Source: Amphibalanus amphitrite (Eukaryota > Arthropoda > Thecostraca > Balanomorpha > Balanidae). From it: a DNA stretch of 64,000 nt. The translations under genes and the position numbers were made by a program. The notes beneath the pieces are model-generated. The model searched no databases, was not told the origin of the DNA, and saw nothing but the letters and a program-made list of their open reading frames with translations. The stretch lies in the NCBI RefSeq assembly GCF_019059575.1, contig NW_024882042.1, positions 310,001 to 374,000 of the forward strand, in the 5' to 3' direction. Below are positions 1 to 64,000 of this stretch, piece by piece (position 1 is the first letter of the stretch; each line of letters opens with the position of its first letter).

Positions 1-105
1 AAAATGTAGACATAGTTTAATAGAAAACCTTGTTTTCAGAGAGTGTTCTGTTGACAAAGCTATGTAATCCTTGTCGTATTAATGTCAGATATTGTCATGT
101 TTCAG

Positions 106-154
106 GAATGCTTCAAATCCAGCTGGAAGGACCACAAGGCCGTCCACAAAAAGG
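106..154 (+). CDS. METAP1: METAP1 exon: end of N-terminal zinc finger
   Basis: Starts after the acceptor TTTCAG and ends before GTGAGC, phase 1. It encodes [16 protein letters not shown], which matches the second part of the MYND-like finger of METAP1 (Cys and His ligands visible). The preceding exon with the first Cys pairs lies outside the window. Confidence 0.9.
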
Positions 155-3100
155 GTGAGCCCTGGGCGGCTGTGTGCGGCGACCGTGGCAGGGCGGGACT
201 GCTCTGAGGGATCTGGCACCGAAATAACCAGCTCGGTGGAAGTGGAAACCATTTTTGTATTTAAGTATGTGCAGGTGGTGAATTATCTTGAACAAACTCC
301 AAATCTAAGCCTGCTGCCTCTCTGTAGCTTCTTTATCATGGTAGTGCTTTTTGAGTGCATATTGACTATTAAAGCACTCTCCGATACAATACCGGCTATT
401 CTGAGCGTCGCGTCACTTGTGTTAATAAAAGGGAGAGAACATGTTAAAATCGACGCGTGAAACAATCACGTCTCTATCACACAAAAACTAGCCAAAATCA
501 CATAAAACTGTCCACCGCATAGATAGATCATGATACCTGTAAAAATGACGCTATGTGGCGTCTAAAAGCAGATACGGACATGTCGCGGAGATCAGGTGAC
601 AGTTGTAGAGGCGGACTACATGAAACAGGAAGCAGCGCTTGCCTGCGTGCGTGTACAATCCAAGAGAATCCAAATGACAGTTTGCCTAGCTGGGTATTTC
701 GGTACAAGAGTTTCGGTTTCGGTTCTCGGTGGGAGTTGGGCGTCTCCCCTGCGTGTGTGTACTGTCCGTGGAACACAGTCCTTCACCCAGTATCCGACAG
801 TGTATCGTCCGGTGGTCTAACGTGACGTGCGTGTGGTGTTTGTTTTCGTTTTGAATCTCTTTCACGAGTGTTTGTGACGTTCGTCCGTTTAGTGTTTGTT
901 TGGGACGCCCATCTGGCGTTTGTTTGTGATGGCTGTCTGGTGTTTGTGATGGCTGTCTGGTGTTTGTTTCAGCCGAGAAGAGGGACAGTGACCGGTACAA
1001 CCCGTGGCCCAAGTACTTTTTCACTGGTGAGTGCCGCCACCCACAGCCGTGGCATTCGCTCAGCACGCCCAAACCGTGTGAATCTACCGGCCAGACAGCA
1101 GCGACTGTAAGCTGCTGGCTGGCTCTCACTGGAACGCGTAGTACCAAACTCGGGCCTTTCTCTTGATAAAGGGACGTTTTGGTTGGAAGTTTGCTCTTGC
1201 TTAGTGTAATCCGTTGACTGAAGTTAATAGTTGCGCTGCTGATGGGACCAGTTCGTTATGTATCGTGCCAGCGTGGATCTCGACACGGTGGCCACTGGCC
1301 TGACGCCGAGTTGCCGGCCTTCCCCGGCACCACGGCAGTACGGCGGGCGGGCGTTAGTTCCCACTCTGTCCGCCAGGGGCGCTGTGTGGTCAGTGTGGGC
1401 GGGGGCTAGTTCCAGTTCTGTCCGCCAGGGGCGCTGTGCGGTCAGTGTGGGCGGAGATTAGTTCCCGTTTTCTCCGCCAGGTGCGCTGCGCCCGTTCCCG
1501 GTCAGCCCCAAGAGGGAGGTGCCGGAGAGCATACCGCGCACAGACTACGCCGACCACCCCAAAGGTAACAGGGCCGGCCTGCCGGCTGTGAGGGCGCCCG
1601 CGCCGGTCCGCAGTCGCTCCACCACTGCACGTCGGGCCGGCCGCGCTGGGTCAGGGCGGCGACGTGTGCGCTGTAACTGCACTCTCCTAACTGTGCAATC
1701 AGACTACCAGTTGGCTATGTTTGTGTGCGTCGTTGCACTTTAAGTGTATGGTGTTTGTACTTTGTACTGTGTATGTGCTCGCTGTGGCCAGAGGCCCTGC
1801 CTCAGACGCTGTTCAGTCGCTCCTGCCTCAGACGCTGTTCAGTCGCTCCTGCCTCAGACGCTGTTCAGTCGCTCCTGCCTCAGACGCTGTTCAGTCGCTC
1901 CTGCCGCCGCTGTATCTGTTCAGTCGCTCCTGCCCCAGACGCTGTTCAGTCGCTCCTGCCTCAGACGCTGCTCAGTCGCTCCTGCCGCCGCTGTATCTGT
2001 TCAGTCGCTCCTGCCCCAGACGCTGTTCAGTCGCTCCTGCCTCAGACGCTGCTCAGTCGCTCCTGCCGCCGCTGTATCTGTTCAGTCGCTCCTGCCCCAG
2101 ACGCTGTTCAGTCGCTCCTGCCTCAGACGCTGTTCAGTCGCTCCTGCCTCAGACGCTGCTCAGTCGCTCCTGCCGCCGCTGTATCTGTTCAGTCGCTCCT
2201 GCCGCCGCTGTATCTGTTCAGTCGCTCCTGCCTCAGACGCTGCTCAGTCGCTCCTGCCCCAGACGCTGTTCAGTCGCTCCTGCCTCAGACGCTGTTCAGT
2301 CGCTCCTGCCTCAGCCGCTGTTCAGTCGCTCCTGCCTCAGACGCTGTTCAGTCGCTCCTCTGCCTCAGACGCTGTTCAGTCGCTCCTCTGCCTCAGACGC
2401 TGTTCAGTCGCTCCTGCCCCAGACGCTGTTCAGTCGCTCCTGCCTCAGACGCTGCTCAGTCGCTCCTGCCGCCGCTGTATCTGTTCAGTCGCTCCTGCCT
2501 CAGACGCTGCTCAGTCGCTCCTGCCCCAGACGCTGTTCAGTCGCTCCTGCCTCAGACGCTGTTCAGTCGCTCCTGCCGCCGCTGTATCTGTTCAGTCGCT
2601 CCTGCCCCAGACGCTGTTCAGTCGCTCCTGCCTCAGACGCTGCTCAGTCGCTCCTGCCGCCGCTGTATCTGTTCAGTCGCTCCTGCCCCAGACGCTGTTC
2701 AGTCGCTCCTGCCTCAGACGCTGCTCAGTCGCTCCTGCCCCAGACGCTGTTCAGTCGCTCCTGCCTCAGACGCTGTTCAGTCGCTCCTGCCTCAGCCGCT
2801 GTTCAGTCGCTCCTGCCTCAGACGCTGTTCAGTCGCTCCTCTGCCTCAGACGCTGTTCAGTCGCTCCTCTGCCTCAGACGCTGTTCAGTCGCTCCTGCCC
2901 CAGACGCTGTTCAGTCGCTCCTGCCTCAGACACTGCTCAGTCGCTCCTGCCGCCGCTGTATCTGTTCAGTCGCTCCTGCCCCAGACGCTGTTCAGTCGCT
3001 CCTGCCTCAGACGCTGCTCAGTCGCTCCTGCCCCAGACGCTGTTCAGTCGCTCCTGCCTCAGACGCTGTTCAGTCGCTCCTGCCGCCGCTGTATCTGTTC

Positions 3101-6100
3101 AGTCGCTACTCGCTCCTGCCTCAGTCGCTGTTCAGTGTTCAGTCGCTCCTGCCGCCGCTGTATCTGTTCAGTCGCTCCTGCCGCCGCTGTATCTGTTCAG
3201 TCGCTCCTGCCGCCGCTGTATCTGTTCAGTCGCTCCTGCCCCAGACGCTGTTCAGTCGCTCCTGCCCCAGCCGCCGCTGTGTCAGGGGCTCAGTGCCACT
3301 GGTCAGTCGGTCCTGCCTGACACTGTTCCTTGCTCGGGGCGCCGCCGGGCGGGTCGTTTCGGTATGGTACCGGCTGGACACGATGCCTCACCTGCCATTG
3401 ACGTTCAGTCCGTACTGCGGCTGGTACTCTGTCGCCGGTGTGTGTGCGTCCGCCGGTGTCTGTGTGTCAGTGTGTCAGTATCTGTATTCTGTACCGTGCG
3501 CCGCAGGTGGTGTGTCAGTATCTGTATGTATACTGTCCCCCGGCAGGTGTTCCGATCTCGGAGCAGAATGTGTCAGTGTGTCAGTATCTGTATGTATATA
3601 CCGTCCGCCGGCAGGTGTTCCGATCTCGGAGCAGAAGGTGCGCGGCTCGGCCTACATCAAGCCGCTGGACGATGAGGAGGTGGAGGGTATGCGCGTGGCC
3701 TGCCGGCTGGGCCGACAGGTGCTGGAGGAGGCGGCCGCCGCCGTCAGCGTGGGCACCACCACCGACCACATCGACCGCATCGTCCACGAGGCCTGCATAG
3801 AGAGGTGGGACATTTAGACCAGAGGCCTGCATAAGTGCATAGAGAGGTGGGACATAGACCAGAGGCCTGTGTAGAGAGGTGGGACATAGACCAGAGGCCT
3901 GCATAGAGAGGTGGGACATAGACCAGAGGCCTGCATAGAGAGGTGGGACATAGACCAGAGGCCTGTGTAGAGAGAGGGACCAGAGGCCTGCATAGAGAGG
4001 TGGGACCGGGGGACCAGAGGCCTGCGTAGAGGTGGGACGCAGACCAGAGGCCTGCATAGAGAGGTGGGACACAGACCAGAGGCCTGCGTAGAGGTGGGAC
4101 GCAGACCAGAGGCCTGCATAGAGAGGTGGGACATAGACCAGAGGCCTGCGTAGAGAGGTGGGACATAGTTAGACCAGAGGCCTGCATAGAGAGGTGGGAC
4201 CGGGGGGATCAGAGGCCTGCATAAGGAGGTGGGACCAGCCGGGACATGTATAAGGGTGTCTTGGAAAGTCCTGGCGCCCTTTTCGGACGCCGTCTAACGC
4301 GCGCTGTGATTATTGGATATTCAGCCAATCACCACAGACATGACCACTCGTAGACCGCTCAGCTAGGGGTCGTGCAAATATGACCTTGAAACCGTTTTCA
4401 GTGATGGATGGATAGGTGGGCGAAGATGTGCCTTGTCGCTAAATGTCGGCGCGCGGCGGCCCGGTGCAGCTTGAACGAGACGAGAGTTGCAGCGCGATGT
4501 GGCATTTTTCGACGAATGGTTGATCAGGTAAAGGCTTATTTCGACTCAGAAATTCCTTAGAAAATATCCTCAGGCCGGTACGACCGCGGTATGCTAACAC
4601 TGCCAAGAAAGTAGCGGCATTTCAGCGACAATCGAAGAAAATCAGGGGTTTGATGGACAAAAATGTTCCATCATTTTCATCAATGTCAAATAAATGAATA
4701 ACAGGCTGGTCCACGAGGGGTTCCTGGATAGGCACATCAACTCGAGGGTCAAGGCGACTTACCCTAATTAGGCCGGGTCACTTCGCATTTCAACAGCACA
4801 GAGCGCCCTCCAACGGCGCCGCTGCCGTCCAAGCAAAACTGACAGAGGGTCTCGGCGGGCCAGATCACCGTGGTGAAATGAGATTAGGTTAAAGGTTATT
4901 CTCCTAACCTTAACCCGCTCGACTAAGGCGTGCTACGCGTTTGCAGCATAAGCTCTAGGCCACTTCTCGTCCCAACCTGGAGTCGCTGAAGACTCGCATC
5001 ATTACAGTATAGGAGGACCTGGAAATGTCCTACATCGTCAAAACGCGCAGGCGCTTTCGCCCCCGCGTCGAGGCCGTCGTCGGCGCAGATGGTGGTTACG
5101 TTGAATAAGCACTTAGCGGGAGCATGTGGCTTGGTGTCCCTGGTCATTGTGTGGATCTACGATTGAGTGTCTATGAATCAAAGGCATTTGTTTAAAAAAG
5201 TTGAAAGCACCAGGACTTCCCGGACACCCTGTAGGGAGGCGGGATCAGAGACCAGAGGCCTGCATGAAGAGGTGGGACCGGGGTAGGTCACAACTCACAA
5301 GTATTAAACATTGCCGTCAATGGTAAGGCCTATGGATCTAGGGCTGAGCAGTTGGACCACATATCTGTTCCGTGTACAGTGTGTGTGGGGGGGGGGGGGC
5401 CGGGCCTCGCGCCTGTATAGACGGCCTGGGCCGGCGGGCTGACGATACTGGGCGTGTCGGGACGCGCTGACCGGCGTGTGACCTGACCTGGCCGGGGTAC
5501 TGGCCGGCCGGCAGTGAGGCCGCCTCTGGCTGACCTCCCCCCCCCCGTGTCACAGGAAGTGCTACCCGTCTGTGTCTGACCGCCCCCCTCCCATGTCACA
5601 GGGAGTGCTACCCGTCTGTGTCTGACCGCCCCCCCTCCGTGTCACAGGAAGTGCTACCCGTCTGTGTCTGACCGCCCCCCCCCCTCCGTGTCACAGGGAG
5701 TGCTACCCGTCTGTGTCTGACCGCCCGCCCCCCCCCTCCCGTGTCACAGGGAGTGCTACCCGTCTGTGTCTGACCGCCCCCCCCCCCTCCGTGTCACAGG
5801 GAGTGCTACCCGTCTGTGTCTGACCGCCCCCCCCCCTCCGTGTCACAGGGAGTGCTACCCGTCTTTGTCTGACCGCCCCCCCCCCTCCGTGTCACAGGGA
5901 GTGCTACCCGTCTGTGTCTGACCGCCCCCCCCTCCGTGTCACAGGGAGTGCTACCCGTCTGTGTCTGACCGCCCCCCCCCCCTCCGTGTCACAGGGAGTG
6001 CTACCCGTCTGTGTCTGACCGCCCCCCCCCCCCTCCGTGTCACAGGAAGTGCTACCCGTCTGTGTCTGACCGCCCCCCCCCCCCCTCCGTGTCACAGGGA

Positions 6101-9100
6101 GTGCTACCCGTCTGTGTCTGACCGCCCCCCCCCCCCCCCTCCGTGTCACAGGGAGTGCTACCCGTCTGTGTCTGACCGCCCCCCCCCCTCCGTGTCACAG
6201 GGAGTGCTACCCGTCTGTGTCTGACCGCCCCCCCCCCCCCCTCCGTGTCACAGGGAGTGCTACCCGTCTGTGTCTGACCGCCCCCCCCCCTCCGTGTCAC
6301 AGGAAGTGCTACCCGTCTGTGTCTGACCGCCCCCCCCCCCTCCGTGTCACAGGGAGTGCTACCCGTCTGTGTCTGACCGCCCCCCCCCCTCCGTGTCACA
6401 GGGAGTGCTACCCGTCTGTGTCTGACCGCCCCCCCCCCCTCCGTGTCACAGGGAGTGCTACCCGTCAGTGTCTGACCGCCCCCCCCCCCCCCGTGTCACA
6501 GGGAGTGCTACCCGTCGCCGCTCAACTACTACCAGTTCCCCAAGAGCTGCTGCACCTCCGTCAACGAGGTCATCTGCCACGGGATACCGGACGCGCGGCC
6601 GCTCCAGTCGGGAGACATCTGCAACGGTCAGTGGCGGTCGGTCGCGGCGGACCAACGGTCAGTGGCGGGCGGTCGCGGCGGACCAACGGTCAGCCGCAGT
6701 GAACTTGTGGTCAGTCACGGCAGCAGTCAGTGACACCGTGACGTCTTCCACCATTGGCCATGTATCTACATGTATCTGTACATGTATCTGTATTCTGTAC
6801 ATATAACGTCTGCTGACCTCATGTTTGGCCTGTGCTAACCCGTCTGTGACGGCCCTACTGACCGTCTGTGACCTCCACTGACCGATGTCTGACCTCCACT
6901 GACCGGTGTGTGACCCCACTGACCCGTTTCTGACCTCCACTGACCCGTCTTACCTCCACTGACCGGTGTGTGACCCCCACTGACCGATGTGTGACCCCCA
7001 CTGACCGGTGTGTGACCTCCACTGACCGGTGTGTGACCTCCACTGACCGGTGTGTGACCTCCACTGACCGGTGTGTGACCTCCACTGACCGCTGTGTGAC
7101 CTCCACTGACCGGTGTGTGACCTCCACTGACCGGCCTGTGACGGCCCCACTGACCGGTGTGTGACCCCCACTGACCTGTCTGTGACGGGGCCCCACTGAC
7201 CGGTGTGTGACCCCCACTGACCGGTGTGGGACCCCCACTGACCGGTGTGTGACCTCTGACCTGTCTGTGACCTCCACTGACCGGTGTGTGACCCCCACTG
7301 ACCGGTGTGTGACCTCCAGTGACCGGTGTGTGCCCTCCACTGACCGGTGTGTGACCTCCAGTGACCGGTGTGTGCCCTCCACTGACCGGTGTGTGACCTC
7401 CACTGACCGGTGTGTGACCTCCACTGACCGGTGTGCCGCCAGTTGACGTCACCGTCTACCACCGCGGCTTCCACGGCGACCTGAACGAGACGTACCTGGT
7501 GGGCGAGGTGAGCGCCGAGGCGCGCGACCTGGTCAACGTCACCTGGCAGTGCCTCCAGAAGGCCATCGATATCGGTACGTGCCTACGGACCGGCCCTCGC
7601 TCCCTCCCCCGGCCCTCCCCAGTATACAGGGTGAAATGGTTAAATTGAGACAAATTCTGCTTTTCGATAAACTGCTGCCGATTCGCTGATTAACCGCCGC
7701 CGGGTACCTGTATGGTCAGTAACTGTCCCCTCCGTTGTCTGCCCGCCGCCCGGGTGCAGCTCTGTGAGGTCACTGACTGCCCGCTCCGCCGCCCGGGTGC
7801 AGCTGTGTGGTCACTGACTGCCCCCTCCGCCGCCCGGGGACAAGTCTTTGTGTGGTCACTGACTGTCCCCTCCGCCGCCGCCGCCGAGTACTCTGTATGG
7901 TCACTGACTGCCCCCTCCGCCGCCGGGTACCTGTATGGTCACTGACTGTCCCCTCCGCTGTCCGCCCGCCGCCCGGGTGCAGCTCTGTGTAGTCACTGAC
8001 TGCCCGCTCCGCCGCCCGGGGACAAGTCTCTGTATGGTCACTGACTGCCCGCTCCGCCGCCGCCAGTGCGGCCCGGTGAGAAGTACCGCGAGATCGGTCC
8101 CCTCCGCTGCCCCCTCCGCCGCCCGAGTGCAGCTCTGTGAGGTCACTGACTGCCCCCTCCGCCGCCCGGGTACCCTGTATGGTCAGTAACTGCCCCCTCC
8201 GCCGCCGCCAGTGCGGCCCGGCGAAAAGTACCGAGAGATCGGTCCCCTCCTGTGTCCGCCCGCCGCCGGGTACTTTGTATAGTCACTGACTGCCCGCTCC
8301 GCCGCTCGGGTGCAGCTCTGTGTAGTCACTGACTGCCCGCTCCGCCGCCGCCAGTGCGGCCCGGTGAGAAGTACCGTGAGATCGGTAACGTGGTGCAGAA
8401 GCACGCCTCGGAGCGCGGCTACTCTGTGGTGCGCTCCTACTGCGGCCACGGCATCCACCGGCTCTTCCACTGCAGCCCCAACGTGCCGCACTACGCCCGG
8501 AACAAGGCAGCGGGCGTGATGCGGCCCGGGCACTGCTTCACCATAGAGCCCATGATATCGCAGGGTGAGTCACCAATAGTAACTTACCATAGAGCCCATG
8601 ATATCGCAGGGTGAGTCACTATTGTACCATAGGGTAATAACTGACCCACCATAGAGCCTATGATGTCGCAGGGTGAGTCACTTACTGAATATAGAGGCCA
8701 TGATATCGCAGGGTGAGTCACTTACTGAACAGAGTCCATGATATTGCAGGGTGAGTCACAAACTTACCATAGAGCCCATGATATCGCAGGGTGAGTCTTC
8801 TATAGTAACTCACCATAGAGCCCATGATATCGCTGGGTGAGTCACCAACTGAACACAGAGCCCATGATATCGGAGGTTTACTCACAGACTCACCATAGAC
8901 TAGCCCACGGTATCACAGGGTGAGTCACTATCGCACCATAGGGTAAACACTGACGCACCATAGAGCCCATGATGTCGCAGGGTGAAATACCAACTGAGTG
9001 CCCCCGACTCCAGGCCCTGTCTCAGCCCTGACCCCGTGATCCCCGCCCTGTCCCAGCCCTGCGACCCCTGACCCGGCGTGTCACAGTCTCTGACGCCCTG

Positions 9101-9355
9101 ACCGGCGCCGTGTCACAGTCCCCTGACCGCTGTGCCCGGCGCTCCGCCAGGGACGTGGCGCGACGAGCAGTGGCCCGACAACTGGACGGCCGTCACCGCC
9201 GACGGAAAGCTGTCGGCGCAGTTCGAGCACACGCTGCTGGTCACAGGTGAGACTGCCAGACAGACAGACGGACGGACAGACCAGACCAGACGGACTGTCG
9301 GCGCAGTTCGAGCACACACTGCTGGTCACAGGTGAGACAGACGGACGGACAGACG

Positions 9356-9386
<31 letters not shown>

Positions 9387-9442
9387 AGCGCAGTTCGAGC
9401 ACACACTGCTGGTCACAGGTGAGACAGACGGACGGACAGACG

Positions 9443-9473
<31 letters not shown>

Positions 9474-10436
9474 AGCGCAGTTCGAGCACACACTGCTGGT
9501 CACAGGTGAGACGGACGGACGGACGGACGGACAGACGGACATGGCACTGTGTGACACGGTGCCGCTGTGTAGTGTGTGTGACCCGGTGCCGCTGTGTAGT
9601 GTGTGTGACCCGGTGCCGCTCTGTAGTGTGTGTGACCTGTTGCCCCTACATAGCGTTTGTGACCCGGTGCCACTTTGTAGTGTGTGTGACCCGGTGTCCC
9701 TACATAGCGTTTGTGACCCGGTGCCGCTCTGTAGTGTGTGTGACCCGGTGCCGCTGTATAGTGTGTGTGACTCGGTGCCGCTGTGTAGTGTGTGTGACCC
9801 GGTGCCCCTATATAGTGTGTGTGACCCGGTGCCCCTATATAGTGTGTGTGACCCGCTGCCGCTCTGTAGTGTGTGTGAGCCGGTGTCCCTATATACCGTG
9901 TGTGACCCGTTGCCCCTATATAGTGTGTGTGACCCGCTGCCGCTCTGTAGTGTGTGTGAGCCGGTGTCCCTATATAGTGTGTGTGACCCGGTGCCGCTGT
10001 GTACATATAGTGTGTGACCCGGTGCCGCTCTGTAGTGTGTGTGACCCGGTGCCCCTATATACCGTGTGTGACCCGGTCCCCCATATGGTGTGTGTGACCC
10101 GGTGCCGCTGTGTAGTGTGTGTGATCCGGTGCCACTGTAGTGTGTGTGACCCGGTGCCACTGTGTATAGTGTGTGTGACCCGGTGCCGCTGTGTAGTGTG
10201 TGTGACCCGGTGCCGCTCTGTAGCGTTTGTGACCCGCTGCCGCTGTGTAGGTGTGTGACCCGGTGCCACTGTGTATAGTGTGTGTGACCCGGTGCCGTTG
10301 TGTAGTGTGTGTGACCCGGTGCCGCTGTGTATAGCGTTTGTGACCCGGTGCCGCTGCGCCCGCAGAGACCGGAGTGGACGTACTCACCAAGCGGGAAGGC
10401 ACCACGCTGCCGCGCTTCCTGGACTCGTCCTCGTGA
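106..10436 (+). CDS. METAP1: Methionine aminopeptidase 1, nine exons, 5' partial
   Basis: Cytosolic metallo-aminopeptidase that removes the initiator methionine from nascent proteins. Exons: 106-154, 973-1026, 1481-1564, 3615-3804, 6502-6626, 7443-7574, 8355-8564, 9151-9246 and 10366-10436. They join in one frame with GT-AG introns into 1011 nt (336 residues plus stop). The window starts inside the N-terminal zinc-finger region ([16 protein letters not shown]); the catalytic pita-bread fold runs from the fourth exon on. All five family metal ligands are visible: Asp in VDVTV, Asp in HGDLNET, His in CGHGIH, Glu in FTIEP, Glu in QFEHT. The conserved His of EVICHGIP is also present. Compared with roughly 386 residues in vertebrates, about 40-50 N-terminal residues lie upstream of the window. 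The introns are almost wholly minisatellite. The gene is convergent with MCU. Confidence 0.96.
910..972 (+). repeat. Small tandem duplication in METAP1 intron before 973
   Basis: GGCTGTCTGGTGTTTGTGAT is repeated, and the second copy runs into the polypyrimidine tract TGTTTGTTTCAG. No exon bases are copied at this junction. Confidence 0.7.
973..1026 (+). CDS. METAP1: METAP1 exon: linker ([10 protein letters not shown])
   Basis: Follows acceptor TTTCAG at 967-972 and precedes GTGAGT at 1027. Phase 1 to phase 1. It encodes [19 protein letters not shown], corresponding to the DPW..YRYTG linker of the family. Confidence 0.9.
1350..1490 (+). repeat. Acceptor-spanning tandem repeat (51-53 bp, 3 copies)
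   Basis: TCTGTCCGCCAG followed by GGGCGCTG occurs with AG ends at 1376, 1427 and, as the real acceptor, 1480 (CCGCCAG then GTGCGCTG). The unit therefore holds the acceptor and the first eight or so exon bases. Spacing is 51 and 53 bp. Confidence 0.85.
1481..1564 (+). CDS. METAP1: METAP1 exon: proline-rich linker
   Basis: Acceptor CCGCCAG ends at 1480; donor GTAACA at 1565. It encodes [14 protein letters not shown] then [12 protein letters not shown]. The family hallmark DYADHP lies just before the catalytic domain. Confidence 0.92.
1790..3290 (+). repeat. 26/29-bp minisatellite, about 1.5 kb
   Basis: The unit TCCTGCCTCAGACGCTGTTC plus AGTCGC (26 bp) is mixed with a 29-bp variant containing CCGCCGCTGTATCTG, in higher-order blocks, for roughly 55 units. 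It contains no stop in any forward frame, so three overlapping open frames of 531-698 codons cross it. These are artefacts of the repeat inside a METAP1 intron. Confidence 0.95.
3440..3614 (+). repeat. Acceptor-spanning duplication before METAP1 exon 3615
   Basis: TGTGTCAGTATCTGTATGTA recurs several times. One full copy of the junction, CGGCAG then GTGTTCCGATCTCGGAGCAG, lies at about 3541-3568, ahead of the true one (AG at 3613-3614). It copies the acceptor and about 22 exon bases. Confidence 0.85.
3615..3804 (+). CDS. METAP1: METAP1 exon: start of catalytic domain
   Basis: Acceptor GGCAG ends at 3614; donor GTGGGA at 3805. Phase 1 in, phase 2 out. It encodes the first helix pair: [20 protein letters not shown], then [18 protein letters not shown]. 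Confidence 0.95.
3786..4240 (+). repeat. Donor-spanning minisatellite after METAP1 exon 3615-3804
   Basis: The last exon bases plus donor (GAGGCCTGCATAGAGAG then GTGGGA) repeat about a dozen times with an approximately 32-bp period and an ACATAGACCA spacer. A further copy lies at 5240-5285, beyond an inserted transposon. Confidence 0.9.
4253..5231 (+). mobile_element. Tc1/mariner-like element with TA flanks, 979 bp
   Basis: Terminal inverted repeats start AGGGTGTCTTGGAAAGTCCT on the left and CAGGGTGTCCGGGAAGTCCT on the right (reverse strand). TA dinucleotides lie at 4251-4252 and 5232-5233. The length and the GGGTGTC ends fit mariner/Tc1-type elements. No intact transposase is readable; the longest frame inside (4923-5147, minus) has no motif I recognise. 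It sits inside the donor minisatellite, which resumes at 5240. Confidence 0.75.
5240..5285 (+). repeat. Detached copy of METAP1 donor repeat
   Basis: CCAGAGGCCTGCATGAAGAG then GTGGGACCGGGG. It is the same unit as 3786-4240, separated from it by the 4253-5231 element. Confidence 0.8.
5545..6501 (+). repeat. Acceptor-spanning minisatellite, about 19 copies
   Basis: The unit (about 46-53 bp) reads GTGTCACAG, GGAGTGCTACCCGTC, TGTGTCTGACCG, then a C tract of 7-14 and TCC. It repeats the true 3' splice site (AG at 6500-6501) and the first 16 bases of METAP1 exon 6502-6626. Length varies mainly in the C tract. The final copy is the real exon. Confidence 0.95.
6502..6626 (+). CDS. METAP1: METAP1 exon: [21 protein letters not shown] segment
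   Basis: Acceptor GTCACAG ends at 6501; donor GTCAGT at 6627. It contains [20 protein letters not shown] with the conserved substrate-pocket His. The acceptor and first 16 bases of this exon are copied about 19 times upstream. Confidence 0.95.
6620..6696 (+). repeat. Donor-spanning triplication after METAP1 exon 6502-6626
   Basis: CAACG then GTCAGTGGCGG occurs at 6622 (true junction) and about 6652, with a shortened copy near 6685. The period is about 30-33 bp. Confidence 0.8.
6840..7440 (+). repeat. 21-bp minisatellite, about 27 copies
   Basis: The unit is TGACCTCCACTGACCGGTGTG with ACCCCCA variants. It runs up to the acceptor at 7441-7442. No exon bases are copied. Open frames in both directions are artefacts. 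Confidence 0.95.
7443..7574 (+). CDS. METAP1: METAP1 exon: first two metal-binding Asp
   Basis: Acceptor GCCGCCAG ends at 7442; donor GTACGT at 7575. It encodes [17 protein letters not shown] and continues to QKAIDI. Both metal-bridging aspartates (VDVT and HGDLNET) are here. Confidence 0.95.
7700..8354 (+). repeat. Acceptor- and exon-spanning repeats before METAP1 exon 8355
   Basis: CACTGACTGCCCCCTCCGCC blocks repeat through the intron. Two diverged copies of the junction and about 30 exon bases (CCAG then TGCGGCCCGG..AAGTACCG.GAGATCGGT) lie near 8065-8098 and 8209-8243, ahead of the real exon. Confidence 0.9.
8355..8564 (+). CDS. METAP1: METAP1 exon: metal-binding His and first Glu
   Basis: Acceptor GCCAG ends at 8354; donor GTGAGT at 8565. 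It encodes [44 protein letters not shown] and HCFTIEPM. It holds the metal ligand His of CGHGIH and Glu of TIEP. Confidence 0.96.
8540..8995 (+). repeat. Donor-spanning repeat after METAP1 exon 8355-8564
   Basis: ACCATAGAGCCCATGATATC then GCAG and GGTGAGTCAC is repeated about ten times with spacing of about 40-75 bp and some point changes. It copies about 25 exon bases and the donor. Confidence 0.9.
9151..9246 (+). CDS. METAP1: METAP1 exon: final metal-binding Glu
   Basis: Acceptor CTCCGCCAG ends at 9150; donor GTGAGA at 9247. It encodes [18 protein letters not shown] then [11 protein letters not shown], carrying the last metal ligand Glu of QFEHT. Confidence 0.95.
9218..9535 (+). repeat. 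Donor-spanning repeat after METAP1 exon 9151-9246
   Basis: GCGCAGTTCGAGCACAC and CTGCTGGTCACAG then GTGAGAC recur three times after the true junction (near 9301, 9389 and 9476), separated by GACGGACGGACA/GACA tracts. About 30 exon bases, including the codon for the last metal ligand, are copied each time. Confidence 0.92.
9540..10350 (+). repeat. 27-bp minisatellite, about 30 copies
   Basis: The unit TGTGTGTGACCCGGTGCCGC plus TGTGTAG fills the last METAP1 intron up to the acceptor. There is no exon copy. Open frames on both strands are repeat artefacts. Confidence 0.95.
10366..10436 (+). CDS. METAP1: METAP1 terminal exon with stop
   Basis: Acceptor CCCGCAG ends at 10365. It encodes [14 protein letters not shown] then LPRFLDSSS and TGA at 10434-10436. 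This matches the family C-terminus (TGCEILTRR..) and diverges in the last residues, as is usual. Confidence 0.93.
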
Positions 10437-10497
10437 TGGCCGGCCGCCCGGCGCCCCGCCCCGCCCGCCGCGGGCTCCCCTGCTGTGCCGTGTTATC

Positions 10498-10503
10498 AAT
10501 AAA
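10498..10503 (+). promoter_or_regulatory. METAP1 polyadenylation signal AATAAA
   Basis: A canonical AATAAA lies 62 bases after the METAP1 stop codon, giving a very short 3' UTR. It fits the gene end; cleavage would be expected near 10515-10530. Confidence 0.8.
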
Positions 10504-10974
10504 TTGTGCCGCTGAGCCGGCGTGTCCCTGTCCCGCCGCGCTGGCTGAACCCACACCGGGCGGTGAATCGCCGGCACCCCGGGTCAGAACAGCCCGCCGC
10601 GTGACTAGTGAATACAATGTGTAACTCGCGCTAACAAAATGTCTGAGCCTGACCGGACTTTACGGCACACATGGGGTATCGACAGAAGACGCACGAGGGT
10701 TCAGCCGACTGAGGGCACCCTCCACTGAGCACTGAGCTGCGGTCTCGTGGTAAGTACGGTAATGGTTCTCGATGAATCGCCCTCGTTCCAGCGGCGAGCT
10801 GTGGCCGCTGATCGGTGTGAGGTCTGTGACGGGTCAGCTGGTCACCCAGCCCCCGAGCCGAGCCAGACCGTGTCCGTGTCACCATCAGACCCAGACGAAA
10901 CAGTCTCCCCACTACGAATCTCGCCCAATGTATTCACCGAACGGAAACCCACTGCCGTAACATGGTCACACCAA
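10504..10974. other. Intergenic, no gene seen
   Basis: Single-copy-looking, moderately GC-rich DNA downstream of METAP1. Open frames are short and match nothing I recognise. Confidence 0.5.
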
Positions 10975-10978
10975 CCAG

Positions 10979-11076
10979 CCAATCACCTGACGACCTCGCG
11001 CCGGCCGGCCAATCACCGCGCGGTGCCAGCTCCCTCGGCCAATCAGAGCGCGGCGGCAGCGTCCGTGAGCCAATCA
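10979..11076 (+). promoter_or_regulatory. Four evenly spaced CCAATCA boxes
   Basis: CCAATCA occurs at 10979, 11009, 11039 and 11070, that is every 30-31 bp, in GC-rich DNA. The spacing suggests either a degenerate 30-bp repeat or an NF-Y-type promoter cluster. No gene start is visible downstream, so promoter function is only a possibility. Confidence 0.4.
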
Positions 11077-11939
11077 GACCGGCAGAGCGACACGTGGATT
11101 CGCGGGTTCGATCCTTTACAGTGACAGAGTTTTCACGGCACGGAGTGCCCGCACGATCCGCCCGGCGGTTGTCGGATGAAGCCGCGGACACTGGAAGCTC
11201 GGGGTTAACAGTGGCGCGCCGTCCCCGGTCCGCGGTCCGTGGTCCGGCGCACAGTGTGGCCAAACGCCAGATTAGCGCGAATTAAATCAAAAAACGAATT
11301 TTGGAATTTTGACTTTTTATAACTATCAGTCGATAGGAAATTGTCCAAAGTATGTCAATAGCACAATACTTTGGTTCAATGTCTTCCCTTCGGTGTCCAA
11401 AAAGCTAGCTAAAGTGGACATACGCAATGCCGGTCCCGGCTGTGCTGAAATCGTCGAAAACCCGCGTCACGTTAACAACACATTTTGGCGTAATTGTCGG
11501 AAAGGTTCGGGAATAATTGGATTGGCATATGACTACTGAGCCTATATTTGATAGTATACCCGAATTCTATAGTTATCCTTGGACTAACCGATGAGCTATA
11601 CTCATTTGAAAATGACCTTTTCAGACATCCCCTGAAAACACTGTCCATCTTAAAAACGTAGAGATATAAGAAAATGGCCAAAAAACTCCACGCCAAATCT
11701 ACCATGAGAAGATTCGCCACACTTTTCTGGACATGATCCATTCAAGAAACCCTGCCCCAACCTGCCCCCCGGCCTTTGGCTCAGCTTTGAACGTATCGGG
11801 TTGGGCCGCCCGGGGAGGTCCGGCTACAGGGTGGGCGCGGCGGCGGCTCCGTAACGTGTTACGCGGATGGCTCAACCGCTGTATTTCTGACTTGTTATAT
11901 TGCAGAATACGGTCGCCAATGAATAAATCTTGGCAATTT

Positions 11940-12530
11940 TTAACCCTCGCCCATATAGGGGGTGAGGGTGGGGGTCGAAAGGACCCCTCTCGGTTTTTCG
12001 CAAAAAGCTCATGTAAAAAGCGGCCAATCGCGACGAAACTTTCAGTACCCTCGAGTTTATCAATTTTACACCTAACCTTTAAATTTCACGACCCTGACCC
12101 CAATGACCTTTGACCTGTGACCTATTTCTCGAGACCGTGTTTGGCCGGAATCGCGATTGGGTGTATGTTTGCTTGCATTAGCCGCGCGTTTGCAGTCTTT
12201 TCGTGGTTTCAAGCGTCTTAACATGTGATATTATGATGTTCGTCCCATGCATTATGGTCAGTGACAAGATCACTTGAAGGTCAGGTCAGTTCAATGACCT
12301 TTGATGAGCTCGGTTCACCTTTTTTAGTTTTACATGCTTCCAGGCTAGTTTTTGGAGCTGATTTCGAATTTAGTAACCATTTGAACATTTAGGAAGACGT
12401 TTTGGTACCTTCGTAACATGCAACGAAGCTGTCACTGGCGGTTGACAGTTGACACCTATTAATTATGAATACCCGGCAGGACTGGTTGGCCTAACCTGAC
12501 CTGACCCGACCTACGTTCGCGGCTAGCAAA
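11940..12530. mobile_element. TTAA-CCCTCGCCC family element, truncated copy
   Basis: Begins TTAA then CCCTCGCCC at 11940-11952. The following 590 bases match, in reverse orientation, 43430-43860 and 50267-50582, sharing segments such as TTTGGCCGGAATCGCGATT and the TTCGTAACATG region. TTAA targets with CCCT ends resemble piggyBac-type elements. It is non-coding. Confidence 0.7.
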
Positions 12531-12839
12531 ACACCAATACCGCCGAGGGTTAATGACATGAAGGTGCTTATGGTGTAAGTCTTTGTTTTTACTCCCATTG
12601 CTGAGGTTCAATCCTATCGGTACGTGTATGTAGTTCAGCAACCGTCTACCGATTCACGTGCTTCACCAGGAACATTCACACAGAAACATAATTAGATGTT
12701 GATCTTTTTCAAGCAAACTTTGGACAATCATAAGAATTTACCAGAGAAATGATGGAAATTTCGTAAACGATTCCTCCTCCTAACATGCCCATCATTGCTG
12801 GGACCCACAATTTTATGCCTCTTATTTGCGGTTAAATTC

Positions 12840-13107
12840 CAGGATTTCGTAATCAGAGTCGGAGTCGCTCGGAGTCAACAGTTCTGACCCCAGTCAGAGT
12901 CGGAATCGGAATCGATTTTGGAATCCGGACCAAGACTCGTAGTCTTGAGTCACCGAAAATCCATCGACTGCGTGAACTTGCCATGGCTGCGGAGTCAGAG
13001 TCCGAGTTGATCGTATAAGTCGACAGTTTTGCCCGGAGTCAAAGTTGAAATTGACGTTTGAAAGCCGTAGTCGGAGTCGGAGTAACTCCATCGACTTCAC
13101 AGCCCTG
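12840..13107 (-). mobile_element. hAT-like MITE remnant (CAGGGCTGTGAAGTCGATGG end)
   Basis: On the minus strand it starts CAGGGCTGTGAAGTCGATGG at 13107 and is rich in GACTCCGACT motifs. This form is typical of non-autonomous hAT elements in many animals. The other end (near 12840) is weak and no 8-bp duplication is evident. Confidence 0.55.
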
Positions 13108-13320
13108 GTAAGCACATCACCCGTCGTAAGCTAGTTCTCCTTACTTTTAGAGGCGGAACTATGCCATTACCTATTTGTCAGCAAGCATTTATGATGCATC
13201 GTAAAGGGTCTCACATAGGTTTAAGTGTCAATTTTGAAACCAGCGAACCATTTTCAACGGATCCGAGCAGCGCTGGGATTAAATTCGCGCTAAACTGGTG
13301 TTTGGCCACACTGTGCGGCG

Positions 13321-13746
<426 letters not shown>

Positions 13747-13984
13747 GACGATCCCTCGGGCCGGGCGCCGTCCCAAAACACAGAGACGGTCCCCCGGGCC
13801 GGGCCACTCTTGACTTACTGCCCGGTCCTCAACCGGGACTGGCCTCGTACCGCACACGCCGCATCACCGCGCCAGACAGTCGCATATCACGCGTACCAGA
13901 CAGCCTGATTGGCTCAGCTGCTCACCGCTCCGTAACGCACGGGAAGCACACATCAAACCTGCCTTAACTCCGCACCGGTCACCC

Positions 13985-14120
13985 GGGATCACACGTCACA
14001 CACCGATCACCCGGAGTCACATCCATCACCGGGGTCACACGTCCCACACCGATCACCCGGAGTCACACATCCATCACCGGGGTCACACGTCACACACCGA
14101 TCACCCGGAGGTCACATTTC
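13985..14120 (+). repeat. Short tandem repeat, about 50-bp unit, three copies
   Basis: CACACCGATCACCCGGAGTC and CATCCATCACCGGGGTCACA recur about three times. Confidence 0.8.
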
Positions 14121-15740
14121 ACACATCAATCGCCTTTCCCCTGCACATTTCTCTCCGCCAAAATTCGCTCTCCACTCACCGAGTCCATCAGAGACCGCCA
14201 GTCGCAACAATCAACACTTGCCCCGGGCGCCCCGTCACAACGCAGAACCAACAACTGATCGGAGACAGCGCTGAGCACAGACTGATCGCGGGTCCCAATT
14301 GAAAGGATATCTCTCGGCTGACCGCTAAAATGCCGCGCAGAACACCCCATTGCCGTCCAAAATTACACCGCACACAAGGGATCATGAACTGTAGCGCCAA
14401 CCCAGTACAGGGGTAACTCAGCCGGCGAGAGAAACCTGACGGCGGAAAGACTGGGTGGTCTGCTGTGGAGCGGCCGGCCAGCCGGGTCCCCGGGAGGCCA
14501 GCCGGAGCCTTTCGGAGCGAGCGGAGAACGGGAGCACGGCGTCCTGACTGAGCGCCGCACGTGAGAGGAACACAGCACAGACACAATAGACACAACAGAC
14601 ACAGCACAGACAATAGACATGGTGGTAGTGCGGCAGACACAAGAAGACGGCAGACACACTAGGAACACGGCTCGGGAGCAGGCACGCAGCGGCGGCGGCC
14701 GACACGGCCGGGCGCGGAAGGGGCGTTATGGAGGAGTTCAGCCGACGCCAGACTGGCAGCCGGGAGGGAACCGGGATATACGTACATAGTTGCATGGAAG
14801 CTACGGAAACCCACGAGGCTATCGAGGGTTATATGGTCATATACGATCAAACCTGTCGAGTCTCAAGGGATATCAATTGACCGAGGCTGGGCAGCGGACA
14901 GTGACGGGGAGGGCCCGGTGTGTGTAAGGATCCCTTTAGGTGTGAGGGTCCCCGCTAGGTGTGAGGGTCCGTTCATCAGGAGCGGGAGGACCCTGCCCGC
15001 GGGGAACGGGACAGGCTGGACCGCCGGACCGGGGAGGCCCGGCCGGCCGGCTGTAGCCGCCGCGGGCCCCACAGAGGCAGCCCTACCGTCCGGCTGAGCG
15101 GATCACATCACCGGCAGCCCGGCCGACCGGCTGAGCGGATCACATCCCCGGCAGCCCGGCCGGCCACCGCACCGCTCCATTCCACCGCGAACACGACCGT
15201 CAGCCCAGCAGTCAACGGGTAACCGGCACCCAGCTAAATCACTTATAGTCGTAAAACACTGCGCAGTCAATAGTGATATCAATCAGAATATGGTCAATAA
15301 CTGGTAATTCATTCATGTCATGACCTAAGAAACAGAAAACGATTGTGTCCGGGGAGTAATAACACGCCGCTGCCGGAGGCGGGCAGCGGACAGGACCCTG
15401 TTCACGCGGACACACACAGACACACAGCCAGAGGCGGCGGGGGCGGGTCACCAGCCGTCCCAGACCACACAGGAGGTACAGAGACGGACAGACACCGACC
15501 CAACACCGCACCGTACCGCGCATACACCCTCCGACAACAGACTGCAGGACGAGACTATAAAAACACCGAGAGGTGACGACCTAAAACCAGCTCATACCGC
15601 CCACCGCAGGGCCGCATATTAGAGGAGACGTAACCGAGCGTAACACCCTGTCAGTGGCCGGGACTGCGCCGCCCGCGACCTGCACTCGCGTGGCTCGACA
15701 TTGGACTGTGCGCCAGCAGCGCCCTCAGAACAGACACCAG
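14121..15740. other. Intergenic DNA downstream of MCU, no gene seen
   Basis: Mixed-composition DNA with GACACAACAGACACAGCACA-like stretches near 14580. Two similar GCTGAGCGGATCACATC.CC stretches lie near 15095 and 15130. No splice-consistent or conserved coding segment was found. Confidence 0.45.
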
Positions 15741-15744
15741 TCTG

Positions 15745-15945
15745 TGAGGTCACCGCCCCAGACTGCAGCACAGACTGACACCGGGGTCCGGCCCTCACTG
15801 CCCCAGACTGACACACCGGGGTCCGGCCCTCACTGCCCCAGACTGACACCGGAGTCCGACCCTCACTGCCCCAGACTGACACCGGAGTCCGGCCCTCACT
15901 GCCCCAGACTGACACACCGGAGTCCGGACCTTACGGTCTCTCACA
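15745..15945 (+). repeat. About 33-bp minisatellite near MCU 3' end
   Basis: CCCCAGACTGACACCGGAGT then CCGGCCCTCACTG is repeated about five to six times. It ends about 145 bp beyond the MCU stop codon on the 3' side. Confidence 0.85.
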
Positions 15946-16088
15946 CCGGCCGGCACACGCGCGGACAGTCTGACACCGGCCGGCACACAGTCTCTGGCAG
16001 CACGGGAGCCCCGCCCCAGCGGCAGACAGTCTCTGGCAGAGGCGGAGCCGGCCCGCGCCTTGGTTCTAGCCTAGCGCGCCGGCGGCCC

Positions 16089-16199
16089 TCAGGTGGCCTT
16101 GTCGTTACGCTCCGGCTTGCTCTTGAGCAACGAGAGCAGCGAGTTGAGACTGAACTGGGTGTTGAGCGGCTTCTCCAGGTGGGCGGGCGGCAGGTGGAT
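16089..16199 (-). CDS. MCU: MCU terminal exon
   Basis: Acceptor CCCCAG at 16200-16205. Phase 0. It encodes [31 protein letters not shown] and NDKAT, then TGA. The family has a short tail after DPLQ (VHLPLRQIGEKD in human); here it is 36 residues with a Leu/Ser-rich stretch. Assignment rests on exact phase, the IHLP match and strand. Confidence 0.88.
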   Translation of the reverse strand: MHLPPAHLEKPLNTQFSLNSLLSLLKSKPERNDKAT

Positions 16200-19100
16200 C
16201 TGGGGAGAGACGCAGAGAGACAGACTGTCAGACGGAGAGAGACAGAGACACGGGGAGGTGTCAGACGGAGAGAGACAGAGACACGGACAGACTGTCAGAC
16301 GGAGAGAGACAGAGACACGGGGAGGCTGTCAGACGGAGAGAGACAGAGACACAGACAGACTGTCAGACGAAGAGAGACAGAAACACAGAGAGGTCAGACG
16401 GAGAGAGACATACACGGGGAGGATGTCAGACGGAGAGAGAGACAGAGACACGGACTGTCAGACGGAGAGAGACAGAGACACAGAGAGGCTGTCAGACGGA
16501 GAGAGACAGAGACACGGACAGACTGCCAGACGGAGAGAGACATACACGGGGAGGATGTCAGACGGAGAGAGAGACAGAGACACGGACTGTCAGACGGAGA
16601 GAGACAGAGACACAGAGAGGCTGTCAGACGGAGAGAGACAGAGACACGGAGAGGTTGTCAGATGGATAGAGAAGAGACACGGGGAGGTGTCAGATGGATA
16701 GAGACAGAGACACGGGGAGGTGTCAGATGGATAGAGACAGAGACACGGGAGGCTGTTAGAGACTCGACAGAGATACAGAGACAGACAGAGAGAATGTCAG
16801 GGACCAGCAAAGACAGAAAGCACAGACCGACAGATGCACGGACACAGATACTGCGGGACACGACCACGGAGGCTGTCAGAGACACCATGGCTGCCAAGCC
16901 AGTGACTCGTTCAATAAAACTAACACCTAACTAGGGTCTGACTTTGACCCAGAGGGACCCCAGCTCTGTGACTGTGGGCCGTGGGGGGTCTGTCACCTGC
17001 AGGGGGTCCCGGAGCTGTGTGTGTGTGTGGGGGGGGGGGGGGCTGTCACCTGCAGGGGTCCCGCAGCCGCTGTGTGCAGGGGGTCCCGGAGCTGTGTGTG
17101 AGGGGGAGGCTGTCACCTGCAGGGGGTCCCGGAGCTGGGGGGGGGGCTGTCACCTGCAGGGGGTCCCGCAGCCGCTGTGTGTGTGTGTGGGGGGGGGGGG
17201 CAGTGTGGCCAAATCCATTTTGCGTTTGGGGGAGGATGTAGAAAAAAAGCCGCCAGAGGATGTAACTATTTTTTTGAAAAAATGGTCTACTGATTTTTTT
17301 AAGTTCTAATTTTCATAGAAAAGGTGGGAAATGGCCTTACTAACATTCAGTACTGATGTATCTTTGAATAAAGCACTTCAGTGATACATATGTAGAAATA
17401 GCAATCCTTTTTAAGACAATCGTTTAATAGGAACAACTTCAACGGCCACTGGTCATTTGCCAACCACCACCTTCCCGATGCTGATTCTCCTTACTCTATT
17501 CCAGGCATATTCCTCATCCATTCCTGAAAGAAGATCGCGAGCCTTCCAATTTCCAAGCACTCCTGTCATCATCGTGAACCTACGAATCCATCAAGATCCC
17601 TACTGCCAGATGACCTCGGACACCGACGTCTGCTCCCCGAAGATACAGCTGCGCATACTGCATAACTATTCACGTTTTATAAAATGTAAATGCATAGTGC
17701 TGTGTTTAATAGGTTACTCTCGAATCAATCGAATTAATCGACTATACGACCATTTCTGAATCAGTTATTGTATCAACATTGCATCAGTATAGGAATCAGA
17801 ATTGCATCGATTATGAGAACTAAGAAAAGTTATCACTAATATAAAATGTTGACCGATATGGCCAGTGGCCAGTACAACTCCCGATGTCATCCTCGACATT
17901 AATGTCCTAGTGCATATCCCAGAATCCAACCGCAACTGTGATCTTGGGTTCAATGTGTGCGATGAATTTACTCATTACTGTGTGTAGTAACGGCAACTGA
18001 GGGGAAAATAAAATGCAATAAGGTACCGAAACGTCCATATCGCCGATCTTTTTTTGGGCTGGGTAACACTGAACTAGAAGAGTTGGTCGAACGGATGAGA
18101 TGAGCGCATTTTGTCACCGTTATATCGCTGGCCAGATCGCAAATCCATATCCAGACGAGACAACATATGTCGACGAGCTGCACCAACTAAGGTGATGAGT
18201 CCGCACCAGCCCGACGGACTCTAACAGAGCTAACAGAGCTGGAAAAACACACCTACATCTAGCAAGACCTAGAGCTATTACTGAATAGGTCATAAAATAT
18301 TTACCAGCTTATCACACTTTTTTAGGGGAAAACACCATAGCCGGTCATTTCGACGCGTTTTTTCCAAACCCTGATCTTCTTCCCGTGAATTGCCCGGAAG
18401 CACGAAAAATCCAATTTAAAAAGTCCAATCAATTATTCGATCCTGATCAAGTATCAAGCATGTGAGCTTGTTCTGACATTGCTTGATCTGCTGAGACAGA
18501 CAAACTTCAGAAAACCGAGTCACTGTATTTTACTCAAGCTTTTTTCAACCTGTCGGAAATTTACGTGAGAACAGATACCTATAGAGTTTGAAGGAAAAAA
18601 ACACGGCGATTTATTCCCTGCTCAACCTGTTGTGGGTCTCATAGTTCACCCTATCATTTCCTTTTCCTAGCACTACAGGGTATGTGCTCAGTCTCACACC
18701 GAAGTTCACGATACCATGTTGGTTGGGCACAAAAAAAATCGTACCACACGACAGCGGATCAGCTGTGCTGTACAACACACCAGCGTCTAGCTGAGTGCAT
18801 TCACGCCGACATCTCATCGAGATTGTCATGCTTTGCAGGTAAGGAGTCTATGGTAGGTTCACAAATCAGTCACATGAGTCACGAATGGTGGTATGACTGA
18901 CTGGGGCCAATTCACCAATCAGTTCGATTACGAGTCTGAACGCATAGTGCACGGCGCGTCTTGGTTGTTTCGTTTTGGACGTCTGCCAGTAGGTGGCTCT
19001 GTAAACACCACAACCTAGTCAATAGATGTCGCCATAATGTACTATGCAGTTGTTGTGAAGTTGAAAAGATTTCATAATGTACCTATATTGCTCAGTATTT

Positions 19101-22100
19101 TCCTCATTAATTAAAACACCCCTCACCTAGGTACCACTGCAATTATAAGTAGTGTTTTGCAATGAATAAGTGCCTAGTTATGTTGAATTAGAAATGTAGA
19201 TCGCTTTAAATTTACACACAGCTCCAAATCCCTGAAATGATTAGGTACCATCTGAATCAGATCAGGCTTCAGAATGAAGCAGTTCAATACATCATCATAG
19301 TTCAAATGGTGTTTGCAAATGCCAGAATGCAGTTTCTTCATTAAGATTTTTTCACACACTAAAGCAATGATTGATGTAATGAAATCTGCATACCCGTCAC
19401 ATCTGCCTTCACATTAACATTTCATCAAATGTCCAATATTAACAGATCACTCCTCAATATAAGAAATCTTTAGTAAATGTGAATATGAAGTCCAGTGAAT
19501 ATTTTGAACATAACCTAACCTGATGTAACCTTACCTAGCTACCTATCAACCTAAAACTTTCAACCTGGCTGTCCCAACTCAAAACCTATTACCTACAACC
19601 TACAACCTTAAGCCCACAACCTATCTACACATAAACCAAATTTTATCATACCAGATACCTATATATATATCAATCTGTAAGAATCTGGCCAGATGCCTAC
19701 ATTTCTTTCAGTCAGAATGCACAGAGTAGATGGGTGGTAACTAGTAATGAAAAATCTTTGAAACTAGAGGGTTTTTACTAGCAATGACAATGTCATTGCT
19801 GAGGTGCTAATCCAAAATATTAATAATTAACTTAACAGAACCAGCCAACATCACTGGAAATGTCTTCTGAGTTCTGATTGTTGGTTGGTTGTTGTTTTTA
19901 GGTAATATGTATTTTTGAAGTATATGAATGTATCAAATCAGATAAAATAACAGATGCACACAAATGAAATTTTAACTGATGCCTTATATATTTGTGAATG
20001 AGCTCAACATCCAGGTTCGGTTGCGGATTCCTGATGATGGCAAGAGCTAAAGGCTCGAAATGCTGAGAAACGTTCTTACCTGAGGCTGTGTTCCTGTTCC
20101 ATGCTTCTCCAAAGCAATCTCAGTCTACGCTCTCCACCTACAAATAACAAACGTGCATGCATAGACCAACATCATCCCAACTTTAACTGAGATCTTTCCA
20201 GGATCAAGGTCTTAGGTCCCTGTACCTTATAGCTTGCAAGTATTGCTATCAGTTCTATTACAATTACGCTTCTATCAAATACTGAAATAAGGCAACAAGG
20301 CCACAACACAACACTGCTTGTCTATTCAATTTAATTTCTCGAATCGTTTGTATGGAGCAAATGTTTCGGTTTTCCTCGTCTACAAAATATTGTACAAGAT
20401 TATCAATCTCGACGCACCTGTCGAACTTCGCGGCCTCCGTATTACCATGGATGAAGTAGTACCATGTAGGTAATCCATGGTATTACGTCACACGATTTCA
20501 GAGATTTTCGGCAGAAAAACTTCCGACATCCCTAAAACAGCGGCTCACGAAAGCCAGCCAAACGTGAAAATTAAGACAATACAGCCGGTAAAATGATGAT
20601 AATATTGTAGGGAAATCAATAAAGCATGATATATGTGAATACCAAATCACAAAAATGGTTTTTCACAGTTTGGCGAAGAGTTGAAGTTAGGGGTTGTTAG
20701 GGGTAGAATTTCGCCAAAACAGGCGAAGGATGTCATTATATTTGAACATGTCAAAATAGAGTATTGTGGGCTTAATATCAGTTTTGATGCATAGGTGGGC
20801 ATAATTCATCAATTTTCTTTCACTTTGTATAACATTTAGCTCGTAAAATGAGCCTGGGAATTAACAATTTCATTTCTTCAGAAGCCATTTTTTTCCGCAA
20901 AATCAGCGGATTTTTCGCATGAAAATGACGGAAGTTTACGGGGCTCAAAAACAAGCATTTCGCATATTTTCCAAGAAAATGACCGCGTATGCAATGTATT
21001 ATTTCATTTTCTTTCGTATTATCTAATTTTCTCGTCTTGGTTTGGTCGATTAGCGGTGCTGTCCCCATTATAAGTTAGGGGTTGTTAGGGGGAAAATAAC
21101 GACTTCCTTCGGGATTTTGACTTCCCGATAACGACTTCCTTTTTGGCCACCGGTGACGTAACAGGCTGAACAAAGCACGCCAGGGCGGTGGTGCATGATG
21201 TATGAAGAGTCAACAGGGGATTATTGTGTCTTTGATGGCCTTGAATCTCGAACGACTGCTTGTGTTGTGGACGCTGTGGATGCATTGGTGTTGTGTCCGA
21301 GGGGTTTGTGCTTATCCTGATTTTCAGTGGTTGTGTTTGAGCTTAGTTTTGCTTTTATTCTTTGCGATCAATTGATAACTATTGTATATTAATCCGAGTC
21401 TGGTCCAAGGCTATATGCTGTATCTGTGCTGGGTGAGCAGCGATTGAAATTGAAATTGAAATAGCCTAGTTGTTTGTACAATTCAATTTGTGATTTCCTT
21501 ACCAAACCTGTGCATGTTGTTTGGTAGGTAAGTACAAACTCAGCTCCAAAAGTCAAGACACTGGAATATAATGCAGTTTTTATTTTGTCACAATCACATC
21601 ACCCATGCAGCATCAGCATGCTGATTTCAACTGCTAATGCCATGCACCTATATTTTATATCAATATTGCCAGAACATAAGAATATGAATATTGCTTAAAA
21701 TTGTATATGCCTATATTCAAATTGGCGCTCATTGAGACAGAGGTATTTTATGACCTAGCAAGAAGTTGCCAAACACATTGATGCTTGCAGAACAGTATGA
21801 TATATTTAAGTGAAAAAGTCGTGAGGATGTCTTTTTCCCAATTTTTAGGATGTCATTATCCTTTTCATTAGGGGAGGATTTCCCCACAACATTGCCAATT
21901 TGGCCACACTGGTGGGGGGGGGGGGGCTGTCACCTGCAGGGGGTCCCGCAGCCGCTGTGTGTGTGGGGGGGGGGGGGCGGGGGGTCACCCGCAGGGGTCC
22001 CGTCCCGGAGCTGTGGGACGGGGGTATTTTCACCTACAGGGGGTCCCGGAGCTGTGTGTGGGGGGATCTGGGGGTCCCGGAGCTGTGTGTGGGGGGATCT

Positions 22101-25100
22101 GGGGGTCCCGGAGCTGTGTGTGGGGGATCTGGGGGTCCCGGAGCTGTGTGTGTGTGTGGTGTGTGCAGGGGGGGGGGAGCCTGTCACCTGCAGTGGGTCC
22201 CGCAGCCGCCGCAGGTCCTGCTCCAGCCGGTAGATGGAGTCCCGCAGCTCGTTGTAGGCCTGTACGTCCAGGCCGGACTTGCGGCTCTTCTTGTAGAAGG
22301 ACAGCAGGAAGGAGCGGTCCTTGACGTCGGGAAGCACGTAGTCCTGGCGGCCGGACGGCGGACGGCGTCAGTGGTAAACTCACAGCACACAGTCTGTATA
22401 CAACACACCACAGCTACCACAGACCGGCCGGGCGGCGGACGGCGTCAGTGGGGGGCTCACAGCACACAGTCTGCATATGACACACCACAGCTACCACAGA
22501 CCGGCCGGACGGCGGACGGCGTCAGTGGGGGGCTCACAGCACACAGTCTGTATACAACACACCACAGCACCCCCCCCCCCCCTCCCCGAGACCGGCCGGG
22601 CGGCGGACGGCGTCAGTGGTAAACTCACAGCACACAGAGTCAGCATACAACACAGCGCGGACACCCTGGAGGGCGGACACAGCGCGGACACAGCCTGCCG
22701 ATCCGACACACAGCGGCTACCGTACTGCAGGCCGTGGATCTCTCACCTGTTTGGTGATGACGAAGTAACCGTAGGCGGCCATGGCGGTGCCGTAGGTGAC
22801 GAAGTAGGTGACGGGCTCCATGATGTCCCACGAGTACTCCCACCAGGTCAGCCGCGCCAGGATCCCTGGACGGCGGGGTACATCGTCAGTACCTACATTA
22901 ACAGCCGGTCAGTACAGTACGCGCCAGGATCCCTGGACGGCGGGGCACATCGTCAGTACATCAACAGCCGGTCAGTAAATAGCACTGCCTCACTACTCAG
23001 TACAGCGACCAGTTACCTTCAGCCGGTACTGACTGTTACGTCACCTAAAACAACGGCAACAATAAAACCATGAATAATGTCAGTGCCAGATATCTCCACT
23101 ATAGGAAGCAGCCCAGTTTGTTACACTGGCGGCGCACTCCGCTATAGGCGGCGGCTCGCGTGCCGGTCTCACCGAACTGGACGCCCATCAGGCCGAGGCC
23201 CAGCCAGGTCTGCAGGTTGGTCCGCCGGTGGCACGCCTCCTCCAGCTCCTTCTTCTTCTGCGGACGGTCAAAAGACGGGCGGTCAAAAGACGGACGGTCA
23301 AAAGACGGGCGGTCAAAAGACGGACGGTCAAAAGACGGACGGTCAAAAGACGGACGGTCAAAAGACGGACGGTCAAAAGACGGACGGTCAAAAGACGGAC
23401 GGTCAAAAGGCGGACGGTCAAAAGACGGACGGTCAAAAGACGGACGGTCAAAAGACGGACGGTCAGAGGGACGGACGGTCAGGGGGGCGGACGGTCAAAA
23501 GACGGACGGTCAAAGTGACGGACGGTCAAAAGACGGACGGTTAAAGTGACGGACAGTCAGAGCCGGGACAGAGGGACGGGCGGTCAGAGGGCCGGTCAGA
23601 GGGGCGGGCGGTCAGAGGAACAGTGAGGGTCGGTCAGAGGGAGGGACAGAGGGGGCGAGCGGTCAGAGGGGCGGAGACAACCGGAGGGACCGGACGGCCA
23701 AAAGGACGGGGGTAGTTGGACAGACAAGAATCAATGTGTCCAGTGTCCACACATCTCCTCTCCTGACTCTGTTCCCACAGCCGTCTCTATCCGTCCGTCA
23801 GTCCCGCTCGGAGCGGTGAACAGTCTGACCCACCTTCTCCATGGGCGCCAGCTGCACCTTGAGGTCCTCCAGCTTGGCCAGGATCTCGCGCTCCTTTTTC
23901 AGCTGGTGCTCCTCCACGTTGAGCGCCTCGTACAGCTGCGACACCAGGTTCCGCACGTTGGAGAGCGTGGTGAGCTCCTCCTGCGGGCGGCACACAGTGA
24001 CCGGGGTCAGCGCGGCACGGACAGCACGGACAGCCGGAGTCAGCGCGGCATGGTCAGCGCGGACAGCCGGAGTCTACGGCACACAGTGACCGCGGTCAGC
24101 GCAGCATGGCCAGCGCGGACGGTAGGGACAGTAGGGACAGCATGATCACCCGGGGTCAGCAGAGCACAGACAGCAGAACACGGACAGACGGGGTCAGCGC
24201 AGCACGGACAGCGGCAATGGCCGTAAAAAAACTCAGTATGACCCCGTACCGCCCACCCCGCGTGCGCTGAAAATGCGCTCTTTGTGATGGTGATAACTGA
24301 ACCGCTCTCTGTGAATACGTCTGGATTATCTAACGGCTTTCGCTGATTAAAGTAGGCGGTGAAATATGATCGGATGAAAGGCAAGATGTGGCTGCGGTCT
24401 GCAGACCGACCAGATATGTTCAGAAAAGCGGTAACATGTGGTCTGATAGATGGTATCATGAATGAGCCTTCCGGTGACTACCTGTACATAGGACGGCCCA
24501 GAGTGCTTGTCGAACTAGAAAAATACTACCTCGAGTTGCTTAACGGCCATCTTAGATCTAAAACTGTATGTGATCGTCGACAATAATGGCGAGAGAAAAG
24601 TCCCCCCCCCCCCCCTATCGACTATAAACAGCACTATCGGCTATATTACTGACAGATGTTCCTGTGTCAATTGACCTCTCGACTATATGACTATATGACA
24701 CTGACCGGGTGCTGCCACTCTCGCCCACCGGACCCCCTAATTCCTCTAAGCCCCAGACGCCACTTGATTCTCTCTCCGGCGACTGTAGACGCCGCCCGGT
24801 CCCGCCCAGTACACGGCACGGGGATTGCCGCGCCGTTTGGCGCCAAATTGGCCAACACTCATCTGCATAATGAGCGCCGAGAGCCGTCGCGCAGACGGCG
24901 CCCCGCTCCGGACGGTAACAACGGCCACGGCGCCCCGCTCCGGACGGTACCGCAGACGGCGCCCCGCCCCGGACGGTAACACCGGGCGGCGGCGCCCGCT
25001 CCGGACGGTAACACCGGGCGGCGGACGGCTCCGGACGTTATCGCGCAGACGGCGCCCCGCTCCGGACGGTACCGTCGGACTGCAAATGGCACCGGCCCGC

Positions 25101-26007
25101 GCCGGGTGCCTAGTCACATGTGGTATCCTGCAGTGACCTCCCCTCCCCGCGGTATCGGCGAGGGCCGATATTGACCTCCCTGCCCGCGCGCTATGTACGT
25201 ACCTGCGAGGGCCGCTCCAGCTCTGGCGTCTTGACGTGGTAGACGTCGTCGTTGATGATGAGCTCAAAGTCCTCCTCCATCAGCGCCTCGATGCTGTCGC
25301 TGGTTGCGATCCGCGTCCCGCCTGCCGCCGGACAGATAGGCAGTCAGGCTGGGACAGATAGGCAGTTAATGGGCAGAGCGGCAGCTACACTGGTGGAGAT
25401 CCGCGTGCCACCTACCGGACAGATGGTTAGCTGTTAGGCTGGTGTCTGGTGGGACGGCAGTTACGCTGTTGACACTGTGTCCACCAAATGCTATGCAGTG
25501 TCCACAGCCAGTCAGAGTCAGAGCCAGTCAGCGCCCGCAGTACCTCCGCAGTTTCCGCAGCAGGTACTCACGCAGTGTCCGCAGCCAGTGTCTGCAGTAC
25601 TCACGCAGCGTCCGCAGTATTTACTCATGCAGTGTCCGCAGCACCACGCAGCACCCGCAGTATGTACTCACGCAGTGTCCGCAGCACCCGCAGAATGTAC
25701 TCACGCAGTATCCGCAGCACCCGCAGCATATACTCACACAGTGTCCGCAGCACCCGCAGTATGTACTCACGCAGTGTCCGCAGTGCCCGCAGTATGTACT
25801 CACGCAGTGTCCGCAGAGCCCGCAGTCAGTACTCACGCAGTGTCCGCAGCACCACGCGGTCGATGCCGCGGTCCTCAGTGTGCAGCTGGTCGATAAAGTC
25901 GCCCACCGTGTTACTGATGGGTTTCAGGGTGAAGCGGCACTTTTCCCGCCGCGACGGCAGCGGCACGGTGATCTGCGGCAAGCCGCGCGAGTAGGCCACC
26001 TCCACAC
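16089..26007 (-). CDS. MCU: Mitochondrial calcium uniporter pore subunit, seven exons, 5' partial
   Basis: Pore-forming subunit of the inner-membrane calcium uniporter. Exons in transcript order: 25837-26007, 25203-25321, 23834-23980, 23173-23257, 22747-22865, 22188-22343, 16089-16199. They join in one frame into 301 residues plus stop. Order: N-terminal matrix domain ([15 protein letters not shown]), coiled coil ([20 protein letters not shown]), TM1 ([17 protein letters not shown]), the selectivity-filter motif WDIMEP preceded by YS, TM2 ([20 protein letters not shown]), then the second coiled coil ([15 protein letters not shown]). The pore Asp and Glu are intact. Human MCU has 351 residues; the missing start is the transit peptide, whose exon I could not find upstream. 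Confidence 0.96.
16205..16770 (+). repeat. GA-rich minisatellite (GTCAGACGGAGAGAGACAGA)
   Basis: Units of about 32-36 bp, GTCAGACGGAGAGAGACAGA then GACACGG, for about 16 copies. On the MCU strand it is a 550-bp pyrimidine-rich run directly before the terminal acceptor. Confidence 0.95.
16985..17201 (-). repeat. MCU donor-spanning repeat, distal block
   Basis: On the MCU strand each unit reads GGCTGCGGGACCCCCTGCAG then GTGACAG, copying the last 20 bases of exon 22188-22343 and its donor. Variants read CCGGGACCCCCTGCAG. It is separated from the proximal block by the 17202-21913 insertion. Confidence 0.9.
17202..21913. mobile_element. About 4.7 kb AT-rich insertion with CAGTGTGGCCAAAT ends
   Basis: CAGTGTGGCCAAAT lies at the left end and its reverse complement ATTTGGCCACACTG at the right. 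Both sides are flanked by the same G-rich MCU donor minisatellite, so this is an insertion into the array. The interior is AT-rich and unlike its surroundings, with no frame longer than about 100 codons and no transposase motif seen. CAG ends would suit a hAT, but the G-tract flanks make the target duplication unreadable. Confidence 0.7.
19500..19640 (+). repeat. CCTA/AACCT-rich degenerate repeats
   Basis: Stretches such as CAACCTACAACCTTAAGCCC lie inside the 4.7 kb insertion, together with AACCTAACCTGATGTAACC. Confidence 0.5.
21914..22187 (-). repeat. MCU donor-spanning repeat, proximal block
   Basis: Continuation of 16985-17201 next to the true donor (22186-22187). About six copies of GGGACCCCCTGCAG..GTGACAG or CTCCGGGACCCCCAGATCCC are separated by G/C tracts and GT runs. 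Confidence 0.9.
22188..22343 (-). CDS. MCU: MCU exon: post-TM2 coiled coil
   Basis: Acceptor CCAG at 22344-22347; donor GTGACAG below 22188. It encodes [20 protein letters not shown], then [16 protein letters not shown] and [15 protein letters not shown], matching human [19 protein letters not shown]. Confidence 0.96.
22350..22640 (-). repeat. About 85-bp tandem repeat in MCU intron, four copies
   Basis: CTCACAGCACACAGTCTGTA, TACAACACACCACAG, CCGGCCGGGCGGCGGACGGC and GTCAGTGG recur. The CGCCGTCCG part resembles the intron end before acceptor 22344, but no exon bases are copied. Confidence 0.9.
22747..22865 (-). CDS. MCU: MCU exon: selectivity filter and TM2
   Basis: Acceptor CCAG at 22866-22869; donor GTGAGA below 22747. 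It encodes [20 protein letters not shown] and [26 protein letters not shown] is the calcium-binding pore signature of MCU. Confidence 0.97.
22850..22985 (-). repeat. Acceptor-spanning duplication before MCU exon 22747-22865
   Basis: GCGCCAGGATCCCTGGACGG (first 12 or so exon bases plus acceptor, read on the plus strand) occurs at about 22855 (true) and about 22921 (copy). Both are followed by CATCGTCAGTAC and AACAGCCGGTCAG. The period is about 67 bp. Confidence 0.85.
23173..23257 (-). CDS. MCU: MCU exon: TM1
   Basis: Acceptor CCGCAG at 23258-23263; donor GTGAGA below 23173. It encodes [16 protein letters not shown] then [12 protein letters not shown], most of the first membrane helix. It ends in phase 1. 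Confidence 0.94.
23262..23545 (+). repeat. 15-bp minisatellite (GACGGACGGTCAAAA)
   Basis: About 18 copies start at the MCU acceptor near 23258; on the MCU strand the tract TTTTGACCGTCCG forms the pyrimidine run. The period is a multiple of three, so long Lys/Thr/Gly frames appear. These are artefacts. Confidence 0.96.
23550..23720 (+). repeat. Degenerate GGTCAGAGGG repeats
   Basis: GGTCAGAGG(G) with GGACGGGC spacers; a diverged continuation of the 15-bp array. Confidence 0.7.
23834..23980 (-). CDS. MCU: MCU exon: first coiled coil
   Basis: Acceptor CCGCAG at 23981-23986; donor GTGGGT below 23834. 49 codons: [20 protein letters not shown] then the charged heptads [20 protein letters not shown] and APMEK. 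Confidence 0.95.
23995..24215 (+). repeat. GTCAGCGCGGCA / GGACAGC degenerate repeat
   Basis: Irregular copies of GGGGTCAGCGCGGCACGGAC in the MCU intron. No exon bases are copied. Confidence 0.75.
24216..24885. other. MCU intron, mostly unique sequence
   Basis: AT-richer DNA with a C14 tract at about 24601. The open frame 24359-24586 (plus) shows no recognisable domain and lies antisense inside the intron. I do not call a gene. Confidence 0.5.
24890..25085 (+). repeat. GACGGCGCCCCGCTCCGGAC repeat
   Basis: About seven copies of a 24-34-bp unit ending GGTAACA.CGG, GC-rich, in the MCU intron. Confidence 0.88.
25203..25321 (-). CDS. MCU: MCU exon: second half of matrix domain
   Basis: Acceptor GGCAG at 25322-25326; donor GTACGT below 25203. 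It encodes [20 protein letters not shown] then [19 protein letters not shown], matching the FKLVINDLTYHV segment of the family. Confidence 0.94.
25299..25440 (-). repeat. Diverged acceptor-spanning copy before MCU exon 25203-25321
   Basis: True junction (plus strand): GCGATCCGCGTCCCGCCTGC then CGCCGGACAGAT. Copy at about 25396: GAGATCCGCGTGCCACCTAC then CGGACAGAT. About 18 exon bases plus the acceptor are copied with several mismatches. Confidence 0.75.
25555..25860 (-). repeat. Donor-spanning minisatellite after MCU exon 25837-26007
   Basis: On the MCU strand the unit is GTGCTGCGGACACTGC then GTGAGTAC plus ATACTGCGG (about 33 bp). It copies the last 16 or so exon bases and a perfect GTGAGT donor about nine or ten times. 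Confidence 0.93.
25837..26007 (-). CDS. MCU: MCU exon: start of matrix N-terminal domain
   Basis: Acceptor CAG at 26008-26010; donor GTGAGT at 25831-25836. It encodes [31 protein letters not shown] and [10 protein letters not shown]. The Cys of EKCRF corresponds to the redox-sensitive Cys97 of human MCU. It starts with two bases of a split codon, so at least one exon lies upstream. Confidence 0.94.
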
Positions 26008-27695
26008 CTGGCGGCAGAGGGGGAGAGAGCTTCAGACAGGGTACAATTATACAGGGAACTCAGACGGGGAACAGGGAGCTCAGACAGGGTACAGGGACCC
26101 CAGACAGGCGCTAGGCAGTAGAGTAGGGGGAGGGCTGTCACTTGTCAGGTCAGGTCAGGTTAAGCTTGCCCAGTGGACGGTGGACGCCCGCTAGTTGCGT
26201 GCCGCGCTGTGATTCTGAGCGGCGGCAGTGCCACTCGGCACCGGCGGCGCGCCAATACCGTCCCACAGTACAACACAGCACAGCATAATACAATACTGGC
26301 CGGCCGGCCGCTCCAGGCCCGGGCAATGGGCCGAGGAGCGGCCCGTCCAATGGCACAGACACACGCCTCAAACGGTAACTGCCGGCCGCACGCAGCGCCC
26401 TGCCCGGTGACACAAAGACACGCGCCTCAAACGGTAACTGCCGGCCGCACGCAGCGCGCAGGTAAAGCACGGAAAATCGGGAGCGATCGTTCAACACGAG
26501 CATACCTAATACCTAAGGCCTACCACTGCGCTGACCTCTGAAGAAAACCGTGGGAGGAGAAGGGGGCGGCTGCTGCATGTCCCTAAAATCTCGAATGCCG
26601 TTCAGGTCCGGAGTAAAGGTCAGGAGGCGCGGCGGGCTGCGTCCCAGCTCCATTGCCGCGGGCTCCGGTCGGCCGGTCCAGCCCATTGAAATGTCCGGCG
26701 ACCGGAGACGGGCTCTCAGCCGGAGCCATGAGACCTCCTCCCACTTGGCTGAATGAGGCGGCCGGGAAGGGGGAGGTCACGGCACTCAGTAAGTAGGATG
26801 TATGGGACCCTTCCGACAACGCTGAATGAAGCGTCCGGCGGCAGCGACTCGCTCCAGACGCAGACAATCGATACACCGACAGCGCTGGGAGACACACGGC
26901 CACGCCGCTGAGACAGGCCGTCCGGCCGGCCCCACCCGAGCCGCCGGCAGTGGGGGGGGGGGGGGGAGCCGCCGTGACCCGAGCCGCCGGCAGCTCCCAC
27001 GTGAGCGGCCAGTCGGCGGCAAGTCTGAGGTCAGGGTCACGCCTGTGTGCGGCGCCGACCGGCCAGCCGCGGGCTGGACGGCAGCCTCCGGCGACTACAG
27101 CCGCACTCCCAGCGACACCCCGGCACCGTGAGAAGCCGCCCGGCCCCGTCCCGCAGCGAACCACGCAGGCCGGCCCCGCCCCGCAGTCCCGCCCGGCCCG
27201 GCTTCGTCCCGCAGCGAACCACGCAGGCCGGCCCCGTCCCGCAGCGAGTCCGACAGTCCACCTACGGAGTCGCCGGCGGGGCGCACGGAGCCACAGCCTG
27301 CCCGACACCGCACTCCACCGCCGAACCACTAGGTCCCGCTGGCGCTGCAGTGTAACGCAATGCCGCATATCAGCAGGCGACAAGCACGGTTTACCACGTT
27401 TTCGACACGGAATTGAAATCAGTTACGAAAGTCGAAATGAGAAGGGTATAGGTATGTATGTATAGTAAGCTGTCACGCCTAGGAGGGCGCGGCCTTCCGA
27501 CCGGGCCCCTGTCGACGGCGTCACGGAGTCACGGCGTCACGACCGGCGGCGGGCCGTGACGGCCCGGGACACGGTCAGCCTGCGTGACGCGTCACGGTGC
27601 GTCACAGCCTCGTCAGCGGCCGTCACACGTTTAAACCTGCACCGGCGGCCGTCACAGGCTAAACCTGCACCGGCGGCCGTCACACGGTCCAACCT
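26008..27695. other. Upstream of the first MCU exon seen; repeats, no gene
   Basis: Contains a tandem duplication of CTCAAACGGTAACTGCCGGC (26370 and 26430), a G15 tract near 26950, CCGGCCCCGTCCCGCAGCGA repeats (27140-27250) and GCACCGGCGGCCGTCACA repeats (27640-27690). The MCU transit-peptide exon should lie somewhere above 26010; I could not identify it here. Confidence 0.45.
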
Positions 27696-29702
27696 GCCGC
27701 GGGGGCATTCCACGTCAAGTGAGACAAAAAATGACCATTTTGAACCTCACCCCCTCCGATTTTTGCGAAACTTTGTGAAACTACTCATCTATATGTGAAA
27801 AGAAAGGAGACATGTTTTTGTAAAGATATGACGTCACGTTTCAGAGATACACGTCATCAAACATTGACTTAGGCAAGGCACATTATCATCTTTCAAGCGT
27901 CATAACCATTGAAGTTTTAGACATATCACCATGAAACAAAGTGTGAAATGGAGGGAATACATCAGGCTTTAATTTGAGGATGACAATATTGACGTAATAA
28001 GCTAATTAATGAACTAAATTAAAATTCAAAAAATAAATTTTGATTTTCTGAAAAATGGGTACCCTTCGATTTTGCTGATTTTTACATATTTTATTCTCCC
28101 ATATATTAGCTACATCATATAAAAAATCCAGAATGGGCCGACGTCTACGTAACTGTCTTTTGGACTTCGTAATGTCTGGCACTCGCGTGTTTCGTTTTAG
28201 CAACCAAGGAGAGGCGCTACCCGGAGATGCTTCTTTCTACCCAAAACCAAGGCAAACCTAGCCTGACCTGACGTGACCTGACCTAATCTAACACGCGTAA
28301 ATATGTACAGCCCTCACGGCAGTTGCCGACTGGGCAAATGCTACCCAAATGCCCGGAGAATGCAATTGGGCAATGGGCATTCTCTGGGCAGCGCCTCTCT
28401 TTGGTTGGAAAAAGGAAATACGCCTGACTCTCCCAGCGCTAGGGGAGAAAGGCCCGGTTTAGCCAAAAAGGTATTAAAAAAAAAAAACGGAATTTGAATT
28501 GTAGGTGGGGCGGTGGGGAACTTTATCGTGTGCCAATTTCATGGCCCTAGATCAATATCTTCAAGATCAAATGAGGTTAATCGTGATGAAATTTGCTATA
28601 GTGACTATTTTGCGTTTATACGCCCATAGCTCTAAGAGTTACCGGCCGATTTTCCTATTTCTTCCTTTATACGACATTTGTAGTGTTATGAGAATCTATA
28701 GTTAATCTAACCATAAATTTGGCAGTTAGTGGCCTGCTAAGAGTAAGAAGATGTCGCCGGCAAAGACGGGGATCGGCCGACGCGGGAAACGTTTCAGTCA
28801 AAGATTGTGTTTGCACCCTAATAACTAATTCAATTTTTACCAGTTGATTTTCGTATTTATTTGAACATTAGATTGCCTGTACATTTTTAAGCCTTCACAC
28901 AAAATTTGACACGAATCGATCATAATCAGCGGTAAGAAGCGCAGTGCAAAGATGGAACCGTCCCGCGCCGGCACAGTCTACCATTCAGGCGGCAACGGCC
29001 GGCGCCGGCCGCCGCGCCGCTCCGGCAAGATGTTTGACTTTACACCGTTATTACTAGAAAAGTTGTGGACCGATTTACCTATTGCTTGCACGGGAGGATT
29101 TGCAATTCAATTCTGGACAGATGCTGAAAGTTTGGCGTTAATATGATAATTATGGCGTGAGTTACTGGCGAAAAACAGGTGGGGTTGGCGAAATCAGCCC
29201 CTTCCATCGCCCGTGCTACGTTGCACTACTTGTTGCTATATCATCCAAAGTTATCGTTGGCCCACTCTAATTTTCTCAGCACGTATGCCTTACGTGTAGT
29301 GGAAGACAATATCTAAATTTGAGCAAAATCGAAGGGTACCCTTTTTTCACAAATTAGATTTTAAGAAATTAATTCAAAATAAGATAAATTCAAAATCACC
29401 AAAAAATGTTAAAATTGCCAAATTTAACTAGCATAACTCCTTATGTACACGTTTCAGTTTGTTTGAAATTAATAGCTTCAAAAATGTTGAAGCTATAGAT
29501 CTTTCAAGATTGCAATACACGTCCAATTCTGCTAAAAAAGCAAAAGTTTAGCGGCTTGTATCTCTGTAGCCCGAGGGCATATGACAAAATCCTTTGACCC
29601 TCAGAGGTTTCACCCAATAGCCAACAAGTATACCAAGTTTGAACAAAATCGCAGAGGTGGCCGATTTTGGCTGTCCCGGTTGACATGGAATGCCCCCGCG
29701 GC
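27696..29702. mobile_element. About 2.0 kb inverted-repeat element (GGGGGCATTCCAYGTCAA)
   Basis: CCGCGGGGGCATTCCACGTC at the left and the reverse complement CCGCGGGGGCATTCCATGTC at the right. A second inner pair of arms (GGGTACCCTTCGATTTTGC at about 28059 and its inverse at about 29325) lies inside. The interior is AT-rich and non-coding. Confidence 0.65.
28202..28406. mobile_element. 205-bp MITE-like inverted repeat nested in 27696-29702
   Basis: AACCAAGGAGAGGCGCTACC on the left pairs with GGCAGCGCCTCTCTTTGGTT on the right. It carries AACCTAGCCTGACCTGAC inside. It is non-coding. Confidence 0.6.
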
Positions 29703-30224
29703 GGCCGTCCGAGCGGTGCGTCTGGCCGGCCTAACCCGACTGCCGATATTTCGCCGGACGCTGTCGAATTTTGGCCGGACAGTCGGGTCAGTGCGGCGGA
29801 CAGGCGGGTCAGCGCGGTGGCGGGCACACGCTCTGTCCTCCGACACAGACGGCATGCACACACAGCACACGGCACAGAGGTCTGCGGAGGGAGGGCGGCA
29901 CCAGGGCGCATTGCACTACTCAACAATCAGCATCACGGGCCCGTGCTCCCTGGGAGGCCGGCCGATACCCCTGCTGGTCAGACGCGGCCGGGCCACTGCT
30001 CTGTCCAGGCCCGCGGGACTACGGGAGCGAGTCCGTAGGTACCCAGTTATGGCAGTAATCTGCAGGAGGTATATCTGCAGGAGGTATACCCGACCGCCGA
30101 CAGCACACCCCCGGTGTCCGGGTACCATCTCGGGGCAGCGGTTTGGAGCGCTCTCCGCGCGGCTCAATTTCCGCACCGCCGAGCGGCCATCCATTCTAAT
30201 CAGCTGCTAATGGAACGGTCCGCG
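29703..30224. other. Intergenic, no gene seen
   Basis: GC-rich DNA with GGACAGGCGGGTCAGCGC motifs and two copies of GCAGGAGGTATA (30060-30090). No coding support. Confidence 0.4.
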
Positions 30225-30380
30225 CCGACGACGGGTACGGGCTGCAGACGGGACCGGCAGCGTACGGGACCGGCAGACGGGTCGACAGGCAGCGTACGGG
30301 ACCGGCAGCGTAAGGGGCCGGCAGACGGGACCGGCAGCGAACGGAACCGGCAGACGGATCGACTGGCAGCAGGCGGGACA
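30225..30380 (+). repeat. GGGACCGGCAGCGTACGGGA minisatellite
   Basis: About 18-bp units, roughly eight copies, alternating GCAGCGTAC and GCAGACGG. Confidence 0.85.
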
Positions 30381-30819
30381 GGCAGTAGTCTCGTCCCCTC
30401 CCTCCCCGTCCCATCGCCTCCCCCTCCCCAGGACAGAGTCCGCTCCCGTCCCATACCTCGTAACATGGGGATACGGTAGCATATAATGCAGATTGCAGTC
30501 CATGCGTCATACATGAAAGAGCTGCAGTATGTATCCAGAAGCAGGACGGTACGAACCACGCCCTCCACCTGCAGGCTCGTTGTGCAGCCCCTCCCCTCAA
30601 TTCCACTGTTGTGGAGCCCCTCCCTCCCTAATGTTGTGGACTCTACCCCACCCTCTCGGCTCGCCGCCGCGGGGCCAGCAGCGCGCGGCTCGCGTGCCGT
30701 TTCCCTTTCAGGCCGTGCGCCGGCGCCTCGGCCGCCACAACAAGTCATTTTATCGTGGGAGCCGACCTTGGCGGCGGCCGCTGCGGCCACGGCTGGCCGG
30801 TCCCACGTCCGGTCCGCCG

Positions 30820-31245
30820 CCGGTCCCCGGCCGTGGGGACGCCCGAGGACCAGCCACCCCTGGCTCCCGGTTACAGAGAACCCGTCACCGCCGACTCCCG
30901 GGCCGTGGGGACGGCCGAGGACCAGTCACCGCCGACTCCCGGAGCCGACTCCCGGAGCCGTGGGGACGCCCGAGGACCAGCCACCCCTGGCTCCCGGTTA
31001 CAGAGAACCCGTCACCGCCGACTCCCGGGCCGTGGGGACGGCCGAGGACCAGTCACCGCCGACTCCCGGAGCCGACTCCCGGAGCCGTGGGGACGCCCGA
31101 GGACCAGCCACCCCTGGCTCCCGGTTACAGAGAACCCGTCACCGCCGCGCCGACTCCCGGGCCGTGGGGACTCTCGAGGAACCGTCACTGCCAACTCCCG
31201 GAGTCGTGGGGACTCTCGAGGACCCGTCACCGCCGACTACCAGGG
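30820..31245 (+). repeat. About 125-bp higher-order tandem repeat, three copies
   Basis: CGTGGGGACGCCCGAGGACC, CACCCCTGGCTCCCGGTTAC and AGAACCCGTCACCGCCG recur near 30830, 30958 and 31086, with decayed units up to 31245. Open frames across it are repeat artefacts. Confidence 0.9.
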
Positions 31246-31271
31246 GCTCCGGGAGGACCAAAAGACCACAC

Positions 31272-31533
31272 TAGAGATGTCAATCGGATACCAACTTTTT
31301 GGTATACCGATACCAAACCGATACAAACTTGGTATTTGGTATTTCAATCGTAATGTGTTTGGTATTTTGTTGGTATCATGATCCCTCACTAATGTATAAG
31401 AGGCTAAGAGATCGGTAAAAAGTTGGTATTTCCTTCATTTTCCCAAGATGGTTTGGTTTCGGTATTTTCCCGTGGTTCTGATTGGCATTTGGTTTGGTAT
31501 CAGTATTCCGATTTACCGTAATTGACATTACTA
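31272..31533. mobile_element. 262-bp hAT MITE with perfect 8-bp target duplication
   Basis: Ends are TAGAGATGTCAAT and, inverted, TAGTAATGTCAAT. GACCACAC lies at 31264-31271 and again at 31534-31541. The interior is rich in TTGGTAT/ATACCAA subterminal motifs. The 8-bp duplication and TAG ends are diagnostic of hAT. It is non-autonomous. Confidence 0.9.
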
Positions 31534-31559
31534 GACCACACGGTCCCGACTCCGAGTTA

Positions 31560-32429
31560 GGACCGTGTGGTCCTGACTCGGAGAATGTAGCTGGACAGTG
31601 AATATCCCGCCACTCCGGCCCTCCCCGACCGTCAGGAGGAGGACGGGAAAAGGGGGGGGGCTGACCACCAGCCAAGGACCACCGCAGGCAGGCGTGTCGG
31701 GGCTGGGGAGGGGAGGGGAGGGGCGGTGCCGGAGACGCCTTTGTTTCCAAACTGCATGACTGCAGTCGGCAGCCAGCAGAGATGTGGGATGTTCAAAACC
31801 TATGTAGTTTATGCGAGAAGAAAGGCGTATCCTAAGTGCCCCCTGAGCACATGCAGCATGAAATGGCTCTACCACAGACTGATACAGTCAGCCCGGTGCA
31901 GCTGACACAGTCGAGTTCAGACTGTGGCGGCAGCGGCAGCTAGGGAGCGCCCTGTCCGGCCTCCAGACGGTTGTAAAGGCCCCGCAACAGCTGCCCCATT
32001 CGCGGCTTTTTGTGAGCTGAAACCAAACGGAACGAAAACGCCCATTTCCGTTCAGGGCGTGGGCCTTATCGTCTTCTGAGACACACATGGTCCACAAAGG
32101 ACCAGCTCAAAGCATTGGCGATGCGCTGCAGGGGCTCAACTTGTGACAGAGAACGACTTCGACGCTCATCAAGTGCTAAACTTTTCATGCAGCACTGCAA
32201 ACCAATATCGCGGGGCATTCAGGCAGACGGGCATTGCCAAAGTTCTGAGCGTTGGTGACAGGTATGAGTGGAGTTTCAGAGTGGGTGTGAACTGTAAACA
32301 AAGTTGGCAGAGTGCCGGCAGTCGCAGACAAAGGGACTGGGCTCTGGAGCCGCCTCAGGGACGGCGTGGGATTTGTAAAGGAAACTAGGACCGGAGCCAT
32401 CAGCGGCCAGTGAGGTCAGCGGCCGCCAG
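31560..32429. other. Intergenic, no gene seen
   Basis: Unique-looking DNA. The longest frames carry no recognisable motif. Confidence 0.4.
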
Positions 32430-32695
32430 GAGAGGTCGGCCGAGCAGAGCATGCCGAGCAGAGTCCGCCGAGAGGAGTCCGCCGAGCAGAGCCTGCCGGG
32501 CAGAGTCCGCCGGGATCAGCCCGCTGGGATCAGTCCGCCGGGATCAGTCCGCTGGGATCAGTCCGCCGAGCAGAGCCAGCCGGGCAGAGTCCGACAGGAT
32601 CAGCCCGCCGAGAGGAGTCTGCCGAGCAGAGCCTACCGGGCAGAGTCCGACGGGCAGAGTCCGCCGAGCAGAGGCTGACGGGCAGCGTCCGACAG
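32430..32695 (+). repeat. GAGCAGAGTCCGCCG minisatellite
   Basis: 15-bp-based units (GAGCAGAGCCTGCCGGGCAG, GGATCAGTCCGCCGG) in tandem. Period multiples of three give long open frames on both strands. Confidence 0.9.
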
Positions 32696-32964
32696 CACCT
32701 CGGCTGGGGGGCACAGGAGGCAGACTGGGACACCGCGGCCACCAACAGCGTCCCTGCGGCGTCCCAGTCCGGTGAAAGCCGGCGGTTGGCGCGGGCGTTC
32801 CGGGCCGACCTCTCCCCTCCGCGCACACCCACCCGGTGGCGCGTGCACCCCGCGTGCACACGGCACACGGCACTCGGCCGTGCACGCGACTCTGTCACGC
32901 GTGCATATCGCCGTTCTGGCCGGCCGCCCGGCGTCCATTCACCGGCGCGGCGGCCTGCCCGTCT

Positions 32965-33775
32965 GTGACACCAGCAGCGGTACAGGACTGTCTGGCTGTC
33001 TGTGCTGCCAGCAGCAGTACGGTACCGGACTGTCTTTGCTTCCAGCAGCGGTACCGGCCTGTCTGTCTGTACTGCCAGCAGCGGTACCGGACTGCCTGTC
33101 TGTACTGCTAGCAGCGGTACCGGACTGTCTGTACTGCCAGCAGCGGTACCGGGCTGTCTGTCTGTACTGTCAGCAGCGGTACCGGGCTGTCTGTCTGTAC
33201 TGCCAGCAGCGGTACAGGGCTGTCTGTCTGTACTGCCTGCAGCGGTACCGGACTGTCTGTCTGTACTGCCAGCAGCGGTACCGGACTGTCTGACTGTACT
33301 GCCAGCAGCGGTACCGGACTGTCTGTACTGCCAGCAGCGGTACCGGACTGTCTGTCTGTACTGCCAGCAGCGGTACCGGACTGTTTGTCTGTACTGCCAG
33401 CAGCGGTACTGGACTGTCTGACTGTCTGTACTGCCAGCCGCGGTACAGGTCTGTCTGTACTGCCTGCAGCGGTACCGGACTGTCTATACTGCCAGCCGCG
33501 GTACCGGACTGTCTTGACTGTACTGCCAGCAGCGGTACCGGACTGTCTTGACTGTACTGCCAGCAGCGGTACCGGGCTGTCTGTCTGTACTGCCAGCAGC
33601 GGTACCGGACTGTCTGTCTGTACTGCCAGCAGCGACACCGAACTGTCTGTCTGTACTGCCAGCAGCGGTACCGGACTGTCTGTCTGTACTGCCAGCAGCG
33701 GTACCGGACTGTCTGTCTGTACTGCCAGCAGCGGTACCGGCGGACTGGCTGGCCGTCCTCGGGAGTAGTAGCGGT
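32965..33775 (+). repeat. About 30-bp minisatellite, about 27 copies
   Basis: CTGTCTGTACTGCCAGCAGC then GGTACCGGA, with shorter variants lacking one CTGT. Frames of 120-330 codons on both strands are artefacts. Confidence 0.96.
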
Positions 33776-34639
33776 ACCGGCAGACTGAGTGTCCCTGCCG
33801 CCGGCCGACACCGGGCGCTCAGTGCGCAGTTCCACCCTAGTACGGCAGCTCAGACGGGAACTGCCGGCAGCCGCACCCCCTCAACTGCACATCACCGACT
33901 CTGCGCAGCTCCGACAGGGCGTCTGTTCCCCGCAGCAGCTGAGCAGTACCTACATACAGTGGTGAGTGTAAAGGGGAGCGGGAGCGGGAGCGGGTCCTTC
34001 GTGTGGTGCGGCGGCGGCGGCCCAACAGACGAGGTCGCCCGTGGCGGTGGCTCTGAGCTGACGGCCGTCACGGGCACACATGGTGCTCTGACGTACCCCA
34101 CACGTGGTGCTCTGACGCACCCCCCTCCCCCTGCAGCTGGTGACCTGGGGTACGCCGCGCCGCCCTCCCTGTCGCCGTCGATGACCTCGGTAGGGTCGGA
34201 GGGGGTGAGGTCACCAGCCGGACCCGACCTGACCTTCGGCCGCCCACCAGCCGGCCGCGCCAGTTGCCAGATACCGTACCGCTCCAGTACCTACACTATC
34301 ATGCCAACACAGTGCAGCAATACGACCGTTTTGAAACGGGTAAAAGGCGATAGCGGGATAGGCACCAGGCGTAAAAGAAGTGGATGTCTATCAGGTTTTG
34401 TGTGGCCACCACTTCAACTCACATGGATAATTTGTTGTCAGAATCGAGCGCACATTACTGAGACCATTAGGCCTGTCTACACCCTGCGGCCCGGTGCGCA
34501 GACCCTCCCCCGGGCGTTGTGTGTGTGTGTGTGGGGGGGGGGGATCGGTCGATAGGGGATCGGTCGACGGTCGGCCGACGGTTCAGGTCACCGCCTAATT
34601 AGGCACAATCGCCCTATCGCGACTGATGACACGGTCACC

Positions 34640-34850
34640 GATCAATCGGGGGCTCCTCTCCCCTCCCCACCGGGGGTCACTGGGGAGGGGGCGCTTCTCT
34701 CCCCTCCCCACCGGGGGTCACTGGGGAGGGGGCGCTCCCCTCCCCTCCCCACCGGGGGTCACTGGGGTAGGGGGCGCTCCTCTCCCCTCCCCACCGGGGG
34801 TCACTGGGGGAGGAGGCGCTCCCCTCCCCTCACCGGTCATTCAGGGGGAG
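34640..34850 (+). repeat. About 41-bp tandem repeat, five copies
   Basis: CTCCCCTCCCCACCGGGGGT then CACTGGGGAGGGGGCGCT, in direct repeats. Each unit can itself fold (CCCC..GGGG). Confidence 0.92.
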
Positions 34851-35004
34851 GGGGAGTACAGCACACCGCCCGCCGGCTGGGAGCGTCTGCCGGCGTCCGA
34901 TTTGCCGGGACATTAGGAACATTAGGGACGGGCGCGGACACACAGTCCGTGGTGGGGCCGCGTCAATAACACACCACGGCCCGTACTCCGCCCAGCACGG
35001 CACG

Positions 35005-35290
35005 TGGCAGCTCCAGCAGCGCGTGAGCGGGAGCTGGCAGCTCCGGCAGCTCCGTGAGGGGGAACTGGGAGCTCCAGCAGCCCCGTGAGTGGGAGTTGGG
35101 AGCTCCAGCAGCTCCGTGAGTGGGAGTGGGCCGCTCCAGCAGCTCGTGAGTGGGAGTGGGCCGCTCCAGCAGCTCCGTGAGCGGGAGTGGGCCGCTCCGT
35201 GAGTGGGAGTTGGGAGCTCCAGCAGCTCCGTGAGTGGGAGCTGGGAGCTCCAGCAGCTCCATGATTGGGAGCCGGGAGCTCCGGCAGCTC
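35005..35290 (+). repeat. GCTCCAGCAGCTCCGTGAGT minisatellite
   Basis: About 30-bp units (GGGAGCTCCAGCAGCTCCGT then GAGTGGGAGT), roughly nine. Each unit contains CCGTGAGT, a good donor-like string, but no exon could be tied to it. Confidence 0.9.
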
Positions 35291-36904
35291 TGGGAGGATG
35301 GCAGTGGATGCCGGATGGCCGGTCGTCGACGCGGTGATTCCATTCGGCCGCAGGCGGCGCTCTGACGGTGCCAGAAACAGCCGGCAGTCCGCCGGCCGGC
35401 GTCGGTCGACAGTGTCACTGAGGAGGTCACCGGTCATCGGCCGCCGCCCAACGTCCACCGCCCATCGTCTAGCCGCGTCTCAGCGCCGCCGATATGACAC
35501 TGGAAGCTGAGATCCCGCCTGGCTCCGTGCGGCGGGTCGTGGCAGTTCCAGTCGGGTCCGTCTGGGAATGTATCAGACCGGTGTGGGCTGCCTCCTATCC
35601 ACGTGTCCTGTGTCCATTGATCTGTAGCCAGGTGCGGGCCGGCCGGCAGCGATCAGCCCCCCCCCCCCCCCCGCTCTCCCCAATTAACCCTGGCTGAACC
35701 CAGTAACGGTCACAGCGAGGACAGAGTACACCACAGGTGTACCACGGGGGTACCACGGGGGTACCACAGGTGTGCCACAGGGACTCGGTACGGCGCCGAG
35801 CGGCAGCGCTATCGGCCCGCGCCGCCAGTATCACACACGGCCTATGACATGCCCTGAGCGGCGGCCGGACGGCCCGACAGCCTGCACCAATCAGCGTAGA
35901 TCTGGCCACAGTGTCAGCTGAGACGGACCAACACGGAACACATCGGCCTGGGGCAGGGCACACACCTCACTGTCCGATACATCTATATAGAGGGTACCTT
36001 CTGAGATTACTGTGCATGTGTCTGCGGAAAGCCATCAAACCGAACCCATTGAAAAGCAACATTAGCACTCCAATAAGCAGCTGACGAGTCGGACGCCCTG
36101 GGAGCCAGCCGCGCCGGTCGGCAAGCCACCCAGTCCCCCCTCCGGGAGGGGGGGGGGGCGGCGGCCACCTGAGCGTTCCGCCCGGGCGGTGGCCGCGGGC
36201 GGGGGCGGGCGGCGGCGGCGGCGGCGGTGACGGCGGCCGCGGAGAAAATGTGAACAGTCGCGCTCTGCGAGTGGCGGAGTGAGGGGCGGCAGCGGCCGGC
36301 GCCGGCTGAGTCGCGCTGGGAGCTGTGGAAGCGGCGGATCCGGCCTGACCCGACCGTCCCGGGACAGCAGGGCAGCGCCGACCAGACCGCCCCACCGGAC
36401 CCACCCAAACCATCAGCACTGCCCCGGGACAGCGGGGCACTGTCGCAGACGGCTCGGCAGCCGCCACAGACCAGGTACGGTGAAATGCGTACTATACGCT
36501 TCATACGGTCATACCCACACAGTGCGGGCACCACCCGGCCCGGCGCGGGAGCCACTGCAGTCAGAATCACGGCTCGCGTTGGGAAAAGGTCAGGTGTGTC
36601 CCGTTGAAATTTTTCATATTCCTATCGTTGATGTCAGCCTAGGAAGCAGAGACACAGTGACCTGAGCGGCAGCCGGAGTGTGTGATTCACATTCACATCC
36701 ATCGGCCCAACAGATCACACTTATCTGGTATCTTAACCCAATCTACCCATTTCCAATCATGTTAAACATTCATGGTAAAATGGTATGTACCTAGCTACAA
36801 ATAAGCAATGCACGAATCAGGAAATGACTAAATCGATGTTATAGAAACCTTAGAACAAGGTTTTCCTTTTATAAAAATACAGCTTTCATTCAATAGAAGC
36901 CATA
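35291..36904. other. GC-rich intergenic DNA, no gene seen
   Basis: Contains GTACCACGGGG 11-bp repeats (35735-35775), a C17 tract near 35660 and a CpG-dense block at 36120-36320 that could be a CpG-island-like promoter. No coding exon can be supported. Confidence 0.4.
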
Positions 36905-37010
36905 GGTATGTATTTGGAGCCCGGTTTGAATACAGGGCGGACTGGCGCCTTTGGGGCCCGGTTTGTATACAGGGCGGACTGGCGCCTTTGGAGCCCGGTT
37001 GGCGGCGGAC
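36905..37010 (+). repeat. 38-bp tandem repeat, 2.5 copies
   Basis: GCCCGGTTTGTATACAGGGC then GGACTGGCGCCTTTGG is repeated. Confidence 0.85.
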
Positions 37011-37194
37011 CGACGCCCGCTCAGCCAGATCGCTCTCCGATCCCAACCATCGTGTACCCACGGCCACTAGCCGCGCTCCGGATAGGCCCTGATTCCGGAG
37101 TCCGGACCCAATACCGGCTACAGTCCGGTATCCGCGCCAGCGGCCGTGTCCGCGGCCGCGGCCGACAGACCACGGCGGCACTGGCAGGGGAGCT

Positions 37195-37460
37195 CACTGG
37201 GCGAGTAGTGGAACGATATGGGCCAGCAGTGGACCAATATGGGCGAGCAGTGAACCAATATGGGCGAGCAGTGGACCGATATGGGCGAGCAGTGGACCGT
37301 TATGGGCGAGCAATGGACAGCATTCCCTCCCCCGGTGCCCAGCCGCGCTCAGTCTGCAGCCACCGGCTCACAATGGGCGAGCAGTGGACAGTATGGACAG
37401 TAGACAGTATCCCCGGTGCCCAGCCCTGCTCAGTCTGCAGCCGCCGGTTCACAATGGGCG
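37195..37460 (+). repeat. ATGGGCGAGCAGTGGACCGA repeats
   Basis: About six 21-bp-like units, then a longer duplicated block (CCGGTGCCCAGCC.CGCTCAG, TCTGCAGCC.CCGGT.CACAA). Confidence 0.8.
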
Positions 37461-38229
37461 CAGCCGCTGTCCGGTCACGGTGGAATGAACTGCGCCCGAC
37501 CGCCCGGCCGGCCGCACCGCCGTATTCCGGCGGCTTTCCAAAGCGTGGTCACTGGTCACAATACGGCCTGGCGAGACGGTCGACATGCAGACCGGAGCGG
37601 CGCGCGGCCGCCGACAGGGGCTGCGGGGGGGCTGCCGAAGTGCCGACCGGCCCGTCCGGGCGGCACGCCGCGGGAGGAGCCGCCAGTCGACAGTCGGTAG
37701 CCGCGGCCGTTCCTACAGACCAGAGGCCGGGCAGGGCTGCGTGCAGGTCGGGCCCGTGACATCACCACACTTCACAGTGGAATGGAATGATATAAAGGTC
37801 AGAAGCTGGATCCATTTCGCCGCCCTTTTTATCGTACCGCCGCGGCCTCACCGGGGCCTCAGCTCCCTCAGCTCAGCTGAGACAGTCTTGGCTGAACTCT
37901 CCGCTGAGACAGTCCCGGTAAGGCAGTCTCAGCTGAGACAGTCCCGCTGACTGAGAGACAGACGGAGCGGTTTCACCCACCGCAGCAGCTGCGGCTGCGG
38001 CTGCCGAGCGGCAATCGACGCCCGGAAAATCGGCGACGGCAGATTCAGTGAGCTTTCACCGGCGCGGCGCGGCACACGGCGGGCGGCGACAGTCGCCAAT
38101 TCGCGGCACACGGCGGGCGACAATCGCCAATTCGCGGAACACGGCGGCGACAATCCGGGGTCCGCCGGCGCGGTCAGCCCTGCCTACCGCGGCGGCAGCT
38201 GGCGGGGCGGGCACACACTGCAGAAGGGG

Positions 38230-38345
38230 GCGGGGCGGCAGTGACGGGCACGCGCTACACAGGGGGGGGGGGGCAGTGACGGGCACGCGCTACACGGGGG
38301 GGGGGGGGGCAGCGACGGGCACACGCTAGAGGGGGTGGCAGTGAC
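38230..38345 (+). repeat. G-tract repeat (GCAGTGACGGGCACGCGCTA)
   Basis: Four units of about 33 bp, each ending in G8-G14. Confidence 0.85.
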
Positions 38346-38894
38346 GCACGCGCTGCAGACTATTCACTATTCAGTCAGAGCAAGAGGCTCTCATTGAATG
38401 CGCCCTCAGTACAAGTGTGAAGTGAGCATGAAGTTTACACAGTGGAACGACTCACAGGCACGATTAGACAGTGAACATGAATCAATAACAGATTATTCCG
38501 AAAAGAAGTACTGCTCATGCTGTGCCAACTGAGCCGGCGGTAAATAATAGAGGACCAGCAGAAGGACTCGTTTGGCGGTCAGAAATGTTCAAACACAGCA
38601 GCCGGCCGGGAGCTAGCTGCTGAGAGCTGACCCGGAGCTGGGAGCCGCTGCTGACCCGGAGCTGGGAGCCGCTGGCCCGGGAGGAAGCTGCCGTTCACCC
38701 GCTCAGCAGGTGGCGCGTAACTGCAGGCCGCGAGTCCGCCGATTTCGTACACCAGTGATCCCGGTCGGCTGCCGCGGTACCGACTCCTGACCTCCCTTAC
38801 GGTGTCAGCCCCGAGGGCGCCGCTCGCTGGCCGTCCCTACTCCCCGGACCACGGTGGCTCGTCCCGGTCAGACTACCGCCTGGATGGGATCAGC

Positions 38895-39375
38895 CCGGGT
38901 GACCTACGCCCGAATCGCCTATTCCATCGAATGTCTACGCCCGGGTGACCTACGCCCGGCTGACCTACGCCCGAATCGCCTACTCCATCGAATGTCTACG
39001 CCCGGCTGACCTACGCCCGGCTGACCTACGCCCGAATAGCCTACTCCATCGAATGTCTACGCCCGGCTGACCTACGCCCGGCTAACCTACGCCCGAATCG
39101 CCTACTCCATCGAATGTCTACGCCCGGCTGACCTACGCCCGGCTGACCTACGCCCGAATCGCCTACTCCATCGAATGTCTACGCCCGGCTGACCTACGCC
39201 CGGCTGACCTACGCCCGAATCGCCTACTCCATCGAATGTCTACGCCCGGCTGACCTACGCCCGGCTGACCTACGCCCGAATCGCCTACTCCATCGAATGT
39301 CTACGCCCGGGTGACCTACGCCCGGCTGACCTACGCCCGAATCGCCTATTCCATCGAATGTCTACTGCCGTACGG
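38895..39375 (+). repeat. 61-bp tandem array, left copy
   Basis: The unit is GCCTACTCCATCGAATGTCT, ACGCCCGGCTGACCT, ACGCCCGGCTGACCT, ACGCCCGAATC (61 bp), about eight copies. Each unit contains an inner 15-bp repeat (ACGCCCGGCTGACCT). Confidence 0.97.
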
Positions 39376-39690
39376 CCTGCCCGTGTTCGTGGAGCAGTCC
39401 CTGCTGTATTATCGAGTAAGGATTTACCCATTCACTGCGCCGGCTGACTGGCGGCCCTATCCTTTGTTTGCTCTATTGTCGTCCGTCGCCCGCCGCGGCG
39501 GTGCCCAGGCCCGGGGGTCGCCTGGCGCAGCGGGGGGTAGCGTCCCGCCCCGCGGCCCCTGGCGCGGCGAGAGGTAACATGCCGCGGCGCACGGCACGGC
39601 GGGCCGCCGCCGCCGCCGCCGCCGAGGGAGTGGACGCTGACAAGGATGAGGGCCGTGGGCCCGTGGCATCACCTGGGTTTGTATGGATTT
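39376..39690. other. GC-rich flank of the left 61-bp array
   Basis: An open frame continues from the array to CTGTATTATCGA followed by GTAAGG, a plausible donor, but it matches nothing I know. It ends with a (GCC)n run near 39600-39625. Confidence 0.3.
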
Positions 39691-40179
39691 TTGTTCATTT
39701 GGCCGGCTGGCTTAAGTCACCGATTACATTAAAAGGACAAGTGAAAATGAGCCCCTGCACGAATTAGTGTCTTTGCCAACGGCTAACTTCAATTGCAGGA
39801 GGGTGAGGAGGGGTCGAAAGAACCACCCAGTGATTCATCCCTTGATTAAGCTATAGGAAAAGCGGGTTTGGCGGGTGGAAGCCAATGAAATACATTTTTA
39901 TTGTCCTAAGAGCAACTTGACAAGAGTCATTGCCATAGAGTGCACCAAGTTTCAAGTTGAACATATTTTTTTTTTTGAAAAATGTGAAGTAAAGCCTTGC
40001 TTCTCCGTCAAGTGACGGTGTATTCAAATAACCCGACCGTTGGGTAACTTGAACAGTCTTTCTTTGCACGCCATGAAATAGTTATCTGGCTATCACCGAT
40101 GTTGTTTGGTGTATAAACAAATAGGCACAACAGCTCTAACATAGGTACCTTATTGAAGAAAGATTAAAACAACAACAAA

Positions 40180-41330
40180 AATAACCGTTGCAGAATATCA
40201 ATATCTGTTTGCAGCACACCAGCCAGTTGACAGCGGTTGGCTTCTCTCGTCAGTTGACAGATCGTCTATATCTCCGTTCGGTAAAACCTATCACAACCTT
40301 ACCACATCTGTCAGAGTGGTGCCAATCGGATTTTGTACCTTCAGAATTCCGATTTTGTCCTATGCCCAAGTCGGAATTTGGTTGGACAAAGGCAGCATGC
40401 TTTGGACAATATTTGTCAATCACTTGCAACACTTCAGCATTTTTATGAAGTAATCGTGCACACCAGTAAAACGCCTTTTGGGGCGACCAACGGAGTGAGC
40501 GGGAGGGTGGGCCTTGCACGTGCGAAATTGCGAGGGGGTACCACCAAATAACTTGTGCACTGCACCCCAAGACTTACTAACCGGTCCCTAGTGATGTGCC
40601 AAATTTGAGCGCAATCGGCCCAGCCGTTCTCGAGAATCGAGATCTGGAGGCGGCACCCTGCATGTGCGCACGTGCCAACTGGGTCCCAACTGACTTTTGC
40701 ACGGCACCCTACCAACTGCTCCCTAACCGTGTACCAAATTTGAGCGCAATCGGTCCAGCCGTCTTCGAGATCTGGAATCAACCCCTGCACGTGCGCACGT
40801 GCAACAGCACCCCAAATCTGGCACATGGATATGCATGGCTTAGTGGGTGCCTACCTACATGCTAACTTTCAGCTCAATCTTTCGGTAAAAAATATTTTCG
40901 GGTCATGTCAGGTCACCGAGCTATGACCTCACAATAGGTAAAACCTCCGACTCTTTTGACAAAATCGTACATCTGGCGTAACTGGACGCGATCCCATCGA
41001 CAAGAACGAAATTATTCTGTGTGACTTATCATTATGTCAGATTTTGACAGGACATGAAACATTTCATTGTATATTGACCTTTCTAAGGTCAACAAAGGTC
41101 ATTGACCTCGCATGTCTGTGTTTAGTGGGGTTTCTTGAGGTCCTGAATCCGAATCTGTGGTTCAATCTTCATCTAAATGCTTTCAAAATTGTTCCTCGAT
41201 CTTTACAAGGTCACCTTAGGTCAATTAGGACCGTCCTCGCCAGCGGCGGGCGTGACTCTCGTGTTCCCAGGGACTATGTCACGCCAGTAATGACTGAACT
41301 GCAGTGAACTATGCATCATTTTGTTGCTAA
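40180..41330. repeat. Dispersed-repeat-like DNA with internal duplication
   Basis: CCAAATTTGAGCGCAATCGG followed by (C/T)CCAGCCGT and CGAGATCTGGA occurs twice (about 40600 and 40735), as does CTGCA.GTGCGCACGTGC. Such phrases recur in transposon-derived DNA of invertebrates; the element class is unknown. Confidence 0.5.
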
Positions 41331-41559
41331 TTCATTGAGAAACACGGTCGTGAAAGTTTCATGTTGATATCTTTCATAGATTTGCCATTACTGGCTAAAT
41401 AGCTTGGAAAATTTTAGCTTTTTCCCGTAATTTGATCGTTGACTAGCCAAAACGGTGTCAAATATTGACCTTGGATAAAAATATAGGTATCACCAGTCGC
41501 GAATACTCGTAAAGAGCAATCGACTTGTCTTTGTTGGGAAGCGCTACGACGCTTAGTTT

Positions 41560-41640
41560 CGAAACGCCAGGAGGTCGGATCACCCCCCCCCCCCCCCCCA
41601 GGCCGCGTTACGAAAAATGCCCTGCCAGGGCGAGGGTTAT
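41560..41640 (-). mobile_element. Terminus of the CCCTCGCCC family
   Basis: Reads outward on the minus strand as TTATAACCCTCGCCCTGGCA then GGGCATTTTTCGTAACGCGG, then a C17/G17 tract. It is nearly identical to the terminus at 45410-45459. The other end was not located. Confidence 0.6.
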
Positions 41641-42579
41641 AATAGCACGATCTAGGCGTCCAAAAAAAGGGTGTGATATTGATATGCAACGTAGCATTTG
41701 ATGAGCGGCTTGGTAATAGTTAGATTGTCCTGGAGTGACTCAATTCAGTTAAGTTCTGTAACACTTGCAAGCTATATATGTATTAAAAAATATCTAGGCG
41801 CGTCCAGTGAATGTTGGAAGGTATTGGAAAGTAATTACACACAGCGAATATTTTCTACTCAGATCATGACGTTAAGTGTGTAAAATATCAAATGCAATAG
41901 CGATTGAAATAAACATTTTTTGTAGGTTCACAAGTGAACAAGAGGTGCCAGGTGGATCATAGGTGGACCCCGGAAAAGAAAGGGAGATCGATTTCACCTG
42001 CCAACTTCGGTACCCTGACGCCATCTATGAATTTTCAAATTAATTTGAGTAATTTTATCACGCATTTTTGTAACATAATTAGACTATTGCCAACACGTTT
42101 TCGTGATATCACCAACGAAGAAACCGATTTATGTTGCATTTTGTGTGCTTACTCATACCTGCTTAGTCATAGTCATACATTTATTTATGTAGTTCACGTC
42201 CCAATTAGATCCGTTCCACTCAAGTGTGGCTATTCCAGAGTCAGGCTCAATATATCAAAGTAGAAACAGCTCAGTTGGTCACTTATGCTATAGTACAGGC
42301 ACACGCACCAATTCACGCCCATTCCCACTCGACCATAGACGTGTCATCGAGAGCCGGCGCTGCACAGCCAGCCCAGCTGCGACTGGCGCACGCTGCTTGT
42401 TTGTTTTTGTTTTGTTGGGTGGTTAGGCTCTTTCGGTCTGACAAGACCATTTCAGAGCCGGAAAAATGATAGGGATTAGGGGGAGACATTGGTCTGGGCA
42501 GACACCTTAGGGCCTAGAGTCGCCGGGGCTTAGCCCGTCCGAATGGACAGGCCGACCAGGACCCCCCCCCCCCCCCCCA

Positions 42580-42730
42580 GAACCAGGGACGGCGCCACGG
42601 ATTTCGCCTTGCGGGGGCAGGTTTTCAGAAAAAGGGCCCAAATAAGATGGGGGCCCAAACTTTCCGAAATATCGTCAATACCGTCAATACTACGCAAGCC
42701 TTTATTTGTACAGGTCTCGCGAGATTAAGC
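42580..42730 (+). mobile_element. hAT-like terminus (CAGGGACGGCGCCACGGATT)
   Basis: Resembles the left end of the 46309 hAT (CACGGGCGTCGCCACGGATT). The partner end and target duplication were not found. Confidence 0.4.
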
Positions 42731-43081
42731 GGTAGGTTTGGCACTTTTACATTTCCGGTTATATCTCAGAAACTAATCGATCTACAATGAAGTAATTTTA
42801 CACGATCATGGCCGGCTTGTTACCCAACAAGTCGATCGCATCTTCAACACTTAAAAGCTTAAGACGACGAAGATATAGCCTGAAGTACACTAAATTTTCT
42901 AGGTTCAAAACCTACCGCTAAAACCCGCGAGACCTGTAACGACCTACCATTCCCACAACCGTTACCTTCTACACTTGTATTTATTTTGTATTTATTGCAT
43001 ACCTACCATCAACAGGTCCAGAAACCCAATAATACACAATAACACAAATACACAATAACTTTTGTGTTAAAGGACACACTC

Positions 43082-43907
43082 TTAACCCTCGCCCGTATTG
43101 GTGTTTTTCCAGCCACGAACGTATAGGGGGCAGGAGTCTGTTACCCCCCCCCCCCTTGCCGTTTCGCCCCTGATCAAGCTAGACCTTCGCAGAAAAAAAC
43201 GAGCGTGCTGCCCGTGACGAGAGAAAGCCGATGATACCCAATTTTAAGGTCCTTGGTCATCGGCTAACCTTCCAGGTCAGGTCAATGGCCAAAAGTCGGG
43301 AAAAGCGGGACATGTTAGAACGTCGTAAAGGTGGCTGCTATGGGTTTCTTTTTTCGGGGTGATGATCACGAATATCATGTTAATAATGATCATAGATGAT
43401 GTCTTCATGCATTTAGGCCAGGTCGGGTCAGGTCAGGTCATGTCAGGTCAACCAGTAAGGGTTTTGCCGGGTATTCGTAGTAGGTGGCAACCGCCTCTGA
43501 CAGCTTCGTAACATGTTACGAATGCACCAAAATTACTTCGTAAATGTTCAAATGGTTGCTAAATTCGAATTCAGATAAAAAAAACTAGCCTAGAGACATG
43601 TAAAACTCCAAAAAAGAAAACCGAGGTCATCAAAGGTCAATGACCTGACCTGACCTCCTGGCGATCTTGACACCCACCCTAATGCATGGGAGCAACATCA
43701 TATCCCATGTTTGAACGCTTGAAACCACGAAAAGACTGCAAACGCGCGGCTGATGCGAGCCGACATGCGCTGAATCGCGATTCCGGGCCAAACATGGTCT
43801 CGAAAAGTAGTAGGTCACAGGTCAAATGCCATTAGGGTCAGGGTCATGAAATTTTAATGGTTGAAAGATAAGGTCTTTAAAATAGCATATGGCATAGTGC
43901 GTTATAT
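43082..43907 (+). mobile_element. TTAA-CCCTCGCCC family copy, interrupted
   Basis: TTAA at 43082-43085 is followed by CCCTCGCCCGTATTGGTGTT. Its middle matches 45800-46300 directly and 12050-12530 in reverse. It carries a C11 tract and several AGGTCAGGTCA stretches. A 1182-bp element is inserted near its right part. Confidence 0.7.
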
Positions 43908-45089
43908 CCCGCGCCCTGCTGGGGGGGGGGGGGTGTTTGAACACCCCCCCTTGTGGTTTTTCGCGAATATCTCAAAAACGGCGGCGTTTTTGGTACACCT
44001 TATCATACATCAATTCTACACATGTTGTGAAAATTTCAGACCAAGGTCATTCAAGGTCAGGTCACCAGGTCACTTGAAGTGACCTCACCTCATAAAAAGT
44101 TTCAATGTCTGTCATAGCTACACCGAATGACCGATCGCTTTGAAACTTTCAGCGATTGCTAAGAGCAATAGCATGTACTAAATGTATATCTCAGAATTTT
44201 GATATCGATGACCTAAGGTCAGGGCAATTTTGCGACCTCCCCATTATAAGTCAATGGGAGAAAATTGAAAGGCGCCTCTTTTGGACGAAAGACATTATAA
44301 ACACTCCCAAACACCGAATTACAAGTGGTTTAGACACACTGAACATGAAAATGGTGTCCGTGACCCTTGTTTATGCCCTGAGGTCATCTTAGGTCACGAA
44401 TGGTATCTAACAGTTTTTCGCAAATAACTTTTGATAGAGGCATGCTAGAGCGATGAAAACGCCTCAGATGTGTTCAGCTCGACGATACGGATCGACTGAT
44501 ATGCAACATGACCCTTTCCGGTCAGGTCATGACCTTGACCTGAGGTCAAATTTTCAAGTTGACCTTTCAAGGTCAAGTTATAGTTCATTCGATGCGTCTT
44601 GACGAGAGGAACACGATGCCGGTAAAAGTAAGCTCGTACAGGGCTTGGGTCAAAAGTTATTGCAGAAAAACTGTCCGAAAAAAATCGGCTATTTTTGCAG
44701 TTTTTGCCCCCTGCAGCCAAAACCGTTGACGTTAGGTCAAATCTGAGAGAATTACTCAGAAAGGGCGTTAATAGGGCTATCGAATGCGCTTTTCCGCGGC
44801 GCTGTAGCTCTATTGGTTCCCGAGTTATGCGTTGGCTTCTTGGAAATTTTCGACATTCGACCTGGAAATCGGCGAAATTTTGCCTTCAATGACCTCTGGT
44901 GACCTGACCTTTGACCTGACCAAAAAACTGACCGAAGTGATTTCGTCATTATTTTTGACGCTCTTTCGAACGCCGCCTTCCGCGTATCGCTACGTGGCCC
45001 AGGAGCCGAGTTACAAGGGGGGGGGGTGTTCAAACACCCCCCCCCCCCCGCCAGGGCGTGGAAATCCAGGACCCCCAGCCGGGCGCGGG
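43908..45089. mobile_element. 1182-bp element with CCCGCGCCC ends and ATAT flanks
   Basis: The left end CCCGCGCCCTGCTGGGGG and the inverted right end CCCGCGCCCGGCTGGGGG are flanked by ATAT (43904-43907 and 45090-45093). Both ends next carry a hairpin of a G tract, GTGTTTGAACAC and a C tract (43921-43950; 45018-45050). The interior repeats GGTCA motifs and is non-coding. Confidence 0.7.
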
Positions 45090-45409
45090 ATATAGGCTGT
45101 GAGTTTTGCACCGATGAACTTGTGACCATGGTTTGTACCTACCTATGTATGTATGCATAACACTCCAATGTATGTACAGTCTGCTTTTCTTTTTGCTCTA
45201 TCTTGGATCAAAAGTTATAAGCGAAAAACATTTGACCTATTTTAGCGAAATTTTTACATTTTTATCCCCCCAAAACTCCCTAAATATTGACCTAGAGCAA
45301 CCAAATTTGCACAGGTGTGAAAACTCCAGGGGGCCCACCTACCCACCAAATTTGGTATTTCTAGGTGCCATAGGAGCCAATCGCGAGGGGGTCGCATCGA
45401 CCCCCCCCC

Positions 45410-45459
45410 CCCCCTGCCAGGCCGTGTTATGAAAAATGCCCTGCCAGGGCGAGGGTTAA
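45410..45459 (-). mobile_element. Terminus of the CCCTCGCCC family, TTAA edge
   Basis: Minus strand: TTAA, CCCTCGCCCTGGCAGGGC, ATTTTTCATAACACGGCC, then a C/G tract. It is the same end as at 41560-41640. Confidence 0.65.
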
Positions 45460-45641
45460 AAGTACTGCGCAAAGTGACGGTGGATCCATCAACCCTGACC
45501 GAGGAAGGGCCTGCTATAATTTGAAAGTCACCGAACCAATTGACATGGGGAATGGGCGAGGATATCCATTGTTTCGGTGACTAGCAGTCCTTCCTCGGTC
45601 AGGCTTGATGGATCCACTGTTACTTTGCGCGGTACTTTTAA
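45456..45641. mobile_element. Palindromic MITE between TTAA sites, 186 bp
   Basis: The left arm TTAAAAGTACTGCGCAAAGT and onward pairs for about 55 bp with the right arm (inverted TTAAAAGTACCGCGCAAAGT), including GTGGATCCATCAA and TGACCGAGGAAGG. TTAA is at both edges, and the left TTAA is shared with the neighbouring element end. It can fold into one long hairpin with a loop of about 75 bases. Confidence 0.88.
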
Positions 45642-45766
45642 GACATACTGTGCAATGATGTAAGCTTTAAAACCTACCACGTGGAGGCTTGAGATCGTAA
45701 ATAAATAAATATAGATAAATACCTAATAGTATATGGTCAAATAACTAGTCTAGCGGTGACACACTT

Positions 45767-46308
45767 CCCCTCGCCAGTATTGGTGTTTTGACAGCCGCAA
45801 ACGTATATAAGGGCGGGGGAAGTCCGTTGGACCCCCCTTGCCGTCTCACCCCTGATCGAGCTAGAGCTTCGCGAAAAAACGAGCGTGTTTCCCGTGACAA
45901 GAGGAAGCCGATGATACCCAATTTTAAGGTCCTAGGTCATTGGTTGACCTTCCAAGCCAGGTCAGTTAGGTCGTAAAGTGTGGCTGCTACGTGGTTATTC
46001 GGGGTTCTGATCACGAATATCATGTTAGTTTTTATCACAGATGATGTCTCCATGCTTTTAGGCCAGGTCGGGTCAGGTCAGTTCAGGTCAACCAGTAGTG
46101 GTTTTACCGGGTATTCGTAGTAGGTGTCAACCGCCTCTGACAGCTTCGTAACATGTTACGATGGCACCAAAACTACTTCGTAAATGCTCATATGGTTGCT
46201 AAATTCGAATTAAGCTTAAAAAAACTAGCCTAGAAACATGTAAAAGTTAACCGAGCTCATTTAAGGTCAGTGACCTGTCCTGAGCTTCAAGTGAACTTGA
46301 CACCCACC
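45767..46308 (+). mobile_element. CCCTCGCC family copy, left half
   Basis: Starts CCCCTCGCCAGTATTGGTGT and follows the 43086 copy base by base with scattered changes until CTTGACACCCACC, where a hAT element is inserted. The right half resumes at 50267. Confidence 0.75.
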
Positions 46309-47328
46309 CACGGGCGTCGCCACGGATTTTTGAGAGGGGGGGGGTCGGGTTTCCGGTCTTCGTCTTGATGGGTAGGGGTGTTTTTAGCCACACTCCCGGT
46401 TTTTTCGTGTGCCCGGAGAAAAACCTCGGCGCGCAGCGCCGCGAAAGCAGCGGTATATCTTATTGCACATCAATTTTGCATCGTGCATAAAAATCAAGCA
46501 GAGGTCACCTGAGGTCAGGTCACAATGTCATGTCAAGTTCAGTTTTAATGCCTCTTAAAACTACAATCTTGTCATTCCTATAGATTATCTCCTGACTCCT
46601 ATAAGTCTGAAATCCGGTGTAATGAATGGGATTATAAGTGCCAACAGTTCATAAATCTGGGATTTTACATCTGAGAAGCGAAGTCAGGTCAAATAGGTGT
46701 GTGACCTCACCAATCATGATAAGATATGGGAAAAAGCACGATGCCCTCTGCTTTGAAAGAATATGCTAAAAACGCTAGATACTTTTGTAGCCATGGCACC
46801 TTGTTCATTTTAGAGATAAGGTGCAGCTAATGACCAGTGGTGACTGAAATGGTCAGTCATTAGGTCATCAAAGGTCTCTAACACATTTTCGACAACAACT
46901 TTTGATGGAGACGTTGTAGAGCGATGACAGCACCTGGAGTGTGTTCAGCTTAGTAACACAGATCGATCCATATGCAGCAGGTTCTTTTCCGGTCAGGTCA
47001 TGACCTTTACCTGATGTCAAGTTTTCTATTCAAGTTTTTAAGTTCAAATTGTAAGCCATGCGACGTGTTTCGACGAAACAAAAACGATGGTGATAACATG
47101 AATATCATACACAATTACTGAATCATACGTTGTTACAGAACAAATGTTTCGGCAAAATCCGTCCGTTTAGCTGTTTGGACTCTATGTATGGTACACAAGC
47201 CATAGACCCGAAGTCATATCTGAGGCGAAGTTGGCGAAAGAGCTTTAAAAGGCTATCGAATACGCTTTCTGTGTTGCTGTAGCTCTTATTCGTATTTTGC
47301 GGGTCGCTAAGGTAAAACGTTTACCAAC

Positions 47329-49205
47329 CAGGGTTGTATACCAATCAAGTCGATTGAATTGATTGATTTGATTCAACGCGTATTTTGAGTTGATTGGATT
47401 GAGTCGATTGACTTTTCGAGATGACTGGTTGACTGACTCGTTTGACTTTAGCGACTGGTTGACTGATTTGATTCCTGAAAATTAGAGTGACTCGTATGAT
47501 TGAGTCGATTGAATGGAAAGTTCAAATAAGTTTTAGTTGACGAAAAATAATGACACCAATTGATGACATCAAAGATCATAAAACTACACTGAAAACTGCT
47601 TGTCATCACAACTGCAATATGGGGTAGATGGCCAAATAAAGAACAGGCCTAAACAAAGTAAACATGAACAGCCAACTTTGACTTTCAACTGCAATAACTG
47701 CTCCAATCCTGTGATAGAACCTGGCGATGCACCTACCTACCTTTCTGCACTCAGCAGGAAACTTTTTTTTTAATCCAGATGATAAAGTGCAAGGCCCTAT
47801 ATACTAATAAAGTGTGATTAATTAATAATTCACATCTCCACATCTCCTCAGAAACAACCCACTGAACTCTATAAATATCTGAAACCCCTACAAAAATAAC
47901 TGAAACAAAAGCGCCGTTTTCGTCTCGCTAATTACGTTTCCGTAAATTAATAGCTAATTTGCTGCATTGTTTAATTTGCAGCAGAACGTTTGTTGATCCT
48001 TTTCTCCTGAGAGCCTAAGCATAACATACTTAATATATTTCATTTTCCTTAAAAAAAATTTACTGAATATTATTAAGTGGTTGAATTTCAAATGAAAAAT
48101 AATTAAAACGAAATTGGTGCTGTACAACCGATTTATTTTATGATGATCTACCATACCTACCACATGATAATCAATGACGTCATCTTACCAAAAAAATCAA
48201 AAGACGTAGAATAAGGATTTATAAAAGCTTAGCATACTTATCGGCAAAACGTTTTCTTTGTTTTTTCTTTTTAATTTTCTGTTTCTACTTCCTTTGTCCT
48301 TAACTTATCCTGTGGTTCCAGAGTCCCTGTCCTTTCCATTTCCTTTTAAGTATATTTTTAATGCTCATCCCTATCCCCCAGTCCTAAGAGCTTCAAATTG
48401 TATTGCAATAAAATGTTTTGAATTCTTCACATATATCTTCCTATCTTCCTTCGTTGGTACTGTTGGTAGCCAGTGACACATCTAGGCAGGTAAGTAGGTA
48501 CCTACCTGCTTTCCTGCTGTCTTCATAAAGCATACCTAATGAAGTTGTCAAATTTGTAGCACATTTTCAACACTTTCATATGGTGTCAGTGTGGCATGAA
48601 ACCTAGCTAGGTTCATTATGTTCAGGGTTCAATTCAGAAGAGCTCCACATAACTCACATAAGAGACAGACGGGGGCTTTACATGGGGTAGATGGCCTGAT
48701 GACTTAGCTGGAATATGGCCAAAATTAAATTGACAACTTTTAGGTGAAAGGTGGTGATTTGGGTTAAGGGGCGTTTGTTGAAGTCAACTACTGGGTTATT
48801 TTGCACCCATTAAATGAAACTTCTGCTCCAATTCTACCCATTGAACCTCAATATCATGATCTACCTGTCCATCACTAGGTATCCTTCCTTATTACATAGA
48901 AACTTTGAATGGCATGGCAATTTATAATTTTAAATGACAATATTTTTATGTTTCTTCTGTAGGTAGGTAGGTAGGTAGGTATATACACCAGACTGCTATG
49001 GACACTTTTCCAAGTTGGTGGGGCAAAAAACCTAATGTATATCTTGGTTTGAGTCGTTTGATTGAGTTGATTGATTCCTTTCATTGTCGCGTTTGAGTCG
49101 ATTGAATCAATTCCCGAAAACTGCTCTGACTTGATTGATTTGATTGGTTTCCCAAATTTGTCGTGATTGAATTGATTGCTATTGATTGAGTCGTATACAA
49201 CCCTG
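47329..49205. mobile_element. hAT element, 1877 bp, perfect target duplication
   Basis: The CAGGGTTGTATAC terminal repeats are inverted at the two ends. TTACCAAC lies at 47321-47328 and 49206-49213. The outer 200 bp on both sides are packed with GATTGA/TCAATC motifs, probably transposase-binding subterminal repeats. The interior is AT-rich with GGTAGGTAGGTAGGTA near 48960 and no transposase. Non-autonomous. Confidence 0.93.
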
Positions 49206-49229
49206 TTACCAACGTAACGCATAAGGCAT

Positions 49230-49700
49230 GCTTTCGGCCCCTGATCGAGGTAGAGTTTCGCGGAAGAGCGAAAATGCTGCCCGTGATGAGAGAAAGCCGA
49301 TGATGCCCAATTTCAAGGACTTGGCCGGGTCATCTTAGGTCAACGCCCAAAAGTAGGAAAAATCTGGCCGCCTGCTAGAACTTAGTGAGCCGTAGCTGTT
49401 ATCGGGGTCCCGAGTACGAGTTCGATGTTAGTCTTGAACAAAGATGATGACTCCATGCATTTTGGGTAGATCGGGTCGGGTCAGGTCAGGTCGACCAGCA
49501 GGGCGCAGGCTTCCTGCCGGCCATCTAGAGTGGGTGACTGACAACCACCAACGATAGCTTCGTAACATGCTACATAACCATCATTTATCAAAACTACTTC
49601 AAACGGTTCAAACGGGCGCTAAACTCGAAATCAGCCCCAAAAACCACACTTGTAAGTGGAAGCAAATAAAACTTAAAAAAGTTAACCAAGGTCACCCATA
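49230..49700 (+). mobile_element. CCCTCGCC family internal fragment
   Basis: CCCCTGATCGAGGTAGAG.TTCGCGGA and GAGAAAGCCGATGAT.CCCAAT match 43168-43245 and 45848-45925. This is an older, more diverged copy inside the 46309-50266 element. Confidence 0.6.
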
Positions 49701-50266
49701 TTCGAATCAGGGCCAATTTTTTTTTTTAGAATAGGTGTAAAATTCATTAACTCGAGGTCACTGGAAGTTTCGTTGCAATATACTCCTTTTTTGCGCGTCT
49801 TATTAGGAAAGCCCCAGAGGGATCCAACATCTGACCCCATTTCCCATATGCAGGCAGGTCCGAGGGTAGCAGGGCTGAGGCTAGCCAGGTACCTCGTAGT
49901 TACCTACTGCTACGTCATCCGACGAATCGACTGCAACCATTATTTTGACAATCAGACGAACGCTTGGGTCAGTTTTGACGCGCTCGCTCATTTGAGGGAT
50001 AAAAAGGGACTAAAATCATATTGTCATGCTGATGTTCTAGCCCACAGCTTATTGACCTATAAGCAATAGGGACTAGGGAGCTCTTGAAGCGATTCTGAAT
50101 CTGACGTTGTATTTGTTGATGCTGCTGACGCCAACTTCCCTGACATGATAGCTAAAAAAAGCATACTCAGCATCGCCAAAAGTGGGGGGGGGTCGACCCC
50201 CCGGTTCTGACGAGTGGGGGTCGCGACCCCCCCCCCCCCCCGACCCCCCCGTCGGCGACGCCCCTG

Positions 50267-50582
50267 CACCCACCCTAACGCATAGGAGCAATATCATATC
50301 ACATGTTTAAACGCTTGAAATCACGAAAAGAGTGCAGACGCGCGGCTAAGAGGAGACGATATACGCCGAATCGCGATTCCGGCCAAACATGGTCTCGAAA
50401 AGTAGGTCACAGGTCAAGGGTCATTTGCGTCAGGGTCATGAAATTGTTAGGGTAGGTGTAAAATTGATGAACGCGAGGGTAATGAAAGTTCCGTCGCGAT
50501 CAGCGGGTTTTTACGCGAGTTATTATCGAAAACCGAGAGGGGGCTGTTCGACCCCCCCCCCCCTATACCGGCGAGGGCTAAG
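50267..50582 (+). mobile_element. CCCTCGCC family copy, right half
   Basis: Continues the element broken at 46308. It ends with a C14 tract and CCGGCGAGGGCTAA at about 50568-50581, a mutated form of GGGCGAGGGTTAA. Together with 45767-46308 the reconstructed element length is about 860 bp. Confidence 0.7.
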
Positions 50583-51018
50583 GGGGAGGGGCGTTTCTCA
50601 CGGTTCTCCCTACCTAAGATCATTGTTAAGATCTGAAATGAGAAATCATAAAACATGGCTCACAGCAGGGCTGAAGCGTGAAATACGCAAGCATGGCTAC
50701 TCAAGCTTGATCAGCTCAACGATAAAAAAAAAAGCAGTTCAGGCTCTCCGCCGATGATGACAGCCTGGTCGGGTAGTTCGCTCCGCGACAGGGTCCGTCT
50801 GCTTTGTGCGGCGCGGCGCGGCGCGGTGGGGGGGGGGGGAGGCGGCGATGCGTCTGAAAGGCGACGCTCGGACGTCCCGGGAATCACCTGTCACCATGCG
50901 GCGCGGCGGTCGGTCCCTCCGACCCTTCCCATTGTTACCTGACTGCGGGTGCCGGTTCCCCCGGAAGGGTCACTTTGGTATGCGAAATCTTCACTCGTTA
51001 ATCGGACAGGAGGGGAGC
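50583..51018. other. GC-rich inner flank of right 61-bp array
   Basis: Holds GCGGCGCGGCGCGGCGCGG followed by a G13 tract (50805-50840). No gene is seen. Confidence 0.4.
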
Positions 51019-51505
51019 AGTAGACATTCGATGGAGTAGGCGATTCGGGCGTAGGTCAGCCGGGCGTAGACATTCGATGGAGTAGGCGATTCGGGCGTAG
51101 GTCAGCCGGGCGTAGGTCAGCCGGGCGTAGACATTCGATGGAGTAGGCGATTCGGGCGTAGGTCAGCCGGGCGTAGGTCAGCCGAGCGTAGACATTCGAT
51201 GGAGTAGGCGATTCGGGCGTAGGTCAGCCGGGCGTAGGTCAGCCGGGCGTAGACATTCGATGGAGTAGGCGATTCGGGCGTAGGTTAGCCGGGCGTAGGT
51301 CAGCCGGGCGTAGACATTCGATGGAGTAGGCGATTCGGGCGTAGGTCAGCCGGGCGTAGGTCACCCGGGCGTAGACATTCGATGGAGTAGGCAATTCGGG
51401 CGTAGGTCAGCCGGGCGTAGGTCACCCGGGCGTAGACATTCGATGGAGTAGGCAATTCGGGCGTAGGTCAGCCGGGCGTAGGCCACCCGGGCGTAGGTCA
51501 CCCGG
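51019..51505 (-). repeat. 61-bp tandem array, right copy, inverted
   Basis: Reverse complement of the unit at 38895-39375, about eight copies. Some units carry CACCCGGG in place of CAGCCGGG. Both arrays end with GTCTACTGC on the inner side and start with CCCGGGTGACC on the outer side. Confidence 0.97.
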
Positions 51506-51799
51506 GCCTGAGCCGCCTGGATCCGGCGCACGGCGACACGGCCGACTCCGGATCCAGTGGGAAGAATGACAACGTGTCAGAGCCGGCTCGATCAGACGCA
51601 GTCATCTACTTCCCCACAGCCAGGCTCCGCGCCTCTGTCGGTCGGCCGATCGGTCAGCGGTGACCCTGGCGACCCCGGTGACCCGCATCGGTGGCACCTC
51701 GGGGCCCGATAGCTGCCGGGACGGCCGGCGGCGCGGCGCCAGATAGGAGCCCGCGGCGGCGGCGGCGGCGGCGGCACTCGCTCTCACTCACCAGCAGGG

Positions 51800-51905
51800 C
51801 TGCCGGTGGATATCGAGCACCGCTGCCGGTGGATATCGAGCACCGCTGCCGGTGGATATCGAGCACCGCCGCCGGTGGATATCGAGCACCGCCGCCGGTA
51901 CCGGC
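51800..51905 (+). repeat. 23-bp tandem repeat (GGTGGATATCGAGCACCGCT)
   Basis: Five copies with a 23-bp period. Confidence 0.95.
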
Positions 51906-51954
51906 TCATCGCCACCCCGGGGGAGGACCGCCAGTGGTGGGGTGACGACTGACG

Positions 51955-52095
51955 GACCGCCACCGACCCGGCGACAGAGCGCCAAAGAACGGGCGACAGG
52001 GCGCCACCGATCCGGCGACAGGGCGCCAATGAACGGGCGACAGAGCGCCACCGACCCGGCGACAGGGCGCCACCGATCCGGGTGGCAGACCGCCA
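51955..52095 (+). repeat. GGCGACAGGGCGCCACCGAT repeat
   Basis: About six imperfect units of 22-24 bp. Confidence 0.88.
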
Positions 52096-52875
52096 CCGCG
52101 CCTACGGAAGCGGTGGGAGGGACGCCGGCCGAAGGGTGCCGCCGTGGGAGGGCTGGGGGACTGGGGGTGGATCCAGCCGTGGTGGGAGGGACGCCGGCTG
52201 ATCGATGGTCCGACGCAGGCAGCCCAATGGAGCACGGAGCGCCTTCCGCCCCCCCCCCCTCCCCCTGCTACCGACGCGCAAACGAGGAACTAAAGAGGCG
52301 GCCGGGCCACGGAGGCGCGCGATCACACGGGCCGCCGCCGCCGCCGGGGCGGCTGCGGGTGAGGGTACCGGCCACCGGGCGATAATAACGCTACTGTGGG
52401 GCGAGTGCCGCCGTGCCGCTCGGTCGCGGAGAGCTGCAGCGTTGGTGGGACAGAACTGGCGCCGCCAGCACGCCGCGCCACCGCCTCATAACGGCTGGAG
52501 GACGCACTTTGACTGCTAATAACACGATACAGGAGTTCTATAAGTAGTGGCGGCGGCGGCGCATAGGATCCGGGACCTGCAGATCCCCATTCCATAGCGG
52601 GGAGTTTCACAGAGAGTAGCTGCCAAGTTGGTCCCCACACTGTCCAGGAATATAACTAAAAGGGCGGACAGAAACAGACAGCCGAGTTATCGCATTAGTT
52701 TCCATACCGCAGCCCTTAGCCCATCCGCCAGCTCTGATGCCGACACTGGCCGTTTGGAATTGCTTAAGTGTTCATTATTCAACTCTGTCTATGGGGTTAG
52801 CGAGCGGAAACTGGGAGATCATGCGGTCGTTCGGTCGGGAGTCCGCGCCACACCGGCGGACCAGCCGACGGGACA
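52096..52875. other. GC-rich DNA, no gene seen
   Basis: A (CCG)n run at about 52330 and a GGGAGGGACGCCGGC duplication (52110 and 52184). No splice-consistent coding segment was recognised. Confidence 0.4.
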
Positions 52876-52995
52876 GGCCACGGCGGTCAGCGGTCAGCGG
52901 CCAGCGGCGAGAGGTCAGCGGTCAGCGGTCAGCGGCCAGCGGCCAGAGGTCAGCGGTCAGCGGTCAGCGGCCAGCGGTCAGCGGCCAGCGGACGG
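52876..52995 (+). repeat. 7-bp repeat GGTCAGC/GGCCAGC
   Basis: About 15 heptamers of AGCGGTC/AGCGGCC type. Confidence 0.95.
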
Positions 52996-54345
52996 ACCGC
53001 CGGGTCAGAGACATTACATCAGACATCTATCGCTGCGGGCGATGCTCCAGGGGAATGTCCCCGCCGCCCCGGGTCCCTCTCCGTCGGCGGAGCGGGGCAG
53101 CACTGCGGGGCCGCTCCTCTGTCCGCCCAGCCCGGCCCCCAGTAGTGGTACACACGCCGACATGACGCAGCGCATCTCCGCCAGAGCAGCGCACGCGGAG
53201 CGCGCGCCGTGGGGGTGTCAGTGGCGCCGACAGCATCGGTTACTGGGCGAGCCGATAATGGCGGGTCGACCCATCAGGCTCCCCGGGCACGTAACGACCC
53301 GGGGGACGAGGCCGGTCGGCGTCAGCCAGCGCCGACCGCTGCGGCAGCTCCGACCGCCGGCCGGCCACCCAGCGCCGACCGCCGGCCGGCCACCCAGCGC
53401 CGACCGCCGACGGTCGGTAATCATTAGCCATTACCGCTGTCTCGCACAGCAATGGCTAACGACGCGCGCACCAGGTCCGCATGATATCGTCCATGACGGC
53501 AACGACAAAAAGTAACACAAAAATCAGTAAATTAGCCGCGGCATTCGCCAGCTATCGGCGGTGAATAATGGGACCGGGGCATGCCGTATACTTACGTATC
53601 AAAAATCCGTCTGCGCAGACATGGAACATTCGGTGAATTGGTTACCGGGGCATCAACAACATCGACACTGCACAACAAGATCCAACTACAGTCCCAAACA
53701 CGGGCCTTCCTCAGTACCCATTACCCAAACTAAAAATCATTAGGCACCCGAACAAAAAAAAAATCATCCACAGCAACAACACAAATCATAGTAAAGCACC
53801 TCTCACGATGCACACCAGTCAACACCACTCCACCATACCTCCCAGCGGCAGTCGGCAGTCGGCACCGCCGGGCGCTCCGACGGCCGGGGAGGGGGGGTCC
53901 CGCACTCCTTCCCACCCCTCCCGGTCACCTCCGCGGACAGCTGATAGCGGCCACCCCGCCGACCTGATCAGCCGCGGCGCGGCCCGACAGCCGTCATGAG
54001 CGCCCCGACCCGACCCGACCTGACCTGATTGGAGCCGACCCAGTCCGGTCAGACGGTTCGAGTCCTACATACACAGTACACAATGCGAGCTCAGTTTAGT
54101 TCGATCGACAATGCTGGGTGATGTGTGTGAGAATGGAGCGTCTTGAGGTCTCAGTCCTAATGGAACAGCCTACCTCAATATGGACGCGATAAATTTGAAC
54201 TACTGAAACGTCCCCACGGCAGCCTGCGCTATTCCGATGAGACACACACAGACGTAGGAAGCCTAGTGTAGCGCCACCCACAGACGTCGGAAGCCCAGTT
54301 TAGCGCGTCGGACAGACAGTCCAGGGCAGTCTGACCCCTTCCCCA
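52996..54345. other. Intergenic, no gene seen
   Basis: Short repeats of GACCGCCGGCCGGCCACCCA (53345-53410) and GACCCGACCCGACC (54005). Nothing codes convincingly. Confidence 0.4.
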
Positions 54346-54530
54346 ACAAAGGTCGTCTGACAGCCCAGTTCTGTTCGCTGATAGCCTTGTTCTATCCGCT
54401 GACAGTCCAAGCCCCATTCGCTGACAGCCCAGCTCTGTTAGCCGACAGCCCAGTTCTGTTCATCTGACAGACCCGCTCTGTTCGCTGACAAGCAGCTCTG
54501 TTGGCAGTGACAGCCCAGCTCGGTGTGACT
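54346..54530 (+). repeat. GCTGACAGCCCAGTTCTGTT repeats
   Basis: About eight irregular units of 20-24 bp. Confidence 0.8.
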
Positions 54531-54879
54531 CGGTTCTCTGACGGCCGGCGCTGTCGGGAAAGCCGCGGCGGCTCGGCTGTTCCGCCCCAGTGCGCCGGTC
54601 ACCTCACAGGCGTGTCCACTGTCCAGCACACACAGCAGATGGTACCCCGGCAGGGGAGAGAGGAGCGGCGGAGGGAGAGGGAGGGCGGAGAGAGCCGCCA
54701 TTCGTCAGCGGACGGGGGACGCCGTCAGCAGGCGCACCCACCGCCACCGCCCACCGCCCGGCTCAGCCACCCACAGACCCACCGCCCACCGCCACAGATC
54801 CCTCCCACGTCACCAGGGAGTCGGCCGGCGTCCAAGGGCCGGTGGTTCTGTCATCCGCAGACGCGCCGCGCACAGAGAG

Positions 54880-55075
54880 CGCCGGCAGAGGAGGCCGCCG
54901 GGCAGCGGCGCCGGCCGATAACCTCTCTCACTCGGGGCCGCGGCTGGAGCGGCGCGGGGCGCAGCTGGGCCGGGCACAGAGGGCGCCGGCAGAGGAGGCC
55001 GCCGGGCAGCGGCGCCGGCCGGTAACCGCTCCCACTCGGGGCCGCGGCTGGAGCGGCGCGGGCCCGCAGCTGGGC
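54880..55075 (+). repeat. About 130-bp duplication
   Basis: GAGGCCGCCGGGCAGCGGCG, CACTCGGGGCCGCGGCTGGA and GCGCGGG..CAGCTGGGCC occur twice (about 54889 and 54990). Confidence 0.85.
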
Positions 55076-55369
55076 CAAGGATGGCGGCTGGTGATCGGGA
55101 GTACGGCCCGCTACTGAGGCGTGTCATACCGTCCTCCCCCGCCCGCTCCCACCCACCCCGGCGCGCCCCAGCGCCCTGCCGGCCGGATCCGCCGCCGGCC
55201 GGTCCCGCCGCGAAATGACGCCGCCCACACGCACAGCGTGGCACGCGACACGGACAGGAAAACAGGCCGGCACGCGGCGATCAACCGCCGGCGCGGGCTG
55301 CAACTAACGAGGGGAGGGGCTCACGCAGCCCGCGGGTCACGGCAAGGACAGGTCGCGGACGGCGCAGTC

Positions 55370-55835
55370 AGAGTCAGAGGGTGGGAGGTCAGACTCAGAG
55401 GTCAGACCCAGAGGGTGGCGAGGTCAGACTCAGAGCGTGGGAGGTCAGACCCAGAGGGTGGGAGGTCAGACTCAGAGGTCAGACCCAGAGGGTGGGAGGT
55501 CAGACCCAGAGGGTGGGAGGTCAGACTCAGAGGTCAGACCCAGAGGGTGGGAGGTCAGACCCAGAGGGTGGGAGGTCAGACCCAGAGGGTGGGAGGTCAG
55601 ACTCAGAGGTCAGACCCAGAGGGTGGGAGGTCAGACTCGGAGGTCAGACTCAGAGGGTGGGAGGTCAGACCCAGAGGGTGGGAGGTCAGACTCAGAGGTC
55701 AGACCCAGAGGGTGGGAGGTCAGACTCGGAGGTCAGACCCAGAGGGTGGGAGGTCAGACCCAGAGGGTGGCGAGGTCAGACTCAGAGGGTGGCGAGGTCA
55801 GACTCAGAGGTCAGACCCAGAGGGTGGCACGGTGA
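55370..55835 (+). repeat. AGGTCAGACCCAGAGGGTGG minisatellite
   Basis: Two unit types, AGGTCAGACCCAGAGGGTGG+G and AGGTCAGACTCAG, alternate in higher-order blocks. Every unit holds one AGGTCA hexamer. Long Arg/Gly/Gln frames are artefacts. Confidence 0.96.
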
Positions 55836-56324
55836 CACGGGCCCGAGGCTACCGCCGCTACTAATTGCCTCCTGTTGTTTTAGTTCACGGGCCTCCCTGC
55901 CGCCATTATGGGCCTCGTATACCATTTGTCGGCCCCCGAGGACGCAATTCATTCGAATGGCGCCACGAGGCACACCGCATTGGGAAAGACCTAATCAAAT
56001 TATGCACCCGTATCTAGTTATCATGACATTTATAGGCAGCTTTACCGCTAACGCCTGCTCTCCCAACGAGGATTGCATTAGAGCGATAAATGAATCGCAC
56101 ATCATTAACAACCAGGCAGGTGCGGCTGTTTGAAGAAGAAAAAGAGCACAAGACAGCGAGAAGGGGGAGAAAGAAAGCGTCTGAGACATTGGAAAAGAGA
56201 ATGAAATATGAAACCGAGCTGGACACAAAGAAGATAAAGCCGGGAAGCAGAGGGATCTCCACAGCTGAAATGACCCGACGTCCGTCGGCAGTGGCAGATC
56301 AGCCACGGCGAGTCTCACGGTGGA

Positions 56325-56880
56325 CCACTGGTCAGGTCACTTCAGAGGTCAGTCCAAAGGGCAGCCCGGAGGTCAGAGGTCAGTTCAGACATCAGGGGTC
56401 AGCTCAAAGGTAAGTCGCGTGGCCGGCCCACGGATCAGTTCAACGGTCAGAGGTCAGTCCAAAAGGTCAGATCAGAGGCCAGCCTAGAGGTCAGTCCAAA
56501 GGTTAGTTCAAAGGTCAGTTCAGAAGCCACTTCAGAGGTCAGACATCCGAGGTCAGCCCTGAGGTCAGCACTCAGCTCAAAGGTTAGTCGGGAAGCCAAC
56601 CGACGGGTCAGTTCAAAGGTCAGGAGTCGGAGGTCATAGGGGAATCCAGAAGTCAGTCCAGAGGTCAGATCAGAAGTCAGTCTAGAGATCAGCCTAGAGG
56701 TCAGTCTGAGGTCAATTCAGAGGTCAGTTCAGAGGTCAGTCCAGAGGTCAGTTCAGAGTTTAGTCCAGAGGTCAGCCTAGAGGTCAGTATGAGGTCAGTC
56801 TAGAGGTCAGTTCAGAGGTCAGTTCAGAGGTCAGTTCAGAGGTCAGTTCAGAGGTCAGTTCAGAGGTCCTAGGTCAGACC
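56325..56880 (+). repeat. Degenerate AGAGGTCAGTTC repeat
   Basis: About 35 units of about 13-16 bp, AGAGGTCAGT(T/C)C. Regular at the right end (56800-56865), decayed at the left. Each holds AGGTCA or a one-base variant. Confidence 0.92.
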
Positions 56881-57217
56881 GGGTCGGCGGTCACAGGTGA
56901 CGACCGCCGGTACCGCCACCTGCCCCGTCTCTAGGGCCGGGTCTCTGGGACGAACGGACGGACGGACGGACGGATGGTAGGCTGGTGACCGGGTCACCGT
57001 TCACCTGCAGCGGCCGCGCCACCGATCAGACGGGTCGCCGACTGAGCACCGACACAGTCCGCATCCTGCCCCGGGCGGCACCGACACCGACACCGTCCGC
57101 GTCCTGCCTCCCCGGGCGCCGCGCCGCTGGCAGCTCGGTATAGGTACTCGGTATCGCCGTCAGCTCGGTGTACTCGGTATCACCACGGCAGCGGAACGTC
57201 ACGGCCGGCGCCGTCAC

Positions 57218-57295
57218 GGCCGCCCAGCGTCACGGCCCGGCAGTGCGCCGTCACGGCCGCCCAGCGTCACGGCCCGGCAGTGCGCCGTGACGGCG
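57218..57295 (+). repeat. 37-bp duplication
   Basis: GCCGTCACGGCCGCCCAGCG then TCACGGCCCGGCAGTGC, two copies. Confidence 0.9.
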
Positions 57296-58097
57296 AGCCA
57301 GCCGGCGGCCGCGCGCACCCAGACCGCGGGCCGGCACCCCTACTAATACATCCCCACCGGCTCCATCAGCAGGGTGCAGCGAGGCCGCATTGACGTTCAA
57401 CCAAAGACCGCTATAACTCCGGACATTTTCCGGTCGGACACTGGACAACTTCCTCACGATGAGAACACTCGACAGTTTCCAGAAGGACGGCAATCTGCCC
57501 TTTTATTCCGCTATCGAATTTCCCCGGAGATCATCACTTGCCGACCGCAGTACTCGACCTTGTTATGGACGATAACGCGTCCATTTTCAGTCGGCGTTGA
57601 AGGCGCAGAGCCCCCACACCAATGTGAACATAATGTTAATACCTTCCGTGAACGCATATACCTATTGAAAGATAGAAACACCCAACAACAATAAAGTAAT
57701 GTGTGGATTTTAAGAGAGTTCGGTTACTAATTGTAACCAACCTTTCACCCGAAACGCGTGTGCGTTCTAACTGAAGCAGAGGTGGAGTCACCCCAGCAGG
57801 CAGCACCCATAAACCACCTATGCCACCCAAACAGCCGCCCCCAAATCAAATAACCTAACGAACGGCGGCGGGTGCGGGCCGACACATCACCGGAACTAAT
57901 CGCAACTCTCGTTACCGCTACACCACCGTAAAGAGCCGGCGAAAGCGGCCCACTGAATGCTCCGGCAAACAATACGACCGGCCGGCCGGGGGTCCGGAAC
58001 TATCGATGGGAACTATTTGGGCGCCTGACCGCGTGGTGAGACCTTCTCCGACGCTGTCGCCCACCGCTCCCCGCTGACCCCCCTCCCCCTCCGACAG

Positions 58098-58255
58098 AGC
58101 ATGCTGTTCCGGTCGCGACTGCGGCGCGGTATCAGTCTGGAGGTGATCTTTGAGGAGGAGTGCCTGCGGCCGGGCCGGCCCGGCTCAGAGCTCGCCGGGT
58201 CGCCCGAGCGGCCGGCCTGCCGCGCGCCCAGCCTCACCACGCTCACCGAACTCGA
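58098..58255 (+). CDS. Unrecognised gene, penultimate exon
   Basis: 158 nt between CGACAG (ending 58097) and GTGAGT (58256). Basic N-terminal part (RSRLRRG), then acidic (EEE), then Pro/Arg-rich. Confidence 0.7.
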
Positions 58256-60190
58256 GTGAGTACCGCGCCCGGTCAGCCGAGCCGACCTGTGACCCTGGGA
58301 CCAGTCGTCAATCGGCCACCCACATCTCTGACCGTCACCGCCCTAATGTAGCACGGATCCATAAGCCGCCGCCCGTAGCCGACCGCGGGTCCCTGAGACG
58401 GCTCGGCGGCTGTCGGAGGGTCCCTGAGCCGGCTCGGCGGCTGTCAGAGGGTCCAACTAGGGTGTCAGAGGGTCCGTGAGACGGCTCGGCGCCCGGCGGA
58501 GTCACAGTGTTAGCGGTGTCAGAGGGTCCCTGGGGGGCCACTGGCGGCGCAATGTGTCGCCGAAGCGGCAACCTGCTGCCCGCCAGGTGTCTCAGTCTGT
58601 GTGACGGCCACCACCTGTGGACTCCATAGTCAGCCTGACGGCCCGTCCCGCCCGGCAGTGACTAACGGCCCGCTGCTCTGCTCCGACCGAGCTGACGCAG
58701 TTCTGCCCCCTCTGCCCGCAGTGACGGGGAGTGGAGCTCTGTGTACCGAGACTGACCCCCCCTCCCCTGCCCGCAGTGACGGGGAGTGCAGCTCCTCCCG
58801 CAGTGACTGACTCCCCCCCCCCTCTGCCCGCAGTGACTGACCCCCCCTGCCCGCAGTGACGGGGAGTGCAGCTCCTCCCGCAGTGACCGACGACCCCCTC
58901 TGCCCGCAGTGACTGACCCCCCCCCCCTCTGCCCGCAGTGACTGACGCCCCCCTCTACCCGCAGTGACTGACCCCCCCCCCCCTGCCCGCAGTGACGGGG
59001 AGTGCAGCTCGGCCGGCGGCTCGGAAGAGGACGAGTTTCACTGCGGCGCCGGCGGTATCTCGCGCCGGCAGATCCTCGGACTGGCGCACCTGGGCGGCGG
59101 TGGCGGTGGCGGTGCCGAGCCGCCGGCCGCCGCGGACGGCGCCGAGGCCACACGGCGCTGGGTGGCCGCGCACGCGGCGCGCCGACGTCCGCGCACCGTG
59201 GGCGCCCTGCGCGCGCGCCACCGCGGCACTGACATCCTCGGCCAGTACCGGCTGGCCGACCTGCTCGTCAACGACAACATCATCATCGTGGACACGTCGC
59301 CGCCGCCGCCGCCGGTGGAGGAGGCCGGCGCCGGCGGCCAGTCCCAGGCCGGCGCGGACGGAGCGCCGCCAGAGGCCGGCGGCGAGCTGCCGCCGCCACA
59401 GACGGTCCGCCGCGTGGCCGACCGGTTCGAGCGGCTGGCGCGCGCCGAGCCCGACAGCTACTTGCTGTGGCGCGATACGGCGCGCCTCTCCGGCATCCGC
59501 GCCAACCCCAGCAGCAAGATCCTGCGCTCGGACACGGCCGGCCACAGTCTGCTGCACGAGCAGCTGCACGAGCTGTTCCGGGCGCGCCGCACCGCCGCCG
59601 CCGCCGCCGCCGGGGACGCCGCCGGGGACTCCGGGGCGGAGGTGGGCAGTGACGGCGCCGAGCCGGCGCGGCCCGACTCCGACTCCGGCTCCGAGTGCGG
59701 CTCCGGCTCCGGCTGCGGCTCCGGCTCGGACTCGGCGCTGTCGGCGGCCGACGGCGGCGTGCGGCCCATCTCGGCCGAGGCGCTGGCCGCCATCCGGCGC
59801 TGCGGCGTCTCCGTGACGTACCACGGGCCGCGCGGCGGCCGCGCGCCCTCCCGGCTGGCGCACCTGGTGGCCCAGGCGCGCCAGCAGCCCGCCTTCGTGG
59901 CCGTTGCCGGGCCGCGCGTGGTCGGCGCGCAGCCCAAGCACGGCGCGCACACGCTGCCGCTGCGGCGGACCGTGCGCCCGGCGGTGACCGGCTCCGGACC
60001 GGGCGGCCCGGCGCTGCCGGCCGCCGCCGCCACCGCCGCGCAGACGGGCAGTCTGCGGGCGCGCCGGCCGCCGTCCGAGCTCAGTCCCGACTGGCGCCAG
60101 ACGGGTCGCTGCTACGTGTTTGACTTCAGCCAGCGGAGCGGCCACCAGCCGCCGCCAGTGCAGCTGAGACCGCGGCCCCACCAGAGCTGA
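58098..60190 (+). CDS. Unrecognised protein, last two exons
   Basis: Exon 58098-58255 (acceptor CGACAG, donor GTGAGT, phase 2 out) joins exon 58993-60190 (acceptor CCCGCAG, TGA at 60188). Together they give 451 residues plus stop. The first exon reads MLFRSRLRRGISLEVIFEEE, then CRAPSLTTLTELE. The second opens DDGECSSAGGSEEDEFHCG, with ordered-looking blocks TDILGQYRLADLLVNDNIII, VADRFERLARAEPDSYLLWR, SSKILRSDTAGHSLLHEQLH and CGVSVTYHG between Gly/Ala/Pro-rich low-complexity stretches. No transmembrane segment is seen. I do not recognise the family. A Met at 58101 could start translation, but the acceptor suggests upstream exons. Strict phase agreement and strong codon structure support a real gene. 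Confidence 0.75.
58375..58540 (+). repeat. GAGGGTCCCTGAGACGGCTC repeat
   Basis: Three to four units containing GGCTCGGCGGCTGTC, within the intron of the unrecognised gene. Confidence 0.8.
58715..59010 (+). repeat. Acceptor-spanning repeat before exon 58993
   Basis: CTGCCCGCAG then TGACGGGGAGTGCAGCTC occurs near 58721 (GTGGAGCTC variant), 58787, 58849 and, as the true junction, 58983. Shorter copies read CCCGCAG then TGACTGAC with C tracts. It copies the acceptor and about 18 exon bases. Confidence 0.93.
58993..60190 (+). CDS. Unrecognised gene, terminal exon
   Basis: 1198 nt from the acceptor at 58991-58992 to TGA. Open throughout with strong third-position G/C. It ends VFDFSQRSGHQPPPVQLRPR then PHQS. 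The last ten or so codons overlap the start of the 23-bp array. Confidence 0.78.
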
Positions 60191-60770
60191 GACCGCGGCC
60201 GAGACCGCGGCCCGACCAGAGCTGAGACCGCGGCCCGACCAGAGCTGAGACCGCGGCCCCACCAGAGCTGAGACCGCGGCCCCACCAGAGCTGAGACCGC
60301 GGCCCGACCAGAGCTGAGACCGCGGCCGAGACCGCGGCCCGACCAGAGCTGAGACCGCGGCCCGACCAGAGCTGAGACCGCGGCCGGCCAGAGCTGAGAC
60401 CGCGGCCCGACCAGAGCTGAGACCGCGGCCCGACCAGAGCTGAGACCGCGGCCCGACCAGAGCTGAGACCGCGGCCCGACCAGAGCTGAGACCGCGGCCC
60501 GACCAGAGCTGAGACCGCGGCCGGCCAGAGCTGAGACCGCGGCCCGACCAGAGCTGAGACCGCGGCCCGACCAGAGCTGTGACCGCCGCCGGATCAGAGC
60601 TGAGACCGCGGCCGGCCAGAGCTGAGACCGCGGCCCGACCAGAGCTGAGACCGTGGCCGGCCAGAGCTGAGACCGCGGCCGGCCAGAGCTGAGACCGCGG
60701 CCGGCCAGAGCTGAGACCGCGGCCGAGACCGCGGCCCGACCAGAGCTGAGACCGTGGCCGGCCAGAGCTG
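60155..60770 (+). repeat. 23-bp array starting in the coding end and repeating the stop codon
   Basis: The unit GAGCTGAGACCGCGGCCCGA then CCA (23 bp, about 25 copies, with CGAGACCGCGG inserts) begins inside the last codons (CAGCTGAGACCGCGG..CAGAGCTGA) and runs into the 3' UTR. Each unit carries AGCTGA, the real stop context. Confidence 0.95.
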
Positions 60771-61660
60771 AGCCGACTGTCCGGAGCACAGGACACTGTC
60801 CGGCGTAGGGGACCCCGGCCAGGGTCTCTGTCATGAGCAGAGGACCCCGGCCAGTGTCGCTATAAGGAGCAGAGGACCCAGCCAGGCTCGCAGGCGGCTG
60901 AGGCGCGGGACCACGGGGCCGAGAGAGCCGCTGGGGCCCCCATCCGCGCCAGGAGTGCGGCAATACGTAAACACAGCCTCTATGAAAACGTCGCCAGACC
61001 GAACTAACAGTGCACAGTGATAGAAGGTCATATCGCCAGGATCACGCTAAACATGTATGCGAGCAATCAGCAGGTGCTTCAAGTTCATATGCTCCACTGC
61101 TAGTCCTAGTCTAGAGCACCAAAGAAGGCCGGCCGGTCGAGCCCCGGCCACCGGCGGACATTGCTGACCGGGCAGACTGCACGGACCGGCGTAACGCCCG
61201 TGACACGGACACCCGGGCCGTGACGGCGTAACACGGCGTGACCGGCCACCGCGCCCTGCCGTGATAAACTGGGAGCGCGGAGCAGGGCCCGTCAGTGACG
61301 TATTAATGGCGCGGCGGCCGTGGGGTCGTCAGTGACGTATTGATGGCGCGGTTGCCTGTTGGTGGCGCAGTAACGCGTTGGTGGCGCGGTGTTGCATCGT
61401 GAGGGGGGTGACGTGGAACCAGTCACCGTTGTGACTTAGGGAAGGGTGGCGTGAGAGGTATGTGAGCCCATGGCTGTTGACATGCACCGAACAGTGAAGA
61501 GTCACTGGGTTGGGCTTGCAATGTCCTAGAATAAGGTAACACATTGTAAGCAATATATGTGTGCGTATGTTTCTAGTTCGATGTGTCGTGTGACAAACAA
61601 GCTGTAACGTCTCTAAATTAGAAGGGCGATAATTTCGCGTGGTGTGCTTCGTTTCCAAAC
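60771..61660. other. 3' region of the unrecognised gene, no further gene seen
   Basis: Two AGCAGAGGACCC.GCCAG repeats (60835-60890) and three GGTGGCGC or GATGGCGCGG units near 61300-61390. No coding support. Confidence 0.4.
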
Positions 61661-61666
61661 AATAAA
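61661..61666 (+). promoter_or_regulatory. AATAAA, possible polyadenylation signal
   Basis: The first plus-strand AATAAA I noticed after the stop at 60190, about 1.5 kb downstream. It could serve the unrecognised gene or be chance in AT-rich DNA. Confidence 0.3.
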
Positions 61667-61814
61667 GGATATTGTTTAAGAAAAAAAACGTTGCAAATGC
61701 AGGAGCGATATAAGACGCTGTGTCCAACTGCTATCACGTTCCACGGACCGAAGCCCGACACGTCACACGATAGGTGACTCCATGGCAGACCCTGTCCTGC
61801 TCCAATATCCACAT

Positions 61815-61980
61815 GCTCAGAGGCCGACTCGGGGTGCCTTCAGCGGGCACTCAGACCCACCGACTCTGAGGGGTGCCTTCAGCGGGCACTCAGACCCACC
61901 GAATCTGAGGGGTGCCGGCAGCGGGCACTCAGACCCACCGACTCTGAGGGGTGCCGGTAGCGGGCACTCAGACCCACCCC
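61815..61980 (+). repeat. 39-bp tandem repeat, four copies
   Basis: GGGGTGCCTTCAGCGGGCAC then TCAGACCCACCGACTCTGA. The period is a multiple of three, so a frame stays open. Confidence 0.95.
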
Positions 61981-61989
61981 GTCCCACCT

Positions 61990-62090
61990 GCGTCCCACTC
62001 CGTAACGATACAGCTGCCCGGCCCGGGGAGCCGCTCCCGCCGGCCGGGCTCCGTTACGATATAGCTGCCCGGCCCGGACAGCGGCTCCCA
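61990..62090 (+). repeat. About 60-bp duplication
   Basis: CTCCGT.ACGATA.AGCTGCCC then GGCCCGG occurs twice. Confidence 0.8.
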
Positions 62091-62750
62091 CCGCCCGGAG
62101 CACATCTCCGTGAGATGGATTTTGGCAGCGCGCCGCGCCCGGGTCGTCCGAACCGGGCCACAAAGTCAGGATCGGTTCAGCGGGTTATACCTGACGATCC
62201 AATCACCAGACATCTATATTCGGCTAACGACCGCAATTCGCACCAGACAACTGCTAAAAGTACAGCTCTTGACTTTATGAGAAACGTTTCGGAGTACGAT
62301 ATCAAAGAAAGCATGTTCAACGACGACCAGAACTACAGTATACCATTCAGTGTTGAACTCGCAAAAGCCCAGTTTGGATACTAATGGAAAGAGATACAGA
62401 CCGCGGGGCATGTGCCAACAGCCTATCGCAAATCCTGCGGGCCATATGCTATAAAGGGGAAGGTGAGAAGACACTCGGTCCCCATTGTACCTATCAGCGT
62501 AAAATTGTTGTAAATAATGTACATTAGGTGTCAATAACACCATTTCTGATTCACCAATAGACAGTATTGGAAGCCCGACAATACCCCCCCCCCCTCAGTA
62601 CCCCCCCCCCCCCGCCGCACGGCCAGCTCTGTCACAGGCAGAGGAGGATGGGGCCGCGGTCGTTGGCGGCCGTCAGCGCTGGTGCAGTGGTCCGTGAGAA
62701 TCGATGGCGGCCCGGGCGACCGGCGCGACTTGAACTGCGGCTCGGCGTCA
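62091..62750. other. Intergenic, no gene seen
   Basis: Two C tracts (C12 and C14) near 62585-62613. The frame ending at 62384 has no recognisable domain. Confidence 0.4.
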
Positions 62751-62950
62751 GTATGGTATAGCGTCAGCACACTTCAGAGTCAGTACAGACACACCGTCAG
62801 TACCACGCAGTGTCAGTACACAGTCAGTGCAGACACACCGTCAGTACAGCACGGCGTCAGTCCGGCATGGCGTCAGTAGAAGTACAGCGTCAGTACAGTC
62901 AGTACGACACACCGTCAGTACAGTACAGCGTCAGTACAACTACACAGTCA
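62751..62950 (+). repeat. CGTCAGTACAG repeats
   Basis: Irregular 10-22-bp units, CACACCGTCAGTACAGCACG type. Confidence 0.85.
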
Positions 62951-63234
62951 GCACCGCCGTCCGTCAAACCGCCGACGGCTACGGTCCGTACCGCTGCCGA
63001 GTCGGGCCGACCCGCTCTATCTCTCTCCTATGCAGGAAACAAATTACACAAACTGAACGAGAATAACTCCTTGACTGAATAATTCCTCTCCCGAATAATT
63101 CCTGAGCTCGCCCCCCGCGCTCAATAAAGGCGAGTGCTGCGAGCTAAGGTAAGGGTTTGGAGCCCATTCCTCTTGAGTGGAGAAATGACTTCGAGCGAAT
63201 AGAGCAGCCGGGCGAATATACGAGCGAATGCCTA

Positions 63235-63435
63235 CATTACCGGGGTAAATAACTGAGCGGACACCATACAACATGGGTAAATAACGGAGACAATACAGTG
63301 ATGGGGTAAATACCTGAGACAATACAGTACTGGGGTAAATACCTGAGACAATACAGTACTGGGATAAACAACTGAGACAATACAGTGTTGGGGTAAATAA
63401 CGGAGACAATACAGTACTACGGTAAATACCTGAGC
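63235..63435 (+). repeat. 30-bp tandem repeat, about six copies
   Basis: GGGGTAAATACCTGAGACAA then TACAGTACT with few changes. Confidence 0.93.
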
Positions 63436-63814
63436 GGCTCACTGATCAGCCGCCGCGTTTTGGTGAAATGGCGACTTTGTGAGTGGGAAAACCACTGAAT
63501 ATGGGCCGGCGAACCACATCAACGTGCAGACTGCAGAGGTCACAAAGCCAGAATGCCAGTGTAATACATGCTGAACAGTGGCCACGGCACTGTGCCTAGT
63601 TGCCATGTTTCTTTTCGAAATCTTAATTTAACTAAAGTAAAAAGGTGATTGCTTTTGGACAACAGAATACACACGAGGTACAGCAATACATATGCATAGA
63701 CAAGAGATGCCTCTCCATCTAGTCAGTGATCAAAATACATAATACGAGTAAAGTTAAAGTTCCCGGATCGAAGTCGGGTGCGACTCTGGCCCCGACCTGT
63801 GACGAGTGCCCGCC

Positions 63815-63882
63815 GTGACGGCAGTGTGACGGTCAGTGTGACGGTATGTGACGGTATGTGACGGCAGTGTGACGGTGACGGC
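63815..63882 (+). repeat. GTGACGGTAT short repeats
   Basis: Ten-base units, GTGACGGTAT and GTGACGGCA, next to the partial exon below. Confidence 0.85.
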
Positions 63883-63899
63883 TGGCCGCCAGTGCCTAC

Positions 63900-64000
63900 C
63901 TTCGGCCAGTGAGGGCGAGATGGAGCGCTTGACCGGGGTGGTATCCAGCTGATCGGGCGGCGGGCCCACCGTGGGCTCCGTGGGCAGCGCGCCCGGGCCG
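63900..64000 (-). CDS. Partial exon of a fourth gene
   Basis: On the minus strand the frame is open from the window edge to a donor GTAGGC just below 63900. It reads GPGALPTEPTVGPPPDQLDT then TPVKRSISPSLAEG. A Pro-rich segment with a possible phosphorylation motif (KRSISPS). The protein is not recognisable from 33 residues. Codon use and the clean donor support an exon; convergent with the gene at 58-60 kb. Confidence 0.55.

Follow-up and report, generated by a model that had tools for sequence, protein, structure and literature searches.

Junction-spanning minisatellite arrays in the METAP1 and MCU genes of the barnacle Amphibalanus amphitrite

Closest described systems

Minisatellite-like tandem duplications that cross an exon–intron boundary, on the 5′ and the 3′ side, have been described in amphioxus under the name of mirages (PMC3087553, PMC3902484). 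As far as the excerpts of these reports go, the genes concerned are Adh3 and the globins BflGb6 and BflGb9 (PMC3087553), together with troponin C and, for similar repeats, PGBD5 (PMC3902484). According to the same excerpts, the units measure 10–72 bp in Adh3 and 150–160 bp in the globins (PMC3087553), many units carry an AG or a GT, and splicing is reported to be regular (PMC3087553, PMC3902484). Intron gain by tandem duplication has been described in cases including ATP2A1 and potato RdRp, and in the excerpted account the potato duplication held a branch site and a tract (PMC4974935). CeRep25B of C. elegans is, in the excerpt available, an intronic minisatellite near splice decisions, a single family that occurs in several genes (PMC4039745).

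The arrays described here, in the introns of two barnacle genes, have the structural features of a mirage as excerpted: the unit spans the boundary, donor and acceptor sides are both affected, and the unit is of minisatellite size (about 32–145 bp). The kind is already named, and the observation is sound; the sequence-only reading of this DNA had known of no standard description, whereas the amphioxus repeats, as far as the excerpts show them, are the same structure (PMC3087553, PMC3902484). Compared with amphioxus as excerpted, the host and the density differ, with seven of 17 junctions affected in METAP1 and three of 14 in MCU, and on the barnacle side a branch-point-like CTRAC is found in the units of eight of 12 acceptor-reaching arrays. 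Length instability between haplotypes or cells also counts among the features of mirages; the barnacle arrays are known from one sequence only. A tandem duplication crossing splice signals is shared with the excerpted ATP2A1 and RdRp cases; unlike these, the barnacle has existing introns in which their own edges are repeated. Similarly, the location of a minisatellite within introns near splice decisions recalls CeRep25B as excerpted, from which the barnacle arrays differ in that each junction has its own unit, exon bases included. No report of junction-spanning repeats in barnacles was found in the open-licence PMC literature, and the term 'tandem repeat' is absent from the barnacle genome papers PMC8917513, PMC8270832 and PMC11331182; as far as that literature goes, the barnacle appears to be new as a host of mirages.

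The two host genes

The window, i.e., the whole stretch of 64,000 nucleotides that was analysed, carries METAP1 on the plus strand. Its exons, spliced from the window, encode 336 residues that are 100% identical over the full length to P0001, the annotated 'methionine aminopeptidase 1-like [Amphibalanus amphitrite]', which served for exon placement and assigns the window to the striped acorn barnacle; the first residues of the protein are encoded to the left of the window.

106–154, 973–1026, 1481–1564, 3615–3804, 6502–6626, plus strand: METAP1 exons 1–5 in the window (spliced match to P0001)
7443–7574, 8355–8564, 9151–9246, 10366–10436, plus strand: METAP1 exons 6–9 in the window (spliced match to P0001)

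P0001 is free of any decoy-derived sequence. P0002, considered as a possible barnacle protein with translated decoys, was set aside, as it has an internal duplication and 55% identity. The long open frame at 1691–3814 was rejected as coding, since the repeat that it crosses is poor in stops and leaves three frames open.

The second gene, which lay outside the earlier finding, is MCU, the mitochondrial calcium uniporter, on the minus strand. It was identified by solved relatives and by matches to Pfam PF04678 in three frames, of which the third stayed below the cut-off. Joining its exons gives a match to P0121, a protein of 375 residues that is listed as a product of the window.

26007–25837, 25321–25203, 23980–23834, 23257–23173, minus strand: MCU exons (PF04678, match to P0121)
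22865–22747, 22343–22188, 16199–16089, minus strand: MCU exons (PF04678, match to P0121)
about 64000–63900, minus strand: upstream MCU exon at the right window edge

The Pfam scans, with hits accepted to E 0.01, took in 16 of the 18 frame-stretches of 11–26, 26–40 and 50–64 kb, one of these 16 from 14 kb on, and could have overlooked a further gene in the remaining two third frames or at 40–50 kb; a match to a bacterial lipoprotein model was weak, below the cut-off, and was disregarded.

Junction arrays in METAP1

Arrays were called with Tandem Repeats Finder (TRF), with the junctions taken from spliced METAP1. In addition, each of the 31 junctions (METAP1 17, MCU 14) was represented by a probe with 12 bases of exon and 12 of intron, for which the best copy was sought in the adjacent intron, over at most 1500 bases.

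1345–1488, plus strand: acceptor-type array, 52-bp unit, 2.8 copies, about 8 exon bases past acceptor 1481 (TRF; probe 19/24)
3470–3640, plus strand: acceptor-type repeat, 68-bp unit in a short complex block, about 26 exon bases past acceptor 3615 (TRF 3510–3640; probe 23/24)
3794–4235, plus strand: donor-type array, 32-bp unit, about 12 copies, exon tail and donor 3805 (TRF 3794–3965, then 3836–4235; probe 22/24)
5537–6516, plus strand: acceptor-type array, unit of about 49 bp, about 20 copies, acceptor 6502 (TRF; probe 24/24)
6622–6693, plus strand: weak donor-type repeat, 31-bp unit, 2.3 copies, about 5 exon bases, donor 6627 (TRF)
6857–7435, plus strand: array of 21-bp units with CTGAC, ending just before acceptor 7443, no exon bases (TRF, block list)
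7743–8386, plus strand: acceptor-type compound array, real acceptor 8355 (TRF 7948–8386; probe 24/24)
8541–8990, plus strand: donor-type array, units of about 40 bp, exon tail and donor 8565 (probe 23/24, block list)
9216–9541, plus strand: donor-type array, 87-bp unit, 3.8 copies, 31 exon bases and donor 9247 (TRF; probe 21/24)

The sequence-only reading had named seven METAP1 junctions at which the repeat unit includes the splice site together with exon bases, and all seven are confirmed, with probe scores of 19–24 of 24. The weakest is acceptor 1481 (19/24), with two decoys in a 16-base test and none in a 30-base test. The 8–30 exon bases per unit that had been given agree with the range of 5 to 32 by TRF coordinates. 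A shorter donor triplication placed at 6626 is real as a repeat (31-bp unit, 2.3 copies); however, it holds only about 5 exon bases and gave no hit in either junction-probe test (24-base ungapped, 20+20 gapped). Junction-free arrays also exist elsewhere in the introns, as had been stated, and units seeded at junctions, with decoy sites adjoining the exons, are likewise supported.

At acceptor 6502, the units contain CTGAC followed by a tract rich in C, then CAG with 15 bases of the exon, and the real acceptor is the last copy. The array at 8355 contains a 145-bp superunit that includes about 30 exon bases, seen in the two decoys at 8067 and 8212. At donor 8565, TRF places the start at 8650, yet the units begin inside the exon.

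As a separate observation, decoys 8067 and 8212 each have about 32 exon bases ending in ATCG-GT, so that each resembles a 30-base mini-exon; by eye, the few positions at which they depart from the real exon are all synonymous.

Junction arrays in MCU

25555–25853, minus strand: donor-type array, 33-bp unit, 9 copies, exon end 25837, donor 25836 (TRF, probe)
22849–22981, minus strand: acceptor-type duplication, copies 67 bp apart, at least 12 exon bases, acceptor 22865 (probe, block list, gapped test)
21910–22213, minus strand: donor-type array, exon end 22188, donor 22187 (probe, block list)
25300–25440, minus strand: possible degenerate acceptor-type copy upstream of acceptor 25321 (gapped score 32, by eye)

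The gapped score of 32 at acceptor 25321 is borderline, being reached by two of 476 controls. Further copies of the donor 22187 array are found at about 16980–17206, beyond a 4.7-kb insert.

The presence of junction arrays in two genes, and on both strands, argues against repeats that were inflated or misjoined in the draft genome, as do the differences among units in substitutions and length and the reading frame kept by the joined exons. One amphioxus mirage locus was aberrantly assembled in a draft according to the excerpted account of the globin authors (PMC3087553), which lends this explanation some weight; even so, an assembly artefact is highly improbable here.

Probe tests and copy profile

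Copies scoring at least 19 of 24 were present in the own intron for 10 of the 31 junctions (METAP1 7/17, MCU 3/14), and these ten are split evenly between five acceptors and five donors. They comprise METAP1 acceptors 1481, 3615, 6502 and 8355, METAP1 donors 3805, 8565 and 9247, MCU donors 25836 and 22187, and MCU acceptor 22865, with unit sizes of about 32–145 bp. The best scores at the remaining 21 junctions, taken over the two genes, were 11–16 of 24. None of the 794 non-cognate pairs of probe and intron reached 19 (maximum 18), and reversed probes gave a maximum of 16; since non-cognate probes found no match, each junction has its own unit. The gapped test with 20+20-base probes returned the identical ten positives, above all 476 cross-gene controls.

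The position of the probe was also varied, with a 24-mer counted as copied at 20 of 24 or more. Copies were found for 12–15 of 30 or 31 junctions at 18–96 bases inside the intron, for 9/31 at the junction itself, for 6/31 at 12 bases into the exon and for 0/31 at 30 bases into the exon. This profile is expected if duplications arise everywhere, with those inside exons being purged and those that cross the edge tolerated; taken alone, it is no demonstration of a hot spot at the exon edge.

Placement of arrays relative to junctions

A null distribution was obtained by placing the array blocks of eight METAP1 and seven MCU introns at random within their own introns, with 30, 40 or 60 bases allowed into exons and three detection thresholds, i.e., nine settings per gene. 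Block ends at most 6 bases from a junction, or past it, numbered 9–11 in METAP1 against 4.1–4.9 expected (p at most 0.0024) and 6–7 in MCU against 1.5–2.7 expected (p at most 0.01). Arrays are anchored at junctions in both genes. METAP1 had been picked for its striking looks and MCU had not, so that MCU is the fairer test of bias. Blocks with at least 8 exon bases numbered 6–8 in METAP1 against 2.9–3.9 expected (p 0.0007–0.09) and 3 in MCU against 0.9–2.1 expected (p 0.05–0.35); the surplus of exon-containing units alone is weak and not firm. The exon overlap had a mean share of 0.34 of the unit, versus 0.5 for uniform breakpoints (Kolmogorov–Smirnov p 0.037), over ten cases entered by hand that include 6627 and leave out MCU 22187.

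These figures bear on the simplest alternative, chance overlap, in which minisatellite-filled introns contain some units that happen to include a junction, with no bias. It draws on the high repeat coverage of the METAP1 introns (6124 of 9320 bases lie in tandem repeats), on the lower copy count at the junction than 18–96 bases inside the intron, and on the modest excess of exon-containing blocks. However, the reach of arrays to junctions beats random placement in both genes and at all nine settings, and we regard chance overlap as rather unlikely. Preferred nucleation at exon edges, one of the two causes put forward in the sequence-only reading, thus has partial support: arrays reach junctions above random in both genes, but the exon-containing excess is weak. 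Its other cause, tolerance of duplications at exon edges, is the best-supported reason for junction-spanning arrays.

Content and conservation of the decoys

CTRAC is a branch-point-like motif that corresponds to the branch-point consensus. It lies 12–50 bases upstream of nine of 16 acceptors, compared with 12% of random places. The 12 acceptor-reaching arrays (4953 bases), hand-picked from the array block list, hold CTRAC 95 times in sense and 10 times in antisense orientation, versus 3 and 4 times, respectively, in seven donor arrays (2012 bases). Units of eight of the 12 carry it on the sense strand; it is absent from that strand in the other four, all in METAP1 and including the exon-containing arrays at 1481 and 3615. 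Many of the acceptor decoys, though not all of them, are thus whole 3′ splice modules. The CTRAC content partly follows from the fact that these arrays reach acceptors, and so it is no independent proof of preferred nucleation.

A search at 12 junctions found 59 intronic copies that keep AG or GT with at most 3 differences in 16 bases, although chance may account for a few of those with 3 differences. Splicing at any one of the 59 would put the reading frame out or introduce a stop, as is expected for intron extensions, and accurate splice-site choice is therefore needed. At METAP1 6502 alone, 19 upstream copies have 0 or 1 mismatch to the real acceptor in 16-base probes, and the annotated protein uses only the last of the copies.

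Selection might maintain such decoys in a back-up or enhancing role in splicing, with multiple branch points, tracts and donors on offer. With a 30-base probe, all but two of 57 decoys (55) retain their GT or AG, and mismatches are fewer in the splice core (10/421) than elsewhere (184/1289), a comparison that is biased by the alignment around the junction. In unit alignments of five arrays, however, the diversity of the splice core was not clearly below that of the rest of the unit, a share of 0.19–0.54 of slid windows being as low or lower. Unique changes in the exon parts comprised 11 synonymous and 17 others (39% synonymous against 29% expected at random), which gives little sign of coding constraint. 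Back-up selection was rejected as the main cause on the diversity of the splice core in these alignments, and is on the whole improbable. The related suggestion in the earlier reading, restoration of a valid splice site by the extra copies, found no support either, as the decoy cores are not clearly more conserved than the rest of the unit. Judged from their sequence, the decoys look neutral, neither clearly kept nor eroded.

Direction of copying and proposed mechanism

The exon parts of the METAP1 arrays encode the cores CYPS, PG--YR, IEPMIS and AQFE-TLLVT (a dash marks a variable position), which are invariant in eight aligned proteins, P0001 and seven relatives. Since these exon parts are conserved in relatives, the exon sequence came first and was then copied into the introns; copying thus ran from the exon edge to the intron in METAP1, the gene that was checked. 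The reverse, exons captured from repeats, was rejected, the METAP1 exon parts being conserved protein.

The same alignment bears on whether the arrays are first steps of intron gain, or of intron sliding by tandem duplication of the Rogers type. Such duplications supply new splice sites, and in the excerpted report a duplication spanning an intron–exon boundary gave rise to an intron in potato (PMC4974935); the amphioxus authors, in the excerpt available, propose a duplication origin for globin introns (PMC3087553). Against this, METAP1 and the seven relatives differ by only small gaps at variable sites, and so no new coding segment is seen, which makes intron gain or sliding a very unlikely account of the barnacle arrays.

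We consider the arrays to be, quite probably, junction-spanning minisatellites, or mirages, that grew from tolerated tandem duplications across junctions. The starting event would be a tandem duplication whose unit crosses an exon–intron boundary. If splicing still joins the outermost sites, i.e., the 5′-most donor and the 3′-most acceptor, the extra copies would all lie inside the intron and the mRNA would be unchanged, so that junction-crossing duplications would be nearly neutral; duplications within exons, by contrast, would not be neutral and would be removed. Slippage or unequal exchange could then expand junction duplications into whole series of decoy splice sites, which would be unused and neutral, and splice-site modules may be somewhat favoured as duplication units. 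Junction arrays could help to explain how cells pick the right site among near-identical ones, and near-identical decoys in series offer a natural experiment on splice-site choice.

A broader reading, which we hold as tentative and doubtful, is that tandem duplication in barnacles favours the splice-site module as its unit across most genes, the module being either branch point, tract, AG and exon head or else exon tail and donor, with a large share of exons flanked by series of near-identical decoys and the spliceosome choosing by position. If it is true, the spliceosome must pick the outermost site by position and not by sequence. The basis for any genome-wide habit is here two genes of one window in one draft sequence.

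Other repeats of the window

The MCU donor array at 22187 is split by a low-GC insert at 17201–21914, whose ends are inverted (CAGTGTGGCCAAAT, by eye). In appearance this insert is a DNA transposon that arrived after the donor array had formed. A stretch at about 11253–13312, between METAP1 and MCU, has inverted CACAGTGTGGCCAAAC-like ends (by eye) and is possibly related to this insert. The long MCU intron contains a 12.7-kb segment (38844–51526) between inverted arms of 436–494 nt, which are built of a 61-bp tandem array and are 93–97% complementary; its interior has a GC content of 41–47% and no ATG/GTG/TTG open frame of more than 127 aa. Finally, 58 AC dinucleotides form a perfect run at 13628–13743, also between METAP1 and MCU.
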